A stretch of DNA of 61,014 nucleotides from the NCBI RefSeq assembly GCF_001418135.1, contig NZ_LIPQ01000016.1:1-61014 (forward strand), given 5' to 3'. Source of the DNA: Streptomyces aureus. Lineage in GTDB: Bacteria; Actinomycetota; Actinomycetes; Streptomycetales; Streptomycetaceae. The notes under the pieces were generated by a model. That model was not told the origin of the DNA, did no database searches, and saw only the letters and a program-made list of their open reading frames with translations. This document shows, in pieces, positions 1 through 61,014 of this stretch (position 1 is its first letter; every line of letters starts with the position of its first letter). The translations under genes were made by a program, and so were the position numbers.

Positions 1-347
1 TCGTCACCAGGTGTGGTCGCCTCGCCTGCCGTGCCGACACAGGCCTCCGATCACTCCGTGTCGCGCGCGATCCCCAGGGCGAGAGCCCGGAGGATCCGTT
101 CGAGCGGGACGACGTACTCGGGATCGGGGCTCCGCGGGCGAAGGCGCGCTCCGGACACGCCCCGCCTCTGCACGCGGGCTGGACGGGCGTCGCTCGGCCG
201 AATGGCCCCGCGGACCCACCTGTCCGAGCATCTCCGCCTGCCGTCGAGCAGGCCCGATGCCAGGGTCGAGTGACTGATACCTGACTCCGAGGGCAAGGGC
301 GGAGAGGGGCGGCGCGCCGATCCGGCACGGAACCGAAGGGAACGATC
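1..347. other. Gene-poor left edge of the window
   Basis: No complete gene is visible. A minus-strand open frame stopping at 51 ends with EYVVPLERILRALALGIARD, a helical tail that could be the C-terminus of a lost regulator, but no helix-turn-helix is readable upstream of it. The sequence GAAGGGA at 335-341 is a ribosome binding site for the gene starting at 348. Confidence 0.4.
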
Positions 348-671
348 ATGCCTCGTGGATCGAATTCCAAGCGAGAGCGGCAGTACGAACACATCAAGGA
401 AAGCGCGGAAGAGCGCGGGGAGAGCACCAAGCGTGCCAAGGAGATCGCCGCCCGGACGGTGAACAAGGAACGCGCTCGTTCCGGCGAGTCGAAGACCGCG
501 AGCAAGTCCTCGACCCAGGACGAGCCGTCGTCGAAACGAGGCGGCCAGCGGTCCTCGGGCGGATCGGAAGGCCCCACGTACGACCAGCTGTACGAGGAGG
601 CCAAGCGCCGCAACATCCACGGCCGGTCGTCGATGAACAAATCCGAGCTCAAGAAGTCGCTCGGCCACTGA
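348..671 (+). CDS. Small basic Rho_N/SAP-like protein
   Basis: This is a 107-residue, very hydrophilic protein. Residues 1-75 are rich in Lys, Arg, Glu and Ser and look disordered. The last 30 residues (YDQLYEEAKRRNIHGRSSMN, then KSELKKSLGH) form the helix-loop-helix pattern of Rho N-terminal or SAP-like nucleic-acid-binding motifs. Similar Streptomyces proteins are often labelled plasmid stabilisation protein without functional proof. A GAAGGGA Shine-Dalgarno sequence lies 6 nt before the ATG. The gene stands alone, 57 nt before a PP2C phosphatase gene. A role in binding nucleic acid is inferred only from composition and the C-terminal motif. Confidence 0.75.
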   Translation: MPRGSNSKRERQYEHIKESAEERGESTKRAKEIAARTVNKERARSGESKTASKSSTQDEPSSKRGGQRSSGGSEGPTYDQLYEEAKRRNIHGRSSMNKSELKKSLGH

Positions 672-728
672 CACCCTGGTCGTCCCGCCCCTCGTCAGGC
701 CGGACCCTGAAGGACGGGGTGTTCTGAG

Positions 729-2534
729 GTGGCCGACGACAGCCAGAGAATGCCGGGCGACGTGCCGCCGTTCCTCCGGAGACGGGCGCGCGTCATGAGT
801 TCGCGGAGGCGAACGATGAGCTTTCCCCTGCCCGACACCGTCGACGCCCTCAAGGGCATGATCGGCCGAGAGATCACCACCCTGCGTGCGGCCGTGCGCC
901 GGAACGCGGAGCGCCCTCTCGACGGATCGGCCGGTACGGAGCTGACGTCGCCGTTGCAGTCCCTGGCCGTCCTCCCTCCGTCCGCGGACACGGACGGGAC
1001 GTCACCCTGCCTGTGCGGCGCCCACGAGCCGGGCGGCAGCGGCGTCTGCTCGGTACTCGCCGCGATCCCGGCCTCGGCCGTACTGCTCGAACCGGTCCAG
1101 GACGACTCGGGCGCCATTCTCGACTTCCGCATCGTGGCCGGCAATCGGGTCCGGTCGGGGGACTGGCTGGAGGCGCCGGACCACCAGGTCGGCCAGCGGT
1201 TCCTGGAGGCCCGACCAGGCGCGGCGCACTCCGGACTGCTTGCCGCGTTGGCTGATGTCATGGACACCGGCAAGCCCTTGGACGGTCTCGTCGTGGACTA
1301 CACGGAGCAGCGGCTCGGCCGGCTCCACCGGGCCCCGCTGCTGTACTCCGCCGCCCGGTGCGGCGATCAGGTGCTGGCGACGTGGCAGCCCGTGCAGAGC
1401 CGGGCGGAGCTGCTGACGATCGACGCGCAGTTTCTGGCGTCGATGGGATGGGGGCACTGGGATCTGCTCTCCGGGAAGGTCACCTGGTCGGAGGGGCTCA
1501 GCCGCATCTTCCACGCCGACGTGCGCATGCCGTGGACCCTGGAGCAACTGTGCGACGCGTTGTTGCCGGACGACCTGACGGCACTCGCGGAGTTCCTCAG
1601 CTCGGTGCTGGCCGGTGAGGAGCCCGCCTGGACCCGGATCCGCTTCCTCGTGCTCGGCGAGCTGCGCACCCTCGACCTGCTGGGACGGCCGGTCACCGGC
1701 ACGGACGGCAGAGCGTGGGCGCTCAACCTCGTGGCCCGCGATCTCACGCCACAGATCCGCAGCCGAAGGCGGCTGGCCGAGACGGAGCGGGAGTCGGATC
1801 GGCTGAGGCGGCAGACGGAGGCGGAGCGGAGGGTCGCGGACGCGCTGCGCGAGGCGATCCTCCCCACGCATTCCGAGGCGCTCGCCGCGGTCGGGCTGAC
1901 GGTGGCGGCTTCGTACCGCCCGGCCGAGCCCGACGCCGCAGTGGGCGGTGACTGGTACAAGTGCCGACTGCTCCCGGACGGCCGGGTGCTCGTCGCCATC
2001 GGCGACGCGTCGGGACACGGCTTGGACGCCGTGGCAAGGATGGCCCAGCAGCGGCACGCGCTGGCGGGGCTCGCGCAGACAGGGGCTTCCGCCGGCGAGA
2101 TCACGACGTGGCTGAACGATCTGGTGTGCAGTGACCCGGCGGGGCAGACGGCCACCGTGGTGGTCGGTCACCTCGACGAGGACAAAGTCCTGCACTGGGC
2201 AGACGCGGGGCACCCCGCGCCCCTGCTGCTGCGTGACGGCCGGGCCGAGCCGCTGGAGGCCGAGCAGCGAGGCCCCCTCCTCGGCGCGCTGCCGGGATAC
2301 GCGTACGAGACCGCGTCGACGCGGCTGCGGCAGGGCGACCTGCTGGTGCTCTACACCGACGGCATGGTCGAGCGCCGCGGCGAGGAAGTGACCGAAGGGA
2401 TCGCGCGACTGGCCCATGCGGTGGCGGCCGCGTCCCTCGGGGACCCGCGGGGGGTGATCGACGTGCTGCTGGAGGACCCCGGGATGGCGGGCCACGAGGA
2501 CGACGCGTGCCTCCTGGCGATCCGGGTGGACTGA
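729..2534 (+). CDS. PAS-domain PP2C (SpoIIE-type) phosphatase
   Basis: This 601-residue protein starts at GTG 729. Residues about 110-220 look like a degenerate PAS fold (ILDFRIVAGNRV). A clearer PAS domain lies at about 230-340 (FLASMGWGHWDLLSGKVTW), followed by a short coiled coil rich in Arg and Glu. Residues about 380-600 are a SpoIIE/PP2C phosphatase with the metal-binding motifs GGDWY, GDASGHG, DAGHPAPLLL and LYTDGMVERR. The family dephosphorylates anti-sigma-factor antagonists in SigB-like partner-switching pathways. No partner kinase is adjacent, but a small STAS-like protein follows 198 nt downstream and may be its substrate (inference). No membrane segment is seen, so a cytoplasmic sensor is likely. 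Confidence 0.9.
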   Translation: MADDSQRMPGDVPPFLRRRARVMSSRRRTMSFPLPDTVDALKGMIGREITTLRAAVRRNAERPLDGSAGTELTSPLQSLAVLPPSADTDGTSPCLCGAHEPGGSGVCSVLAAIPASAVLLEPVQDDSGAILDFRIVAGNRVRSGDWLEAPDHQVGQRFLEARPGAAHSGLLAALADVMDTGKPLDGLVVDYTEQRLGRLHRAPLLYSAARCGDQVLATWQPVQSRAELLTIDAQFLASMGWGHWDLLSGKVTWSEGLSRIFHADVRMPWTLEQLCDALLPDDLTALAEFLSSVLAGEEPAWTRIRFLVLGELRTLDLLGRPVTGTDGRAWALNLVARDLTPQIRSRRRLAETERESDRLRRQTEAERRVADALREAILPTHSEALAAVGLTVAASYRPAEPDAAVGGDWYKCRLLPDGRVLVAIGDASGHGLDAVARMAQQRHALAGLAQTGASAGEITTWLNDLVCSDPAGQTATVVVGHLDEDKVLHWADAGHPAPLLLRDGRAEPLEAEQRGPLLGALPGYAYETASTRLRQGDLLVLYTDGMVERRGEEVTEGIARLAHAVAAASLGDPRGVIDVLLEDPGMAGHEDDACLLAIRVD

Positions 2535-2732
2535 GGCCGGCGGAGGTGTCGGCCGTACCGCGCCGTCCCTATCGCTCGGGCGAACCGTCCCCGGGCCACT
2601 CGTCATGGTGAAGTACCAGCTCAGGGGTGTGCGGATGGTGGCTTCTGTCCGCATAATGTCAGTTGCACCGCTGCTGCTGCGCGCGAAGCGCGACCCGCTC
2701 TCTGCAAGGTGTCCACCTGGAAGGAGACTGTC

Positions 2733-3023
2733 ATGGTCATCAGCCACGCCTTCGCGGACGGGGTCCTGTACGTGACGCTCCCGCCCGACCTGGACGTCAC
2801 CAACCGGGCCGCGGCCGCCCTGGAGACGGAAGCGCTCGTCCACGCCCACCGCCCCCGGCTCGTCCAGATGAGGCTGGACGGCACCGACCCGTCGCCGGCC
2901 TCGCTCAGCGCGCTCGCCCGTGCTCGGAGAGTGTGCGCGAGTCTCGGCATCCCTCTCACCTTCACCGCCGTCGGCCCTGCGACGACGGAACCGGACGACT
3001 CCGCCGCGCCCACCGCGGCGTGA
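2733..3023 (+). CDS. Small STAS-like protein (possible anti-sigma antagonist)
   Basis: A 96-residue protein. ATG 2733 is preferred over the GTG at 2709 because AAGGAG at 2721-2726 sits 6 nt before it. The order beta strand (GVLYVTLPPDLDVTN), helix, strand (RLVQMRLDGTDPSPASLSAL), helix, strand (PLTFTAV) matches a minimal STAS fold. The Ser-rich stretch sits where anti-sigma antagonists carry the phosphorylated Ser or Thr. It follows a PP2C phosphatase gene, which would fit a partner-switch pair. It is short and divergent, so the STAS call is tentative. Confidence 0.6.
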   Translation: MVISHAFADGVLYVTLPPDLDVTNRAAAALETEALVHAHRPRLVQMRLDGTDPSPASLSALARARRVCASLGIPLTFTAVGPATTEPDDSAAPTAA

Positions 3024-3216
3024 ACTCCCGGCCCGAGTCCGGGGCGCGACGGCTGCGGCGGGCGTGCTCCCCGCGTGATGCGACCCTCGACGACGCGGGT
3101 TCCCTCCCCGCCTCGGACATCGCCTCAGCGTCGGACTTCGAGACCCGGATGAATCAGTGGGTCGCTCGTGTCTTCGGAGTGCGCGGCTCTGCTCGTTGAG
3201 TGAGTCCCGGTCCGTC

Positions 3217-3530
3217 TCGGTGCTCGAACTCTGCTCGTCCGCACCGCACAAGGCGTCCCATCCGCAGCTGCGGGGCGAAGTCGCGCGGACCCTGGCGGAT
3301 GCCCGCGTCCTCGGCAACGAACTCGGCGAGGCGGGGGCGCTGGCGGTCGCCGCGTTCGGCGAGGCGTACGAGGGCGACGTGGCCGCAGCGACCGAGTACG
3401 CGGCGCATGCCGCCGGGTTACTGGACGGCCTGCCCGACGACGTACCGTCGAGACCCACCTCTCGCGGGTGTTCCGTAAGACCGAGATCGTCTCAAGGTCG
3501 GCTCTCGCCGCCCTCATGGCCCGTTCCTGA
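3217..3530 (+). pseudogene. Remnant of a large LuxR-family (LAL) regulator
   Basis: Two pieces of one regulator survive in different frames. From about 3217 to 3446 (frame 1) the text PQLRGEVARTLADARVLGNE and AYEGDVAAATEYAAHAAGLL is a TPR-like segment from the middle of a LAL-type regulator. From 3447 to the TGA at 3528-3530 (frame 3) VETHLSRVFRKTEIVSRSAL then AALMARS is the recognition-helix end of the LuxR DNA-binding domain. The N-terminal ATPase, most TPRs and the start of the HTH are gone, and the join shifts frame. The upstream frame ending at 3199 (DFETRMNQWVARVFGVRGSA) also looks like a protein end but was not identified. Confidence 0.75.
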
Positions 3531-3666
3531 CACCAGGAACCACCCCCCGGCCGCCCCTCTTCCGGGCACGGGGCGGGCGCCCTCCGCGCCAAGACCCGCC
3601 ATGCCGAGACCCGCCGAGACCTGGCATGCCGAGACCCCGAGGTCCGGCCGGGGGTCGCTCGGAGTC

Positions 3667-4440
3667 CTAGATCCGCGAGTTGCGCACCGACTGCCACACA
3701 GCCCCGGCCAGCGCCCGCGTCGAGCGGGGGACCGACAGCCCCTCGTGCCGGCGGTACAGCTCCCAGTTGTACGGGACCAGCGAGAGTTTGTTGGAGGACA
3801 GCGAACCCGCCTGATGGGACCTGTACACCGCAAGCGGTTCGGCCAGACCCCGGGCGTCAGCGCCGTCCCGCATGATCGACAGCCACAAGGCGTAGTCCTG
3901 CCGCTTCCGCATCTCCGGCATCAGCCGCGAGCCGAGGACATTGCGGTCGTACATGGCGGTCAGAGCGCCGATGTAGTCCCTCACCAGCATCGCGCGGTAG
4001 TCCACGTGTTCCCGCGCGCGGACCACCCGACCGTTCGGGACGAAGTCGACGCTCTCGCCGTCGTAGTCGGCGTCCATCTTGTAGTAGGAGGTGAACGTCA
4101 ACGGCGCGTCACCCGCGGTGGCGAACTCGATCTGGCGCTCGGTCTTCTCCGGAAGCCACAGGTCGTCGCTGTCGAGGAACGCGACGTAATCCCCCCGGGC
4201 CCGTCCGATGGCGAGGTTGCGCGCCCGGCCGGCACCGCCCTGCTCCGGTGCGGACTGCGGCTTGACGCGCTCGTCCTGCCGGGCGAACTCCATGAGCAGG
4301 TCCAAGGAGCCGTCGGAAGACTTGTCGTCGGTGACCAGCAGCTCCAGATCACTGTGGGTCTGCGAGAGCACCGACCGAACCGCCGCACCGAGCGTCGCTG
4401 CCGAGTTGTAGACGGGCATCACGACGGACACCAGGGGCAC
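3667..4440 (-). CDS. Family 2 glycosyltransferase
   Basis: A 257-residue GT-A-fold glycosyltransferase. The N-terminus PLVSVVMPVYNSAATLGAAV is the nucleotide-sugar binding strand and loop. TDDKSSDGS (about 37-45) and the DXD-type motif VAFLDSDDLW (about 87-96) mark the active site, and a KRQDYALWL segment near 180 is the usual acceptor-side acidic motif. No membrane helix is present, so it works on the cytoplasmic side, probably adding a sugar to an envelope or exopolysaccharide intermediate; the sugar cannot be read from the sequence. It is followed on the same strand by no gene in reach, and a decayed GT1 glycosyltransferase lies just upstream. Confidence 0.9.
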   Translation of the reverse strand: MPLVSVVMPVYNSAATLGAAVRSVLSQTHSDLELLVTDDKSSDGSLDLLMEFARQDERVKPQSAPEQGGAGRARNLAIGRARGDYVAFLDSDDLWLPEKTERQIEFATAGDAPLTFTSYYKMDADYDGESVDFVPNGRVVRAREHVDYRAMLVRDYIGALTAMYDRNVLGSRLMPEMRKRQDYALWLSIMRDGADARGLAEPLAVYRSHQAGSLSSNKLSLVPYNWELYRRHEGLSVPRSTRALAGAVWQSVRNSRI

Positions 4441-4566
4441 AGCGCTTCTCCTTGCTCGGTCAAAGACGACATCCTATTCAAGCACTGGAATCGTAGTGGG
4501 GGCTGCCATGCACGGTGCCGTCGCCGGCCGGCCGTGAGGACCTCGGCCGGACGGTCCCGTCCGGCG

Positions 4567-5058
4567 TCATCCATCGGCCAGCCGCCGGACGGCCTTGAGC
4601 ACCCGGCCTGCTCCGTCCTCGACCGCCAGGTGTCGCGCCGCTCCCGCGGCGGCCGACGTTCCGGCTCCGCCATGGTGGACCACCGCGGCCAGCCGTGGGA
4701 ACAGCAGGGCGTGCGGTACGTCACCGATGGTGAGCACGTCGTCGCCGTCGGCCGCGAGCCCGGCACTGCCGGCCTGAAGAACGCCGCGCAGCCCGGCGCG
4801 ACGCAGGGCTCGCACAGCGATCTCGCTCAGCCGTTCCCCGTCGCCCGCCGCCATGCTCCCGAAGCCGATGAAGACGGGCCGGGGTCCGGCACGGAGGAAG
4901 TCCTCCAGGTCCGAGGGAAGCCGTTCGGCCGCATCGTGATGGGGCCACCAGTTGCCCACCACCTCCAGCCCCGGCCGCCAGTCGGAGGGGCGTGGTACCA
5001 GTGCCGTGCTGAAGCCGTACAGGATCGGCCAGTTCGCCCGTTCCTGCCGTCGGCGCAT
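4567..5058 (-). pseudogene. Decayed GT1 (UDP-glycosyltransferase) C-terminal half
   Basis: The 163-residue frame starts where a macrolide/sterol-type GT1 glycosyltransferase normally reaches its C-terminal domain (SDWRPGLEVVGNWWPHHDAA, then GPRPVFIGFGSMAAGDGER). The whole acceptor-binding N-terminal domain is missing. The sugar-nucleotide motif AAVVHHGGAGTSAA is followed at once by AGAARHLAVEDGAGRVLKAV, so the usual stretch of about 80 residues containing the DQ motif has been lost without breaking the frame. Without the N-domain and the DQ motif it cannot be an active transferase. Family knowledge gives the expected order; the two deletions are inferred from it. Confidence 0.8.
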
Positions 5059-5140
5059 CGCGGCCGCGGAGGCCGGGGGGCGCGGTCCGGGGGCGAGGGG
5101 CGTGGATGGCGCGGGCGGGGGCGTTCCGCCCGGCGGTGCG

Positions 5141-6835
5141 TCAGCTCCCGTCCGTCAGGCTCCGGTCGAGAACGCCCGTGAGCCGTGCTCCCGCGCGGTC
5201 GGTCGCGCGGCGCCCCCGCTGCGCACCCCCTGAGGCCTTCTCCAACCGCAGCCGCGCGGTGCGTCCACGCAGTGTCAGCGTCATCAACTGATTGCCGAAC
5301 CACGGTCCGCCGGTGCGCTCCCACCGGACCGCCGGCCTGGCGACCCGCCCGTGGCGGGCGAGGAGATGCCCGATCCCCTTGGCGAACCGGCTCCAGCCGA
5401 AACGGAATCCGGCCCGTATGGCCGCGGGCACCGAGTTGTGCAGCGGCGAGCAGGTGAACTGGAAGACGCGGGAACGCGGTTGCTGCCCGGCGGGCCAGAC
5501 GGGCTCCGCCACATACGCGTGGTGCACGTCCCCGGAGAGCACGCACACCGTTGCCGGGGCGTCGTCCGCCCGTCCCACCTCGGCGACCGTGTCCGTCAGC
5601 CTCCCGAACGACGCGCTGAACGCCGCCCAGTGCTCCAGGTCGGCCCGCCGGCGCAGCCACTCGCCGAAGCGGGCCCAGCGCGGTCCGCGTTCGCCCCGGC
5701 AGAGCGCCGCGTGCCAGCCCTCCGCGAAGTGGACCATGGGGGGCAGCAGCCACGGGAGCGAGGTCCCGATCAGGAGGTGGTCGACGCCGCCCGGGTCGTC
5801 GAACGCCTGCGCCCGCAGCCAGGACGCCTCCTCGGCGTCCAGCATCGCCCGGTGCTGCTCCTCCAGCACCCGCGCGGCCCGGGTGTCGACCATGAGCAGC
5901 CGCGTCCGGCCGAAGTCCCTGCGGTAGCTCCAGCGCACCGTCGCCGGGTCGGCCTCGGCGCGTTCCGCGAACGCGCGCAGCACCTCCGTTCCGTCGTCGG
6001 CCGCCAGGACCGCCGCGTACAGCTTGTCCTCGGCGAGCTCGGCGGGGGAAAGGTTCCCGAGATGCTGGTAGACCCAGTACGACATCAGACCGCCGGTGAT
6101 CCGCTCGTGCCACCAGGGTGTGGCCCGCATCTCGGCCACCCAGGCGGCGCTGGTGTTCCAGTCGTCGATGACGTCGTGGTCGTCGAAGATCATGCAACTG
6201 GGTACGGTCGACAACAGCCAGCGCAGTTCGGGGTCGCCCCAGGACTCGTCATAGAGGTGGGTGTACTCCTCGTAGTCGGCGACCTGGTCCGGCGGGGCGG
6301 CGGAGCCGGTGCCGGCGGACCGCCGATGCCGGGCGATCCAGGCACGGGTGTCGGCTGACGTCTCGTCCGCGTACACCTGGTCGCCGAGGAGGACGAGAAC
6401 GTCCGGACGCACGGCCTCCGGGTCGGCGGCGAGCCGGGCGGAGAGGGTGTCGAGGACGTCGGGACCCACCGGATCGGAGCTGCCCTCGGCAGGCGCCGCC
6501 CACCGGCAGGAGCCGAAGGCGACCACCGCGTCCGTCGCCGGGACCCGCGGTGTGTGGATGGTGCTGGGCGGCTGGGGCGAGTCCGCGAGGGGCCACACCC
6601 GCCGGCCGTCGAGCAGTACCTCGTACGTCGTGGCGGACCCGGGGGCGAGTCCGGACACCACCACCAGTGCGTAGTGGTGGCCGCCGACGTGGAAGGTGGG
6701 AGCCGAACCACCGGCGCCGCCCGGGCATCGGACCTCCACCGTGCAGGCCTGGTCGGTCTCGACCCACACCGTCGCGCTCGTACCCGACTCCCAGTCCACG
6801 TGACGCAGGAGCGGCCCCAGCCTCAGACCGGCCAT
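5141..6835 (-). CDS. PhoD-like metallophosphoesterase (alkaline phosphatase D family)
   Basis: A 564-residue protein starting at ATG 6835 (MAGLRLGPLLRHVDWESGTS); the open frame runs on upstream without coding character. Residues 1-110 form the N-terminal Ig-like domain of the family (ATVWVETDQACTVEV). The catalytic part follows with GSCRWA, VLVLLGDQVYADE, FDDHDVIDDWN and a late LSGDVHHAYVAEP, the metal-ligand motifs of PhoD-type phosphodiesterases. No signal peptide or Tat motif is visible, unlike secreted PhoD, so a cytoplasmic phosphodiesterase is likely. The C-terminal 35 residues are Arg-rich. The substrate is unknown. Confidence 0.88.
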   Translation of the reverse strand: MAGLRLGPLLRHVDWESGTSATVWVETDQACTVEVRCPGGAGGSAPTFHVGGHHYALVVVSGLAPGSATTYEVLLDGRRVWPLADSPQPPSTIHTPRVPATDAVVAFGSCRWAAPAEGSSDPVGPDVLDTLSARLAADPEAVRPDVLVLLGDQVYADETSADTRAWIARHRRSAGTGSAAPPDQVADYEEYTHLYDESWGDPELRWLLSTVPSCMIFDDHDVIDDWNTSAAWVAEMRATPWWHERITGGLMSYWVYQHLGNLSPAELAEDKLYAAVLAADDGTEVLRAFAERAEADPATVRWSYRRDFGRTRLLMVDTRAARVLEEQHRAMLDAEEASWLRAQAFDDPGGVDHLLIGTSLPWLLPPMVHFAEGWHAALCRGERGPRWARFGEWLRRRADLEHWAAFSASFGRLTDTVAEVGRADDAPATVCVLSGDVHHAYVAEPVWPAGQQPRSRVFQFTCSPLHNSVPAAIRAGFRFGWSRFAKGIGHLLARHGRVARPAVRWERTGGPWFGNQLMTLTLRGRTARLRLEKASGGAQRGRRATDRAGARLTGVLDRSLTDGS

Positions 6836-6985
6836 CGCGAGTCCCCTTCCGGCGTTCCGTACGGTACGGAACGGCCGCTCCGTACGGTACTGAACGACGA
6901 TGGAATCAGCGCCGTTGTGGCGCCCCGCCGCACCGCGCCGTGCCCGACGGACCCGAGAGCGTCGGAGTACCGGTCGTTCAGGATC

Positions 6986-7053
6986 GCCGGACCGGGCGCC
7001 GGACGCCGGACGCCGGACGCCGGACGCCGGACGCCGGGCGCCGGATGGCGGAC
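6986..7053. repeat. Heptamer tandem repeat (GCCGGAC)n
   Basis: GCCGGAC is repeated five times exactly at 6998-7032, followed by GCCGGGC, GCCGGAT and GGCGGAC, with one more copy at 6986-6992. It lies between the promoter side of the PhoD-like gene and the 3' end of the deacetylase gene. The phase of 7 bp rules out a protein-coding repeat. Confidence 0.95.
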
Positions 7054-7151
7054 ACCGACGGCCGGTACACCGGTCGCCTGAGGTCGTCGGCGTCGGAGGC
7101 TGCCGACCCCGCGGCCCGGGCCGGTCACCCACCTGCCGGACCGGCAGATCC

Positions 7152-7961
7152 TCAGGGGGTGGTTCGCACGGGGAAGCTGAAGGTGCGTCCCTGTTCCTTG
7201 AGCCACGGCAGAACCTGCTTGAGGGCCTCGACGGTCTGACCACGGTCGCCGCCGCCGTCGTGGAAGAGGATCGTCGGCCCGTTGGACAGCTCGCTCTTGA
7301 CCGTGCCGACGATGGCGCCCGTGCCGGGCTTCTCGAAGTCCTTGGTGTCCACGTTCCACCCGAGCGGCCGCATCCCCGCCTCGGCGGCGATGCGCCGGCT
7401 CTCGGGGGTGAACGCACCGCCCGGCGCCCGGTAGTACTCCACCTTCGCGCCCCCGGCGGCTTCCTCGATCATCCGCTTCGCGTCCAGGATCTGCTGCTTC
7501 TGGTACGCGACGGACTTCTTGTCCATCGCGGTGTCGTGGGACGTGGTGTGGTCGCAGAGCCGATGTCCGTCCGCCACGACCCGCTTGACCAGGTCAGGGA
7601 ACTCCTTCGCCCGCGGTCCGACCATGCAGAAGACCGCCTTGACGTTGTGCTCCTCAAGGACCTCCAGCACCTTGGGCGTCCACTGCGGATCGGGCCCGTC
7701 GTCGATGGTGATGTTCACGGCCTTCCCGCCCGCCTCGGCGGCATGGGCGATCCCCTGGGGCATCCTCACCTTCGACACGGGCGGCGGGCCCGATGCCGGG
7801 TCCTGCGTCCGTCCCTCGGGCCCGGTCCCCTGCGCACCCGCCTCCGCCCGGGCGGCGGCCTCGGTGTCCGTCAGCGCGGTGGCCCCCCACGCCGCCAGGC
7901 TGATCGCGACCGCCGAAGCCGCCACGGCTATGTGCGCGGTGTACTTGCCCTTCAGCCCCAT
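7152..7961 (-). CDS. Polysaccharide deacetylase (NodB domain), exported
   Basis: A 269-residue protein. Residues 1-35 hold a basic start and one hydrophobic stretch (HIAVAASAVAISLAAWGATA), a signal peptide or membrane anchor. A Pro- and Gly-rich linker follows. The NodB domain begins near residue 82 with NITIDDGPDPQWTPKV (catalytic Asp-Asp) and has the metal-binding HTTSHD motif (about 137-142) and YYRAPGGAFTPES. The C-terminal LFHDGGGDR is the last active-site motif. Such enzymes remove acetyl groups from peptidoglycan, chitin or other N-acetyl sugars outside the membrane. It stands alone, so the substrate is open. Confidence 0.92.
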   Translation of the reverse strand: MGLKGKYTAHIAVAASAVAISLAAWGATALTDTEAAARAEAGAQGTGPEGRTQDPASGPPPVSKVRMPQGIAHAAEAGGKAVNITIDDGPDPQWTPKVLEVLEEHNVKAVFCMVGPRAKEFPDLVKRVVADGHRLCDHTTSHDTAMDKKSVAYQKQQILDAKRMIEEAAGGAKVEYYRAPGGAFTPESRRIAAEAGMRPLGWNVDTKDFEKPGTGAIVGTVKSELSNGPTILFHDGGGDRGQTVEALKQVLPWLKEQGRTFSFPVRTTP

Positions 7962-8075
7962 GTCCTGCCACTCCTTGCCGGTTCTCTACGCTCTCCCGGA
8001 GGGGAGGACGGCAGAGACGGCCGGAAGGTTTCAGCCGACCCGCCCCCAAGAGCGGAAACCTCTGGCGTGAGCTGC

Positions 8076-8924
8076 TCAGACTGAGGTGCTTCTGCTGAAC
8101 CAGCCGCTGAACGGCGGCGCCCCCGCCGTGGATTCGGCCCCGGCTCCCGTACCCGCCCCGGTGCCTTCGCCGAGAGCGTACCGCTCGGCTCTCGCCAGTA
8201 CTCTCTCCGCCTCCGCCCGCCAGGTCGCCGCGTCCGCGTCCGGACGGGGCGGTGGCAGGAACGGGCCGCGCTCCGGTGCTTCGGAGGCCGCTCCGAAGAA
8301 GTCACCGCCCTTGCGCTTGAAGTCGTCCGTTCCCCACGGGCGGCCGTGGCCGCGGGCGGGGACCTTCTGGAGGTGGGGGATGTGCTTGGCGCAGTGGATG
8401 TACGCCTCCTCGACGGTGATCACCACCCATACCAGGGCCCGTCGGCCGGGCACTTGGTCGGCGGGGAGCCAGGGGTGGGCGCGGCGCATCTCGTCGTCGG
8501 CCACGCTCCTGGCGCGGCCGTTGACGTGGAGTCCGACGCGGTCCCGGAGGAAGTCGACCATGAGGATGCCGACCTGCGGGTTCTCCTCGATGTTGCCCAG
8601 GCTGGCGTGGACGCCGTTGCCCCGGTACTCGGGGTAGGCGAGCGTCCCGTCGTCCAGGACGTGGAGGAAGCCGGGCGGTCCTGCGCGGAAGGTGTTGTCG
8701 CACGCGCCGTGCCGGTCGGCGGTGGCCAGGAAGAACATCTCCTGCCGGTTCACGAACTCGCGCATCCGGGGGTTCAGCCGGTCGAGGACCTGGTCGGCGT
8801 AGAAACGGTCCGCGCGCTCGGTGGTGCCCATGCGCTGCTGGACCAGGTGTTCGCCGTCGCTGCCCGGGCGGGTGGTGCGGAGGGCCGTCGTGCCCTGCCG
8901 CCCGGCGTGTTCGAATGTACTCAC
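8076..8924 (-). CDS. Pyridoxamine-5'-phosphate-oxidase-fold flavoprotein
   Basis: A 282-residue protein. GTG 8924 is chosen because its first bases overlap the stop of the upstream flavohemoglobin gene (GTGA at 8921-8924), a coupling arrangement. Residues about 50-200 show the split-barrel FMN-binding pattern: REFVNRQEMFFLATADRHGA, DNTFRAGPPGFLHVLDDGTL and NIEENPQVGILMVDFLRDRV. The last 40 residues are Gly- and Ala-rich. This family binds FMN or F420 and carries out redox reactions. Co-translation with a flavohemoglobin suggests work in the same nitrosative or oxidative stress response (inference). Confidence 0.87.
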   Translation of the reverse strand: MSTFEHAGRQGTTALRTTRPGSDGEHLVQQRMGTTERADRFYADQVLDRLNPRMREFVNRQEMFFLATADRHGACDNTFRAGPPGFLHVLDDGTLAYPEYRGNGVHASLGNIEENPQVGILMVDFLRDRVGLHVNGRARSVADDEMRRAHPWLPADQVPGRRALVWVVITVEEAYIHCAKHIPHLQKVPARGHGRPWGTDDFKRKGGDFFGAASEAPERGPFLPPPRPDADAATWRAEAERVLARAERYALGEGTGAGTGAGAESTAGAPPFSGWFSRSTSV

Positions 8925-10261
8925 GTCGATGCCCCGACCAGTTCTTCGATGGAGTCGTGCCGTATGCGGTGGGAGGGGATGCCGATGCCCACGAGGGTGT
9001 CGACGCTGCGCCGGATCATTCCGGGCGGGCCGGACAGGTACGCGTCGTAGGTGTGCCACGGACCGAACTCGCGTACGGCCTCCGGGATTCCGCCGGACAG
9101 CAGGCCGACGGGACCGTCGTCGACGACCGGGCGCACCGAGAGCCAGGGGTGCGACTGCTGCAGCCGGAGCATCGTGTCGATGTCGTAGAGGCCGTGGTTC
9201 CGGCGAGCGCCGTAGAACACGTCGACGGAGCGGCGCCGACCGTGCTGGGCGACATCCTCCACCAGGGCCTTGATGGGCGCGATGCCGGTGCCGCCGCCGA
9301 GACACAGCAGCCCGTTGTCGCTGGTGTGGTCCACGGTCATGGAACCGGTGGGAGGACCGAGCCGGATGACGTCTCCGGTGCGGGCGCGGTGGACGAGGGC
9401 GTTGGAGACCCAGCCCGCCGGGACGGCCTTGACGTGGAAGGAGAGGAGTCCGTCGGAACGGGGCGCGGAGGCGAAGGAGTAGTGCCGCCAGACCCGCGGC
9501 CACCAGGGGGTCTCCAGTGCCGTGTACTGCCCGGCGAGGAAGGGGTACGGCCCGTCCGGCCGTACCGTGACGACCGCGATGTCCTTCGTGCGCATGACAT
9601 GGGCGACCACCTCGGCCTGCCACCAGGCGGGCGCACGGAGCTCGTCCTCGGTCGCCGCGTCGATCATGATCTGGGAGATCGTGGTGTAGGCGCCCACCCA
9701 CGCGGCCTCGGTCCGTGGCCCCCAGGTCTCCGGGGCGTGGCGGGCGAGGGCGCCGATCAGGGCCTCGCCGACGGCCGGGTAGTGCTGGGGGAGTGTGCCG
9801 TACTTCCGGTGCCCGCGGCCGAGGTGGGTCAGGTACGTGGTCAGGGTGACGGGGTCGTCCGCGTGGGTCGCGGCGGTGAGCAGGGCCTTGAACAGCCGGT
9901 CGCGCTGGGTGTCCATCGCGGCGGGGAAGAGGTCCCGCAGACCGGGGTGGTGGAGGAAGAGCAGTGCGTAGAAGTACGAGGTGACCCGGTCGGCGATCGG
10001 CTCGATCTCGGCCATCGTGCGGCGCAACAGCTCCGTGGCGGACGGGACCGCTCCCGGAGTCGGTGCCTGGGCGGCTGCCGGGGCCGGTTGGTGCTCTGCC
10101 GGGTGCGCGGACCCGGGGGCCGACCGGCCGGTCTCCGGGTGCCCGGGCCGCTGGGGACCGTGCGCTCCCGTCTGACCTCGCCCGAACCAGCCCCCGTCCT
10201 GACCGCCGGCAGCGGCACCGGAGCCGTAGCCGTCGGCCGACGGGGTGGTCGGAGCTTCCAT
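8921..10261 (-). CDS. Flavohemoglobin-like protein (globin plus FAD/NAD reductase)
   Basis: A 446-residue protein when started at ATG 10261, which has GAGGCGAGG 7 nt upstream; a GTG at 10303 would add 14 residues. Residues about 1-80 are a Pro-, Ala- and Gly-rich extension not found in classical Hmp. The globin domain follows (SYFYALLFLHHPGLRDLFPA) with proximal His in LGRGHRKYG. The ferredoxin-reductase part has RHYSFASAP for FAD, and LCLGGGTGIAP and YGARRNHGLYD for NAD(P)H. The family converts nitric oxide to nitrate using oxygen. The downstream PPOX-fold gene overlaps by 4 nt. No NsrR-type site was recognised upstream. Confidence 0.9.
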   Translation of the reverse strand: MEAPTTPSADGYGSGAAAGGQDGGWFGRGQTGAHGPQRPGHPETGRSAPGSAHPAEHQPAPAAAQAPTPGAVPSATELLRRTMAEIEPIADRVTSYFYALLFLHHPGLRDLFPAAMDTQRDRLFKALLTAATHADDPVTLTTYLTHLGRGHRKYGTLPQHYPAVGEALIGALARHAPETWGPRTEAAWVGAYTTISQIMIDAATEDELRAPAWWQAEVVAHVMRTKDIAVVTVRPDGPYPFLAGQYTALETPWWPRVWRHYSFASAPRSDGLLSFHVKAVPAGWVSNALVHRARTGDVIRLGPPTGSMTVDHTSDNGLLCLGGGTGIAPIKALVEDVAQHGRRRSVDVFYGARRNHGLYDIDTMLRLQQSHPWLSVRPVVDDGPVGLLSGGIPEAVREFGPWHTYDAYLSGPPGMIRRSVDTLVGIGIPSHRIRHDSIEELVGAST

Positions 10262-10303
10262 CGGTTGCCTCGCCTCGAACGTCTTTGGTCGGTCTTCGCC
10301 CAC

Positions 10304-10817
10304 GGGGTCTGCATGTGCCCCGTTTCTCTTGTCGCCACGGATTCGACGAATACTCGGACAGGTGAGCGGGCCCGACCATACCCCGCCCGTCGGAATTCCG
10401 GGGATTCCCCCCGACCGGCCCCTCGGAGAGCGCGTTTTGGCTGTTCAGAGGCTGGTTACTAATGAGTTGGAAGGGTTCGAAAGTGTTTCCGGCGCGGCAT
10501 GGGTTGGGAATTCGCCGACCGAAAACTCACGCGGTGACCCGAACTTCTCCACATCTCCCGGACCGGATCGGCGAGGGGCCGGTGGCGGTGGTGCCGGCGA
10601 AGCCGGGCCGAAAAGGTTCTCCGTGTCCTTGACGTCGCGGGCGGGGAGCGGCGTGGGAATTCCGCCCGTGCGACGGCAGCCGCGGCCCCGCCGTCCGCTT
10701 CGGCCGGACGGCCCAACCCTCGACCGGGTGAGCCGGGTTCCGTCGCGTCGATGAATCCGCGGCCGACCGGCAGGGGCTATCTGTTGACGGAGACAACCGA
10801 CTCATCGGGAGCAAGCC
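10304..10817. promoter_or_regulatory. Divergent intergenic region, flavohemoglobin / DHFR-fold gene
   Basis: About 500 nt carry no convincing gene. The stretch 10430-10540 is noticeably more AT-rich than the surroundings (GGTTACTAATGAGTTGG) and probably holds the minus-strand promoter for the flavohemoglobin operon. Just before ATG 10818 lies TCGGGAGCAAGCC, with a weak GGGAG ribosome site. No operator could be assigned. Confidence 0.5.
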
Positions 10818-11462
10818 ATGGGCCTCATCACCATCGAGATGTTCGCGACCCTCGACCTCGTCGGGCAGGCGCCCGGCGGTCCTGACGAGGACCCGGTGGG
10901 ATTCCCGTTCGGCGGCTGGCAGGCGCCCCTGCTGGACGAGGTCGCCGGGGCGCAGATCGGTGCCGCGTACGAGGGCACGGACGCCCTCCTGCTCGGCCGG
11001 CGGACGTACGACATCTTCGCCGCCTACTGGCCGCACCAGGACGGCGGCGAGGACAGCGAGATCGCCACGCTGTTCAACAGCATCCCGAAGTACGTGGTGT
11101 CGCGCGGCAGGCCCGACCTGTCGTGGGCCGGGTCCACGCAGCTCGGCCCGGACCTCGCCGACGCGGTGCGCGGGATCCGTGACCGGCATGAGGACGTGAA
11201 GGTCGTCGGGAGCCTGAACCTCGTGCAGACCCTGCTGCGCGAGAAGCTCTTCGACCGTCTCGATCTCTGGCTGCACCCGATCGTGCTCGGCGTCGGGAAG
11301 AAGGTGTTCGACGACGGCGCGGTGCCCACCAACGTCACGCTCCTCGCGCCCCCGGTGGCTGGCCCGACGGGGACCGTGTTCCTGCGCTACGGGATCGCCG
11401 ACGGCACCCCCGGGACGGGGGACATGAGCCTGCCCGATCGCGGTCTCGGGACCAACGGCTGA
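10818..11462 (+). CDS. Dihydrofolate-reductase-fold (RibD C-terminal) protein
   Basis: A 214-residue protein of the RibD_C/DHFR superfamily. Characteristic blocks are ITIEMFATLDLVGQAPGG at the start, LLLGRRTYDIFAAYWP (about 57-72), SIPKYVVSRGRPDLSWAGS and VVGSLNLVQTLLREKLFDRL with LHPIVLGVGKKVFDDG at the pterin/NADPH side. Members are annotated dihydrofolate reductase family but usually lack proven activity. The C-terminal 15 residues are a short non-conserved tail. It is monocistronic and divergent from the flavohemoglobin operon. Confidence 0.9.
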   Translation: MGLITIEMFATLDLVGQAPGGPDEDPVGFPFGGWQAPLLDEVAGAQIGAAYEGTDALLLGRRTYDIFAAYWPHQDGGEDSEIATLFNSIPKYVVSRGRPDLSWAGSTQLGPDLADAVRGIRDRHEDVKVVGSLNLVQTLLREKLFDRLDLWLHPIVLGVGKKVFDDGAVPTNVTLLAPPVAGPTGTVFLRYGIADGTPGTGDMSLPDRGLGTNG

Positions 11463-11729
11463 GGCCCCGCCAGGTCGAGCTCTCCCCGCTGGCCATCACC
11501 TCCTCTCCCGACGGCCGACTCGCCCGTGCGGCATGCGCCGTCGCCGCCACCGTCGATGTCGTCGACGTGCAGAGCTGCATCGCCTGGCCCGGCCGGCCCG
11601 GCTGGACATCGCCGAGCCCGGCGAGGCCGGGGCGCACGGCCTGGCCTCTCTCCCGCGCCCGGCCGGATCGCGCCGCCCGGCGTCGCCCACCCGGCGAGCA
11701 TCCATGGAACGCGGGTACCCTCTCGCGCG
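11463..11729. other. Spacer with a possible degenerate beta-propeller remnant
   Basis: No intact gene. The plus-strand frame 11473-11575 reads VELSPLAITSSPDGRLARAA followed by CAVAATVDVVDV, which looks like one blade of a WD40-type propeller (SPDGRLA ... V-DV), but it has no start and breaks down after 11590. This is weak evidence for a decayed gene. Confidence 0.3.
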
Positions 11730-12617
11730 TCAGCGGGCGGTTCCCCGCTCCAGAAGGGTCATCAGCGCCCGCGCTGCCGGACTGGTGGCTTGCGGCGGGG
11801 GCAGCAGGGCCACTGTCCCGTAGACCGCCTCGCCGGTGTCGGCGAGAGGGATGGCGTGCAGGGAGTCCCGCTTGTGCCGGAAATGCCGCGGCACGGCAGC
11901 GACACCGAGGTCCTCCTCCACCAGGTCCAGGAGGCTGTGCACGTCGTTCACCTCCAGGGTCACGGTTCGCAGTACGCCTGCGGAGGCGAAGGCCCCGTCC
12001 GTGGCCCGGCGTGGTCCCCAGCCGGGGTGGAAGTCGACGAAGTCCTCCTCCGCGAGGTCTCGGAGCGCGAGGGCCGGGCCAGCCGCGGTGAGCGGGTGCC
12101 CGGGATGGCACAGAAGTGTCATCGGCTCGGATGCCAGGGGAACCGAGCGCAGTTGGTCGGAGTCCGCCCGGGTGCGGTAGGCGAAGGCCAGGTCCAGGCG
12201 GCCGGCGGCGACGTCCTCGGCCAGTGCGATCCCACCCTCCTGCCGCAGCCGTATCTCCACCTCGGGGTGCCGCCGCCTGAACGCCGCCAGCAGCCCCGCC
12301 ACGTGCACTCCCGCGACACACTGCTCGGCCCCGAGGCGGAGCGTGCCGCGCACGACGCCCTGGACGGCCGCCACCGCCTCGTGAGCGGCCCGTACCTGCG
12401 CCAGGATGCGCTCCGCCTCCGCGAGCAGCGCCCGTCCGGCCTCCGTCAGCGTCACCCGGCGGGTGCTCCGTACGAACAGCGGAGCCCTCAGATCGCGCTC
12501 CAGGGCCCGGATGGACGCCGAGAGACCGGACTGGGAGACCATGAGCCGCTCCGCGGCCCGCGTGAAGTGCCGGGCCTCGGCGACGGCGACGAAGTGCTGG
12601 AGATGCCGCAGTTCCAT
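11730..12617 (-). CDS. LysR-family transcriptional regulator
   Basis: A 295-residue LTTR of normal length. Residues 1-60 are the winged helix-turn-helix (MELRHLQHFVAVAEARHFTR, AAERLMVSQSGLSASIRALE), followed by the linker helix and a co-inducer domain (about 90-295; LRLGAEQCVAGVHVAGLLAA). It is divergent from an aldo-keto reductase gene 138 nt away, and the spacer starts with two dyads typical of LysR sites, one beginning at the base next to its own ATG. It therefore probably represses itself and controls the reductase in response to a small molecule (inference). Confidence 0.93.
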   Translation of the reverse strand: MELRHLQHFVAVAEARHFTRAAERLMVSQSGLSASIRALERDLRAPLFVRSTRRVTLTEAGRALLAEAERILAQVRAAHEAVAAVQGVVRGTLRLGAEQCVAGVHVAGLLAAFRRRHPEVEIRLRQEGGIALAEDVAAGRLDLAFAYRTRADSDQLRSVPLASEPMTLLCHPGHPLTAAGPALALRDLAEEDFVDFHPGWGPRRATDGAFASAGVLRTVTLEVNDVHSLLDLVEEDLGVAAVPRHFRHKRDSLHAIPLADTGEAVYGTVALLPPPQATSPAARALMTLLERGTAR

Positions 12618-12653
12618 GATTCAGCAGCCTACGCGCTGAATCCCATCGGATTC
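12618..12653. promoter_or_regulatory. Probable LysR operators (two overlapping dyads)
   Basis: GATTCAGC at 12618-12625 and GCTGAATC at 12635-12642 are perfect inverted 8-mers separated by 9 nt, close to the T-N11-A form of LysR boxes. A second dyad, GAATCC-CATC-GGATTC, occupies 12638-12653 and shares bases with the first, and GGATTC recurs at 12661-12666. The first dyad touches the LysR start codon, which fits autorepression. Confidence 0.7.
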
Positions 12654-12680
12654 TCCTGTTGGATTCATGCCCGTGGGTCA

Positions 12681-12712
12681 GGGGAGATTGGTGGCGGCAC
12701 GACAATCTCCCC
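12681..12712. promoter_or_regulatory. 10-bp inverted repeat in the leader of the aldo-keto reductase
   Basis: GGGGAGATTG (12681-12690) and CAATCTCCCC (12703-12712) form a perfect 10-bp stem with a 12-nt loop, 42 nt before the reductase start. It could be a leader hairpin or a second protein-binding site. Confidence 0.6.
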
Positions 12713-12754
12713 GCCCCCGTTCACCGGGGGGCGTCCCCACACCATGGAGTCGCG

Positions 12755-13747
12755 TTGTACACCGCACATTCCGACCGTTATGCCGACATGCTCTACCGAC
12801 GCGCCGGGCGCAGCGGCCTCAAGCTCCCCGCCCTCTCCCTGGGGCTGTGGCACAACTTCGGTCCGGACCGCCCGGCGGAGACCCAGCGCTCCATCCTGCG
12901 CCGCGCCTTCGACCTCGGAATCACCCATTTCGACCTGGCGAACAACTACGGCCCCCCGCCCGGCGCGGCGGAGTCCGCCCTCGGCGACTTCCTGCGCACG
13001 GACTTCGCCCCCTACCGCGACGAACTGGTCGTCTCCACCAAGGCCGGATACCTGATGTGGCCCGGCCCGTACGGCGAGTGGGGCTCTCGCAAGTACCTGC
13101 TGTCGTCGCTGGACCAGAGCCTGCGCCGACTCGGCCTCGACCACGTCGACATCTTCTACTCGCACCGTTTCGACCCGGAGACGCCCCTGGAGGAGACCAT
13201 GGGCGCCCTGCACTCCGCGGTCCAGCAGGGCAAGGCACTGTACGTCGGCGTCTCCAACTACTCCGCCGAGCAGACCCGCGAAGCCGCTCGCATCCTGGCC
13301 GAGCTCGGCACCCCCCTCACCCTTCACCAGCCCCGCTACTCGATGCTCGACCGGCGCCCGGAGGACGAGGGCCTGCTCGACGCCCTCGACGACCTGCGCA
13401 TCGGTTCCATCGCCTACTCGCCGCTGGAGCAGGGCCTGCTGACGGGCCGCTACCTGGACGGCGTCCCCGAGGACTCCCGGGCCGCGAGCGACAGCCCCTT
13501 CCTGAACCGGGACGCCGTCACCGAGGACGTCGTGACCCGGTTGCGTGCCCTGAACGACATCGCCGCGTCCCGCGGCCAGACCCTGGCCCAGCTCGCCCTC
13601 GCCTGGGTGCTGCGCGGCGGCCGCGTCACGTCCGCCCTGGTGGGAGCGAGCAGCACACGGCAGCTCGACGACAGCGTCGCAGCCCTCCACAACCTCGACT
13701 TCGACATCGAGGAACTGGCCCTCGTCGACGTGCTGGCCCGCTCCTGA
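12755..13747 (+). CDS. Aldo/keto reductase (YghZ/GpdR-like)
   Basis: A 330-residue TIM-barrel NADPH-dependent oxidoreductase. TTG 12755 is chosen because the resulting N-terminus YTAHSDRYADMLYRRAGRSG matches where E. coli YghZ-type proteins begin; no in-frame ATG or GTG fits better. Catalytic-region motifs are FDLANNYGPPPGAAE, VVSTKAGYLMWPGPYGEWG, VDIFYSHRFDPETPLEETMG and SALVGASSTRQLDDSVAAL at the NADPH end. YghZ homologues reduce aldehydes such as methylglyoxal or L-glyceraldehyde-3-phosphate. It is divergent from a LysR gene that probably controls it. Confidence 0.9.
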   Translation: MYTAHSDRYADMLYRRAGRSGLKLPALSLGLWHNFGPDRPAETQRSILRRAFDLGITHFDLANNYGPPPGAAESALGDFLRTDFAPYRDELVVSTKAGYLMWPGPYGEWGSRKYLLSSLDQSLRRLGLDHVDIFYSHRFDPETPLEETMGALHSAVQQGKALYVGVSNYSAEQTREAARILAELGTPLTLHQPRYSMLDRRPEDEGLLDALDDLRIGSIAYSPLEQGLLTGRYLDGVPEDSRAASDSPFLNRDAVTEDVVTRLRALNDIAASRGQTLAQLALAWVLRGGRVTSALVGASSTRQLDDSVAALHNLDFDIEELALVDVLARS

Positions 13748-13866
13748 AGCGCGAGAGCCGACCACCGATCGCGTGGGGCGCACCGCGCCTCGCCGACACC
13801 GGTCGCGCGGGGCGAGAGGCGGGTTGACGAGCACCACGAGCCGTGGCGGCACCCTTCACCAGGTAC

Positions 13867-14470
13867 TCAGTGGCGGTACGCGGCGGCTGTCGCGATCTCG
13901 ATGAACGGTCGGATCAACGGGTGGGTGTCACCCTCGTTCCACACCGCTACCACTCGGCTCGGCGACATGTCGGTCAGCGGCACCACTGCCGGCTCTGCCG
14001 GCAGGTCGTGCCCGAGCGGGGCCAGGCCGACCGTGCCGTTCCACAGCACGGCCCGCACGCATTCCTGGACGACGCGCACCACCGGGCCCTCGCGCGGCTC
14101 GCCGCCGTTCCCGTACGACTGCCAGATCGGGTCGGCTCCCTTCGGGAACTGGAACCAGCGGCGGTCGCCCAGGTCGGCCGGCCGCAGCCAGCCGCGGCCG
14201 GCCAGCGGATCGTCGGCGCGCAGGACCACACCCACCGGATCGGTACGCAGATCACGCACCGTCAGCGCGGTCTCGTCGAACGGCGCCCGAGTAGGGGCGA
14301 CGTCGACCAGTCCGGCGCGCACCCCGCAGGTCGGGTCGGTGAGGTCGGTGTCGCGAATGCGGATGTCGACGCCGGGGTGGCTGCGGCGGTAGGCGGCGGC
14401 CAGCCCGGTCGCTCCCGGGTCGGTGCTGTCGCCCAGGGTGCCGACGGTGATGGACGCGCCGCCGGCCGCC
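13867..14470 (-). pseudogene. LysR regulator lacking its DNA-binding domain
   Basis: The minus-strand text from about 14470 down to the stop at 13867 is an intact LysR co-inducer domain: ASITVGTLGDSTDPGATGLA, DIRIRDTDLTDPTCGVRAGL, TDPVGVVLRADDPLAGRGW and the C-terminal EIATAAAYRH. The N-terminal helix-turn-helix and linker helix (about 85 residues) are absent. Upstream of 14470 the sequence becomes part of a plus-strand DoxX-like fragment. No start codon with a ribosome site precedes the surviving part, so this is a 5'-truncated pseudogene. Confidence 0.8.
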
Positions 14471-14471
14471 G

Positions 14472-14678
14472 CGTTTACTCGGCGCGACCGGGCTGATCCT
14501 GCCGCCCCTGTCCGGCATCGCGCCCTGGCTCGCACTGGCCGCGGCCATCGGGTTCGTGCTCCTGCAGTCCGGTGCGATCGTCGTCCACCTGACCGGCGAA
14601 GACCGCCGGATCGCACTCAACGTCGGGCTCGTCGCCGTGGCGGCGGTGACCAGCCTGCTGGCCATCGCCTGGCTGTGA
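14472..14678 (+). pseudogene. DoxX-like membrane protein, C-terminal fragment
   Basis: The plus-strand frame 14472-14678 reads RLLGATGLILPPLSGIAPWL, then ALAAAIGFVLLQSGAIVVHL and VGLVAVAAVTSLLAIAWL before TGA. This is the last two or three transmembrane helices of a DoxX-family protein. The first helix and start are missing, and the fragment begins exactly where the truncated LysR on the other strand ends. It has no start codon. DoxX genes are often divergent from a regulator, so both pieces probably come from one pair shortened by a single deletion. Confidence 0.78.
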
Positions 14679-14924
14679 TCAAGGACTGTTCTCGACCGGT
14701 GGCTGCGGCTGCGGGCCAGCCGCTTCACGGCCGCTGCTGGTCCTCGTGATCGTCGAGTGCCGTTGATCATCGAACACGCGGCCATCCGTGTGCTGACCGG
14801 TGACCCCGGCGAGTAGCGCCGACGGCCGGTCCGCCGGGTGGTGGGCACGGGTGGCCGGGAGCAGTGTGGGAGGTATCCGCAGCCGCAGAAGTCCGGCTCC
14901 GTGTTCGGACGGAGGGCGCTCCCG

Positions 14925-15281
14925 ATGATTGAGCCAGCCGACATCCGTGAGTGGCGCACGCAGGACGTGGTCGATCCCGACGGTCACAAGATCGGCACTC
15001 TTGAGGCGGTCTACGTGGATACGAGTACGGACGAGCCCGCCATGGCGACCGTGGAGGTGGGGCTCCCGACCCGTCGCCGCCTGGTCTTCGTCCCGCTCGA
15101 CGGCGCGGTCGTGGGGCCCGGCTACGTCCGGGTCGCGTACGGAAAGGCGCTCGTGAAGGACTGTCCCGCGATGGGCACGGACGACGTCCTCCCCGCGGAG
15201 GAGGAGCCCGCGGTGTTCCACCACTACGGTCTGCCGTACCAGCCAGGAGCCAACGGCGAGCGACAGCTCGCACGGCGCTGA
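14925..15281 (+). CDS. PRC-barrel domain protein
   Basis: A 118-residue protein started at ATG 14925 with GGAGGG 9 nt upstream. Residues about 3-75 form a PRC barrel (EWRTQDVVDPDGHKIGTLEA, VYVDTSTDEPAMATVEVGLP, LVFVPLDGAVVGPGYVRVAY). PRC-barrel proteins bind RNA, tRNA-processing or photosynthetic partners; small soluble forms are common in actinobacteria and often belong to stress regulons. The C-terminal 40 residues are charged and Pro-rich. Confidence 0.85.
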   Translation: MIEPADIREWRTQDVVDPDGHKIGTLEAVYVDTSTDEPAMATVEVGLPTRRRLVFVPLDGAVVGPGYVRVAYGKALVKDCPAMGTDDVLPAEEEPAVFHHYGLPYQPGANGERQLARR

Positions 15282-15350
15282 CGCGCACCCGGGTTCGGTA
15301 CGACGGACTGCTCCGAAGACGCCCCCCGGCCGGTCGGTAGCCTGCCCTTC

Positions 15351-15788
15351 ATGACGCGCATCTGGGCTCTGCCGATACTGCTCGTGCTCTGCGGCTCGGC
15401 CGTCGCGACCGGACTCATCCGCAAGGACCGCCCCGGCGAGGCAGTGGCGCTGCTCGGGGTGTTCCTGCTGCTCGCCGTGACGAACTCCCCTCTGATCTTC
15501 CCGAGGTCGATCGGCGCTCTCGAGGCGCAGCGTCGCAGCGCGGACGACGGCCGGCCGATCGTCTTCTGGAGGCCGGGCTGTGTGTACTGCCTGCGCCTGC
15601 GCATCCGGTTGGGGCGCAGCGCCCGACGCATGTACTGGGTGGACATCTGGCGTGATGCGGCAGGTGCGGCGGCGGTGAGGGCGGCCAATGACGGCAACGA
15701 GACGGTGCCGACCGTCCTCGTGTCCGGACGGCCCCACGTCAATCCCGATCCCGCCTGGGTGCGGGAGCAGCTCCGCCGTTCCGCGTGA
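15351..15788 (+). CDS. Membrane-anchored glutaredoxin-like protein
   Basis: A 145-residue protein. Residues 1-21 and about 29-50 are two hydrophobic helices (LPILLVLCGSAVATGLI; AVALLGVFLLLAVTNSPLIF). A glutaredoxin-like domain starts near residue 67 (RPIVFWRPGCVYCLRLRIRL) with a CVYC redox motif, and has the cis-Pro motif TVPTVLVSG at about 117-125. Glutathione is absent in actinomycetes, so the reductant would be mycothiol or a thioredoxin system (inference, as for mycoredoxins). The orientation of the redox domain is not determined. Confidence 0.88.
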   Translation: MTRIWALPILLVLCGSAVATGLIRKDRPGEAVALLGVFLLLAVTNSPLIFPRSIGALEAQRRSADDGRPIVFWRPGCVYCLRLRIRLGRSARRMYWVDIWRDAAGAAAVRAANDGNETVPTVLVSGRPHVNPDPAWVREQLRRSA

Positions 15789-15858
15789 CCTCTGCCGGTC
15801 GTCGCGGACCACGAACGGATCTTGAGACCACGAGCAGGCCATGGCAGGCTCATGCCGC

Positions 15859-16464
15859 ATGATCGATGAGTTCGCGAAGGGCAACCTGCACGAGAGACAG
15901 CGCCGGGACCGCAAGGCGCTGCTCTGGAAACTCGACGGCTTGTCCGAATACGACGCCCGCCGGCCCCTGACGGCGACCGGGACCAACCTCCTCGGCCTGG
16001 TCAAACACGTGGCCACCGTCGAGGCCAGGTACTTCGGCGAGGTCTTCGGCCGCCCTTCCCCGGAACCGCTGCCCCGGTGGCAGGACTCCGACGGCAGCGA
16101 TCTGTGGGCGACCGAGGACGAGACCCGCGATCGGATCATCGGGTTCTACCGCCGCACGTGGGAACACTCGGACGCGACGATCAACGAGCTTCCCCTCGAC
16201 GCCCCCGGCCACGTGCCGTGGTGGCCGGAGCCTCATTCGAACACGAACCTGTTCGCCGTCATGGTCCATGTCCTCGGCGAGTCCATCCGGCATGCCGGAC
16301 ACGCCGACATCCTGCGCGAGGGCCTCGACGGCCGGACCGGGGTGCGCGCCGAACACGAGCAGCAGATCGACGAGGAAGCCCGTGCGGCCCACCGCGCGAA
16401 GATCGAGCAGGCCGCCAGGTCGGCCGCACCGATCAAGACACCCCCTAGAGATCGCCTCACGTGA
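15859..16464 (+). CDS. DinB-fold protein
   Basis: A 201-residue protein from ATG 15859 (MIDEFAKGNLHERQRRDRKA); an in-frame ATG at 15841 would add six residues and cannot be excluded. The four-helix DinB/YfiT pattern is clear: NLLGLVKHVATVEARYFGEV carries the first His of the metal triad, and NLFAVMVHVLGESIRHAGHA carries the other two. In actinobacteria many such proteins use mycothiol or act as small-molecule thiol transferases. It forms no obvious operon. Confidence 0.88.
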   Translation: MIDEFAKGNLHERQRRDRKALLWKLDGLSEYDARRPLTATGTNLLGLVKHVATVEARYFGEVFGRPSPEPLPRWQDSDGSDLWATEDETRDRIIGFYRRTWEHSDATINELPLDAPGHVPWWPEPHSNTNLFAVMVHVLGESIRHAGHADILREGLDGRTGVRAEHEQQIDEEARAAHRAKIEQAARSAAPIKTPPRDRLT

Positions 16465-16738
16465 GGTGATGTCCGGGCGGCATGCCGCCGGTCGTGGGTG
16501 GTGGCCGGTCGCAGGGCCTGACCACCTTGAACAGAACGACAACCTGGCCGGAGCGACAACCTTCAGATCGACGAGGCGACACCAGGGGCCGGGCGGTCGG
16601 AGCGGCGCGCCGTCGGAGCGCCGGGCGTGCTGCCCAGGCGGCTGCTGCGGATCCGGTGACGACTGGCGTCCCCGTCCCGGGGTAGCCGCCGATCGGTGGC
16701 TGCTTCCACGACGGCACGAGTGCGGGGAGGAGGAGGCC

Positions 16739-17323
16739 GTGACGGAGACGGGAACGCTGGCGGGCTACCGGGGCCGGCGGGACTTCGAGAAGACGGCCGA
16801 GCCGGAGGGCGGGTCCGCGGCGCAACCGGCCGACGGTCCGCCGTCGTACGTCGTACAGATCCACGACGCGCGCAGCATGCACGTCGACGTCCGGCTCGAA
16901 GCCGACGGCGTACTGAGGTCCTTCGCCGTTCCCAAGGGCCCCTCCAGAGATCCGCACGACAAGCGCTTCGCCACGCCGACGGAGGACCATCCGCTGGAGT
17001 ACCGCGCTTTCGAGGGCGTCATCGCGGAAGGCGAATACGGCGGCGGCACCGTGATCGTGCGGGACGAGGGAACCTACCGCAACGCCACGAAGGACCGGCG
17101 GGGCCCTCGGCACCATCGACCGGCGCCTCGAAGAGAACCCCTGGCACGCCCCGCCGAGACCCCGCTCGCTCACCAAGGCCCGTACACGTCTCACCGCAAT
17201 CACCCCGTGAACCGGCCCCTGGCAGAGGCCTGCCGGAGGCCGCAGAGAGGTCTGACCGGAGGCCGGACGGAGGCCGGACAGAGGGTCTCTGACGGAGGCC
17301 GGACGGAGGAAGGCCCGCCATGA
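16739..17323 (+). pseudogene. Truncated LigD-type 3'-phosphoesterase domain protein
   Basis: The frame starts at GTG 16739 after an AGGAGGAGG ribosome site. Residues 12-115 match the phosphoesterase domain found at the N-terminus of LigD or as a stand-alone protein: FEKTAEPEGG, YVVQIHDARSMHVDVRLEAD, GVLRSFAVPKGPSRDPHDKR and EDHPLEYRAFEGVIAEGEYG. After GTYRNATKDRRG the usual final third (LHGEKLKGRWALVR-like) is missing. The remainder to 17323 is low-complexity and made of repeats. A shifted frame from about 17100 to the TGA near 17210 (LGTIDRRLEENPWHAPPRPR) looks like the tail of another protein, so a deletion fused two genes out of frame. The extended frame overlaps the next start by ATGA. 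Confidence 0.65.
17235..17313. repeat. GGAGGCCGGAC-type tandem repeat
   Basis: The 11-mer GGAGGCCGGAC occurs three times, twice in tandem and once after GAGGGTCTCTGAC, and the composite TCTGAC(C)GGAGGCCGGACGGAGG is present twice. It lies just before ATG 17320, so one copy may also supply the GGAGGAAGG ribosome site. Confidence 0.85.
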
Positions 17324-17928
17324 CACAGCGCACCACGGTCCGAGACCTGCTGGACGAGCACGGACGCACCCACGCAGAGGAGGCGGGCATCCGGCTGAAG
17401 GACACTCCCGCCCCTCTGTACCGTCTCCTGACCCTGTGCGTGCTCTTCTCTGTACGAATCAAGGCCGGCATCGCGGTGGCCGCCGCCCGCGAACTCCACG
17501 CGGCGGGTATGGGCACGGCCCGTGCGATGACCACCGCCTCCTGGCAGGACCGGGTGGACGCCCTCGGCCGAGCCCACTACCGGCGCTACGACGAGAGCAC
17601 GGCCACAGCCCTGGGGGAGGGTGCTGACCTGCTCCTGGACCGCTACCGCGGAGACCTGCGCCGGCTGCGCGACGCCGCCGACGGGGACCCGGACCGGATC
17701 CGCGAGCTCCTTCAGGAGGTCCCGCGGATCGGCCCGGTCGGAGCGGACATCTTCTGCCGCGAGGCCCAGGGCGTGTGGCCCGAACTGCGCCCCGCCTTCG
17801 ACAGCCGCGCCCGCGAGACCGCCGCCAGGCTGGGGCTCCCCACGACGCCCGCGGGCCTCGCCCGTCTCGTCCCCGCCGAGGACCTGCCGCGGTTCGCGGC
17901 CGCGTTGGTACGGGCCGGCCTCTCCTGA
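17320..17928 (+). CDS. HhH-type endonuclease-III-like protein
   Basis: A 202-residue protein. ATG 17320 follows GGAGGAAGG closely. All-helical pattern of the HhH-GPD superfamily: LTLCVLFSVRIKAGIAVAAA near residue 45, then the hairpin LLQEVPRIGPVGADIFCREA (about 137-156) and the acidic segment RPAFDSRARETAARLGL that follows it. The Lys that makes endonuclease III a lyase (GVGRKTA) is replaced (RIGPVGA), so any glycosylase would be monofunctional or the protein may only bind DNA. It lies next to a truncated LigD-type gene, both repair-linked. Confidence 0.82.
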   Translation: MTQRTTVRDLLDEHGRTHAEEAGIRLKDTPAPLYRLLTLCVLFSVRIKAGIAVAAARELHAAGMGTARAMTTASWQDRVDALGRAHYRRYDESTATALGEGADLLLDRYRGDLRRLRDAADGDPDRIRELLQEVPRIGPVGADIFCREAQGVWPELRPAFDSRARETAARLGLPTTPAGLARLVPAEDLPRFAAALVRAGLS

Positions 17929-17982
17929 GCATGCGGAGTGGGCTCCCGACGGCCAACGGGGCTTCACCCGTCGTGAACCACT

Positions 17983-18486
17983 TCACCCGTCGACGATCTT
18001 GCGTACGTTCTCCGGACTTCCGCAGTCCGAGGCCAGCAGCTTCGCGCGCTCCTTCTGGAACGCGACACCCAACTCGGCCCTGCGCTCGTCGGGGACGTTC
18101 TCCCTCGCACCGTTGAGGATCGTCCGTTCCTCCTCGTCGACGTGGTGGGAGACCGCCTCCACCAGCTCCTCCAGCCGCTCGTCCCACTCCTCGGAGCCCA
18201 CGTCCTCGACCTCGAGCAGGGCCAGAAGCGCCTTGTTCCCCTCGGCGTGCTCCTCCGTGCCGTGCTCCACCTCCTCGTCGTCGACGCCCCGGAAGCGCTT
18301 GAGCGCGCTGTAGACCTCCGCCTCCTCGGCCTCGCCGTGCGCGATGAGCAGAGCGGAGAACTCCTTCAACGCGGTGGCGCGGTCGGCCTCGACGCTCCGC
18401 ATGCGGCGGAAGAGTTCCTCCATGGCGCGGTGGTCCTCGAGAATCACCGCGACGACGTCCTGGTCCAGCTTGCTGTCGGTGCTCAC
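17983..18486 (-). CDS. Hemerythrin HHE-domain protein
   Basis: A 167-residue four-helix protein. GTG 18486 is preceded by AAGGAGGACAAG, an excellent ribosome site. Iron-binding motifs of the hemerythrin family are in order: EDHRAMEELFRRM, HGEAEEAEVYSAL, GTEEHAEGNKALLAL and SHHVDEEERTILNGARENVP. Such proteins bind a di-iron centre that senses or stores oxygen, or resists oxidative and nitrosative stress. It is divergent from the YbdK-type gene across about 300 nt. Confidence 0.93.
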   Translation of the reverse strand: MSTDSKLDQDVVAVILEDHRAMEELFRRMRSVEADRATALKEFSALLIAHGEAEEAEVYSALKRFRGVDDEEVEHGTEEHAEGNKALLALLEVEDVGSEEWDERLEELVEAVSHHVDEEERTILNGARENVPDERRAELGVAFQKERAKLLASDCGSPENVRKIVDG

Positions 18487-18789
18487 CTTGTCCTCCTTGA
18501 TCGACTGTGGGTCCGGCCTGCCGGTCGGGGCCGGGGCCCGACGAGGCCCACGTGCTCTTCCTGCCGGTCCCGGGCGCGCAGGACGCGGCTGCCCGCACAA
18601 CGCGGCGCGAAACCGCGGCCGTGCGTCGTCAGCGGGCCGAACAACAACCGGCCCGTCCGGAATGCTCGGCCATCGAGGCTCCGTGGCACGCCTCCGCGAC
18701 GACCGGCCCGGCCCTGCCCGAGACGCGGGCGGCCGGGCCGGAATAGAGGACCCGGTACCGGGTAGGCGCGTGCCAAGTGAGGAGTCGCG
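18487..18789. promoter_or_regulatory. Divergent spacer, hemerythrin / YbdK-type ligase
   Basis: 303 nt without a credible gene. It must hold promoters for both neighbours. The plus-strand side carries CCGGTACCGGGTAGG at 18750-18764, which contains a GGGTA element like the -10 of SigB-type promoters, but no matching -35 was found. AGTGAGGAG at 18776-18784 is the ribosome site of the downstream gene. Confidence 0.45.
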
Positions 18790-19908
18790 ATGAGTGTCCT
18801 GACGATGGGCGTCGAGGAAGAGTTCATGCTGGTGGACCGCGTCACCCGCGCGCCCGTGAACCGCGCGCCACAGGTGATCGACCGGGCCTCCCGCGACCTC
18901 GGTGAGCAGCTGCAGAGCGAGTTCTTCAACGCGCAGATCGAGATCTGCACCCGGGCGACGTCGCGCCGGACGGCCCTGCGCGACGAACTCTCGTGGATGC
19001 GTGGAGTCGTCGCCGCGGCCGCCCGGAGCGAGCACTGCGTGCCGGTCGCGTGCGGCACCCCCGTGCTTCCCCCGGAGGAGCAGCTGACGGTCACGAACAC
19101 CGAGCGCTATCGACTGATGGCCCGGCGCTACGCGCCGCTGATCACGCGCGACGACGGGACCACGCGCGACGACGGGCTCGTCTGCGGATGCCATGTCCAC
19201 ATCGGGGAGCTCGACCGCGAACAGGCCCTGGCCCTCGCCCAGCACATGAGACCGTGGCTGCCGGTCCTCCAAGCCCTGGCCGGGAACTCCCCGTTCGCGC
19301 AGCGCCGTGACACCGGTTACGCGAGCTGGCGCGCCGTCGAACACGCGCGCTGGCCGACCGTCGGCCCCACCCCCGTGCTCGACGAGCCCCAGTACGTCGC
19401 CCATGTCGCACGGCTCGTCGAGAACGGGACGCTCCTGGACAACCGCATGGTGTACTGGCACGCACGGCCTTCGGAGCATGTGCCGACCCTGGAAATCCGG
19501 ATCGCCGACGCCAACGCGGACCTCGACACGGTGGTGCTGCTCGCAGTTCTGGTCCGCGGGCTCGCCGGCACCTTGCTGCCCCGCGTCGCCGCCCGAGTGC
19601 CCGCGCCGCGGATGCCCTGCCCGGACCTGTTGCAGGCGCACCGGCTCGCGGCCGCCCAGGGCCTCAGGGGACACGGTATGGACCCGGTCGACGGCCGGGA
19701 ACGGCCCGCGGTGACCTTGGTGGACGCACTCATCGACTTCGCCCGTACCGCCCTGGACGCGAATGACGACACTGAGTGGGTGCGTGCGCAGTGGGATCGG
19801 ATCCGCACGGACGGGGGCGGGGCGGACAGGCAGCGAGCCGTGCTCCGTCGTAGCGGGCAGTTCGCCGCGGTGGTCGATTCCCTGGCCGCTGCCACGGTGC
19901 GGGGCTGA
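18790..19908 (+). CDS. YbdK-type carboxylate-amine ligase
   Basis: A 372-residue member of glutamate-cysteine ligase family 2. The hallmark GVEEEFMLVD is at residues 7-16, NAQIEICTRATSRR near 49 and CGCHVHIGELDREQALALA near 136; TLEIRIADANADLDTVVLLA (about 235-254) is the substrate-binding end. The family joins Glu or a similar acid to an amine with ATP; YbdK itself has weak gamma-glutamyl-cysteine ligase activity. Actinomycetes make mycothiol and ergothioneine (EgtA is a relative), so the product is unknown. It reads as a single-gene unit ending in a repeat at 19896. Confidence 0.9.
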   Translation: MSVLTMGVEEEFMLVDRVTRAPVNRAPQVIDRASRDLGEQLQSEFFNAQIEICTRATSRRTALRDELSWMRGVVAAAARSEHCVPVACGTPVLPPEEQLTVTNTERYRLMARRYAPLITRDDGTTRDDGLVCGCHVHIGELDREQALALAQHMRPWLPVLQALAGNSPFAQRRDTGYASWRAVEHARWPTVGPTPVLDEPQYVAHVARLVENGTLLDNRMVYWHARPSEHVPTLEIRIADANADLDTVVLLAVLVRGLAGTLLPRVAARVPAPRMPCPDLLQAHRLAAAQGLRGHGMDPVDGRERPAVTLVDALIDFARTALDANDDTEWVRAQWDRIRTDGGGADRQRAVLRRSGQFAAVVDSLAAATVRG

Positions 19909-19941
19909 GCACGCCGCGCGGGTGCGGGGCTGAGCACGCCG
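19896..19941. repeat. Direct repeat of 21 bp with 25-bp period
   Basis: GGTGCGGGGCTGAGCACGCCG occurs at 19896-19916 and again at 19921-19941. The first copy contains the last codons and TGA of the YbdK-type gene, so the duplication copied the gene's 3' end. Shorter GACGGGTGGCG and CGGTCTGCGA repeats follow to about 20030. Confidence 0.92.
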
Positions 19942-20076
19942 ACGGGTGGCGCGGGCCGACGGGTGGCGGGGGCTGACGGGTGCCGTGGACGGCAGGCGAC
20001 GGTCGCAGACGGTCTGCGACGGTCTGCGACCGTGCGTTGTGCGGAGCGGACGATGGTGCGGGAGGCGACTCAAGGC

Positions 20077-20856
20077 TCAGCTGCCGGAACCATGGCCGTG
20101 GACGGACAGCTGGTACAGCGCGAACGCGCCGTCGATGACCGGCTGGGCGACGTTGCGCACGCGTACCCCGCCCGCTGTCCTGCCGTGTTCCGTGCCGAGG
20201 TGCGCGTGACCGTGTACGGCGAGGTCGGCGCCCACCGCGTCGATGGCCTCGGCGAGCAGATAGCTGCCGAGGAAGGGGTAGATCTCCACGGGCTCGCCCG
20301 CCAGCGTGTCCGGCACGGGGGAGAAGTGCGTCAGCGCGATCCGGACGTCGCAGCGGTCGGCGGACAGCTCCTCCAGCGCGGTCGACAGACGCTCGGCGCC
20401 GATGTGCGCCGTACGGACCCAGGCCTTCATCTCCGGTTCGCCGAACGCGCCGGCGCTGCGGCCGGCGAAGCCTCCGCAGAAGCCCTTCGCACCGGCGACG
20501 CCGACGGTGTGACCGGCCACGGAGAAGGTGACGGACTGTCCTTCCAGGACGCTGACGCCCGCGGCCGCGAGGACCCGCGTGATGTCGGCCTCCTCGTCCG
20601 AGTGGTAGTCGTGGTTGCCCAGCACGGCCACCACCGGGACGCCCAGGTCCCGGACCTCGTCCGCCACCACCGCGGCCTCGTCGACGGTGCCGTGCCGGGT
20701 CAGGTCGCCCGCGAGGAGGAGAAGGTCCGCGCACTCCGGCAGCGTCGCGAAGGCGGGGCGCAGCAGTCCGGCGCAGTCGGGGCTCAGATGGATGTCGCCC
20801 ACGGCCGCCACTCGGACCACACCGTCCGGCTGCGGGGTGCCCGGCCCCGGACTCAT
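20077..20856 (-). CDS. Calcineurin-type metallophosphoesterase
   Basis: A 259-residue protein. The five metallophosphoesterase blocks are visible: VAAVGDIHLSPD, LLLAGDLTRHG, VVAVLGNHDYHSDE, VRIALTHFSPVPD and LAVHGHAHLG. Its ATG overlaps the stop of the preceding BON gene by ATGA (20853-20856), so the two are translationally coupled in a three-gene operon with a nucleotidyltransferase. The protein is cytoplasmic. The substrate is unknown; the operon context hints at a nucleotide or nucleotidylated product (inference). Confidence 0.9.
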   Translation of the reverse strand: MSPGPGTPQPDGVVRVAAVGDIHLSPDCAGLLRPAFATLPECADLLLLAGDLTRHGTVDEAAVVADEVRDLGVPVVAVLGNHDYHSDEEADITRVLAAAGVSVLEGQSVTFSVAGHTVGVAGAKGFCGGFAGRSAGAFGEPEMKAWVRTAHIGAERLSTALEELSADRCDVRIALTHFSPVPDTLAGEPVEIYPFLGSYLLAEAIDAVGADLAVHGHAHLGTEHGRTAGGVRVRNVAQPVIDGAFALYQLSVHGHGSGS

Positions 20857-21113
20857 GACAGCTCCTCCATCCGCTCGGGTGCGTCCGTGGAGGCCGACGC
20901 GAGGTCGTCGAAGACGGTGAGTCCGGCGAGTTCGATCCGCGCCAGCCGCAGGATCTCGTCGCGCCGGGCGGCCGTGGGCACGGTGCCGGAGAGCAGCACG
21001 GCATCGCCCCGGAGTTCCACCCGTACGCCGAGTTCGGCCACGTCGTCAGCGGCCAGCCGGTCCCGCAGCCGGGCGAGCCGGTACTCGAGCTCGTGCGTCA
21101 CGGGTTCACTCAT
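20853..21113 (-). CDS. BON-domain protein
   Basis: An 86-residue protein, start ATG 21113, which overlaps the upstream nucleotidyltransferase stop by 8 nt. The sequence LEYRLARLRDRLAADDVAEL, GVRVELRGDAVLLSGTVPTA and ARRDEILRLARIELAGLTVF fits a BON fold (two helices, mixed sheet), with the signature L-G-V at the second strand. BON domains bind membranes or phospholipids; this one has no signal peptide. It overlaps both neighbours. Confidence 0.83.
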   Translation of the reverse strand: MSEPVTHELEYRLARLRDRLAADDVAELGVRVELRGDAVLLSGTVPTAARRDEILRLARIELAGLTVFDDLASASTDAPERMEELS

Positions 21114-21819
21114 CGGACCGGCCTCCCTCTGCCTGGCCGTCGTGGGGCGGGATGACGTCGAGCAGTTCGAGCAGGTACAGGAAGGCAGCCGCCATGGGTC
21201 TGTCCGCGGTGTCACGGCGTACGAGGTCCCAGTCGACGCGCTCCCGCAGCCCGCGCGCGACCGGGAGGAGCGGGCCGTAGTCGCAGTGGTGCTCCGAGAG
21301 CGCCGCCAGCCGCCCGGTCATGAGGTCGGTCGGTTCGATGACCGGCATGTGAACCGAGTCCACGGGCAGGGTCGGGGCGCGATCGAGCAGCTCGGTGGTG
21401 ACGGGCCGGCCGGCCAGGGCGAAGATCAGATCGATCTGTTCGCCGTCCTTGCGTGCCTTCACCAGCCAGTCCTCGGGAGGGTCGACGACCTCGATGCCAC
21501 GCTCGCGCAGCAGGTCGGTCACCTTCTCGGCGTCCTCGCGCCGCACGACGAAGTCGGTGTCGTGCTGCAGCCTGACCGGGATGCCGTACGCGTAGACCGC
21601 GACGCTGCCGACCAGGGCGAACGGACACCCTGACGACTTGAGGACTCCGGCGACCTCCTTCGTGACCTCCAGGATGGCCTGGGTGTGGTCCGGCGGCAGG
21701 GCCTGGGCCTGCCGCACGCCCTCGGCGGCCTCCGCCGCGAACGGCGAGTGCGACCGCAAGGGCAGCGAGCCCGTGGGGGGAGGGCCGCCGTCGGCTCGGC
21801 GTCCTTCGGCCAGGTTCAT
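21106..21819 (-). CDS. Nucleotidyltransferase-fold protein
   Basis: A 237-residue protein, start ATG 21819 with GGAGG 6 nt upstream. Residues about 62-95 give the minimal nucleotidyltransferase motif: FALVGSVAVYAYGIPVRLQH followed by DTDFVV (catalytic Asp pair). EQIDLIFALAG near 126 supplies a third acidic residue. The remainder is helical. Proteins of this shape include AbiEii/MNT toxins and standalone nucleotidyltransferases. No antitoxin-like partner is obvious; the downstream genes are a BON protein and a metallophosphoesterase. Confidence 0.82.
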   Translation of the reverse strand: MNLAEGRRADGGPPPTGSLPLRSHSPFAAEAAEGVRQAQALPPDHTQAILEVTKEVAGVLKSSGCPFALVGSVAVYAYGIPVRLQHDTDFVVRREDAEKVTDLLRERGIEVVDPPEDWLVKARKDGEQIDLIFALAGRPVTTELLDRAPTLPVDSVHMPVIEPTDLMTGRLAALSEHHCDYGPLLPVARGLRERVDWDLVRRDTADRPMAAAFLYLLELLDVIPPHDGQAEGGRSDE

Positions 21820-22040
21820 GCGATGCCTCCTGCCGTATGCCTTGTGCTGTGTGCCTTGTGCCGGGTGTCGCCGTCGTCGGTACGAGGCGGGGAACACGCG
21901 GGTACCCCGTGCGCCGGGAAGAATGCGCGGGCGTGGGAGGCCGCGCGAGCGATCACGAGTTCTGCGTTTGACGGCAGCCCGGCACGGGGCTGCACTGGAT
22001 TCATGGACGCTGCGGCGACTCCGTCCGAGGGAGAGCAGCG

Positions 22041-22892
22041 ATGACAACCGTGGAGAGTTTCGACCTTCTGCAGCCGTACAAGATCGCCGAGGAGACCTTC
22101 GTCATCCCGTGGGCTCTTGAAGCCCCGCCGGTCGGCCACTTCCCGATGAACTCGATGGTGATCCGGGGAACCGAACCCATCCTCGTGGACACCGGGGCGC
22201 CCGCGGTGCGCTCCCAGTGGCTGGAGGCGGCCTGGTCCGTCGTGGATCCCCTGGACGTACGGTGGATCTTCCTCACCCACGACGACCGCGACCACGCCGG
22301 CAACCTCCTGGCGGTCCTCGCGGAATGCCCGAACGCGACCCTGCTGACGACATGGTTCTCCATCGGCCGCATGGCCGAGGAGTGGGAGACCCCCGTCAAC
22401 CGGTGCCGCTTCATGACCGACGGCGACACGATCGACGCGGGCGACCGCACCCTGGTCGCCAAGCGACCGCCCCTGTACGACAACCCCACCACCCGCGCGC
22501 TCTTCGACCCGAAGACCGACGTCCTCTGGGCAGTCGACACCTTCGCCACCAACGTGCCGACCCCCATGCCCGAAACGGCAGCGCTGGCGCCGGACGAGTT
22601 CCGCGACGGCCAGCTCTTCGGCGGAAGGCTGGTCTCCCCCTGGGTCGCCCTGCTGGACGCCCAGAAGTTCGGGACGGTCGTCACCGACTTCCAGCACCTG
22701 AACGCCGAGGTCATCGCCGGTTGCCACTGTCCTGTCCTCCGCGGCAGCCAGATACCCGAGGCCTACGACCTCCTCCGCCGACTCCCCGAAGTCCCACCGT
22801 GGACGGAGTTCACCCAGGCCGACCTCGACCAGTGGATGGAGGCGGCCGAGAGCTCGGTTCCGCCGGAGCAGCCGCGGCCGTCGGGGACATGA
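22041..22892 (+). CDS. MBL-fold hydrolase (flavodiiron-type metal site)
   Basis: A 283-residue protein. The main motif is THDDRDHAGN (about 83-92): the usual HxHxDH is HxDxDH, resembling the HxExDH of flavodiiron proteins. Other sheet blocks are NSMVIRGTEPILVDTGAP, ALFDPKTDVLWAVDTFA and VIAGCHCPVLRGSQIPEAYD near the end. It has no flavodoxin domain, so it is a stand-alone diiron-like lactamase fold. Oxygen or NO chemistry is possible but unproven. It is divergent from the nucleotidyltransferase operon. Confidence 0.87.
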   Translation: MTTVESFDLLQPYKIAEETFVIPWALEAPPVGHFPMNSMVIRGTEPILVDTGAPAVRSQWLEAAWSVVDPLDVRWIFLTHDDRDHAGNLLAVLAECPNATLLTTWFSIGRMAEEWETPVNRCRFMTDGDTIDAGDRTLVAKRPPLYDNPTTRALFDPKTDVLWAVDTFATNVPTPMPETAALAPDEFRDGQLFGGRLVSPWVALLDAQKFGTVVTDFQHLNAEVIAGCHCPVLRGSQIPEAYDLLRRLPEVPPWTEFTQADLDQWMEAAESSVPPEQPRPSGT

Positions 22893-22996
22893 GCGGCGCT
22901 GCATGCCTGATGTCACCGGCATGATCTCGTTCCGGACGACCGCCCGCGACTGCCGCGGACGGCCCACCCAGCACACCAGCAACTCCTGAACACGTC

Positions 22997-23413
22997 CTAG
23001 GCGGCGGAGAGAGCCTCCAAGAGGTCGCCGACCTGGGGGTCGGGCAGAGCGCGTGCCACATCGGCCTGGGCGACGACACCGACGAGCACGTGCTCGTCGA
23101 TCACCGGCAGACGGCGCACCTTGTGTTCCTTCATGGTGCGCAGGATCTCGTCCGCCTCGGCGCCCGCGTCGATCGTGACGACTTCGCCCTGGGCCAGCTC
23201 ACCGGCCTGGCAGGTTCCGGGGTCCTTGCCCCGGCCCAGTACCTTCACGACGATGTCACGGTCGGTCAGCATGCCCTTGAGCTTCTCGTCGGTGCCGCAG
23301 ATCGGCAGTGCCCCGACGCCGAGCTCGGCCATCTTCCTGGCCGCGTCCAGGACGGTGTCGGTGGCTTTGACGCACGTCGGGTCCGGGCTCATGATCTCCC
23401 TTGCGGTGGGCAT
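22997..23413 (-). CDS. CBS-domain-pair protein
   Basis: A 138-residue protein, start ATG 23413 with AAGGAG upstream. It is a single Bateman module: MPTAREIMSPDPTCVKATDT and GVGALPICGTDEKLKGMLTD then RDIVVKVLGRG form CBS1, while VVTIDAGAEADEILRTMKEH and KVRRLPVIDEHVLVGVVAQA form CBS2. Such proteins bind adenosine nucleotides (ATP, AMP, NAD) and switch partners. Stand-alone CBS proteins are frequent in actinobacterial dormancy and stress sets. No partner is fused. Confidence 0.93.
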   Translation of the reverse strand: MPTAREIMSPDPTCVKATDTVLDAARKMAELGVGALPICGTDEKLKGMLTDRDIVVKVLGRGKDPGTCQAGELAQGEVVTIDAGAEADEILRTMKEHKVRRLPVIDEHVLVGVVAQADVARALPDPQVGDLLEALSAA

Positions 23414-23574
23414 CACCAGTCTCCTTTCGCGTGGGACCGTGTCATCGCCCCTGCCCGGCAGGACACCGCCTATGCAATCCGGGCGGTCCCGGCCCACGTG
23501 GGCGGGCGTGGCACCGACGGCCAGGAAGCGCGTGGCCACCTCGGTCCGGTCGGTGGCGGTACGACAGCCGTGCG

Positions 23575-24747
23575 TCACCCTCGCGCCGCGCCACGGCGGT
23601 CGGACGAGCCCCCGCCGGGCGGTCTGCGAGGCCTCCCGCCGGAATCAGGACCTTCGAGCCGGCGCAGGTCGTGGGCGTCCCAGGCACGGGTGTCGCGCGG
23701 CTCGGTGTACGGCTCCTCGTCCGGGGGCATCCCGCCGAGCACAGCCCGCTGTCGCACCGCCTCGGCGTCGAACTCCAGGCCCAGGAGCAGGGCGAGGTTG
23801 CCGATCCACAGCCACACGAGGAAGACGATGACGCCGGCCATGGTGCCGTAGGTCTTGTTGTACGAGGCGAAGGCGCCGACGTAGAGCGCGAACCCGGCGG
23901 AGGCGGCCGCCCACATCAGCAGCGCCAGGACGCTGCCCGGAGTGATCCATCTCCAGCCCTTGAACCTGGCGTTGGGGCTGGAGGCGTACAGCAGCGCGAT
24001 CGTGAAGGACACCAGCACGATCAGAACGGGCCACTGCGCGATCGACCACACCGTCAGTGCCGTGTCACCGATGCCGAGCGCGGCTCCGGCGTGGCGCGCC
24101 ACGGACCCGGTGAACACCAGGATCAGCGCGCTCAGCGCCGCCAGCACCATCAGCACGGCCGTCATCCCGACCCTGAGGGGGAGGAGCTTCCACACCGGGC
24201 GGCCCTCGGGCATGTCGTAGACCTGGTTGGCCGCGCGCATGAACGCTCCCACGTATCCGGACGCCGACCACAGCGCGACCACCACCCCGACGACGGCCAT
24301 GGCCGAGCCCGCGGCGGAGTGGCCCTGCAACTCCTCCACCGCACGGCCCAGGACGTCACGGGCGGGACCGGGAGTCAGCTCGCCGACGTGGTCCAGCACC
24401 TTCTCGGTGGTCGACGACCCGCCGAGGCCGAGCAGGGCCACGAGAACCATCAGCGCGGGGAAGAGGGACAGGACGCCGTAGTACGTGAGGGCCGCCGCGC
24501 GGTCGGTCAGTTCGTCGTCCCTGAACTCCCTCACCGAGCCCTTGAGTACAGCGAGCCAGGACCGGCGGGGCAGTTCCGTCGGATCGCCCGGGGCCCGTCG
24601 CTCCACTTCGGGCCCGGGGCCGACGTCTTCGGGGGCCGGCGTCTCAGGGGCCCGAGTCTCGGGCGCCGGTGTCTCGCCGGCCGGCGCCTCGCGTGCCGCG
24701 GCCCTGCCGGCGCGGTCGGCGTGCACTGATCGATTCGATTCGGCCAT
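23575..24747 (-). CDS. YihY/BrkB-family membrane protein
   Basis: A 390-residue integral membrane protein starting at ATG 24747. Residues 1-60 are Pro-, Glu- and Ala-rich and cytoplasmic. About six transmembrane helices follow, with the family motif REFRDDELTDRAAALTYYGV and SLFPALMVLVALLGL, then WSASGYVGAFMRAANQVYDM, GMTAVLMVLAALSALILVFT and TMAGVIVFLVWLWIGNLALL. The C-terminus is Arg-, Pro- and Gly-rich. The family was once called ribonuclease BN in error; a transport role is likely but the substrate is unknown. Confidence 0.93.
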   Translation of the reverse strand: MAESNRSVHADRAGRAAAREAPAGETPAPETRAPETPAPEDVGPGPEVERRAPGDPTELPRRSWLAVLKGSVREFRDDELTDRAAALTYYGVLSLFPALMVLVALLGLGGSSTTEKVLDHVGELTPGPARDVLGRAVEELQGHSAAGSAMAVVGVVVALWSASGYVGAFMRAANQVYDMPEGRPVWKLLPLRVGMTAVLMVLAALSALILVFTGSVARHAGAALGIGDTALTVWSIAQWPVLIVLVSFTIALLYASSPNARFKGWRWITPGSVLALLMWAAASAGFALYVGAFASYNKTYGTMAGVIVFLVWLWIGNLALLLGLEFDAEAVRQRAVLGGMPPDEEPYTEPRDTRAWDAHDLRRLEGPDSGGRPRRPPGGGSSDRRGAARG

Positions 24748-24853
24748 GCCCGTTCGGGTACCCCGGTGCCGTGTCCCCAGGCCCTCGAAGAGGCAGGGGC
24801 CGCGACCGGCCACACACGGCCCGCCCCAGCGGCCAGGTCGTCGCCCTGCGCCG

Positions 24854-25045
24854 TCATGCGGCGTCGGCGTGCCCCGCATCGTGTTCGACGCCCGGAGACC
24901 GGCCCGGGTCCTCGACCAGCCGCAGGTGGTTCTGTCTGGCGTGCCGCGCCCGCTTCGGCGCGGCCGCCACCCGGTTCTCGAAGCGGTCCATCATGAACAG
25001 GAGCAACCCCATGACGGGCAGCAACAACACGGCAACCGCTATCAC
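24854..25045 (-). CDS. Small single-helix membrane protein
   Basis: A 63-residue protein: IAVAVLLLPVMGLLLFMMDR is one transmembrane helix at the N-terminus, followed by a basic cytoplasmic tail rich in Arg, His and Ala (RFENRVAAAPKRARHARQNH). Similar short proteins are common in Streptomyces with no known function. It lies upstream of the YihY gene on the same strand, 106 nt away. Confidence 0.65.
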   Translation of the reverse strand: MIAVAVLLLPVMGLLLFMMDRFENRVAAAPKRARHARQNHLRLVEDPGRSPGVEHDAGHADAA

Positions 25046-25221
25046 GGCCCCTTCTCCTCTCGGCCGGACCCCGTTTCGTCGCTGTTCCTTGCTCCTGTCC
25101 GCGTTCCCGCGCGAACGGACGGTTCACGACCGCGGATGTGAAGGTCTTGCGACCGTCGGGAACCGATGGAAGTCGTGCCGCGAACCGGGTTCGCTCCGGT
25201 GGAGTCGGGCAGACGGAAGAC

Positions 25222-25581
25222 ATGAGTGCCGGCGAATCGACCAAGGAAGACAAGTCAGGGCGTGGCGGCTCGCATGCCGCCCAGCCGAAGACGGCCGATG
25301 CCGGGGCGACGGTATCCGGAACTCTCACCGCGCTCCCCGCGCCGATGGCCGAGAAGACGCTGGCGGCCATGCACGCGGTACGGGGCACCGTGGGCCGGGG
25401 CGGCTGGATCTGGAGCGATCCACGCACCCGCAAGGCCCTCGCGGGAGGCGCCGCCGCGGGCACGGCGGCCGCCCTCACCGGGGCGTACGCCCTCGGGCTG
25501 AGGGTGGGACGTCGTCGCCACGGTCTCCTCTCCCGGTTCACCGGGGGTTCGGGGCCGAGCAGCTGGTGGGCGCACGGGTAA
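25222..25581 (+). CDS. Small protein with one hydrophobic segment
   Basis: A 119-residue protein of unknown function, start ATG 25222 with GGAAGA upstream. Residues 1-40 are hydrophilic. Residues about 73-95 (KALAGGAAAGTAAALTGAYA then LGLRVG) form a Gly/Ala-rich hydrophobic helix followed by basic residues, a likely membrane association site. No catalytic motif is seen. It is followed 30 nt later by a very strong hairpin terminator. Confidence 0.65.
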   Translation: MSAGESTKEDKSGRGGSHAAQPKTADAGATVSGTLTALPAPMAEKTLAAMHAVRGTVGRGGWIWSDPRTRKALAGGAAAGTAAALTGAYALGLRVGRRRHGLLSRFTGGSGPSSWWAHG

Positions 25582-25610
25582 CGCAGGCCGCGCACGAGCC
25601 ACCGGACCCA

Positions 25611-25648
25611 CAGGCAAGGCCGCCGTCAGACGACGGCGGCCTTGCCTG
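25611..25648. terminator. Perfect 17-bp hairpin, bidirectional terminator
   Basis: CAGGCAAGGCCGCCGTC (25611-25627) and GACGGCGGCCTTGCCTG (25632-25648) pair perfectly around a 4-nt loop AGAC. It separates the plus gene ending at 25581 from the minus gene ending at 25668, so it can end transcripts from both sides. There is no T-run, as usual in Streptomyces. Confidence 0.92.
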
Positions 25649-25667
25649 CGACGGCTGGTGGCCCCGT

Positions 25668-26003
25668 TCAGGCCGCCTCGTACCGGTGCGGGCGGCTGCC
25701 CCGCCAGGTGACCCAGGCGGGGTCGTCGAGCAGGTCTTCCGCTTCGGGAAGTCCGGCGCGGCGGAGGAACTCGACGACATCCTCGTCGCGGTGGGCCAGA
25801 CCGAGGATCTCGCCACGCACGGTGACCCGCCGGCCCCCGGTGGGGGAGGGCGGGTGGACGACGATCGGAGCGGTACCCACCCCTCCAGGGTGCCTCCGAC
25901 CGGTCGAGAACGCCGAGCTCGCCGCCCCGGACCGGCGGGCCGGCGGGTTCCGAGCGGCCCAAGCGGCACCCGGGGTCGGCCTGCTCAGCGGCGGGCGCGT
26001 CAT
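25668..26003 (-). CDS. Conserved small protein of unknown function
   Basis: A 111-residue protein. ATG 26003 is chosen because CGGGGAGGTCGAC precedes it (GGAGG 7 nt away). The N-terminal 40 residues are variable. The C-terminal half (APIVVHPPSPTGGRRVTVRG, EILGLAHRDEDVVEFLRRAG, LPEAEDLLDDPAWVTWRG) is a compact strand-helix-helix block that I recognise as recurring in Streptomyces proteins without known function. It stands alone between two strong hairpins, so it forms its own transcription unit. Confidence 0.7.
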   Translation of the reverse strand: MTRPPLSRPTPGAAWAARNPPARRSGAASSAFSTGRRHPGGVGTAPIVVHPPSPTGGRRVTVRGEILGLAHRDEDVVEFLRRAGLPEAEDLLDDPAWVTWRGSRPHRYEAA

Positions 26004-26341
26004 GTCGACCTCCCCGGCGGGGAGGCCACTCCCGAGGGACCGGCCATGGCCAGAATCGTCGCCAGGCCGCGAGCCGAGGCCGTGGACATCGAGACGCCAG
26101 CGGCGCGCATGAGCGACGTCGCGGTGATCGAGCACGCGCCCAGCGCCCGGCGGAACCGTTCGTGCTGACAGAGCCCGAACCGGCCTCCGGACGAGTTCCC
26201 GTCGTACGGGCAGTCTGTCGCCCGCCCCTCATGCCGAGGGGCGGGCGACAGACTTCGGGGGGCGAGGGACCGCGATCGGTCGGCGCGTCGGCGCGATCCG
26301 AGCTCGTGACGGAGTGGTCAGGTGGGCCGACGAGCCCGTGG
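26004..26341. other. Spacer with a short plus-strand open frame
   Basis: Nothing firm. The plus-strand frame 26046-26168 (MARIVARPRAEAVDIETPAA, RMSDVAVIEHAPSARRN) has a natural amino-acid mix but no good ribosome site and no recognised family, so it is not called. A strong hairpin at 26212-26254 ends the region. Confidence 0.35.
26212..26254. terminator. Perfect 19-bp hairpin terminator
   Basis: AGTCTGTCGCCCGCCCCTC (26212-26230) and GAGGGGCGGGCGACAGACT (26236-26254) pair without mismatch around ATGCC. It lies downstream of the minus-strand SRPBCC gene, whose stop is at 26342, so it is probably that gene's terminator. Confidence 0.88.
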
Positions 26342-26962
26342 TCAGCTCAGGCGGGGCCCGTCGGAGCCGCCCGGCGGCATCGGCCAGGCCTCCTGGGCTC
26401 CCGAAGGGGTACTCGTCGGGCCGGGCGCGCCCCGGGTCCCCGGGGCCTCGCGTACCGGCGCGTCGGACGGCGTCGGTGTGGCGGGGGGCGGCCCGTCGGC
26501 GGTGTCCGAAGGCTGGACGCGGCCACGCCAGCCACCGGTCTCGTGACCGTGATCCTCGATGAAGCCCTTGAACCGCTTGAGGTCCCCCTTGACCCGCCGG
26601 TCGAGGATGCCGAGTGCGTCGGCCGCCTTCTCGGCCATGCCGTCGGGTTCCACGTCCATGGCGAGACTCACCCGGGTGTGGCCTTCGTCGAGCCCCTGGA
26701 AGGTCACGACGCCCTTCTGCTTCACGTCGCCGCCGACCGTGCGCCACGAGATGCGCTCGTCGGCCAGCTGGTCGACGATCTCGGTGTCGAACTCGCGCCG
26801 GACGCCCGCGATCTTGGTCTGCCAGTGGCAGTGCCGCTCGTCGAGCTGTGTGACGTCCTCGACGCCCTCCATGAAGCGAGGGAACTCCTCGAACTGCGTC
26901 CACTGGTTGTAGGCGTTCCGTACAGGAACGTCCACGTCGATCGTCTGCTTCACCATGCTCAT
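26342..26962 (-). CDS. SRPBCC (cyclase/dehydrase-like) protein
   Basis: A 206-residue protein. Residues 1-145 are a START-like helix-grip fold: KQTIDVDVPVRNAYNQWTQF, EEFPRFMEGVEDVTQLDERH and SLAMDVEPDGMAEKAADALG. This family is often annotated polyketide cyclase/dehydrase; many members bind lipids or hydrophobic ligands and some appear in stress operons. The last 60 residues are Pro-, Gly- and Ala-rich and look disordered. It is monocistronic, with a strong hairpin terminator after it. Confidence 0.88.
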   Translation of the reverse strand: MSMVKQTIDVDVPVRNAYNQWTQFEEFPRFMEGVEDVTQLDERHCHWQTKIAGVRREFDTEIVDQLADERISWRTVGGDVKQKGVVTFQGLDEGHTRVSLAMDVEPDGMAEKAADALGILDRRVKGDLKRFKGFIEDHGHETGGWRGRVQPSDTADGPPPATPTPSDAPVREAPGTRGAPGPTSTPSGAQEAWPMPPGGSDGPRLS

Positions 26963-27119
26963 GGCGGTTCCTCCTGCCTGCGTAGCGAATGGTTCGGGGC
27001 CTTTCCGCGCGTACCCGGCGACGCCGAGTGCAATCGCGGGGCGCCCGATCCCACGCCGAAGATCCCCCTCCGCTTCCCGTCCGCCGTCCCGTTCGCGCCC
27101 TTCGGGCGTTTGTCACTCG

Positions 27120-27638
27120 TCACCCAGCGGTGTCCGGGGCCTCGTGGCCCTCCGGTGCCTCGATCGCCGCGTCGGGCAGTCGGCGGACGAGCGTGAAGCG
27201 GTGCTTCACCTGGGCGTGCTCGACCCCCGCGACGTCGCTCATGCGCGCCGTCACGTCGTACATGCCGCAGTGGGCGCGCCCGAGGGGCAGCCGTTCGGGC
27301 GGAAGGCGGATCTCGTACGGGCCTCCGGCGCGGAAGCTGCCCAGGGCGGCCCGCCGAGCCACGGGCTCCTCGCCCTCCCCGACCCTGACGGTTTCGAAGA
27401 CCAGGCCGTTGGTGTCCGCCCCCAGCCGGAAGGTGAGCGCGATGCTGACCACCGCACCCTCCGGCAGTTCGTGGGGGACGTCGGCATCCGGCCCTTCGAG
27501 GGGCACCGTGAACGTTCCCAGCTCGTCGGAGACGACCGCGAGCTCCATCAGTTCGACGGCTCGCGGGGCGAGTCCACTCCTGTCCTCGGAGGAGGGATCC
27601 GGCGGGGAGGACCGGGATGCGCGCGTGACGGCCGGCAT
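27120..27638 (-). CDS. RhoGDI-like beta-sandwich protein
   Basis: A 172-residue protein (ATG 27638; GGAG lies 10 nt upstream, while the TTG at 27647 is too close to it). The central part follows the order of conserved positions in eukaryotic Rho GDP-dissociation inhibitors: LPEGAVVSIALTFRLGADTN with GLVFETVRVGE, then AALGSFRAGGPYEIRLPPE, LPLGRAHCGMYDVTARMSD and HAQVKHRFTLVRRLPD. In RhoGDI these blocks are EG-Y-I-F, SG-KY, GSYGP-Y-F, P-GM-RG-Y and W-L-I-K. The fold is an immunoglobulin-like sandwich with a lipid pocket. No Rho GTPase is nearby, so its ligand is unknown. Recognition is by pattern only. Confidence 0.62.
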   Translation of the reverse strand: MPAVTRASRSSPPDPSSEDRSGLAPRAVELMELAVVSDELGTFTVPLEGPDADVPHELPEGAVVSIALTFRLGADTNGLVFETVRVGEGEEPVARRAALGSFRAGGPYEIRLPPERLPLGRAHCGMYDVTARMSDVAGVEHAQVKHRFTLVRRLPDAAIEAPEGHEAPDTAG

Positions 27639-28241
27639 GGGAATCAACTCCGCGAGGTGGGCTCGCGTCGGGCGAGCCCGACGCGGGCAAGGTTCGGGAC
27701 GACAGCGAACAAGGCGAAGCGTGCCCGTCCGCGGGAACAGGTGGTGCAGCTGGTGGGGGTTCCGATCAGGAGCAGGTTGTGAGGGGAGAAGTGAGCAGCG
27801 AGCAGTCGCCCACGAGCGTCTCGGCCCGGTGGACGCGTGTCGCGTCCGGGGGCGTGAGGTCGCGAGCGGTTGTCATGGCCGGTCACCTCGTACGGGTCGC
27901 GGTGAGCGCTTCCCCCGGGCGCATGCCCGCTGCTCGATCCCACAACCGTCGGAAGCGCGGTTCCTTGCTCGCCCCCGTCGCCCTCGTCCGCTGCGCGGCC
28001 CCGGTTCGCTCGGACCCCCGGGCGCGAGCGGTTCGCCCGGTGCGGGCGGGCCCCGCCGGTGGACGACGGCCGCATGACATCGTCGAGAACGGGAAACCGC
28101 CGGGGAACGGAGTCCGCGCTGAGGACGGCCCGACGGCCCCGGCGGCATGCGGAGGTGACGTCATGGTTCCCCTGCTCCTCGTCCGGCGCCGCTCGACGCA
28201 CTCACCGTGCCGCGCCCGGCGGGCGGACCTACGGTTGCCTC
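27639..28241. other. 600-nt spacer without an identifiable gene
   Basis: Both strands hold open frames, but their translations are Arg-, Pro- and Ala-rich out-of-frame text with no conserved block. The segment must carry divergent promoters for the RhoGDI-like gene and the SnoaL gene at 28242. GGTTGCCTC directly before ATG 28242 contains no clear ribosome site. Confidence 0.5.
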
Positions 28242-28622
28242 ATGAGCGACCCGGAGAAGAACAAGGCCACGGCCAAGGCGTTCTACGACCTGATGTTCAA
28301 CCAGTGCCGCCCCGCCGAGGCCGTCGACCGGTACGTCGGCGGCACCTACGTCCAGCACAACCCGCACGTCGGCGACGGCAAGCAGGCGTTCGTCGACTAC
28401 TTCGAGCGAATGGCCGCCGAGTACCCGGGCAAGCGCGTCGAGTACAAGCGTGCCTTCGCCGACGGCGACCACGTCATCCTGCACTGTCACCAGACCTGGC
28501 CCGACGAGGAGTACGCCGGTATCGACATCTTCCGTTTTGACGCCGACGGAAGGATCGTCGAGCACTGGGACGTCCTCCAGGTCGTCCCGTCCTCGTCCGA
28601 GAACGACAACACCATGTTCTGA
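28242..28622 (+). CDS. SnoaL-like (NTF2-fold) protein
   Basis: A 126-residue protein of normal length for the family. The N-terminal helix KATAKAFYDLMFNQCRPAEA, the strand VGGTYVQHNPHVGDGKQAFV, and the paired strands KRVEYKRAFADGDHVILHCH and DIFRFDADGRIVEHWDVLQV are typical of the SnoaL polyketide-cyclase-like group. The NPH and EHWD positions line the cavity. Most stand-alone members have no known substrate. A DJ-1/PfpI gene follows 134 nt downstream on the same strand. Confidence 0.9.
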   Translation: MSDPEKNKATAKAFYDLMFNQCRPAEAVDRYVGGTYVQHNPHVGDGKQAFVDYFERMAAEYPGKRVEYKRAFADGDHVILHCHQTWPDEEYAGIDIFRFDADGRIVEHWDVLQVVPSSSENDNTMF

Positions 28623-28756
28623 GCGGGGCCGACAGGAAGCCGGGAGTTCGGTGAGGCAGGTGGTGGTCATGGCGCGGCCGGTGGGGTCAGGGAGTCCGAC
28701 GTTCGGAGTCCGGGCGACCCCGCCGCGGAGAACCGGATACCTGGTAGGGAGAAACA

Positions 28757-29323
28757 GTGTCACTCGAAGGCAAGAACGTACTGATCCTCACGACGAACTA
28801 CGGCACGGAGCAGGACGAGTTGATGAAGCCGGCCGCCGACCTGCGGAAGGCCGGGGCCCACGTCACCATCGCCGCACAGAAGGACGAGGCGGTCCACACC
28901 GTCGTCTCGGACCGCAAGCCGGGCGCCATCGTCCCGACGGACACGACTCTGACGAAGGCGACGGCGGACGGGTTCGCCGCGGTGGTCGTGCCCGGCGGCA
29001 CGGTGAACGCCGACCGGTTGCGGACCGACGCGGACGCACGGCGTCTCCTCTCGGCCTTCGCCGAGGCCGGCAAACCGGTCGCCGCCATCTGCCACGGACC
29101 CTGGCTTCTCGTGGACAGCGGGCTGGCCCGCGGCCGTGAACTCACGTCGTACCCCTCGCTCCGCCCCGACCTCGAGAACGCGGGTGCCACCTGGCTGGAC
29201 CGGGAGGTCGTCGTGGACACCTCCGGAAGCCATCCCCTCATCACCTCCCGCAGGCCCGGGGACCTCGACGCCTTCGCTTCGGCGATCGTCGACGCCCTCG
29301 ACGCCGGAGGAGACCGGGACTGA
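28757..29323 (+). CDS. DJ-1/PfpI-family protein
   Basis: A 188-residue protein starting at GTG 28757 (TAGGGAGAAACA ahead of it). The nucleophile elbow is AAICHGPWLLVDSGLARGRE (Cys near residue 115), with the paired acidic residue in TTNYGTEQDEL near residue 18 and a His directly after the Cys. These are the active-site features of PfpI/YhbO-type proteins, which act as glyoxalases or deglycases or as chaperones in oxidative and carbonyl stress. It may be co-transcribed with the SnoaL gene upstream. Confidence 0.92.
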   Translation: MSLEGKNVLILTTNYGTEQDELMKPAADLRKAGAHVTIAAQKDEAVHTVVSDRKPGAIVPTDTTLTKATADGFAAVVVPGGTVNADRLRTDADARRLLSAFAEAGKPVAAICHGPWLLVDSGLARGRELTSYPSLRPDLENAGATWLDREVVVDTSGSHPLITSRRPGDLDAFASAIVDALDAGGDRD

Positions 29324-29421
29324 CACCGACCGGCGGAACCGCACGGCGACGCCGAGACGGCGAGCGAGACGGCCGCGGCTCGCGGCGGACACAGGAGACC
29401 TGCGCCGAGGGCGCTCCGCCG

Positions 29422-29949
29422 TCAGCGGCGGCTGGGCCGGTCGCTGTCGGCGTCTTCCCCGTCGGCGGTGAAGACCTGTGCCGCTCGGTCCACGCGGAGC
29501 GTCTCCAGGACGTGGATCTGCCGTTCCGCCCGCCGCAACAGATCGCGAACGTGTGCGACGTCGATGCGCGAGTCGGTGCCGGCCAGGGCTTCGAGACAGC
29601 GCCAGACACAGGCCTTGCCTTCGACGCCCAGGCGCATGGCCTCCAGTTCGAGAACGTCACTCAGCGGTGAGCGTGTAAGGACACGGCCGTTGAGCTTGAG
29701 CCGGCCCGCCCTCTCGGCGAGCCGGCCAAGAGCCACGCGGTGTCGCTTCACGGGGAGGTCGAGGGCGGCCATGATGCGGCGGAGGCTCTCGCGGTCCTGG
29801 CTGACTTCCAGGGCCATGGATGCCAGGGGCGGGCCGAGGGCGGTTCCCCGGTGGACCCGGGCCGCGCGGCGGAACAGTTCGACTCCGGCGGCGGCGCCGG
29901 CCAGATGGTCGTTGAGGTAGATCCCGAGGAACTGCGGGCGGACGGTCAT
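29422..29949 (-). CDS. All-helical protein of unknown function (ferritin-like?)
   Basis: A 175-residue protein without a known motif. Four amphipathic helices are readable: FLGIYLNDHLAGAAAGVELF, ASMALEVSQDRESLRRIMAA, DVLELEAMRLGVEGKACVWR and DVAHVRDLLRRAERQIHVLE. The first helix (GIYLNDHLAGA-G) and the acidic residues in helix 2 look like ferritin-like four-helix bundles, but no ExxH pair is seen, so a metal site is doubtful. A tail of about 20 polar residues ends the protein. Confidence 0.7.
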   Translation of the reverse strand: MTVRPQFLGIYLNDHLAGAAAGVELFRRAARVHRGTALGPPLASMALEVSQDRESLRRIMAALDLPVKRHRVALGRLAERAGRLKLNGRVLTRSPLSDVLELEAMRLGVEGKACVWRCLEALAGTDSRIDVAHVRDLLRRAERQIHVLETLRVDRAAQVFTADGEDADSDRPSRR

Positions 29950-30071
29950 GACGGCGGTGCCTTCCGTGAGGGGGTTCGCGGCGGGGTGCTTCCGCCCCGC
30001 CGCCGAGGGGGCCTGGGCGTGCGATCACCTTCCGTCGTCCGAACGGGCCGGGCTCGGCGGCAGCGGAAGAG

Positions 30072-30237
30072 GCGGGCTCGGCCGGAACCGTCCCCACACG
30101 GCCGGGCTGTGCTTACGCGGCCGGAACCGCCCCACGCGGCCGGAACCGTCCCCACGCGGCCGGGACCGTCACCCGGCTCGTGGTCGGGATCGTCACCCCG
30201 GCTCGTGGTCGGGATCGTCACCCCGGCTCGTGGTCGG
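30072..30237. repeat. Compound tandem repeat (about 20 bp, then 25 bp)
   Basis: Units close to ACGCGGCCGGAACCGTCCCC recur about four times at 30072-30172. They are followed by CCGGCTCGTGGTCGGGATCG(TCACC) at 30173-30197, an identical copy at 30198-30222 and a partial third at 30223-30237. The stop codon of the DUF5709-like gene at 30218-30220 lies inside the second 25-bp copy. Confidence 0.93.
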
Positions 30238-30766
30238 ATGCTGCCGACCGCTCGCCGTTCTCGTCCACGCCCGTGTCGACGTGCATCGCGGCCTCCTCGG
30301 CCGGCGCGGCACCGTCGTCCAGTCCGACGTCCCGGGCGACCGCGTGATCATCGTGCCCGGCCGCTGTGTCGACCGGCGCGAGCCGTCCGGCACGGGTGGC
30401 GCCTGCCTGTTCGTCGATGGGCTCTCCGGCGCCCCCCGGGAGGTCTCCGATGCCGTCGTCCTCCGGCGGCGGCGCTTCCGGAGGGTCGGGGATCTCCTGC
30501 GCGAGACGCTCGTCGAGGGATTCGCCCTCCTGCTGTTCCCGTTGGGTGGTGCCGTGTCGGTTGACGCCGCGAGGGCGCTCGGGCGGGGAGTAGCCGGGTA
30601 CCGCCATGTCGTCGATCGGATCCGTCATGAGCGCGTTGTCGGGGTCGAGATCGCCGGAGGGGTCGGACGCGTCGGAGGCGGCGGGCTGATACACGTCGTC
30701 ACCGCGGGACTCGTTCGCGTCCGGCTGGTCGCTGCCGGTGGTGGAGTGGGACTCGTCGCGGGCCAT
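30218..30766 (-). CDS. DUF5709-like acidic protein
   Basis: A 182-residue, very acidic, probably disordered protein. Blocks YSPPERPRGVNRHGTTQREQ, QEGESLDERLAQEIPDP, DDGIGDLPGGAGEPIDEQAG and ATRAGRLAPVD are those I associate with DUF5709, followed by DVGLDDGAAPAEEAAMHVD. No catalytic motif exists. The C-terminal six residues (ASDHEPG) are encoded by the 25-bp tandem repeat, so the end of the protein has been rewritten by repeat expansion. DUF5709 proteins are widespread in Streptomyces with no known role. Confidence 0.85.
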   Translation of the reverse strand: MARDESHSTTGSDQPDANESRGDDVYQPAASDASDPSGDLDPDNALMTDPIDDMAVPGYSPPERPRGVNRHGTTQREQQEGESLDERLAQEIPDPPEAPPPEDDGIGDLPGGAGEPIDEQAGATRAGRLAPVDTAAGHDDHAVARDVGLDDGAAPAEEAAMHVDTGVDENGERSAASDHEPG

Positions 30767-30854
30767 GGCATTCCCTTTCGCTGTGGCGCCACCGAGGCGG
30801 GCGAGGCGGTGTCCTCTCTGCTCGCGTGGCCGCGTGGCGCATGCGGAGTACGGC

Positions 30855-31811
30855 TCAGCCGCCGAGCGCGGGCAGCACCTTCTCGCGGTAGGCGGCGAAG
30901 AACTGCTCCTGCCCCTGTCCGATCTGGCCGACGTACACCTCGTCGAATCCGGCGTCCACGTACGCGCGAACGGCATCGACGTGTTCCTCGACGTCCGGGC
31001 CGCACGGCACGGAGTCGGCCACCTGATGTCGCGTGACGAGCTCAGTGGCCTGCTCGAAGTGCGCGGGAGTGGGGAGGATCTGGTTCAGTTCGCCGGGCAG
31101 CTGCTCGGTCGGCCACATGCGGTGCGCCGTGTCGACGGCCACGTCCCGGTCCTGGTCCCAGCACACCTTCAGGCCGCCCACGACGGGCTTGCCCGCCCCG
31201 CCTGCCTCGCGGAACGCCGCGAGGGCGTCCTCGTCGGGGCCCATGGTGACGAAACCGTCCCCGATGCGTCCCGCGAGTGCGGCGGCCTTGGGGCCGAAGC
31301 CCGAGACCAGAATCGCGGGCGGCGCCACCGGAACGGTGTAGAGGCGGGCGTTGTCGACCGTGTAGTGGCGGCCCCGATGGCTGACGTCCCGGCCGGTGAA
31401 CAGCTCCCGCATCACCTTCACCGCCTCCTCCAGCATGTCCGCACGCTCGTCGAACGCGGGCCACCGGTCACCGAGCACATGCTCGTTGAGGGCCTCCCCG
31501 GTGCCCACGCCCAGAGTGAACCTGCCGCCCAGCAGCACACTGGAGGTCGCCGCCGCCTGGGCGGTCACAGCCGGGTGCAATCGCACGGTGGGGCAGGTCA
31601 CGAGCGTGGTGACGGGCAGTTCCACCGTCTGGGACAGGGCACCGATCATCGACCAGACGAAGGGGCTGCTGCCCTGGGTGTTCGTCCATGGGTGGAAGTG
31701 GTCGGAGATGGCCAGGCGGGTGAAGCCCGCGTCCGCCGCCAGGCGTGCCTGGCGGAGCAGCTGGTCCGGGGTGAACTCCTCGCAGGACAGGAAGTAGCCG
31801 AAGGACGTCAT
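30855..31811 (-). CDS. LLM-class F420-dependent oxidoreductase
   Basis: A 318-residue luciferase-like TIM barrel of the group containing F420-dependent glucose-6-phosphate dehydrogenase. Blocks are FGYFLSCEEFTPDQLLRQAR, FTRLAISDHFHPWTNTQG, GRFTLGVGTGEALNEHVLG, ILVSGFGPKAAALAGRIGDG and AGFDEVYVGQIGQGQEQFF. The His pair in SDHFHPW is placed as in F420-binding homologues. Coenzyme F420 is made by Streptomyces. The substrate cannot be read from the sequence; the gene stands alone. Confidence 0.92.
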   Translation of the reverse strand: MTSFGYFLSCEEFTPDQLLRQARLAADAGFTRLAISDHFHPWTNTQGSSPFVWSMIGALSQTVELPVTTLVTCPTVRLHPAVTAQAAATSSVLLGGRFTLGVGTGEALNEHVLGDRWPAFDERADMLEEAVKVMRELFTGRDVSHRGRHYTVDNARLYTVPVAPPAILVSGFGPKAAALAGRIGDGFVTMGPDEDALAAFREAGGAGKPVVGGLKVCWDQDRDVAVDTAHRMWPTEQLPGELNQILPTPAHFEQATELVTRHQVADSVPCGPDVEEHVDAVRAYVDAGFDEVYVGQIGQGQEQFFAAYREKVLPALGG

Positions 31812-32156
31812 ACCGCGTTTCCCTTCACGTCGACCCCCCTTGGTCCGGCTACCCGGGCAGGGCGTCCCAATGCCCCACGGGAGGGATCGACGGACTCCGC
31901 GACTACGAAGGCCCTCCCGGGGGCGCTGGTGCGTCGGGGACATCGCCGGCCGAGGGCCGGTCTGGCGGCAGGCGCGGCGCTCGCCCACGGCAGGTCTCGC
32001 GGCAGGCGCGGCGCCCCCCGGACGTGGCGCGATCCCGGAGCGCTGGACGGGTGCGAGCTGGGTGTGGGGCCGGCCCTCGTCGTGTCGCCGCGGTCCCACC
32101 CCGGTGGATGACGGAGACTTGGAGACAGGGGCACGTGACGAGAGGCGGCGGCTTTC
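31812..32156. other. Divergent spacer, LLM oxidoreductase / isochorismatase
   Basis: About 345 nt with no recognised gene. The plus strand contains repeated GGCGCGGCGC/TCTCGCGGCAGGCGCGG motifs at 31960-32010. The ribosome site for ATG 32157 is weak (GAGAGGCGG at 32139-32147). Confidence 0.45.
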
Positions 32157-32711
32157 ATGCCTCGTACGGCGCTCATCGTGATCGACATGCTCAACACCTA
32201 CGCGCACGAGGACGCCGAGGCCCTGGTGCCGTCCGTCCGCGAGGCACTCCCCGGGATCACGACGTTGTTGCGGCACGCACGTGCCGAAGAGTCGCCCGTC
32301 CTCTACGTCAACGACAACTTCGGCGAGTGGCGCTCGCACCACGGAGAGATCCTGAGGATTGCCCTCGACGGCCGCCACCGCGACCTGGTGGAGCCGGTGG
32401 CGCCCGACGAGAACTCCCTCTTCGTGGTCAAGGCGCGTCATTCGATCTTCTTCGAGACCCCGCTGGCCTACCTGCTCGGCCGGCTGGAGGTCGAGCGCCT
32501 GGTGCTGTGCGGACAGGTGACCGAGCAGTGCGTGCTGTACTCGGCTCTGGACGCCCACATCCGGCACTTCGACGTGGTCGTGGCGGCCGACGCGGTCGCG
32601 CACATCGACGCAGACCTGGCCGGAGCGGCCCTGCGGATGATGCGTACCAACATGTCCGCGACGATCTGCCGGGCGGACGAGATCGCCTTCGGCGCAGGAC
32701 GGCCGGACTGA
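32157..32711 (+). CDS. Isochorismatase-fold cysteine hydrolase
   Basis: A 184-residue protein with the full catalytic triad of cysteine hydrolases: Asp in TALIVIDMLNTYAHED (residue 9), Lys in LFVVKARHSIFFETPLA (about 89) and Cys in VLCGQVTEQCVLYSALDAHI (about 122), preceded by the cis-peptide VTEQ. Relatives hydrolyse nicotinamide, N-carbamoyl compounds or isochorismate; no neighbour indicates which. It is a single gene, divergent from the LLM oxidoreductase. Confidence 0.93.
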   Translation: MPRTALIVIDMLNTYAHEDAEALVPSVREALPGITTLLRHARAEESPVLYVNDNFGEWRSHHGEILRIALDGRHRDLVEPVAPDENSLFVVKARHSIFFETPLAYLLGRLEVERLVLCGQVTEQCVLYSALDAHIRHFDVVVAADAVAHIDADLAGAALRMMRTNMSATICRADEIAFGAGRPD

Positions 32712-32906
32712 CATCGGGGCCGGACCCCGCTCAGCGGGGAGGACGGCCGTCCCGGTACAGGATGTGCACCTGCGCCCCGGCGAAGGAGTGAACGGCCGAC
32801 GGGGGCTCGGGTGGCACGAAGCCGCAGCTCATGACACGTGCGCGCGGCTCGACGCCCGCGCCGGGTCTACGGTGGAAGTGTCCCGTCCCGTAAGCGTGAT
32901 ACGAGG

Positions 32907-33749
32907 GTGACGGCCGTGTCGACGTCGAGTCATGAGATCGCGGGCGCCCCGTGCTGGGTCAGCCTGATGGCCCGCGAGCTGGCCGCCGCGCAGCGCTTCT
33001 ACGCCGGAGTGCTCGGCTGGCGGTTCCGGGCCAGCGGCCTGGGGGACGGCTTCGCGGTCGCTCTCCACGACGGCACGCCCGTCGCGGGGATCGGCGCCCT
33101 CGCCGAGCCCCTCGACATGCCGGTGGCATGGACGCCGTACTTCGCCGTCGATGACGCGGATCTCACGGCCTCGCGGATCTGTGAACGCGGGGCGACCATG
33201 GCCGTGGGTCCCCTGACCTTCGGTACCGGCCGGGCCGGACTGGCCGCGGATCCCGCCGGAGCGGTTTTCGGGTTCTGGGAGGGGGCTGTCGTCCCGGACT
33301 GGTCGGTGGGGAGCGGCAGCGCGCCGGCCTGGCTGGAGCTCCGCACCCACGACCCCCTCGAATCGTCGGTCTTCTACGGGGAGGTCCTCGGCTGGGCGGG
33401 AAAGGGGCCGGGCCGGTGTGTGGCGTCCTACGAGCACGACCACGTCGTTCTCCGCCACGGCCACGACACCGTCGCACGCATCAGCGGCGGGGCGGACGCC
33501 GCGGCCCCGGACCCGGAGGAGCAGCCGCGCTGGCGCGTCCGATTCCCCGTACCGGACCTGGAGGGGACGATCGCGTCCGCCGAGGAGCTGGGGGGCGCGA
33601 CCGTCTCCCCGGTGGGTACGACCACGGCGGCCCGGTGGGTCGACCTCACGGACCCCGACGGGGCGCGCTTCACAGTGGTTGCGCCTCACCCTCATGGGAG
33701 GGGCCGGCGGGACCGCGCGACCGGGGCACCGGCCCCGACCTCCAGCTGA
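32907..33749 (+). CDS. Two-domain VOC (glyoxalase-fold) protein
   Basis: A 280-residue protein starting at GTG 32907 (a second GTG at 32916 is possible). It has two tandem VOC modules: GAPCWVSLMARELAAAQRFY to PAGAVFGFWEG, and APAWLELRTHDPLESSVFYG to LTDPDGARFTVVAPH. Each has the beta-alpha-beta-beta-beta arrangement with an acidic metal-ligand position. This two-module form resembles CFP-30B/hydroxylase-like glyoxalase proteins widespread in actinomycetes. The 20-residue tail is basic. Confidence 0.88.
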   Translation: MTAVSTSSHEIAGAPCWVSLMARELAAAQRFYAGVLGWRFRASGLGDGFAVALHDGTPVAGIGALAEPLDMPVAWTPYFAVDDADLTASRICERGATMAVGPLTFGTGRAGLAADPAGAVFGFWEGAVVPDWSVGSGSAPAWLELRTHDPLESSVFYGEVLGWAGKGPGRCVASYEHDHVVLRHGHDTVARISGGADAAAPDPEEQPRWRVRFPVPDLEGTIASAEELGGATVSPVGTTTAARWVDLTDPDGARFTVVAPHPHGRGRRDRATGAPAPTSS

Positions 33750-33834
33750 CGATGCCCGTCCTGCCGTCGGTCCTCCCCGGCGCCACGAGAGGCGGCCCAG
33801 GTGAGCTGTGCGAGGAGGAACCGTCAGGGAGTCG

Positions 33835-35424
33835 TCAGACGTGTTGGGCGCGGTGGAGGAGGGCGTGCAATCCCTGGGCCCTGAGTGCTGCCCGCGCGGC
33901 GTTCGCACCGGGTGCTCCGTGGACTCCTCCGCCCGGGTGGGCGGCCGCGGAGGCCAGGTAGAGGCCCTTGACGGGGGTCTCCGGGCGCCCGGTGCCGGGG
34001 GTGGGACGGAAGATCGCCTGTTGGTGGAGGGCGGTGGTGCCGTTGTTGATGGCGCCGTTGTGAAGGTTCTCGTCCATGGCCTGGAGGGTGGTGGGGGCGA
34101 GGAGGCGGCGGGCGCGGATCAGTGTGCGGAAGCCGGGTGCGAACCGTTCCACCTGTGCCTCGATGCGGTCGGCCATCGCTTCTTGTTCGCGGGTGTCCCA
34201 GCGGCCGGTGATGCGGTCGGGGCCGGCGTCGGAGGCGATGCGCTGGGGCAGGTGGGTGTAGGCCCACGCGGATTCGGTCCCGGCTGGGGAGCGGCTGGAG
34301 TCCGCTGTCGTCATCTGCCCGAAGAGGGCGAAGGGTTCGTCGGGGACGTGGCCCATGGCGATCTGTGAGGCGAATCGTGTCAGGCCGTCGACGCCGTCCG
34401 CGACGTGGACGGTACCGGCCCCGGCGGCCTGCGGTGCCGTCCACGGCACCGGGCCCGCCAGGGCCCAGTCGACCTTGAAGGTCGAGAAGTCCCACTGGAA
34501 GCGATCCAGGTCCCGTAGCAGGCGGGACGGGAGGTGGTCCTGCCCGACGAGGTCCCGGTAGAGCGCGATCGCCGAAGTATCGGCGAGCACGGCCCGACCT
34601 GCGCCGATCGTCTCTCCGCCGGCCGTCTCGACCCCCACGGCCCTGTCGCCGCGTACGACGACGGACGTGACCCGCTCCCCGCAGCGCAGCACTCCGCCGC
34701 GGCGCCGGAGGCGGCTGACGAGTGCAGAGGTCAGGGCACCGGCCCCTCCGACGGGGACCGGGAAGCCGTGGCTCTGGCCGAGCATCGACATCAGCCAGCC
34801 GAAGCCGCCGCTGCCGGCGGCTTCCGGTGCCAGGTCGGCGTGGAGGGCGTTGCCGGCCAGCAGCAGTCGGCCGCCGGCGCCCGCGAACTCCTCCTCGCCC
34901 AGGCGGCGCACGGGCAGGGCCAGCTTCCGGGCCAGCCGGAGTCCGCCTGCGGCTCGGAGCTTCGCGGCCAGCCGGAGGCCGGCGCGGACCGGTGGGAAGG
35001 GGGTGAACAGGGCCTGGACGAGATCGGGTCCGACGCGGCTCCAGACCGTGTACATGTCGTGCCAGGCGTCGCCGTCGGCCGGCGCGAACGCCGCCAGCCC
35101 GGATGCGGTCTCCTGTACGCGGCGTTCGAGCACCGCGCACCTGCCGTCCAGCAGGGGGTGGGCCAACACGCGTGGGGCGTGGCTCCACCGCAGGCCCTCG
35201 GCGGAGAGGTCGAGGCGGGCGAGGACCGGTGAGGCGGCGGTGAGCGGGTAGAACGCGCTGAAGAGGTCCGAGACGTAGTCCGGATGGACACCGCGGTCGC
35301 TGCGTACCGCCCCGCCTGGTTCCTCCTGCGCCTCAAGGACCTCCACGCTCCAGCCGGCGTCCGCCAGCAGGTTCGCGGCCACCAGCCCGTTGGGGCCCGC
35401 GCCGATCACGACCGCGTCAGGCAT
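33835..35424 (-). CDS. Phytoene-desaturase-like FAD oxidoreductase
   Basis: A 529-residue flavoprotein. The dinucleotide-binding motif AVVIGAGPNGLVAANLLADA opens the protein; EVLEAQEEPGGAVRSD follows, and the C-terminal FAD motif is GLYLASAAAHPGGGVHGAPG. This is the signature of CrtI/NAD(P)-dependent amine-oxidase-like enzymes. Its ATG overlaps the SRPBCC gene stop by 8 nt (35417-35424), so the two are coupled. No carotenoid gene is nearby, so the substrate is open. A lipid or isoprenoid is plausible given the lipid-binding partner (inference). Confidence 0.92.
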   Translation of the reverse strand: MPDAVVIGAGPNGLVAANLLADAGWSVEVLEAQEEPGGAVRSDRGVHPDYVSDLFSAFYPLTAASPVLARLDLSAEGLRWSHAPRVLAHPLLDGRCAVLERRVQETASGLAAFAPADGDAWHDMYTVWSRVGPDLVQALFTPFPPVRAGLRLAAKLRAAGGLRLARKLALPVRRLGEEEFAGAGGRLLLAGNALHADLAPEAAGSGGFGWLMSMLGQSHGFPVPVGGAGALTSALVSRLRRRGGVLRCGERVTSVVVRGDRAVGVETAGGETIGAGRAVLADTSAIALYRDLVGQDHLPSRLLRDLDRFQWDFSTFKVDWALAGPVPWTAPQAAGAGTVHVADGVDGLTRFASQIAMGHVPDEPFALFGQMTTADSSRSPAGTESAWAYTHLPQRIASDAGPDRITGRWDTREQEAMADRIEAQVERFAPGFRTLIRARRLLAPTTLQAMDENLHNGAINNGTTALHQQAIFRPTPGTGRPETPVKGLYLASAAAHPGGGVHGAPGANAARAALRAQGLHALLHRAQHV

Positions 35425-35869
35425 GGGGCACCTTGCCGTGCCGCAGTTCCACGATCTTGGCCAGGCGGGCCAGCATGCCGCGGTGGCGGAGTTGGAGCAG
35501 TGCTTCCGTGGCGGAGTTGTGGAGGGTGCCTCCGATGCCGCGCAGGGGGTGCTCGTCGCAGACGACGAGGGTCTCCTCACCCCACGGCCGGAGCTGGAGG
35601 AAGATCCGTGCCGTACCGAGGGGCTTGAAGGAGGCTTCCAGTTCCAGCTCCCGGCCCGGGTCGGTGTGCCGGACAGTGGTGATGCCGTCGAGCGACCAGG
35701 GGCCTACACGGACGGAGTAGCGGAGCCGCGAGCCGGCCCCGGGCCAGGCGCCGTCGAGAGGCGCGGACTCGGAGGGCCCCACCACCCACTCTCCGTACGC
35801 GTCCGGATCCGCGAGCACCGCCCACACCGCCTGAGGGGAACGTCGGATCAACTGGTGTCGGACAGCCAT
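35417..35869 (-). CDS. SRPBCC family protein
   Basis: A 150-residue helix-grip protein: HQLIRRSPQAVWAVLADPDA, then YGEWVVGPSESAPLD, and the strands LRYSVRVGPWSLDGITTVRH and ARIFLQLRPWGEETLVVCDE. The C-terminal helix ALLQLRHRGMLARLAKIVEL closes the ligand cavity. It is translated just before the FAD oxidoreductase gene with an 8-nt overlap, suggesting that it presents a hydrophobic substrate to that enzyme (inference). Confidence 0.9.
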   Translation of the reverse strand: MAVRHQLIRRSPQAVWAVLADPDAYGEWVVGPSESAPLDGAWPGAGSRLRYSVRVGPWSLDGITTVRHTDPGRELELEASFKPLGTARIFLQLRPWGEETLVVCDEHPLRGIGGTLHNSATEALLQLRHRGMLARLAKIVELRHGKVPHA

Positions 35870-36124
35870 GGGAAAAGTCCTTCTGCCGGGGCGGACAGGG
35901 CGGGGAAGCCGCAGTCGTGCGGGGGTGCGCCGGACGGGTGGCTGAGGGCGGGACGGCTGCCGTGTGGCCGCGAGACCTTGCTGTCCGATACGGCGGCACC
36001 GGCGGTGCAGTCTCCGGCCACCTGCCGTGGCGACCTGGCCTCTAGCCCCTTGAGGCGCCGTCGTTGTGCGCGCCAGGAGCAGGGGCCGCCCTGGAGGAGG
36101 TGGCGGACGGTCGAGGACGGGGCG

Positions 36125-36517
36125 TCAGCCGGCGCTGCGCGTGCCTGGCGGGTCCTGGGGGTCGACGCCGGTGGAGCCGGATGCGTCCTTGGTCCCGCTG
36201 GGGCGCTGGGAGCGGCCTCGGGGGCCGGTGTCGTGCATGCCCTTCTCGTCACTGCCGGCCTTGCTCTGGTCCTCGCCCCGGCGACTCGTGCTCTTCACGG
36301 GCTTGCCGTGCGGGTTCCCGGCTTCCTCTTTGGAGACCTCGCGCCCGGGGCCTTTGTCGGGGGCGAACTGGTCGGGGTGGAATGAGCGGTGGGCGCTCGG
36401 GTTGTCCTGCTCACGGGTCTCGTCGACATCGGGCGACCAACCGTGCTGTTCGGTGCCCTTGTGCGGGCTGGGGCCCTCGCCGTGCGGGGGTTGGGGCGAC
36501 TTTCGCTGTTTGCTCAT
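36125..36517 (-). CDS. Hydrophilic disordered protein
   Basis: A 130-residue protein with nearly no hydrophobic residues and many Gly, Pro, Ser, Asp and Lys (HGWSPDVDETREQDNPSAHR, SFHPDQFAPDKGPGREVSKE, HDTGPRGRSQRPSGTKDASG). No domain is recognised. Composition resembles hydrophilins that protect against desiccation, which would suit a sporulating organism; this is inference only. No strong ribosome site is visible before ATG 36517. Confidence 0.65.
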   Translation of the reverse strand: MSKQRKSPQPPHGEGPSPHKGTEQHGWSPDVDETREQDNPSAHRSFHPDQFAPDKGPGREVSKEEAGNPHGKPVKSTSRRGEDQSKAGSDEKGMHDTGPRGRSQRPSGTKDASGSTGVDPQDPPGTRSAG

Positions 36518-36766
36518 GATTTCACTCGCCTGCCTTTCCTGCGGACGGGGAGAAGCCCCGGTGGTGGCCGGCCTATGAACAGGAGTGTTTGGCGTCCGCC
36601 GACGGAGTGTCCGGGGGTGCCGACGACCCGGGGAATGGCTCCGACAGCGACGATGTGACGCTCCTTTCAGCCTAGGCGCCTTCGTCTCCCTCGGCGTGCC
36701 GTGCAGGGCGGGGGGCCCTGGCCGGCGAGCCGGGGCGTGGTGGGCCACCGGCCACCGACGCCGAGG

Positions 36767-38617
36767 TCAGGGAACCCGCAGCGCCAGCAGGGCGACGTCG
36801 TCTTCGGGGGGTGGGTAGGCCATCCGGCTGGTGATCCGGCGGAGCAGTCCGGGCAGTGGACCGTCACCGTGGCGGACCAGCAGGCCCGCGAGCTGTGCGA
36901 TGGAGGCGTCGATGTCGTGGCCGCGTCGTTCGATGAGACCGTCGGTGTAGAGAAGCAGGGTCGAGCCAGGACTCAGTTCGCGCCGGTGCTCGGCGCGGGA
37001 AACGTTCCCGAGGGCCTGGTGGAGGAGGGCGTCGTGCTCCTCCAGGGGGTTCACCCGGCCGTCGGGGGCGCGCAGGAGCGGGGGTGGGTGGCCGGCGTTG
37101 GACCAGGTCAGCGTTCAGGGCATGCCGGGCGCGGCGGGGTCGAGGCGGGCGTGGACCAGGGTGCCGCCGGCCTCGATGGGCAGGACGGCGCAGGCGGCGT
37201 CCAGGGCGGCCAGGGCGGTTGCCGGGCTGTGCGGGGGATGGTCGAGGGTGGCCTGGCGGAGCATGCTGCGGATCTGCCCCATCACGGTTGCGGCGTGCAT
37301 GTCGTGGCCGGTGATGTCGCCGACGGTGACCATCAGTGCGGAGTCTGTGCCGGGTGACCTGGGCGGCAGGTGGTAGGCGTCGTACCAGTCCCCGCCGATC
37401 ATGTGATCGTCGGCGGCCGGCTGGTAGAAGGCACTGATCTCGATGCTGTTGGCGAGGGGCAGATCGGTGAGCATGGCCTCCTGGAGCTGGCGGGCGACGG
37501 AGATCCGCTCGTCGAGGTACTGGGCACGCTCCACCGCCTGCGCGATGTAACCGGAGGCTGCGGTGAGCGTGGCGCGCTCGGTGATGCCGACCTTGTGCTG
37601 TTTGGCCCAGCCGATGGCGAGGACTCCCAGCAGGGCGCGGCTTCCCCACAGCGGCAGGCACATCACGGTCGTGAGACCCAGCCGGTCGAACAGACCGACC
37701 GCCTCAGGGCTGTATTCGGCTACGAGGGTCTCGCGGTCCGGCACGAACACCGTCCGGCTTTCCCGCATGGCCCGGGCGCTGGGAAACGCGGCGCCCGTCG
37801 GAAGGGTGAGGACCGCGCGCTCCGCGGAGCTCGCGTCGTCCGGGTCCGGGATCCTGCGCAGCTCGTTCTGGTCGGCGACCAGCAGGCCGACGTACGAGGG
37901 CTTTCCGACGCCGGCGAGGAGGTCACGGAGGCGGCGCCGTACGTCCTCCAGCCCCGAGGTCTGGGCCAGTTCCTCCGAGGCCTTCAGCAGGAGCTCGGCG
38001 TGGTCCAGACCGGCCTGGGCCTCGTGCTCCAAGCGCTCCGCTTCGCTCCGCGCCCGCTCGGCGCCGGCGCGTGCGATCTCCAGTATCTTCTGGGCGGATT
38101 GACGCTGCGCCGACAGGATCCGCAAGCGCAGCTCGGCCGAGCAGGCCGCGGCCAGATCCTCCAGGTCGGCCAGTTCACCGGCGTCCCAGGGCCGCGGCTC
38201 GCGGTCGATCGCGCACAGGGCACCCAGGACCAGCCCTTCGCCGTCGGTGAGCGGCATTCCGCCGTACGCGGCCATCCCGAGGGACGGGACTGCCGGGCTG
38301 GTGCGCAGCCGCTCATCCGCACGGACGTCGGATACGACCATCGGCTGCCCCGAGACCACCACGTACCGGCAGGGCGAATGCGAGAGGGGCAGCGCCCGCT
38401 GTCCGGCCCAGGGCTCGGGCAGGCCGATCATGCCGGGCAGGATCTGACGGCCTTCCCCGGCCAGCGAGACGAAGGCCGCGGGTACGTGGAGCAGTCGTGC
38501 CACCAGCCGGGCGAACCGGTCCATCCCGGGGTCGGGGGCGGCCGACAGCCCGGCCAGCCGCAACACCCGCCGCCGTGCGGTTTCGCCCGCTCGTGGATCC
38601 CGGTCCTGGCGCGTCAT
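36767..38617 (-). pseudogene. GAF-GAF-PP2C (SpoIIE) phosphatase split by an in-frame TGA
   Basis: ATG 38617 follows GGAGGACAG. Residues about 15-160 are one GAF domain (FARLVARLLHVPAAFVSLAG), a coiled coil follows at about 165-215, then a second GAF to about 375 (GLTTVMCLPLWGSRALLGVL). The PP2C domain begins GGDWYDAYHLPPRSPGTDSA and continues VTVGDITGHDMHAATVMGQI. After LDPAAPGMP the frame meets TGA at 37115-37117. In the same frame the protein continues directly with TLTWSNAGHPPPLLRAPDGR and LLLYTDGLIERRG to the stop at 36767. Everything needed for a phosphatase is present except that one stop. Truncation would remove the last metal-site motifs. Confidence 0.85.
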
Positions 38618-38943
38618 CTGTCCTCCGGTCCCGCTGTCCCGAGGGCTTCTCAGCAGCATCGAGGGCTGCTCAGCAGCATCGTAGAACGGCTGGGGCGGAA
38701 CGACCGGTCGGTCCGAACCGGACGCAGCCGGCAGGTCTTCCGGCTCCGGTCGGCGGGCCGGGCTGTGGGCAGTCCGCGCACTGCGGCGATCAGCCCGCCA
38801 ATCGGCCGGACGCCCACCTCGAACGGGTGAGGTGCTGGCTCCGCCGCGCTGTCGTCCGGCTCACGCTGCCCGATGATCGCAGGCGGTTGGTGGACCGCGG
38901 TTCCCAGAGCCGCACCGTCCACCGCGACCCGGAAAGGCCGCCC
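38618..38943. promoter_or_regulatory. Divergent spacer before the hydrogenase operon
   Basis: 326 nt separate the PP2C gene (minus) from hypX (plus). It must carry the promoter of the 15-gene hydrogenase operon, as no other large gap interrupts it. GCGACCCGGAAAGGCCGCCC lies before ATG 38944 and supplies GGAAAGG as a ribosome site. A 20-bp tandem duplication sits near the PP2C start. No consensus promoter was recognised. Confidence 0.6.
38641..38680. repeat. 20-bp tandem direct repeat upstream of the PP2C gene
   Basis: GAGGGCTTCTCAGCAGCATC at 38641-38660 and GAGGGCTGCTCAGCAGCATC at 38661-38680 differ at one base. They lie 24 nt upstream of the PP2C start. Two helical turns per unit put both copies on one face of DNA, the spacing expected for a regulator binding side by side. 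Confidence 0.85.
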
Positions 38944-40665
38944 ATGCGCATCCTGCTCGTCGCCAGCAGCTTCAACAGCCTCACCCAGCGTGTCCTGGTC
39001 GAGCTGCGCGACCGCGGGCACACCGTTCCCGTGGAGGTCACCCACGACGGGGCTGCCGTGCGCGAGGCCGTGGCGCGCCACGCGCCCGACCTGGTCGTGG
39101 CCCCCATGCTGAAGGCCGTCGTGCCCCGCGATGTGTGGACGGCGCACCGTTGCCTGATCGTGCACCCGGGGCCCGTGGGCGACCGGGGCCCGTCCTCGCT
39201 GGACCACGCGATCCACGACGGGGTCGAGGAGTGGGGCGTCACCGTCCTCCAGGCCGACGAGGAGATGGACGCGGGCGACGTCTGGGCGACCGCCACCTTC
39301 CGCGTCCCGGAGGTCGGCAAGAGCGATCTGTACCGCAACGAGCTGTCCGACGCCGCGGTCGCCGCCGTGCTCCTCGCCGTCGAGAGGGTCGCCGCCGGAG
39401 CGGCACCGCGTCCGCAGACCGGTGAGGTCCGCGCCCGTCCCGCGCTCCGTCAGGAGGAGCGGCGGATCTCGTGGGGCGAGGACACCACCGAGAACGTCCT
39501 GCGCACCCTTCGGGCCGCCGACTCGCAGCCCGGTGTGCCGGACCGGCTGCTTGGCGCCGAGTGGTTCCTGCACGGCGGCCACGCGGAGGACGGCCTCCGC
39601 GGGCGGCCCGGGGCCCTCCTCGCGACCCGGGCGGGCGCGGTCTGCCGCGCCACCGTGGACGGCGCGGTGTGGATTCCCGAGCTCCGCGCCCGCACCGGCC
39701 GCGGCAGCCCGCGTGCCTGCAAGCTCCCCGCCACCCTGGCCCTGGCCGGCCGGCTGCCGGATCTCCCCGAGGTGCCGGCGCCCGCCGACCCGGCGCCGGG
39801 CCGGCGGACCTGGTCCGACATCCGGTACCGCGAGCAGGGGCCGGTCGGCGTTCTGTCCTTCGCGTTCCCCGGCGGGGCGATGAGCACCGACCAGTGCCGC
39901 CGCCTCCTGGCCGCGTACAAGGCCGCCTGCGGGCGCCCCACCTCCGTCCTGGTACTCGGCGGGCAGCGCGACTTCTTCTCCAACGGCATCCATCTGAACG
40001 TCATCGAGGCCGCCGCCGACCCTGCCGCGGAGTCCTGGGCCAACATCAATGCCATGAACGACCTGGTCGAGGCGGTTCTCACCACGACCGACCGGCTCGT
40101 CGTGAGCGCGATCGGAGGCAACGCCGCCGCAGGCGGGGTGATGCTCGCCCTCGCCGCCGACGAGGTCTGGTGCCGTTCGGGGTCGGTGCTCAATCCGCAC
40201 TACCGGCGCATGGGCCTGTACGGATCGGAGTACTGGACCCGGACCCTGCCCGGGAGGGTGGGCGAGGCCCTGGCCGCGCGCCTCACCGAAGAGGCCCGGC
40301 CGGTGTCCGCCGCGGCATCACTGGACATGGGTCTGGTGGACCGGGTCGTCGACTGCGGACCCGGGGAGTTCGCTGCCGAGATCACTCGATCGGCCCTTCA
40401 CCTGGCATCCGGTGGCGGTCTTCAGTCGCGGATCGCGGCGAAGAAGGCGGAGCACGAGCGCCGGGAGTCCGTCGTTCCCCTTGCGGCCCACCGTGAGCAG
40501 GAGCTCCTCCGGATGCGGTCGATCTTCGACGATCCCGCCGCGAGCTATCACGCACGGCGCCGGGCCTTCGTCCGGAAGGAGGCCCCCGAGCGGCGTTCCC
40601 GGACGGCCCAGGTGCGGGCGCGGACGGATCGGCCGACTGTTAAGCAAGACCTAGGCCCGAAATGA
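38944..40665 (+). CDS. hypX: HypX/HoxX, aerobic CO-ligand synthase
   Basis: A 573-residue two-domain protein. Residues 1-240 are formyl-THF transferase-like: MRILLVASSFNSLTQRVLVE and the catalytic-loop motif RCLIVHPGPVGDRGPSSLDH (His74). Residues about 300-500 are a crotonase fold (VGVLSFAFPGGAMSTDQCRR, QRDFFSNGIHLNVIE and VVSAIGGNAAAGGVMLALAA). HypX transfers the formyl group of 10-formyl-THF to CoA and decarbonylates formyl-CoA, giving the CO ligand of the NiFe site under air. Placement as first gene of the operon, 34 nt before hhyS, fits an aerobic hydrogenase. Confidence 0.95.
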   Translation: MRILLVASSFNSLTQRVLVELRDRGHTVPVEVTHDGAAVREAVARHAPDLVVAPMLKAVVPRDVWTAHRCLIVHPGPVGDRGPSSLDHAIHDGVEEWGVTVLQADEEMDAGDVWATATFRVPEVGKSDLYRNELSDAAVAAVLLAVERVAAGAAPRPQTGEVRARPALRQEERRISWGEDTTENVLRTLRAADSQPGVPDRLLGAEWFLHGGHAEDGLRGRPGALLATRAGAVCRATVDGAVWIPELRARTGRGSPRACKLPATLALAGRLPDLPEVPAPADPAPGRRTWSDIRYREQGPVGVLSFAFPGGAMSTDQCRRLLAAYKAACGRPTSVLVLGGQRDFFSNGIHLNVIEAAADPAAESWANINAMNDLVEAVLTTTDRLVVSAIGGNAAAGGVMLALAADEVWCRSGSVLNPHYRRMGLYGSEYWTRTLPGRVGEALAARLTEEARPVSAAASLDMGLVDRVVDCGPGEFAAEITRSALHLASGGGLQSRIAAKKAEHERRESVVPLAAHREQELLRMRSIFDDPAASYHARRRAFVRKEAPERRSRTAQVRARTDRPTVKQDLGPK

Positions 40666-40699
40666 GGCCTTCGCCCCATCCCTCCTCAGGAGGCGACTC

Positions 40700-41782
40700 A
40701 TGAGCGCAGTAAAGCCGGCCCCGGTCGAGGACCAGGGTGCCGCACCCGGCAGCGAAGAGAAGCCGATCCACATCCTCTGGATCAACGCGGGTCTGAGCTG
40801 CGACGGCGACTCGGTGGCCCTCACCGCCGCCATGCAGCCAAGCATCGAGGAGATCGCCCTCGCGGGGCTGCCAGGGCTGCCCAGGATCGCGGTCCACTGG
40901 CCACTGATCGACTTCGAGTGCGGCCCGGTGGGCGGCGCCGACACGTTCATCGAGTGGTTCTTCAAGGGGGAGCGGGGCGAGATCGACCCGTTCGTGCTGG
41001 TCGTCGAGGGTTCCATCCCGAACGAGGCCATCAAGCAGGAGGGCTACTGGAGCGGCTTCGGCGACAACCCGGAGACCGGTCAGCCCATCACCACCAGCGA
41101 GTGGATCGACCGGCTGGCACCCAAGGCCCTCGCCGTGGTCGCGATCGGCACCTGCGCCACGTACGGCGGCATCCACGCCATGGCGGGGAACCCGACCGGC
41201 GCGATGGGCCTCCCGGACTACCTCGGCTGGGACTGGAAGTCGCATGCCGGCATCCCCATCGTCTGCGTGCCCGGCTGCCCCATCCAGCCGGACAACTTCG
41301 CGGAGACGCTGACCTACCTGCTCTACCAGGCCGTCGGATCCGCGCCCATGATCCCGCTGGACGACAAGCTCCGTCCGACCTGGCTGTTCGGGGCGACCGT
41401 GCACGAGGGATGCGACCGGGCCGGCTACTACGAGCAGGGCCAGTTCGCGTCGACGTACGACTCGCCCAAGTGCCTGGTCAAGCTCGGCTGCTGGGGCCCG
41501 GTCGTCAAGTGCAACGTCCCCAAGCGCGGCTGGATGAACGGTATCGGCGGCTGTCCCAACGTCGGCGGCATCTGCATCGCGTGCACGATGCCCGGATTCC
41601 CGGACAAGTTCATGCCGTTCATGGACGAACCTCCCGGCGGCAAGGTCTCCAGCACCGCCAGCGGCGTGTACGGCTCCGTCATCCGCCGCCTTCGGACCAT
41701 CACGGCCAAGACCGTGGACAAGGAGCCGAAGTGGCGGCACACCGGCGAGCGCATCACCACCGGCTACCGGCCGCCCTGGTGA
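40700..41782 (+). CDS. hhyS: Group 1h [NiFe] hydrogenase small subunit
   Basis: A 360-residue iron-sulfur subunit after an AGGAGG ribosome site. The N-terminus has no Tat signal (no RRxFxK), as in group 1h enzymes. Proximal-cluster ligands are C34 and D37 in LSCDGDS, C152 (GTCATYGG) and C193 (PGCP); Asp replaces the Cys of the usual CxxC. H235, C238, C258 and C264 fit the distal cluster, and C271, C285, C292 and C295 a Cys-rich medial site. It passes electrons from HhyL to an unknown acceptor. The enzyme class oxidises atmospheric H2, mainly in spores. Confidence 0.96.
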   Translation: MSAVKPAPVEDQGAAPGSEEKPIHILWINAGLSCDGDSVALTAAMQPSIEEIALAGLPGLPRIAVHWPLIDFECGPVGGADTFIEWFFKGERGEIDPFVLVVEGSIPNEAIKQEGYWSGFGDNPETGQPITTSEWIDRLAPKALAVVAIGTCATYGGIHAMAGNPTGAMGLPDYLGWDWKSHAGIPIVCVPGCPIQPDNFAETLTYLLYQAVGSAPMIPLDDKLRPTWLFGATVHEGCDRAGYYEQGQFASTYDSPKCLVKLGCWGPVVKCNVPKRGWMNGIGGCPNVGGICIACTMPGFPDKFMPFMDEPPGGKVSSTASGVYGSVIRRLRTITAKTVDKEPKWRHTGERITTGYRPPW

Positions 41783-41848
41783 CCGTGACGCCGTCGCACC
41801 ACCCCCGCAGGACCCCCCATCCATCCCACTGTTCGCGAAGTCGAAGAG

Positions 41849-43657
41849 TTGACGAAGGGCACCACAGCGACCATGGCATCTCCGGCGAAGACGACGGGTG
41901 ACGGCTCCGGCCTTGTGGAGATGGCCTGGGATCCCATCACCCGGATCGTGGGCAGCCTCGGCATCCACACGAAGATCGATTTCAAGCAGAAGCGCGTCGC
42001 GGAGTGCTACAGCACGTCCTCCGTCTTCCGCGGCTACAGCGTCTTCATGCGGGGCAAGGACCCCCGCGACGCGCACTTCATCACCAGCCGCATCTGCGGC
42101 ATCTGCGGTGACAACCACGCGACCTGCTCCGTGTACGCGCAGAACATGGCGTACGGCGTGAAGCCCCCGCACCTCGGTGAGTGGATCATCAACCTCGGCG
42201 AGTCCGCGGAGTACATGTTCGACCACAACATCTTCCAGGAGAACCTGGTCGGGGTCGACTACTGCGAGAAGATGGTCCGCGAGACCAACCCCGGCGTCCT
42301 GGAGCTGGCCGAGCGCACCGAGGCGCCGCACGCCGCCGAACACGGCTACCGCACGATCGCGGACATCATGCGCTCCCTCAACCCCCTCGAAGGCGAGTTC
42401 TACCGCGAGGCGCTCCAGGTCAGCCGGTACACCCGGGAGATGTTCTGCCTCATGGAAGGGCGGCACGTCCACCCCTCCACCCTCTACCCCGGCGGTGTCG
42501 GCACGGTCGCGTCCGTGCAGCTGTTCACCGACTACATGAGCCGCCTCATGCGGTACGTGGAGTTCATGAAGCGGGTCGTCCCCCTCCACGACGACCTCTT
42601 CGACTTCTTCTACGAGGCGCTGCCCGGCTACGAGGAGGTCGGCCGCCGCCGTGTGCTGCTCGGCTGCTGGGGCGCACTCAACGACCCCGAGCACTGCGAC
42701 TTCACCTACGCCAACATGACCGACTGGGGCCGGCGGATGTTCGTCACCCCCGGTGTCGTCGTCGACGGCAAACTGGTGACCAACGACCTCACCGAGATCA
42801 ACCTCGGCATCCGCATCCTGCTCGGCAGCTCGTACTACGAGGACTGGCAGGGCCAGGAACAGTTCGTCACCCACGATCCCCTCGGCAACCCGGTCGACCC
42901 GCGCCACCCGTGGAACCAGCACACGATCCCGGCCCCGCAGAAGCGGAACTTCGACGACAAGTACAGCTGGGTCATGTCCCCGCGATGGTTCGACGGCAAG
43001 GACCACCTGGCGCTGGACACCGGTGGCGGCCCCATCGCGCGCCTGTGGTCCACCGCGCTCTCCGGCCTCGTCGACATCGGCTACATCAAGGCCACCGGGC
43101 ACAGCGTCGTCATCAACCTCCCCCGGACGATGACCAAGCCGGAGACCACCTTCGAGTGGAAGATCCCGAAGTGGAGCAACGCCCTGGAGCGCAACCGCGC
43201 CCGGACGTACTTCCAGGCGTACGCGGCGGCCGTCGCCCTGCACTGCGCCGAGAAGGGCCTGGAGGAGGTCCGCGCCGGACGCACACAGACGTGGGAGAAG
43301 TTCGAAGTGCCCGACGAGTCCATCGGCGTCGGTTTCACGGAGGCCGTACGTGGCGTCCTCTCGCACCACATGGTGATCAGGGACGGCAAGATCGCCAACT
43401 ACCACCCCTATCCGCCGACGCCGTGGAACGCCTCCACGCGGGACACGTTCGGTACCCCCGGCCCGTACGAGGACGCGGTGCAGAACACCCCGATCTTCGA
43501 GGAGAACACGCCCGAGAACTTCAAGGGCATCGACATCATGCGCGCCGTGCGCAGCTTCGACCCCTGTCTGCCGTGCGGCGTCCACATGTACACGGGCAAC
43601 GGCAGGACCGTGAAGCAGATGCACGTGCCCACCGGCCTGAGCGGTCTGGCCGGATGA
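41849..43657 (+). CDS. hhyL: Group 1h [NiFe] hydrogenase large subunit
   Basis: A 602-residue catalytic subunit from TTG 41849; an ATG at 41873 would remove eight residues and is equally possible. The L1 motif ITSRICGICGDNHATCSV (C83, C86) and L2 motif FDPCLPCGVHMY (C573, C576) hold the NiFe(CN)2CO centre. A 23-residue tail follows the terminal His, to be removed by the protease encoded downstream. WDPITRIVGSLGIHTKID near residue 27 is the usual large-subunit start. The next start overlaps the stop by ATGA (43654-43657). Confidence 0.96.
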   Translation: MTKGTTATMASPAKTTGDGSGLVEMAWDPITRIVGSLGIHTKIDFKQKRVAECYSTSSVFRGYSVFMRGKDPRDAHFITSRICGICGDNHATCSVYAQNMAYGVKPPHLGEWIINLGESAEYMFDHNIFQENLVGVDYCEKMVRETNPGVLELAERTEAPHAAEHGYRTIADIMRSLNPLEGEFYREALQVSRYTREMFCLMEGRHVHPSTLYPGGVGTVASVQLFTDYMSRLMRYVEFMKRVVPLHDDLFDFFYEALPGYEEVGRRRVLLGCWGALNDPEHCDFTYANMTDWGRRMFVTPGVVVDGKLVTNDLTEINLGIRILLGSSYYEDWQGQEQFVTHDPLGNPVDPRHPWNQHTIPAPQKRNFDDKYSWVMSPRWFDGKDHLALDTGGGPIARLWSTALSGLVDIGYIKATGHSVVINLPRTMTKPETTFEWKIPKWSNALERNRARTYFQAYAAAVALHCAEKGLEEVRAGRTQTWEKFEVPDESIGVGFTEAVRGVLSHHMVIRDGKIANYHPYPPTPWNASTRDTFGTPGPYEDAVQNTPIFEENTPENFKGIDIMRAVRSFDPCLPCGVHMYTGNGRTVKQMHVPTGLSGLAG

Positions 43658-44211
43658 GCACGGCCACCGCCGAAGCGGCGGGCCGACGCGTCGAGGAGGT
43701 CCTGGACCGGCTGGCCGAGAACGGCGACGCCGAGGCCTGCGCGGCCGCGGAGGAAGTCGTACGCGTCCTCATGGAGTTCTACGGCAGCGGCATCGCCCGC
43801 GTGATCGAGCTCCTCGGGAGTCCCGCAGCCCGTCCGCCCGCCGACCCGCTGGCTCCGCTGCTCGCGGACGAACTCGTCGCGAGCCTCCTCAACCTGCACG
43901 GACTGCACCCCGAGGACACGCCGACCCGGATCGACCGCGCCCTGTCCGCCCTGCCGCAGCCCGTGGAGAACGCCGGATTCGACACGGCGACCGGCGTGCT
44001 GCGGCTGCGGGTCACCGCCTCGACCGGCTGCGGCTGCTCCGGCACCCAGGAGTCCGTCCGGCAGGCGGCCGTGGACGCCCTCGCCTGCTTCGCGCCCGAG
44101 GTCACCGGCGTGGAGCTGGAGACCGGCGCCCCACGCGAGCCGGCGCTGCTCCAGATCGGCACCCGTCCGTCCCTCGCGGGCGCGGACGGCCGCTCGTCGG
44201 CCGCCCTGTGA
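43654..44211 (+). CDS. NifU-like (Nfu domain) protein
   Basis: A 185-residue protein. The C-terminal half is an Nfu-type domain (residues about 108-160: GVLRLRVTASTGCGCSGTQE followed by VRQAAVDALACFAPEVTGVE) with CGC in place of the classic CxxC cluster loop. The N-terminal 100 residues are helical. Nfu proteins carry a labile Fe-S cluster to targets, so a role in filling HhyS is likely (inference). It overlaps hhyL by 4 nt and the next gene by GTGA. Confidence 0.85.
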   Translation: MSTATAEAAGRRVEEVLDRLAENGDAEACAAAEEVVRVLMEFYGSGIARVIELLGSPAARPPADPLAPLLADELVASLLNLHGLHPEDTPTRIDRALSALPQPVENAGFDTATGVLRLRVTASTGCGCSGTQESVRQAAVDALACFAPEVTGVELETGAPREPALLQIGTRPSLAGADGRSSAAL

Positions 44212-44867
44212 ACGGGCCGCCGAACGGCGCCGCGCGACCCCCGCGGCCCACGGGCCTGCGCCGGTTCACCGCCCCGCGTCCGCCCCGCGAGGAACGGTGC
44301 GAACTGTGCGGGGCGGCACTCGCGGCCGAAGCGCGGCACCCGCACCTCGTCGACACGGACAAGCGGGCCCTGGTGTGCGCATGCGGCCCGTGCGCGCAGC
44401 TGATGGACCGCTCCGCCGCCTCCCCGGGCCGCTTCAGGGCGGTGCCCGGCCGCTTCCTGAGCGACCCGGGGCACCGGATCGACGACCGGGCATGGGAGTC
44501 GCTGCGGATCCCGGTCTCCGTCGCGTTCTTCTTCCGCAATTCCGCCCTCGACCGCCCGGTGGCGCTCTACCCGAGCCCCGCCGGTGCCACCGAGAGCGAG
44601 CTGGAGGACGACGCCTGGCAGTCCGTCCTGGAAGCCACCCGGCTGGCCGCCCACCTCGAACCCGACGTGGAGGCCCTGTTGCTCCGCCGCCACGAGGGCC
44701 GCACCGAGTGCTTCCTCGTACCGATCGACCTCTGTTACGAACTGGTGGGCCGCATGCGACTGCACTGGCAGGGGTTCGACGGGGGCGCGGAGGCGCGGGC
44801 CGCCCTCGACGCGCTCTTCACCCATGTACGCGGCCTGGCGCGCGAACCGCAGGGGAGCCGGCCGTGA
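44208..44867 (+). CDS. DUF5947-like protein with zinc-finger-like cysteines
   Basis: A 219-residue protein, start GTG 44208 overlapping the NifU-like stop. An early Cys set, ERCELCGAALAAEARHPHLV and LVCACGPCAQLMD (CxxC ... CxCxxC), looks like a zinc or Fe-S site. It is followed by PVSVAFFFRNSALDRPVALY, YPSPAGATESELEDDAWQSV and a helical end. I associate this pattern with DUF5947, found beside group 1h hydrogenases. Its role is unknown. Location between Nfu-like and DUF6084-like genes implies a job in assembling or anchoring the enzyme. Confidence 0.82.
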   Translation: MNGPPNGAARPPRPTGLRRFTAPRPPREERCELCGAALAAEARHPHLVDTDKRALVCACGPCAQLMDRSAASPGRFRAVPGRFLSDPGHRIDDRAWESLRIPVSVAFFFRNSALDRPVALYPSPAGATESELEDDAWQSVLEATRLAAHLEPDVEALLLRRHEGRTECFLVPIDLCYELVGRMRLHWQGFDGGAEARAALDALFTHVRGLAREPQGSRP

Positions 44868-45502
44868 CCGAGTTCTCCTTCAGCTGCACCGACGTCCGCG
44901 CCGATCCCTACGCGGCCGGCCCCACGCTCGTGTTCCGGCTGCGGATCACCGCCACCGGCGGCGCCCGGGTGCACGCGATGGCCCTGCGCTGCCAGATCCG
45001 CATCGAACCCGCCCGGCGCGGCTACGACGACCATGAGGCCGCAGCCCTGGGCGACCTCTTCGGCGAGCGCTCCCGGTGGGGCAGCAGCCTCAACCCGGTG
45101 CAGTTCGCCCAGGCCTCCGTCATGGTGCCGGGCTTCACCGGCGAGATCGAGACCGACCTCGTCGTACCGTGCACCTACGACACCGACATCGCCGCGTCCA
45201 GGTACTTCCGGGCGCTCTCCGACGGTGACGTCCCGCTGCTTCTGCTCTTCTCCGGCACCGCGTTCACCGGCGCCGGCGGCTTCCACGTCGAGCCCGTTCC
45301 CTGGGACAAGGAGGTCTCCCATCGCATGCCCGTGAAGGTGTGGCGCGAGATGATCGACCAGCACTTCCCCGGCTGCGGATGGATCAGGCTCCCGGGCGAC
45401 GCGATGGACGCCCTGCTCGCCTACCGCTCGCGCCGGGCCCTCCCGTCGTGGCAGGCCACCGTCGAGTCCCTGCTCGAAGCGGCGGGGGAGAGGACAGCAT
45501 GA
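44864..45502 (+). CDS. DUF6084-like protein
   Basis: A 212-residue mostly beta-strand protein: FSFSCTDVRADPYAAGPTLV, FRLRITATGGARVHAMALRC, VMVPGFTGEIETDLVVPCTY and LLLLFSGTAFTGAGGFHVEP. It reads as a beta sandwich followed by a helical end (VKVWREMIDQHFPGCGWIRL). No catalytic motif. I associate it with DUF6084, a companion of the group 1h operon. GTG 44864 overlaps the DUF5947-like stop, and the next gene overlaps by ATGA. Confidence 0.82.
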   Translation: MTEFSFSCTDVRADPYAAGPTLVFRLRITATGGARVHAMALRCQIRIEPARRGYDDHEAAALGDLFGERSRWGSSLNPVQFAQASVMVPGFTGEIETDLVVPCTYDTDIAASRYFRALSDGDVPLLLLFSGTAFTGAGGFHVEPVPWDKEVSHRMPVKVWREMIDQHFPGCGWIRLPGDAMDALLAYRSRRALPSWQATVESLLEAAGERTA

Positions 45503-46893
45503 CCACCGTCGCCTTCAGCCCCGGCACCGAGGCGCGGTTCGCCGTCGCCCGGCACGTCGCCGACGCCGTCCTCTTCGAGGGGTACGTGCTCTACCCGTAC
45601 CGTGCGTCGGCCGCCAAGAACCGGCTCCGCTGGCAGTTCGGCGTCCTGGTGCCGCCGTCCTGGAGCGCCGCCGCCGAGGAGCACGACTTCCAGCACACCG
45701 AGTGCCTCATGGAGCCCAGGACCGGCGCCGAACTCGCCGTGGAGGTCCGCTTCCTGCGCGCTCAGCGGCGCACCGTCGAAGAACTCCGTGCGGACGGGAC
45801 ATACGCCCCCACCGACGAACTGCGCCTGGCCGACCGGGTCCTGGTGCCCTGGGACGAGGGCGTCGAGGAGCGGGTCACCCTCGCCGTCCCCGTCGCCGAG
45901 CTACGCGGTGACGGCGTCGCCCTGCCGTTCACCCGCCCCGCGGCCGACGAGGTCGAGCAGGTCACCGACGACGGACGCGTCCTCGGCCGCCTCGTACGCC
46001 GGCGCGAGGAGATCAGCGGTACGGTGCGGATCTCGGCCGCGGAAATCGACGGCCCGTACCGTGTCGAGCGCCTCTCGGTCACGGTGGAGAACACCAGCAC
46101 CTGGACCGCCGAACGGGACACCGACCGCCACGCGGCACTGCCGTACTCCCTCGTCGCCGCGCACACCCTGCTCCGCCTCGACGGCGGCTCGTTCCTGTCG
46201 ATGACAGACCCGCCGGAATGGGCCAAGGGCGCCGTCGCCGCCTGCCGCAACCTGCACACCTGGCCCGTCCTGGCCGGCGAACCCGGCCGTGACGACCTGA
46301 TGCTCTCCTCGCCGATCATCCTGGAGGACCATCCGGCCATCGCACCCGAGAGCCCCGGCGCCCTCTACGACGCGACCGAGATCGACGAGATCCTCGCCCT
46401 GCGCACGGCGGCCCTCACCGACGAGGAGAAGCGCGAGGCCAGGGGGACCGACGCCCGCGCGGCGGCGGTGATCGAACTCGCGGACACCATGCCGCCCGAG
46501 GTCCTCGAACGCCTGCACGGAGCAGTGCGGAGCCTCCAGAGCGTCACGGGGAGCCCGAAGCCGGCCGGAAACATCCTCGAACCGGAGACGCCCTGGTGGG
46601 ACCCGGGCGGCGACACCGGTGTCGATCCGGACAACGACCACGTCCTCGTCGACGGACGCGCCGTCCGCGCGGGCAGCAGGGTCGTCCTGCGTCCACGGCT
46701 CCGCCGCACGGACGCCCAGGACCTGTTCCTGGACGGACGCAGCGCGCTGGTCGAGGCGGTCCTCCACGACGTCGACGGAGGAGTCCACATCGCGGTCACC
46801 GTGGAGGACGACCCGGGCGCCGACATCCGCCGCGAACAGGGCCGGTTCCTCTACTTCCAGCCCGACGAGGTCGAAGCCCTGGAGGACATGTGA
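45499..46893 (+). CDS. Unknown 464-residue protein of the hydrogenase operon
   Basis: I do not recognise a family. The protein is soluble, with an opening VLFEGYVLYPYRASAAKNRL, a central strand-rich part (YRVERLSVTVENTSTWTAER, LVAAHTLLRLDGGSFLSMTD) and a C-terminal part with VLVDGRAVRAGSRVVLRPRL and GVHIAVTVEDDPGADIRREQ. No Cys cluster, ATP motif or membrane helix is seen. It is coupled to its neighbours by ATGA and GTGA overlaps, so it must be needed in fixed ratio with the structural or maturation proteins. Confidence 0.85.
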   Translation: MTTVAFSPGTEARFAVARHVADAVLFEGYVLYPYRASAAKNRLRWQFGVLVPPSWSAAAEEHDFQHTECLMEPRTGAELAVEVRFLRAQRRTVEELRADGTYAPTDELRLADRVLVPWDEGVEERVTLAVPVAELRGDGVALPFTRPAADEVEQVTDDGRVLGRLVRRREEISGTVRISAAEIDGPYRVERLSVTVENTSTWTAERDTDRHAALPYSLVAAHTLLRLDGGSFLSMTDPPEWAKGAVAACRNLHTWPVLAGEPGRDDLMLSSPIILEDHPAIAPESPGALYDATEIDEILALRTAALTDEEKREARGTDARAAAVIELADTMPPEVLERLHGAVRSLQSVTGSPKPAGNILEPETPWWDPGGDTGVDPDNDHVLVDGRAVRAGSRVVLRPRLRRTDAQDLFLDGRSALVEAVLHDVDGGVHIAVTVEDDPGADIRREQGRFLYFQPDEVEALEDM

Positions 46894-47414
46894 ACGGCCC
46901 CGGGCCCGAGGCCGCAACGCCCGGCACGGCCCGCACCCTCGTGGCCGGGGTGGGCAACATCTTCCTCGGCGACGACGGCTTCGGCGTGGAGACCCTGCGG
47001 CGACTCACCCGTGAGGAACTCCCCGTCTCCGTCGAGCTGGCCGACGTCGGCGTCCGGGGCGTCCACCTCGCCTACGAGCTCCTCGAAGGCTGGGACACCC
47101 TCGTCCTCGTCGACGTCACCGCCCGCGGCGGTGCACCGGGGACGCTCTATCTGATCGACGCCTCGGCGGCCGACGAGCGCGGCACGGAGCCCGCGCCGCT
47201 CGACGGCCACCGGATGACGCCCGACGCCGTCCTCGCCCTGCTCGACACCCTGTGCGCCGGAACCGGGGCCGCGCCGCCGCGGCGGATCCTCGTCGTCGGC
47301 TGCGAACCGGCCTGCCTCGACGAGGGCATCGGGCTCAGCCCGCAGGTCGCCGCGGCCGTGCCCGAAGCCGTGCGCATGGTGACCGAACTGGTCCGTCAGG
47401 AAGCCGTCGTATGA
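46890..47414 (+). CDS. Hydrogenase maturation protease
   Basis: A 174-residue nickel-dependent endopeptidase of the HyaD/HybD type. The motif LVAGVGNIFLGDDGFGVETL carries the first acidic Ni ligand, TLVLVDVTARGG the second, and DGHRMTP supplies the His. It would cut the 23-residue tail of HhyL after nickel insertion. GTG 46890 overlaps the previous stop by GTGA, and a 46-residue membrane peptide overlaps its own stop. Confidence 0.93.
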   Translation: MNGPGPEAATPGTARTLVAGVGNIFLGDDGFGVETLRRLTREELPVSVELADVGVRGVHLAYELLEGWDTLVLVDVTARGGAPGTLYLIDASAADERGTEPAPLDGHRMTPDAVLALLDTLCAGTGAAPPRRILVVGCEPACLDEGIGLSPQVAAAVPEAVRMVTELVRQEAVV

Positions 47415-47551
47415 ACATGGAAACGGAGAGCACCATGCACAGGAACGTCCTCGGCATCGCAGCCGTCGCCACCGCCGCCCTGGCCGTCGCGGCCGTCGTC
47501 GTCGGAGTCCTCCCCGACGTCCGGCGCTACCTGCGTATGAGCAGGATGTGA
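47411..47551 (+). CDS. Tiny DUF6893-like membrane protein
   Basis: A 46-residue protein: a short polar start, one transmembrane helix (GIAAVATAALAVAAVVVGVL) and a basic end PDVRRYLRMSRM. ATG 47411 overlaps the protease stop by ATGA, so it is translated with the hydrogenase genes. I associate this form with DUF6893. The basic end suggests an N-out, C-in orientation. HhyS has no membrane anchor, so this peptide might tether the complex or help pass electrons to the membrane (inference). Confidence 0.78.
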   Translation: MNMETESTMHRNVLGIAAVATAALAVAAVVVGVLPDVRRYLRMSRM

Positions 47552-47690
47552 CGCACCCGCGGGTTCGGTGGCGGCGGCTGCACCGAATGGACGACACCGA
47601 CGTCCGGTCCCGGCGTGCCGGGCGATCCCCCGCCACCCCCCGTTCTCTAATGGCGCCCGAGACCCACCCGGGCGCCCAGGACGGAGACCG

Positions 47691-48086
47691 ATGCACGAGA
47701 TGTCCCTCGCGGTCGCCGTCGTCGACCAGGTCGAGACCGCGGCGAGGTCTCGGGGGGCCGTCGGTGTCAGCAGCATCGAGCTGGAAGTGGGCGAGCTGGC
47801 CGGCGTCGTCGCCGACGCCCTCGCCTTCTGCTTCGAACTCGCCTGCGCCGGAACCGTCGTCGAAGGCGCCGAGCTGATCACCCGTACCGTCCCCGGAACC
47901 GCGCGCTGCACCCCGTGCGCCGAGGTCTGGCCGGTCGGCATGCCGCCGCGACTGCTCTGCCCCGGCTGCGGCGCCGCGGCCGACGGAATCGTCTCCGGCC
48001 GCGAACTCCAGATCCGGGAGGTCCGCTGGGCCGACCCGGAGGCGCCGCGCGAAGAACAGCACCAACCCATCACCGAGAAGAGCTGA
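47691..48086 (+). CDS. hypA: HypA nickel chaperone
   Basis: A 131-residue protein starting MHEMSLAVAVVDQVETAARS; His2 and the N-terminal amine bind Ni(II). A zinc site is formed by CTPC (near residue 73) and CPGC (near 91). SIELEVGELAGVVADALAFC is the usual middle block. HypA delivers nickel to the large subunit together with HypB. About 140 nt separate it from the membrane peptide, the largest gap in the operon, so a secondary promoter may lie there. Confidence 0.95.
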   Translation: MHEMSLAVAVVDQVETAARSRGAVGVSSIELEVGELAGVVADALAFCFELACAGTVVEGAELITRTVPGTARCTPCAEVWPVGMPPRLLCPGCGAAADGIVSGRELQIREVRWADPEAPREEQHQPITEKS

Positions 48087-48088
48087 GC

Positions 48089-48784
48089 ATGTGCCGAGCA
48101 GTCGATCTCCAGCGTGCCGTTCTCGCGAAGAACGAGGCCGCGGCACAGATCCTGCGCACCGAACTGACCGCCCGCGGCACCACCGTGGTCAACCTGCTCT
48201 CCAGCCCCGGCAGCGGCAAGACCGCCCTGCTGGAGCGCGAACTCCGCCTCGCCGGCGAACGGGGCGTCAGCGCCGCCGCGCTCACCGCCGACCTCGCCAC
48301 CGAGAACGACGCCCGGCGCCTGGCCCGCTCGGGCGTCCCCGTCAAGCAGGTGCTCACCGACGGCCTCTGCCATCTGGAGGCCGACATGGTCGCCCGGCAC
48401 TTGCACGACTGGCTGCCCGAGTCGACCCGGCTGCTGTTCGTCGAGAACGTCGGCAACCTCGTCTGCCCCGCCGGCTACGACCTGGGCGAGTCGCTCCGCG
48501 TCGTGCTCGCCTCGGTCACCGAGGGAGAGGACAAGCCGCTCAAGTACCCCACCGCGTTCGGCCTCGCCCAGCTGGTGATCGTCACCAAGACCGACATGGC
48601 CGAGGCCGCGGAGTTCGACGAGACGGCCTTCCGCGCCAACGTGGAGCAGGTCAACCCCGGCGTCGAGGTCGTTCTCAGCTCGGTGCGTGACGGCCGGGGA
48701 GCAGGCACGCTGCTCGACCGGGCCCTCGCCACGGCTGCGGGGAACCGAGCCCACACCCCGGTGATGGCACGGGCCGGCGCGTGA
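48089..48784 (+). CDS. hypB: HypB GTPase for nickel insertion
   Basis: A 231-residue SIMIBI GTPase. The P-loop is LLSSPGSGKT (36-45), the switch block is AALTADLATENDARRLA, metal-site cysteines are in TDGLCHLEADM and ENVGNLVCPAGYDLGE, and the base motif is VIVTKTDMAE. The His-rich nickel-storage stretch and the N-terminal CxxxCGC found in other HypB are absent. HypB energises nickel transfer from HypA. Its last bases overlap hypF (GTGA at 48781). Confidence 0.95.
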   Translation: MCRAVDLQRAVLAKNEAAAQILRTELTARGTTVVNLLSSPGSGKTALLERELRLAGERGVSAAALTADLATENDARRLARSGVPVKQVLTDGLCHLEADMVARHLHDWLPESTRLLFVENVGNLVCPAGYDLGESLRVVLASVTEGEDKPLKYPTAFGLAQLVIVTKTDMAEAAEFDETAFRANVEQVNPGVEVVLSSVRDGRGAGTLLDRALATAAGNRAHTPVMARAGA

Positions 48785-51234
48785 CCACGGCGCGACCCGG
48801 ACCCGCACCCGCCACGGCCCTGCGGCGCAGCCGTGTCGTCGTCCGCGGCGTCGTGCAAGGTGTGGGTTTCCGGCCCTTCGTCTACGCCCTCGCCACCGGC
48901 TTGCGGCTGTCCGGCCACGTCACCAACACGGCGGACGGCGTCGTCGCGGAGGTGGAGGGAGACCCCACGGCCGTCGCGACCTTCTGCGCCCGCCTCGCGC
49001 CCGACGCCCCGCCCCTGGCCCGGGTCGAGTCGGTCGAGGCGGCCGACGTCACCACGAGCGGCGGCAGCGGATTCACGATCGCGCCCTCCCGTCAGGGCGG
49101 CTCCGTCCGCACCCTCGTCCCGCCGGACACCGCGACCTGCGACGACTGCCTCGCGGAGCTCGCGGACCCGGCCGACCGGCGGTATCTGCACCCCTTCATC
49201 ACGTGCACCCACTGCGGCCCGCGCTTCACCATCGTCACGGGACTGCCCTACGACCGGGCCCACACCACCATGGCCGGCTTCCCCATGTGTCCGGACTGCG
49301 CCCGGGAGTACGCGGACCCGGCCGACCGGCGCTTCCACGCGCAGCCCGTCGCCTGCCCCCGCTGCGGCCCCCGGCTGCGGCTGGTCACCGCGCCAGGCGG
49401 CCCCGCGTCCTCCGGTACGGAGCCGTCCCCCGACCACGCCCGGGCCGACCCCGGCGGCGATCCCGGGGCCGACCCGATCGCCGCCGCACGCAGGATGCTC
49501 GCCTCCGGCGCGATCCTCGCCGTCAAGGGCCTCGGCGGCTACCACCTGGCCTGCGACGCGACGAACCCCCACGCGGTGGCCGAACTGCGCCGCCGCAAGG
49601 CACGCGGTGACAAACCGTTCGCGATGATGGCCGCGGAACTCGCCGACATCGAGCCCCTCGCTCACCTCTGCCCGCTCGAACGAGAACTCCTCACCGGCAA
49701 CGTCCGCCCCGTCGTGCTGCTGCGCCGCCGCGACGACGCGCGGCCGCGCCAAGGGGCCGCGCCTGCGGGGGCGGTGGCGCCGGGCAGCCCGGACCTCGGC
49801 TTCATGCTCCCGTACACCCCGGTGCACCATCTCCTCCTCGGCCTCGGCACGGAGGACGGTGAAGGGCCCCGGCTGCTGGTGATGACCAGCGGCAATCTCG
49901 CGGGCGAGCCCATCGTCACGGACGACGGGGAGGCACTGACCAGACTCGCCGGTCTGGCGGACGCCTGGCTGCTGCACGACCGGCCGATCCATGTGCCCTG
50001 CGACGACTCCGTCGTCCGCGTCTGCGACGGCGAGCAGCTGACGCTGCGCCGCTCCCGGGGCTATGCGCCGCTGCCGGTCGCGCTGCCCGTGGAGGTCGCC
50101 CCCGCCCTCGCCGTCGGAGGGGACCTCAAGAACGCCTTCTGCCTCGGCGACGGACGCCAGGCCTGGCTCTCCGCCCACATCGGCGACATGGACGACCTCG
50201 CCACCCAGCTCGCCCTCACCTCCGCCGAGTGGCGGCTCGAGTCCGTCACGGGCGTGCGGCCCGGACTGCTCGCCGCCGACCGCCACCCCGCCTACCGGTC
50301 CACCCGCTGGGCCCGCGAACACGCGGAGGGACGGCCCGTCGTCCCCGTACAGCATCACCACGCGCACGTGGCGGCGGCGATGGCCGAGAACGGCCTCGAC
50401 GGCACGGCTCCCGTGATCGGCGTCGCCTTCGACGGCACCGGCTACGGCCTCGACGGCGCCGTATGGGGCGGTGAGTTCCTGCTCGCGGACTACGCCGGGT
50501 TCGAGCGGTTCGCGCATCTGACCTACGTACCCCTGCCCGGCGGCGACGCGGCCGTACGACGGCCCTACCGCATGGCCCTGGCCCACCTTCGCGCCGCGGG
50601 TCTCGCCGCCGACAGCGCTCTGCCCTGCACGCGAGCCTGCCCGCCCGGAGAACTGCCCGTACTGGAAAGGCAGTTGGCGGGAGGGGTGAACTGCGTGCCC
50701 ACGTCCAGCATGGGCCGCCTGTTCGATGCCGTCTCGTCCCTCGTGGGGATCTGCCACCACGCCGGATACGAGGCGCAGGCCGCGATCGAGCTGGAGGCCG
50801 CGGCCCTGCGCGCACCCGACGTGGCCGAGGACGGACGATACGTCTTCCGGCTCGGTTCGCCGCGGTCCGGCGCCCCGCTCACCGCCGACCCCGCACCCCT
50901 TCTCCGGGCGGTGGCCGCCGACGTGCTGGAGGGGGCCCCGACAGCCGTCGTCGCGGCGCGGTTCCACCGCGCCGTGGCCCGACTCGTGCGTACGGTCTGC
51001 GTCGCCGCCCGCGGCGGGACCGGTGTGGAGACCGTGGCCCTGACCGGGGGAGTGTTCGCCAACACGGTGCTCTCCTCGGCCTGCGCCGAAGGGCTGCGGG
51101 AAGACGGCTTCACCGTGCTGCGCCACCGCTCGATCCCGCCGAACGACGGCGGTCTGGCGCTCGGCCAGCTCGTTGTGGCCGCCCGGATCACGGACCGAGC
51201 GGCCCCCGCCACGCCGCGACGAGAGCGGCATTGA
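48781..51234 (+). CDS. hypF: HypF carbamoyltransferase
   Basis: An 817-residue protein of standard length with four parts in order. The acylphosphatase domain opens with VVVRGVVQGVGFRPFVYALA. The double zinc finger comprises CDDC, CTHCGPRFTI, CPDC and CPRCGP. The YrdC-like ATP domain starts near 236 (SGAILAVKGLGGYHLACDAT), and the Kae1-like domain has VPVQHHHAHVAAAMAENGLD and GVAFDGTGYGLDGAVWGGEF. It turns carbamoyl phosphate and ATP into a carbamoyl group placed on the HypE C-terminal Cys. Confidence 0.96.
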   Translation: MTTARPGPAPATALRRSRVVVRGVVQGVGFRPFVYALATGLRLSGHVTNTADGVVAEVEGDPTAVATFCARLAPDAPPLARVESVEAADVTTSGGSGFTIAPSRQGGSVRTLVPPDTATCDDCLAELADPADRRYLHPFITCTHCGPRFTIVTGLPYDRAHTTMAGFPMCPDCAREYADPADRRFHAQPVACPRCGPRLRLVTAPGGPASSGTEPSPDHARADPGGDPGADPIAAARRMLASGAILAVKGLGGYHLACDATNPHAVAELRRRKARGDKPFAMMAAELADIEPLAHLCPLERELLTGNVRPVVLLRRRDDARPRQGAAPAGAVAPGSPDLGFMLPYTPVHHLLLGLGTEDGEGPRLLVMTSGNLAGEPIVTDDGEALTRLAGLADAWLLHDRPIHVPCDDSVVRVCDGEQLTLRRSRGYAPLPVALPVEVAPALAVGGDLKNAFCLGDGRQAWLSAHIGDMDDLATQLALTSAEWRLESVTGVRPGLLAADRHPAYRSTRWAREHAEGRPVVPVQHHHAHVAAAMAENGLDGTAPVIGVAFDGTGYGLDGAVWGGEFLLADYAGFERFAHLTYVPLPGGDAAVRRPYRMALAHLRAAGLAADSALPCTRACPPGELPVLERQLAGGVNCVPTSSMGRLFDAVSSLVGICHHAGYEAQAAIELEAAALRAPDVAEDGRYVFRLGSPRSGAPLTADPAPLLRAVAADVLEGAPTAVVAARFHRAVARLVRTVCVAARGGTGVETVALTGGVFANTVLSSACAEGLREDGFTVLRHRSIPPNDGGLALGQLVVAARITDRAAPATPRRERH

Positions 51235-51244
51235 GGAGACACCC

Positions 51245-51562
51245 ATGTGCCTGGCGGTACCCGGAAGAGTGCTGGACGTCGAGGACCGGGACGGTACCCG
51301 GATGGCCACGGTCGACTTCGGCGGCGTGGTCAAGGAGGTGTGTTTGGAGTACCTGCCGGACCTGAAACCCGGCGAGTACGCCATCGTCCATGTGGGCTTC
51401 GCCCTTCAGAAGCTCGACGAGGAGTCGGCCAAGCGGACGCTGGAGCTGTTCGAGTCCCTCGGCCTGCTCCAGGAGGAGTTCGGGGACCCGTGGGAGGCCG
51501 CCGAGGCCGCGGTGAGCGAGTGGCAGGCGCAGGACGACGTCCACGGAGAGGTGCGGCCGTGA
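51245..51562 (+). CDS. hypC: HypC scaffold chaperone
   Basis: A 105-residue protein with GAGGAGACACCC before ATG 51245. [14 protein letters not shown] has the invariant Cys2 that holds the Fe(CN)2CO group. [20 protein letters not shown] and [20 protein letters not shown] are the usual OB-fold strands, and the C-terminal helix is longer than the family average (about 25 extra residues). It carries the iron group with HypD and docks on HhyL. It overlaps hypD by GTGA (51559-51562). Confidence 0.95.
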
Positions 51563-52743
51563 AGTACATCGACGAGTTCCAGAACCCGGACCTGGCACGT
51601 CGGCTGCTCGACGAGATCAAGGCGACGGCGACCCGCCCCTGGGCCCTGATGGAAGTCTGCGGAGGCCAGACGCACAGCATCATCCGGCACGGCATCGACC
51701 AGCTCCTGCCCTCCGAGATCGAGCTGATCCACGGCCCGGGATGTCCGGTCTGCGTCACTCCGCTGGAGATGATCGACAAAGCCCTGGAGATCGCCTCCCG
51801 GCCAGGGGTGATCTTCTGCTCCTTCGGTGACATGCTCCGCGTCCCCGGCACGGGCCGCGACCTGTTCCAGGTCCGCGGGCAGGGTGGCGACGTCAGGGTG
51901 GTCTACTCCCCGCTGGACGCGCTGCGGATCGCCGAGCAGAACCCGGACCGGGAGGTGGTCTTCTTCGGCATCGGCTTCGAGACCACGGCGCCACCCAACG
52001 CGATGACGGTCCATCAGGCGCGCAAGCGGAACATCCGCAACTTCAGTCTGCTCGTGTCCCACGTCCGCGTCCCCCCGGCGATCGACGCGATCATGCGGTC
52101 CCCGGACTGTCGCGTCCAGGGTTTTCTCGCGGCCGGACACGTCTGCAGCGTGATGGGCACGGCCGAGTACCCCGAGCTCGCGCAACGCCACCAGGTGCCG
52201 ATCGTGGTCACCGGATTCGAGCCACTGGACATCCTGGAAGGCGTACGCAGGACCCTGCTTCAGCTGGAGCGGGGCGAGCACACGGTCGAGAACGCCTATC
52301 AGCGAGCCGTGACGGCCGAGGGCAATCCGGCGGCGCAGGCGATGCTGAGTGACGTCTTCGAGATCACCGACCGGGCCTGGCGCGGCATCGGCGTCATCCC
52401 GGACAGCGGCTGGCGCCTGTCCGAACGCTACCGTGACCACGACGCCGAGTACCGTTTCTCCGTCGAAGGAATCGTCACTCGCGAGCCCGCCGAGTGCCGC
52501 AGCGGCGAGGTCCTCCAGGGCCTGCTGAAACCGAACGAGTGCGAGGCCTTCGGCACCACCTGCACGCCTCGCTCCCCGCTCGGCGCCACGATGGTGTCCA
52601 GCGAGGGCGCCTGCGCCGCCTACTACCTCTACCGGCGGCTCGACGCGGGAACCCCGGGACCGCGACCCCCCGCGGCGGCCCGCGTGGCCTCTGGAACCCC
52701 GTCCCCGGCCACCGCTTCCCTGGAGGGCAGCCCCCTTGCCTGA
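51559..52743 (+). CDS. hypD: HypD Fe(CN)2CO assembly protein
   Basis: A 394-residue protein with all family signatures: [59 protein letters not shown] and, near the end, [20 protein letters not shown] with the [4Fe-4S] cysteines. HypD holds a cluster and provides the platform where cyanides are placed on iron with HypC and HypE. The C-terminal 35 residues are an Ala-, Pro- and Thr-rich extension. It overlaps hypE by 8 nt. Confidence 0.96.
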
Positions 52744-53833
52744 CACCGTCAGCACCACCCCGGCCGTCGACGCCGCACAGCCGGCACCCGACATGCTCGC
52801 CTGGACCTGCCCGGCGCCACTGCGCGACCAGACACGCATCGTCATGGGCCACGGCGGCGGAGGCGCGCTGTCCGCCGAGCTGATCGAGCACGTCTTCGCG
52901 CCCGCCTACGGCGGACCGGCCCTCGCACACACCGCCGACGCGGCTGAGGTCCGCATCGGCGGCGCCCGCCTGGCGTTCTCCACGGACTCCTTCGTGGTGC
53001 GTCCGCTGTTCTTCCCCGGCGGCAGCATCGGCGACCTCGCCGTCAACGGCACCGTGAACGACCTCGCCATGATCGGCGCCCGGGCGAGCCACCTCTCCTG
53101 CGGGTTCATCCTGGAGGAAGGCGTCGAGACCCACGTGGTCGCCCGTGTCGCGCAGGCCCTCGGCGCGGCGGCGCGCGTGGCCGGCGTTCAGGTCGTCACC
53201 GGGGACACCAAGGTCGTGGAGGCCGGTCACGGCGACGGCATCTACATCAACACCTCGGGGGTCGGGCTGATCCCCGACGGAGTCGACCTGCGTCCGCAAC
53301 GGGTGGTGCCCGGAGACGTGGTGATCGTGAGCGGCCCGATCGGTATGCACGGCGTGGCGATCATGAGTGTGCGGGAGGGTCTCGAATTCGGTGTCGAGAT
53401 CACCAGCGACTGCGCACCGCTCGGTGGCCTCGTCGAGGCGATGCTCGCCGTCACGCGGGACCTGCACGTGCTGCGCGACCCCACACGCGGGGGCCTGGCC
53501 GCCTCGCTGAACGAGATCGCGGCCGCCTCGGGCACGGGCGTCGTCATCCAGGAGCGGGCCGTTCCGATCCCCGAAGCGGTCGCCAACGCCTGCGCGGTGC
53601 TCGGACTCGACCCGATGTACGTGGCGAACGAGGGCAAGCTCGTGGCCTTCGTCCCGCGAGAGCACGCGGACGCCGTACTCGCCGCGATGCGCGCCCACCC
53701 CTCGGGTACCGAGGCGGCGGTGATCGGCGAGGCGGTCGAGACCCATCCGGGCATGGTGGTGGCTCGTACCGGACTCGGCGGAACCCGGGTCGTCGACCTG
53801 CCGCTCGGAGAACAGCTGCCGCGGATCTGCTGA
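52736..53833 (+). CDS. hypE: HypE thiocyanate-forming ATPase
   Basis: A 365-residue PurM-like protein starting at TTG 52736 inside the hypD end (GGAGGGCAGCCCCC precedes it). [20 protein letters not shown] and [20 protein letters not shown] are the ATP-binding blocks. The C-terminus ends in LGEQLPRIC, the mobile tail whose last Cys takes the carbamoyl group and is dehydrated to thiocyanate. The 30-residue start before IVMGHG is longer than usual. The operon ends here, against a convergent gene 2 nt away. Confidence 0.96.
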
Positions 53834-53835
53834 GC

Positions 53836-54066
53836 TCAGGCCCGCCGGCCGCGTCCCTCGCGGGAGGTGTCGAGGGTCCACATGTGAGTGCAGTTCGGGC
53901 ACTGCAGGTGGACCCGGTGCCCGTTGCTCCCGATCAGATAACGCCAGTGGCTCCGGCAGTTCCGGCGTTCCAGGCAGGTTCCGCAGTCGCGGGCGTCGTC
54001 GCAGCCGGGGCAGGCGACCCAGGCCCGCCGAGCCAGGTCGGCGTGGGGATCAAGCGGAAGACGCAC
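53836..54066 (-). CDS. Small zinc-ribbon protein
   Basis: A 76-residue protein from GTG 54066, which overlaps the stop of the next upstream gene by 17 nt. It is packed with cysteines: AWVACPGCDDARDCGTCLER, then RNCRSHWRYLIGSNGHRVHL and QCPNCTHMWTLDT, giving CxxC ... CxxC ... C ... CxxC, enough for two metal sites. The ribbon WRYLIGSNGHRVHLQCPNCT resembles C4 zinc ribbons. It stops 2 nt after hypE, convergent with it. It might serve the hydrogenase locus or be unrelated. Confidence 0.75.
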   Translation of the reverse strand: MRLPLDPHADLARRAWVACPGCDDARDCGTCLERRNCRSHWRYLIGSNGHRVHLQCPNCTHMWTLDTSREGRGRRA

Positions 54067-54307
54067 GGCCCGGCACCTCCCCGGGCAGGACACCGGCCGC
54101 GACCAGCATCGCGTGAAGCCTCTGCTGCTCCTCGTCCAAGCCCGAGTACAGCAGGGCGTGCGCCGCCTCCTCCTCACGCAGGACGGCCACGGGGTCCCAG
54201 TCGGGCCCGAGGGCAGCCACGACTTCGACACGCCGACGTGCCTCTTCGACGGTGAGGTCGATACGGAAGTCGACCAGGGCGGAACGAGGGTCGGGGCCGT
54301 GGTTCAT
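54050..54307 (-). CDS. Small DUF6400-like helical protein
   Basis: An 85-residue protein: VDFRIDLTVEEARRRVEVVA, ALGPDWDPVAVLREEEAAHA, LLYSGLDEEQQRLHAMLVAA and GVLPG. This is a short strand and three helices. I associate it with DUF6400, with moderate certainty. It is translated just before the zinc-ribbon gene with a 17-nt overlap. No known role. Confidence 0.72.
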   Translation of the reverse strand: MNHGPDPRSALVDFRIDLTVEEARRRVEVVAALGPDWDPVAVLREEEAAHALLYSGLDEEQQRLHAMLVAAGVLPGEVPGRASSA

Positions 54308-54673
54308 GGCTGGGCTCTCAGGGAGGAATCGAACACGTACGCCACCACGTCTATCAGAGCGGCCGCTGCGTACGGAAGCGCCTGACCTGCCTTCGGCGGT
54401 CCCTGTGGCACACGTCATGCCGAACAGGCGGAGACCGATGCCAGCGGCTCGTCACGGCCGGTCACTGTTCGACCTCGACGACCTCGACGACCTCGACGAC
54501 CTCGACGACCTCGGCAACCCCGAGGACCCGATGACGTCGTCACCACGGCAGGCGGCAGGCCCGTCGGCCGGGTCAGGGCCAAGCCGGCCGACATCGACTC
54601 GGCGGTCGTCGAAGCGGGCGCGAGCCGTCTTCCGGCGGCGTCTCCGGCCACGGGGGTCATCCGAAGCGATCGG
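54308..54673. other. Spacer with 9-bp repeats and no confident gene
   Basis: Contains five tandem copies of GACCTCGAC at 54471-54515. Open frames cover it on both strands, but the plus frame is only Asp-Leu runs followed by Arg/Ser-rich text. The minus frame (MTPVAGDAAGRRLAPASTTA, ESMSAGLALTRPTGLPPAV) fits no family. No gene is called. Confidence 0.5.
54471..54515. repeat. (GACCTCGAC)5 tandem repeat
   Basis: Four exact copies of GACCTCGAC at 54471-54506 and a fifth, GACCTCGGC, at 54507-54515. The 9-bp period would keep a reading frame, but no protein gene can be supported here. Confidence 0.95.
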
Positions 54674-55231
54674 TCAGCCCAACAACCGGTCCCTGACCGC
54701 GGCAAGGACTTCCGCGCGGCTGCGCGGGCCGTTGTCGGCTGCGATGAGATGGTCGCCGATGCGCAGCGAGAAGGTGATCAGGCAGCGGGCCTCGACATCG
54801 CCCTCGTCGGGGCAGAAGGCCCCGTAGAGCTCGCGCAGGTAGTCCATGCGGCGGTTGTCGGCCCGGCGCAGGCAACGCGCGACGCCTTCGTCGCGCCGGG
54901 CCCAGTCGCGGATCGCGAGCTCGACCCCGGCGCTGGTCACAGGCGTTTCGCCCGACCCCACGAAGTCGAAGAGGCGCCCCAGCCGCTCGCGGGCGTCGCC
55001 CCCGTCGCGTTCGATCCGCTCGATGACGTCCTCGGTGACCCCGCGTTCCCAGGTGTCGAGCATTTCCTCCAGCAGGCTGGCACGGTTCCGGAAGTAGCCG
55101 TAGAAACCACCCTTGCTGACGCCGAGCGTCTGGGCGAGGACCTCGACCCGGACGGCTTCGGGGCCGCCGCCGGCAAGCGCACGCAGCCCTTCCTCGATCC
55201 ACTTGTCCCGCGGTGTGCGGATCGCGCCCAT
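54674..55231 (-). CDS. TetR-family repressor
   Basis: A 185-residue regulator. The N-terminal HTH is WIEEGLRALAGGGPEAVRVE, VLAQTLGVSKGGFYGYFRNR and ASLLEEMLDTWE; the C-terminal ligand domain is helical (VELAIRDWARRDEGVARCLR, ITFSLRIGDHLIAADNGPRS). It is divergent from a DUF2867 gene, and two matching palindromes lie between them, so it probably represses both itself and that gene. The ligand is unknown. Confidence 0.94.
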   Translation of the reverse strand: MGAIRTPRDKWIEEGLRALAGGGPEAVRVEVLAQTLGVSKGGFYGYFRNRASLLEEMLDTWERGVTEDVIERIERDGGDARERLGRLFDFVGSGETPVTSAGVELAIRDWARRDEGVARCLRRADNRRMDYLRELYGAFCPDEGDVEARCLITFSLRIGDHLIAADNGPRSRAEVLAAVRDRLLG

Positions 55232-55260
55232 CCGTGTCTCCTCTCACATTCCCGACCAAG

Positions 55261-55310
55261 TATACGGAGCCGTATGGATGGGTCTATGCTCGATCTATAC
55301 GCCACCGTAT
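55261..55310. promoter_or_regulatory. Two TetR operators (TATACG-N3-CCGTAT)
   Basis: TATACG-GAG-CCGTAT at 55261-55275 and TATACG-CCA-CCGTAT at 55296-55310 share the same 15-bp palindromic form with centres 35 bp apart. The first lies 30 nt before the TetR start and the second 16 nt before the DUF2867 start, so each covers one promoter. Confidence 0.85.
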
Positions 55311-55325
55311 AGACAGGGATTTGCC

Positions 55326-55934
55326 ATGAGCGATCTGCGCCTTCCCGCAACCGACCACACGTCCCGCCCCTGGCGGATCCACCAGATCGCCGGCGACTTC
55401 CGGCTCGAGGACGTGTGGGCACTGCCGACACCGGGCGGCCCGGACGACCTGCACCTCCTGGTCGAGCAGATGGCGGACGGCAAGGACGGTCCGGACGGTG
55501 GCAACCCCGTCGGCCGGTTCCTCTTCTCGGTGCGCTGGAAGCTCGGTGCGCTGCTCGGATGGGACAAGCCGGACTCGGGCGTGGGCGGCCGGGTGGCGAC
55601 GCTGCGCGACCGGCTGCCGGACGACCTGCGCGACGGGCCGCAGGGGCCCGACCTCAGCGCGGCGCCCTTCACATCGGTATTCCAGACACACGACGAGTGG
55701 GCCGCCGAGTACGCCAACAAGACGATGCACGGGGTGATGCACATCGGCTGGGTCGCCGACGGGAACGGCGGCTACCGCGGTCAGATGGCCGTCCTGGTGA
55801 GGCCCAACGGCCGCCTCGGCTCGCTGTACATGCTCGGCATCAAACCCTTCCGGTACCTGGGGGTCTACCCGGCCCTGATGCGATCGATCGGCCGGGAGTG
55901 GGAAGAGAACACGGCACGCCGAACGGCGCGCTGA
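55326..55934 (+). CDS. DUF2867 family protein
   Basis: A 202-residue protein starting at ATG 55326. Blocks typical of DUF2867 are RPWRIHQIAGDFRLEDVWAL, GGNPVGRFLFSVRWKLGALL, GWDKPDSGVGGRVATLRDRL and AVLVRPNGRLGSLYMLGIKP followed by FRYLGVYPALMRSIG. The fold resembles SRPBCC helix-grip proteins. Related domains often accompany NAD(P)-binding proteins. It is under a TetR-type operator, so it is probably induced by a small hydrophobic compound (inference). Confidence 0.87.
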   Translation: MSDLRLPATDHTSRPWRIHQIAGDFRLEDVWALPTPGGPDDLHLLVEQMADGKDGPDGGNPVGRFLFSVRWKLGALLGWDKPDSGVGGRVATLRDRLPDDLRDGPQGPDLSAAPFTSVFQTHDEWAAEYANKTMHGVMHIGWVADGNGGYRGQMAVLVRPNGRLGSLYMLGIKPFRYLGVYPALMRSIGREWEENTARRTAR

Positions 55935-56008
55935 CGCATCCCTTCCCCGGAGCCCCTCGTCAAACGGCGCGGGGCTCGGGCGAAGGCACGGGAGACCGTG
56001 GGCTCCCA

Positions 56009-56320
56009 TCAGTCCTCGGGGTCGCGCAGGCCGACGCAGTCAAAGGCCCAGAAAGCCTCTGAGTACACGAAGGTGCCCGTCATCCACGGCTCGTGAGCGG
56101 ACAACCGGGCGACCTGAAACGCGGCTTCAGGGATACGCAGCGACGGCGAACGAAAGCCCACCGCGCCGGCACCCTCGAAGCCACACATGCCGTAGTAGTG
56201 CGGCGAACCCTCCAGGAACACCAACGGCACACCCGTGCGCATAATGGCGACCAGCAGCGCGCCGCTCGCCTCCAGGACCTGCAGCAGGCCGACCGGCCCC
56301 GCCTCGCGGGGCAGCCGGAG
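56009..56320 (-). pseudogene. GNAT acetyltransferase, N-terminus missing
   Basis: The minus frame ends with a typical YhbS-like GNAT C-terminus: GVPLVFLEGSPHYYGMCGFE, GAGAVGFRSPSLRIPEAAFQ, VARLSAHEPWMTGTFVYSEA and FWAFDCVGLRDPED. Only a degraded acetyl-CoA helix (GLLQVLEASGALLVAIMRTG) precedes it; the first two-thirds of the enzyme and the R-G-x-G-x-G/A loop are gone. No start codon fits. It sits just before an eCIS-type gene on the other strand. Confidence 0.75.
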
Positions 56321-56367
56321 GTGCCCTCCTGTGTGCGCGTTCTGCCCTTTCCGGCTGCGGGCGTTGC

Positions 56368-56398
56368 TGTTGTTGTGAGCTGAACTCTCACGACAACA
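56368..56398. promoter_or_regulatory. Imperfect 12-bp dyad before the eCIS-type gene
   Basis: TGTTGTTGTGAG (56368-56379) pairs with CTCACGACAACA (56387-56398), one mismatch, loop 7 nt. It ends 11 nt before ATG 56410, next to the AGGAAG ribosome site, so it may be an operator or a hairpin hiding the site. Confidence 0.7.
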
Positions 56399-56409
56399 GG
56401 AAGACAACC

Positions 56410-57711
56410 ATGCTGAATGAACACACCTCGGAACGAGGCTCCGAGAAGAGGAACGCGGCACCCAGAGCCTCCGCTCCTCTCGACCCGGGTGGCCTTCTCG
56501 CGCTGCAGCGAGCCGCCGGCAATGCCGCGGTCACGCGGATGCTGCAGATGGCCGGCCACTCCTTTGCACAACATCAGCATGGGGCGGGATGCGGGCACCA
56601 GTCGGCTGCTTCCGCGGAGTCTCCCGTGCAGCGATCGGCTGTTCACCAAGTCCTCGCGGGAGCCGGCCGCCCGCTCGACGGCCGGCGGCGTGAAGAGATG
56701 GAGGCTCGTCTTGGCGCGGACTTCTCCGACGTCCGCATCCACGACGACAGCGCCGCCCGTGACTCGGCCGCCGAAGTCGGTGCGCGCGCCTATACCTCCG
56801 GGAGCCACGTCGTGATCGGCGAGGGCGGGGGCGACAAGCACACACTCGCCCACGAGTTGACCCACGTCATACAGCAGCGACAGGGGGCGGTCGCGGGGAC
56901 GGACCGCGGCGACGGTCTGAAGGTGAGCGACCCCTCGGACCGGTTCGAGCGCGAGGCGGAGGCCAACGCCCGGCGAGTGCTGGCCGCTCCTCAACCTGCC
57001 CGGGAGGACGGCTCGGGCGACCCCTCGACCAGGACGTCGTCGATGCAGTCGACCGCCGACGCGGTCCAGCGTGTCGTGGGACAGGGCTCGAACTCGACGG
57101 ACGGGGTCTTCCATCTCCAGGGCGAGCACATCTTCAACAACGTCGGGGGCTACGTCACACAGTTCGAAGCCGCCGTCACCGACCTACGGAGGGCTGCCCG
57201 GGACCACGTCCTGGCCAGCCCGTATCCCAAATGGAAGAAACGGCTGGCGGCTGACCAGGTGACTCGTATGGGCACACTCGTGGCCCGGCTCAACGGAGCA
57301 GCCGCAAACCTCACGGGCCTGCGGGCCCGGGAGGAATTCGCCACCGCAACGAGAGGAGACGGCGACAACGCCGGGGCCTTCGGCGAATTCACACGCGAGA
57401 TCACGACCCTGCTCAACGACTGCTCGCCCGCAAACGTCTTTCAGACATTCAACCGCCCGCGAACCGTCGCCATGATGCGAACGCAAGTCGAGGCCACGAT
57501 CATCGACTTGGTGGCGAAGAACAGCCGCTTCAACGACTTCAGGAGACTGCCGAGGAAGCAGAGGGAGTTCAACGACTGGTTCGCGGAGACGCAGACCGCG
57601 ATGCTCGCGGCCTTCGCCACGATTTTTGACGTCGTCACAGCAGCGCAGGACTTCAAGGACGCGCTGAACAGGGAGGACCCTCCTGTCGCCCCAGAGGCCG
57701 CCAACCAGTAG
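56410..57711 (+). CDS. eCIS-core DUF4157 protein, probable effector
   Basis: A 433-residue protein. Residues about 86-155 are the DUF4157/eCIS core: GAGRPLDGRRREEMEARLGA, DFSDVRIHDDSAARDSAAEV, GARAYTSGSHVVIGEGGGDK and HTLAHELTHVIQQRQGAVAG, with the HELTH zinc-protease-like motif. DRFEREAEANARRVLA follows, as in other eCIS-loaded proteins. Residues about 215-433 are helical (FQTFNRPRTVAMMRTQVEAT, DFRRLPRKQREFNDWFAETQ), a probable cargo domain. Such proteins are carried by contractile injection systems. No sheath, baseplate or ATPase gene is in this window, and no signal peptide is seen. Confidence 0.85.
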   Translation: MLNEHTSERGSEKRNAAPRASAPLDPGGLLALQRAAGNAAVTRMLQMAGHSFAQHQHGAGCGHQSAASAESPVQRSAVHQVLAGAGRPLDGRRREEMEARLGADFSDVRIHDDSAARDSAAEVGARAYTSGSHVVIGEGGGDKHTLAHELTHVIQQRQGAVAGTDRGDGLKVSDPSDRFEREAEANARRVLAAPQPAREDGSGDPSTRTSSMQSTADAVQRVVGQGSNSTDGVFHLQGEHIFNNVGGYVTQFEAAVTDLRRAARDHVLASPYPKWKKRLAADQVTRMGTLVARLNGAAANLTGLRAREEFATATRGDGDNAGAFGEFTREITTLLNDCSPANVFQTFNRPRTVAMMRTQVEATIIDLVAKNSRFNDFRRLPRKQREFNDWFAETQTAMLAAFATIFDVVTAAQDFKDALNREDPPVAPEAANQ

Positions 57712-57868
57712 GCGCCCACCGAGGGCCTCGCCTCCACCGCGCGCGCGATGGAGGCGAGGCCTGGCCGGCGGCGGAACGCCGGTCGGCTGCCGGTCGGCTC
57801 AACGAGTCCTGCCGACGAACGACGCTGAACCCGGCCGGGGGCTGCTCCTGCTACCTCGTCCTGGACCC

Positions 57869-58195
57869 CTACGCGCCCGGCGCCCGGTACTGGACCCGTT
57901 CGGCCTTGCGCAGGGCATCCATGGTTTCCTCGACGGTCAGGAGAACTGTCGTCTCGAACGAGCTGAGCGCGCCCCCTCCACTGATCGCCAGCGCGACCGC
58001 GGCCATGGACACGTTGTCGGGGGCCTCCCACAGGTTGTATCCGTCGTGCGTGCCGAAGGCGTACCAGAAGCCGTGGAGCTTCCCGCCGACGGACTCGATG
58101 TACGCCTGAGCAGCCTTTGCGCGGTCCTCGGGGTGGACGGTCAGCCTCGCCCAGGTCTCCGGTGTGTAGCTGAACCTCGAAAGATAGAGCGGCAT
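57869..58195 (-). CDS. GYD-domain protein
   Basis: A 108-residue dimeric-barrel protein starting MPLYLSRFSYTPETWARLTV. The name-giving block is AFGTHDGYNLWEAPDNVSMA (here HDGYNLWEAP), with AVALAISGGGALSSFETTVL and the final TVEETMDALRKAERVQYRAP. GYD proteins form ferredoxin-like dimers with no known activity. It is a single gene. Confidence 0.92.
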   Translation of the reverse strand: MPLYLSRFSYTPETWARLTVHPEDRAKAAQAYIESVGGKLHGFWYAFGTHDGYNLWEAPDNVSMAAVALAISGGGALSSFETTVLLTVEETMDALRKAERVQYRAPGA

Positions 58196-58444
58196 CAAGT
58201 TTCCCTTTCGTTCCACCGAGAGATGCCCGGTGGGGCGGGAAACGCCCCGGGTGCGGCCCGAGTGTCCCCTGAACGGCTGGGGACGATGACCGTGACGGCC
58301 ACAGCCGACGGGTGAGCGACCTGCCCGGGTGCTCCGGCCCTGCTCGTCGTACGCGGTGGCTGACACGTCCGCGCTCAACCGGGATGCGTTGCGTGACGCG
58401 GACCGGGACCCCGGCTGTGGCCCGTGCCGTCGGACCGGTTCACC

Positions 58445-58507
58445 GACACCAGACACCAGACACCAGACATCAGGCACGGGACACCAGGCACCAGGCATCA
58501 GGCACCG
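58445..58507. repeat. Nine heptamer units (GACACCA-type)
   Basis: GACACCA is repeated three times at 58445-58465, then GACATCA, GGCACGG, GACACCA, GGCACCA, GGCATCA and GGCACCG to 58507, all on a 7-bp phase. The array ends 3 nt before the stop of the VanX-like gene. Confidence 0.95.
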
Positions 58508-58510
58508 GTT

Positions 58511-59191
58511 TCAGCCGTGCCTGGAGTCGAGCTCCTTCGGTCCGTAGAGGGCGGCGGTCTCTCCTGCGATCAAGGCCCAGTAGCGGTCCCCGAAGGACCA
58601 GTGCCACCACTCCGTGGGGTAGTTCACCAGCCCCGCTGCCGTGAGCACGGTGCCCAGCAGCTTCCGGTTGGCGCGGGCCTCGTCGGTGATGTTCGAGGCG
58701 TGCGTGTAGCAGGCGCCCGCGCTCTCCTCGGGATCCGCGTTCATGCGCGTGCCGAGGTCCAGCTCGCGCCCGTCGGCATCGGCGAGGGTGAGGTCGACGG
58801 CCGCGCCGGCGCTGTGCGGCGCGATGTCGGGGGGTGACACGTACCTGCTCGCCGCGGAGTGGATCTGATGGGAGGACCACCCGGGGTTGTCGGCTCGCAG
58901 TCGGCCGGCGTATTCCTCGAAGTACTCATGCTGGAGGGAAGGGGGCCGGTAACCCTCGACGAACAGCAGCCGCATGCCCGCCGGAAGCATCGTCTGTGCC
59001 GTGAGCAGCCGCTCCAGCACACCCTCCCGGAGGTGGGCGAAGGCGTCCGCCGGGTCCTGCTTGCGGGCGTCGACGAGCAGCCGGCCGCCGAGGCGGACGT
59101 CCACAAGACGTTCCCCGCACTCGATCACAGGTACGGCGGCGACCTTCGGGTCCGACATCAGCACGATCTCGCTCACGGTGCCGCCCTTCAT
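58511..59191 (-). CDS. VanX-like D-Ala-D-Ala dipeptidase
   Basis: A 226-residue zinc peptidase of family M15D. ATG 59191 overlaps the upstream GNAT stop (ATGA at 59188-59191); GTG 59176 is an alternative start. Zinc and catalytic motifs are LLFVEGYRPPSLQHEYFEEY, IAPHSAGAAVDLTLADADGR (the SxHxxGxAxD block) and NYPTEWWHWSFGDRYWA (EWWH). Such enzymes cleave D-Ala-D-Ala or related dipeptides; isolated copies without VanH and VanA serve cell-wall recycling rather than glycopeptide resistance. No vanHA or vanRS genes are near. Confidence 0.93.
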   Translation of the reverse strand: MKGGTVSEIVLMSDPKVAAVPVIECGERLVDVRLGGRLLVDARKQDPADAFAHLREGVLERLLTAQTMLPAGMRLLFVEGYRPPSLQHEYFEEYAGRLRADNPGWSSHQIHSAASRYVSPPDIAPHSAGAAVDLTLADADGRELDLGTRMNADPEESAGACYTHASNITDEARANRKLLGTVLTAAGLVNYPTEWWHWSFGDRYWALIAGETAALYGPKELDSRHG

Positions 59192-59736
59192 CCGGCCCGT
59201 GTGGCCGAGGGGCGCACGCCGAACCACTGGTCGGCGCCGTACTCCTCGTACCGCTCGACCTCGGTGAAGCCCAGCTTCGCCGCGAGGCGCATCGCGCGGT
59301 CGTTGGCGCTCTGGGTGGAGAGCACCACGGGTTCGCCGGGTCGTGCGCCGGCGAACCAGTCGAGTGCCGCCGCGCACGCCTCGAAGGCGTAACCCCGTCC
59401 CCATGCCTCCGGCAGGAACAGGTAACCGAGCTCGGCCTCCCCGGCCTCGGGGCGGACATGCCCCCGGCGCTCGGCGCCGCGGGGATCGAAGGTGATCATG
59501 CCGATCATCGTTCCGTCGCGTTCGACCACGAAACAGCCGGGACGTCGGCCAGGTACTTCGGGCACCGCGCGCTCGAGCACTTCGCGAGGCTGGGCGCCAC
59601 CGATGTAGGCGCCCACATCCGGCGATGCGAACAGCTCGACGAACGCCGCCCGGTCCCGGCCCTCGGACTCGCGGAGCACGAGCCGTTCGGTCGATATCGG
59701 GGCGGGCGGCCAGGCGAAGGTTCCGGGTTCGATCAT
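59188..59736 (-). CDS. GNAT (RimJ/RimL-type) acetyltransferase
   Basis: A 182-residue acetyltransferase. ISTERLVLRESEGRDRAAFV opens the fold, ELGYLFLPEAWGRGYAFEAC gives the acetyl-CoA loop (W-G-R-G-Y-A), and STQSANDRAMRLAAKLGFTE is the closing motif. It precedes and overlaps the VanX-like gene by 4 nt, so the two are coupled; a peptidoglycan-derived substrate is possible but not shown. Confidence 0.93.
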   Translation of the reverse strand: MIEPGTFAWPPAPISTERLVLRESEGRDRAAFVELFASPDVGAYIGGAQPREVLERAVPEVPGRRPGCFVVERDGTMIGMITFDPRGAERRGHVRPEAGEAELGYLFLPEAWGRGYAFEACAAALDWFAGARPGEPVVLSTQSANDRAMRLAAKLGFTEVERYEEYGADQWFGVRPSATRAG

Positions 59737-59955
59737 GGCCCGGAACCCTATCGCACGCCCGCGAGAACGAACGGCGGAGAAGCCTGGCTCCTCTCTGGTC
59801 GTCCATCCGTGGTGATCTTTTTCCAGCAGTCCGCAACCGGGACCGCCTCGGCGCGCGTGTCGATGATCTGAGAAGCGCGAAGCGAGAAGCCGTTGTGCGG
59901 ACGGCCGTCACGAGGGTTCGAACCGCCCGCCGAGAGAATCTGGAGCCGTTCCTTG

Positions 59956-60108
59956 TTGGATGGGATCACTCTTCGTCCTGTCACCGCCGACGATGTCGAC
60001 CTGTACGAGAGGGAGTTCAGCGGGCAGGACGGCTGGGGCGTCCATCAGTGGTTCGCTCGCCGGTCGACAGCCGACCTGCGCCGTCACCTCGGCGGGACGG
60101 CGAGGTGA
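59956..60108 (+). pseudogene. N-terminal fragment of a GNAT acetyltransferase
   Basis: From TTG 59956 the frame reads LDGITLRPVTADDVDLYERE followed by FSGQDGWGVHQWFARRSTAD and LRRHLGGTAR, then TGA at 60106. This is the first helix-strand part of a RimJ/RimL-like acetyltransferase; the acetyl-CoA loop and remainder are missing. It overlaps the next gene by GTGA, so its translation could still assist that gene. Confidence 0.72.
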
Positions 60109-60827
60109 GCACGGTGCGGCGAACGGACGGGGGGCGGCGGGCTGTGGACCACGACCAGGTGCTCGAAGCCTTCCGGGTGGAATGCGAGGCCCTCAGCGGC
60201 GCCGTGGCCGGGCTCTCCGAGGCCGAGTGGGACCTCCCGACACGCTGTACGCCCTGGACCGTACGCGACCTGCTCGGGCACGTGGTGGTGGTGATCGACT
60301 GGCTCCCGGCCATGCTGGACGCGCCGGCACCCGACGAGGCGGAGATCTCCGCGGTGGAGTACTACCGTCCGGACGACCGCTTCTCACCCCGGACCAATGC
60401 CAAGCGGATCGCATTGGCCCAGGACCGGGCGGCGGGACCGGCCGACGGCGCCGCCTTCGCCGAGGACTTCGCCGCGACGTGGCGGCGATCCGACCGGCTG
60501 TGCCGGGCCCGATCAGGCGCCAGGACCGTGCGGACACGCCACGGCGACGCCATGCTCCTTTCGGAGTTCCTCCTCACCCGCGTCGTGGAAGTCGCCGTCC
60601 ACGGCCTCGACCTGGCCGACGCACTCGGACGCGAAGCCTGGCTCACGCCGGCGGCCGGTGACGCCGTGACGGAGCTGCTCCTCGGCCCGGAGCATGCCGC
60701 GGCGGCCGACGAGCTGGGGTGGAGCCGTTCCCGTTTCCTGCGCAAGGCCACGGGCCGCGAGCCACTCAATGAAACGGAGGCCGCACAGATCGAACAACTC
60801 GGGGTCCGCTGGATCGCCCTGGGTTGA
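60105..60827 (+). CDS. Maleylpyruvate-isomerase-fold mycothiol-dependent enzyme
   Basis: A 240-residue protein from GTG 60105 (GTG 60144 is possible). The N-terminal DinB-like part has WDLPTRCTPWTVRDLLGHVV with the first metal His and FLLTRVVEVAVHGLDLADAL with the later His residue. It belongs to the mycothiol-dependent maleylpyruvate isomerase family, whose zinc site activates mycothiol. It may handle toxic electrophiles. It follows a GNAT fragment with a 4-nt overlap. Confidence 0.9.
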   Translation: MSTVRRTDGGRRAVDHDQVLEAFRVECEALSGAVAGLSEAEWDLPTRCTPWTVRDLLGHVVVVIDWLPAMLDAPAPDEAEISAVEYYRPDDRFSPRTNAKRIALAQDRAAGPADGAAFAEDFAATWRRSDRLCRARSGARTVRTRHGDAMLLSEFLLTRVVEVAVHGLDLADALGREAWLTPAAGDAVTELLLGPEHAAAADELGWSRSRFLRKATGREPLNETEAAQIEQLGVRWIALG

Positions 60828-61014
60828 ACGGTTCGGTGCCGAGGGCCCCGGCCTGCCGCGCCCTCGGATCATCGAGGAGCACGGGCCGATGAGGATGCAC
60901 CTGGCCGTGGGACGAGGACGGCACCCGCACCGTGAGGGCGCCGGTGACGGCGCCTCTGGTGGTGGTGAGCAGGGGGTGGGCGGGTCGCCCGGCACGCACG
61001 AAGCCGGGCGACCC
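60828..61014. other. Right edge with a terminator-like hairpin
   Basis: No gene is identified. The last 33 nt form GGGTCGCCCGGC (60982-60993), loop ACGCACGAA, and GCCGGGCGACCC (61003-61014), a perfect 12-bp stem. It may end transcription of the gene at 60105 or belong to a gene beyond the window. Confidence 0.6.
60982..61014. terminator. 12-bp perfect hairpin
   Basis: GGGTCGCCCGGC and GCCGGGCGACCC pair without mismatch across a 9-nt loop. No poly-T follows within the window. Because it reaches the window end, its full length is not known. Confidence 0.75.

Follow-up and report, generated by a model that had tools for sequence, protein, structure and literature searches.

What do three uncharacterised proteins contribute to a hydrogenase when they are encoded between its large subunit and a maturation protease? 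The question is raised by the hhyL locus of Streptomyces aureus, studied here in a window of 61,014 nucleotides (the whole stretch of DNA that was analysed). Much of the atmospheric H2 taken up by soil is attributed to group 1h hydrogenases (PMC7174314), and their assembly and electron acceptor are described as open questions (PMC6883350). The near-constant presence of at least two of the proteins with the enzyme, together with their fusions to operon neighbours, suggests that they likely build the enzyme and do not merely carry electrons. We give an even chance to the reading in which the three genes, part of a block that is conserved alongside group 1h [NiFe]-hydrogenases, code for assembly factors specific to this enzyme, the 464-residue protein (P464) and the protease acting on the large subunit HhyL, and DUF5947 and HhyE probably on the small subunit HhyS.

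Organisation of the hydrogenase operon

All features described below lie on the forward strand. Directly 5' of hhyS is a gene at 38497–40665, presumably hypX, whose exact start is uncertain and whose product contains formyltransferase and enoyl-CoA hydratase domains (PF00551, PF02911 and PF00378). The small subunit is encoded by hhyS (40700–41782; PF01058 and PF14720), and no twin-arginine pair was found within the first 30 residues of its product. The large-subunit gene hhyL (41873–43657) contains both the L1 TSRICGICGDNH and the L2 SFDPCLPCGVH motifs, which are those of group 1h [NiFe]-hydrogenases (PMC5364354). The closest solved chain to its product is HofG (5aa5, 1094.5 bits), and a 23-residue C-terminal tail follows CxxCxxH. 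The next gene (43654–44211) encodes a truncated NifU-like HhyE of 185 residues, which was recognised by its matches and by alignment to full-length HhyE and has no Pfam match of its own. It is followed by genes for a 219-residue DUF5947 protein (44208–44867; PF19372, 238 bits against a gathering cut-off of 25, E 6.8e-71), a 212-residue DUF6084 protein (44864–45502; PF19562, 321.5 bits against a gathering cut-off of 25, E 2.9e-96), P464 (45499–46893) and a HycI/HupD-type maturation protease (46890–47414; TIGR00072, 115.1 bits against a cut-off of 47.45, E 2.6e-33). The hyp genes, assigned by Pfam and NCBIfam families and by sequence, occupy 47691–53833 and comprise hypA (about 47691), hypB, hypF, hypC (51245–51562), hypD (from 51559) and hypE.

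The three genes that the first-pass annotation placed between hhyL and the protease are therefore all real, but the HhyE gene separates hhyL from the first of them. Its claim that their starts and stops overlap one another and their neighbours was borne out at every junction: all five from hhyL to the protease are four-base overlaps, with ATGA or GTGA at 44208, 44864, 45499 and 46890. A scan of 43500–47600, limited to sigma-70-type sites as far as promoters are concerned, found no promoter-like or terminator-like site. In relatives, with gene starts picked mechanically, overlaps were counted for DUF5947/DUF6084 in 71/103, DUF6084/P464 in 81/109 and P464/protease in 55/103 gene pairs. Moreover, the parts found were colinear on one strand in all 80 loci kept out of 346 found with DUF6084. 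The titles of these loci name MAGs of Chloroflexi, Acidobacteria and Proteobacteria, and the evidence outside Actinomycetota consists of these 80 of 346 relatives and of plasmids of Cupriavidus and Methylocystis.

A similar operon, of the actinobacterial type (group 5/1h), is found on pHG1 of Cupriavidus necator H16 (hofKG, PHG066-070). It contains genes for a large subunit, a NifU-family protein, DUF5947, DUF6084, a hypothetical protein, a protease and Hyp proteins in identical order and with overlapping starts and stops, although it belongs to another phylum, its hyp genes are reordered and the gene 5' of the large subunit (presumably hofK) is annotated as HypE-like. Its NifU, DUF5947, DUF6084, P464 and protease genes are H16_RS31850, RS31855, RS31860, RS31865 and RS31870. 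PHG066-069 were described as four ORFs of unknown function, and PHG066, PHG067 and the protease as highly expressed in glycerol-grown cells (PMC4377017). Conserved hypothetical genes (hhaABC) were also reported in the hhySL operon of Thermomicrobium roseum and upregulated with it (PMC6776052), and MSMEG_2716-2714 of M. smegmatis appear next to the hydrogenase genes in a table of microarray data (PMC5445863). The accessible portions of these reports give no function for either set. As ORFs of unknown function, the gene set has already been published (PHG066-069; hhaABC); new here are the co-occurrence counts, the recurrent rare fusions, the constancy of the DUF5947 motif against the loss of the HhyE CxxC, and one split Streptomyces locus.

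The membrane-bound hydrogenase of C. necator has accessory proteins such as HoxO, HoxQ, HoxR, HoxT and HoxV, enzyme-specific helpers of aerobic assembly, as is proposed for the three proteins here; HhyS, however, has no twin-arginine pair to chaperone. No match to a named family of accessory proteins was found for any of the three in Pfam or NCBIfam, collections that may not have a model for each of HoxO, HoxQ, HoxR, HoxT and HoxV.

Co-occurrence with group 1h enzymes

Among 131 Streptomyces genomes, HhyL, DUF5947 and P464 were each found in 60, and all three in 59. One genome (G107) has a 122-residue HhyL remnant and lacks both DUF5947 and P464, and in another (G395) these two lie at contig ends and no HhyL was found. 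Across 296 genomes of the phylum, DUF5947 was present in 25 of the 28 with HhyL of at least 65% identity, and in none of the 13 in which the HhyL relatives reach 36-46% identity. Two draft assemblies (G042 and G184) have HhyL but no DUF5947 match. In the genomes searched, there is good agreement with the suggestion that these proteins are particular to group 1h, but it does not extend to every member. Methylacidiphilum SolV, which also has an enzyme of this group, reportedly encodes no homologue of any hypothetical protein from the 1h operon of Pyrinomonas (PMC7174314). That SolV reportedly makes an active enzyme counts against the assembly-factor reading.

SolV also bears on another explanation, in which the three proteins are structural subunits, only loosely attached, or a scaffold; they would keep the cytosolic enzyme close to the membrane and adjust its affinity for H2. 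This agrees with the constant position of the genes beside the structural genes, with the large beta domain predicted in P464, and with the reported loss of high affinity by the SolV enzyme off the membrane; yet that enzyme is membrane-associated while such homologues are reported to be missing (PMC7174314). Furthermore, no 5aa5 (HofG) chain was found among the matches of DUF5947, DUF6084 and P464 up to E 1. As all three are encoded by C. necator, the crystallised enzyme does not include them, and a protein fused to a protease is more easily understood as a maturation factor than as part of a finished complex. This explanation is judged improbable.

Fusions, rearranged loci and P464

A fused-query search returned P464 followed by the protease in one ORF in 105 of the best 120 of 157 matches (of the other 15, 13 had no protease match and 2 had the protease only), and HhyE followed by DUF5947 in all of the best 120 of 1314 matches; shares obtained with fused queries are not frequencies. 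One of the protease-only cases, P0245, is a protease-HypF protein. On quick trees, the fused and separate states changed at least 16 times for P464-protease (198 rows) and at least 6 times for HhyE-DUF5947 (223 rows). Clean fusions were rare in the fetched loci (2/103 and 1/98, respectively), and no ORF was shared there by DUF5947 and DUF6084 (0/103) or by DUF6084 and P464 (0/109). Some fused ORFs from metagenomes may be errors, and the fused pairs are operon neighbours. The raw counts include cases that were not relied on, namely L127 (N bases), L086 (frame-shifted P464 end) and L039 (NifU, a low-complexity run and DUF6084 in one ORF without DUF5947), and in L057 and L130, one of them a remnant, hhyS-hhyL and hhyL-HhyE are also counted there as sharing an ORF.

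The rarity of the fusions, and the fact that both recurrently fused pairs are adjacent and often overlapping genes, would fit tight packing as the only cause of fusion and linkage, with the three proteins having unrelated small jobs. However, the pairs that overlap more often are unfused in the fetched loci, which argues against packing alone, and DUF5947 and P464 are kept where the operon is broken up; we consider this account very improbable. The only contiguous rearranged case is a Streptomyces genome (G369) in which hhyS adjoins DUF5947, and P464, hhyL and hhyE are encoded on the opposite strand at a distance of some 53 kb. In G395 and G436, contig ends interrupt the loci. Of the two roles first proposed, assembly factor or electron-transfer scaffold, the fusions and rearrangements favour assembly, and they suggest distinct roles for DUF5947, DUF6084 and P464.

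P464 had been described as having no known motif, and no Pfam or NCBIfam family was found for it by sequence (none at E ≤5 and E ≤0.1, respectively, with HMMER filters that drop most weak matches). It has at least 7999 relatives (all 7999 candidates that were scored are relatives), and solved structures gave weak sequence matches only. The AlphaFold2 model (pLDDT 83.6) has a large beta domain, and residues 28-275 form a candidate DrmA-like beta domain. A C-terminal SH3-like domain (approximately residues 364-462; 46588–46884) is predicted and is a separate gene in some lineages. In the assembly reading, P464 would hold unprocessed HhyL and present its C-terminal tail to the HupD-type protease, and the SH3-like end may serve as a detachable docking module. 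Two loci count against such a P464-protease module. Other hydrogenases have proteases that manage without P464, an example being L063 (19 kb; HhyL 43% identical); G182 keeps hhyL with half of P464 lost, and no protease gene was found there at E 0.001.

DUF5947, HhyE and DUF6084

The Cys-rich motif attributed to DUF5947 is present as CxxC-HxH-CxCxxC (C31xxC34-x9-H44xH46-x10-C57xC59xxC62; 44298–44393), and this Cys/His set may be a metal site, as predicted from sequence. Each of its five Cys and two His was kept in 104-106 of 107 alignment rows, and a regular expression found the full motif in 102 of 106 proteins; the exceptions are cut or frame-shifted copies and one with a longer spacer. The AlphaFold2 model has a pLDDT of 90.2. 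A zinc ribbon, a rubredoxin-like fold and a B-box are candidates for the N-terminal part, a fold search gave no confident match, sequence matches to solved structures were weak (best E 0.002, mitochondrial ribosomal proteins), and a literature search on DUF5947 by name found nothing.

The neighbouring HhyE is far less constant. At this locus CxC replaces the CxxC of the NifU-like domain in the alignment, and the protein ends before the C-terminal domain with two CxxC; truncated forms were also described in PMC6883350. Of the complete HhyE proteins in the fetched loci (96), 80 have the NifU CxxC and 16 lack it, a difference that takes 8 or more changes on the tree of HhyL; the second domain is found in 51. 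HucE and HhyE were described as putative iron-sulfur proteins (PMC6883350), and the NifU-like HhyE gene precedes DUF5947 and is naturally fused to it elsewhere; DUF5947, however, is a separate family, and the HhyE studied here is truncated and without CxxC. DUF5947 was also considered as a possible C-terminal domain of full-length HhyE, and this was rejected, as L007 and L015 encode both separately. No homology is claimed between the two since the profile probability of 94.8 with fused rows in the alignments falls to 28.9 without them.

The PHG067 protein of C. necator, which is probably DUF5947, was proposed as the immediate electron acceptor (quoted in PMC6883350). In a reading built on this, the other proteins would hold it in place or link it to the membrane. 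The nearly invariant Cys/His set, the fusion in some bacteria to HhyE, whose second domain can supply two CxxC, the matches of some fused forms to Rieske and the place of DUF5947 beside hhyS in G369 are all consistent with this proposal. Conversely, the motif also fits a structural zinc site, the 5aa5 crystal has no DUF5947-like chain, and in M. smegmatis lacking HhyE hydrogenase activity was reported absent and not remedied by an artificial acceptor (PMC6883350). We consider this role rather unlikely. In the assembly reading, DUF5947 would instead be a metal-stabilised factor that fits or protects the HhyS iron-sulfur chain or joins HhyS to HhyL. Earlier work cited by PMC6883350 is said to show HhyE migrating on native gels together with HhyL and HhyS, which suits a subunit, and the authors of PMC6883350 regard electron transfer as most plausible; both points count against assembly. 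Moreover, in G369 HhyE lies with hhyL and not with DUF5947, which speaks against a DUF5947-HhyE arm on the small subunit.

A possible, still tentative extension is a two-armed assembly machine peculiar to group 1h, in which P464, as a protease-coupled checkpoint, would inspect the large subunit and release it, and DUF5947 with HhyE, as a metal-binding arm, would complete the small subunit in air. If two such modules exist, single deletions in C. necator H16 should cause opposite defects, leaving either HofG unprocessed or HofK incomplete, and the whole set would be needed to make the oxygen-insensitive 1h enzymes in a new host. Attention also moves from HhyE, whose cysteines are gained and lost, to DUF5947 with its constant set.

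DUF6084, a candidate beta sandwich according to the first-pass annotation and one for which solved structures gave weak sequence matches only, is missing in 19 DUF5947-bearing genomes among the 131 Streptomyces searched. One Streptomyces lineage does without it, and it is probably an auxiliary factor that is dispensable there. A literature search on DUF6084 by name led to aurodox biosynthesis.

Gene order around hhyL

In the window, hhyS (40700-41782) and hhyL (41873-43657) are followed by a NifU-like gene with a 185-residue product (a truncated HhyE; 43654-44211), the DUF5947 gene (44208-44867), the DUF6084 gene (44864-45502), the gene for a 464-residue protein, P464 (45499-46893), and a HycI/HupD-type maturation protease gene (46890-47414). 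hypA, B, F, C, D, and E are also present with the hydrogenase genes. The first-pass annotation had placed three overlapping genes between hhyL and the protease. The overlaps were borne out, with 4-base ATGA or GTGA overlaps at all five junctions from hhyL through the protease, but the NifU-like gene had been missed. Because this gene sits between hhyL and DUF5947, coupling of the other three to hhyL passes via it. Directly upstream of hhyS is a HypX-like gene (38497-40665) with formyltransferase and enoyl-CoA hydratase domains, a position to be expected if synthesis of the CO ligand is aerobic. Near the operon, a protein with an eCIS core domain (56410-57711; PF13699, 1.3e-25) may be carried as cargo by an extracellular contractile injection system.

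Such genes have been recorded before. PHG066-069 adjoining hofKG of Cupriavidus necator are listed as ORFs of unknown function (PMC4377017), four CDS of this kind are noted beside hhyL in methanotrophs (PMC12319191), hhaABC is recorded in Thermomicrobium (PMC6776052), and MSMEG_2717, said to be homologous to PHG067 (itself the proposed electron acceptor), is discussed (PMC6883350). From the C. necator gene order, PHG067 should be DUF5947. A search of the literature under the names DUF5947 and DUF6084 found nothing on function.

Distribution with group 1h large subunits

Of 131 Streptomyces genomes, 60 have HhyL, 60 have DUF5947, and 60 have P464; all three occur together in 59 (sets compared by hand; the P464 count includes a truncated copy in G182). 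The exceptions to this co-occurrence are G107, where hhyL is only a remnant, and G395, where DUF5947 and P464 lie at contig ends. DUF6084 is found in 41 of the 131, each time with HhyL. The 19 genomes with DUF5947 and no DUF6084 carry an HhyL that, where found, is 71-74% identical to that of the window; a single contig carries P464 upstream of hhyL in 17 of them, and the other two (G388 and G395) are split over contigs. Four genomes (G312, G337, G339, and G351) have DUF6084 despite a similar HhyL identity, and on an HhyL tree of 91 rows the loss of DUF6084 (loci L030, L031, and L146) is a single change. In G182 (locus L033) hhyL and its tail are intact, P464 stops near residue 260, and a genome-wide search at E 0.001 found no protease, as in a decaying or rewired operon.

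Across a phylum set of 296 genomes, DUF6084 occurs in 27, DUF5947 in 26, and P464 in 28. HhyL at ≥65% identity over ≥100 residues is present in 28 (counted by hand), 25 of which have DUF5947. The remaining three are G107 with its remnant, G184, where hhyL breaks off, and G042, where DUF6084 comes after a low-complexity stretch. At that locus (L039), which lacks DUF5947, a long repeat of Arg and Asp joins a NifU-like protein to DUF6084 in one ORF; this may be an assembly artefact. HhyL relatives at 36-46% identity occur in 13 further genomes (G076, G081, G111, G114, G130, G141, G163, G200, G216, G221, G236, G269, and G289), none with DUF5947; G130 additionally carries a 73-residue fragment at 59% identity, and in G216 DUF6084 and P464 are present where a contig ends. 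DUF5947, DUF6084, and P464 were not found in two 19 kb loci of this HhyL type; one (L063) has an HhyE-like gene and the other (L064) has no accessory gene.

Named genomes were also scanned with the DUF6084 alignment (346 relatives). Among the best 80 of the 346 loci, P464 accompanies DUF6084 in 80, the protease in 77, DUF5947 in 76, HhyE in 72, and HhyL in 70, and gene order is colinear in all 80. For nine of the ten loci lacking HhyL the contig ends first; the tenth is L082 from Gandjariella. Upstream of DUF6084-P464-protease in L082, two ORFs (978-2630) appear sugar-isomerase (SIS)-like by eye, and both C. necator and Methylocystis also have SIS-domain genes among their hyp genes. In three Rubrobacter-like loci (L009, L018, and L020) DUF5947 and DUF6084 are separated by an additional small ORF encoding a low-complexity product; L101 has a gap there. 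The accessory block is not universal to group 1h, according to the reported case of Methylacidiphilum fumariolicum SolV: for its group 1h enzyme a cluster of hhyS, hhyL, and hupD is described (PMC5364354), and it is stated to encode no homologues of the hypothetical proteins in the Pyrinomonas group 1h operon (PMC7174314).

Natural fusions and broken-up operons

P464 and the protease form a single ORF in L132 and L142, as do HhyE and DUF5947 in L075, which comes from a complete genome. Two such fused proteins were used as protein-database queries (residues 330-619 for P464-protease). Among the matches listed, the P464 N-domain was followed by the protease in 105 of 120 and HhyE by DUF5947 in 120 of 120, shares that are not frequencies because the queries were themselves fusions; fused forms are a small minority within their families. 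For P464-protease, a quick tree of 198 rows, 90 of them fusions in which >200 residues of the N-domain are aligned, gives a minimum of 16 changes of the fused state; for HhyE-DUF5947 the minimum is 6, on a quick tree of 223 rows. Neither tree carries support values, and weak forks may inflate both counts. Among fetched loci, HhyE-DUF5947 pairs overlap in 37 of 98 and share an ORF in two, and P464-protease pairs overlap in 55 of 103 and share an ORF in three, counts that include the doubtful L127 and L086. In a small control from the same loci, DUF5947-DUF6084 pairs overlap in 71 of 103 and DUF6084-P464 pairs in 81 of 109, and no shared ORF was found for either. Some P464-protease fusion ORFs end in a DUF6893 segment (a 32-position family; 413-443 in P0170 and 455-483 in P0177), perhaps a small membrane peptide gene behind the protease. 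A 934-residue protein (P0245) joins the maturation protease to HypF.

In G369, hhyS adjoins DUF5947 on the same strand (8-base overlap by a mechanical ORF list), and P464, hhyL, and HhyE form a second cluster at a distance of about 53 kb, on the opposite strand. No match spans the hhyS-DUF5947 junction in the other 265 G369 relatives searched (99 with matches; two candidates scored per genome). hhyS and DUF5947 are each at a contig end in G395 and G436, which is compatible with the G369 arrangement without proving it. Gandjariella (G419) has hhyS, hhyL, HhyE, DUF5947, and one DUF6084 at one site, and P464, the protease, and a second DUF6084 at another. In these few split operons the small subunit keeps DUF5947 at its side, and P464 remains near either the large subunit or the protease. 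DUF5947 is also with HhyE and hhyL in G419, and HhyE is with hhyL in G369. Pairing by fusion and by joint travel suggests two modules, one made up of P464 and the protease, the other of DUF5947 and HhyE.

Cysteine and histidine motifs and proposed roles

The Cys-rich motif that the first-pass annotation had seen in one of the three proteins belongs to DUF5947 and is well conserved. Each position of C31xxC34-x9-H44xH46-x10-C57xC59xxC62 is kept in 104-106 of 107 rows, and the full pattern is found in 102 of 106 proteins; the four exceptions comprise two cut short, one frame-shifted, and one with a longer spacer. For HhyE, treated in the literature as the iron-sulfur partner, 96 complete proteins were compared, with four incomplete ones and L063 omitted: 80 keep the NifU CxxC, and 51 carry two CxxC at the C-terminal end. 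Those without CxxC include C. necator, Methylocystis, and the window. On the HhyL tree the CxxC and the C-terminal pair change at least 8 and at least 10 times, respectively. Since the HhyE motifs vary while that of DUF5947 stays, the constant Cys/His site of the gene set is in DUF5947.

DUF5947 and HhyE would most likely serve HhyS. According to PMC6883350, M. smegmatis without HhyE has no activity and an artificial acceptor does not compensate; its authors consider electron transfer most plausible, whereas to us the result fits assembly better. P464 and the protease would most likely handle the HhyL precursor. The HhyL tail after CxxCxxH is 18-28 residues long in the 97 complete sequences with the motif found, a set that includes the distant L063 and L064 and to which five more sequences, giving no match, do not belong.
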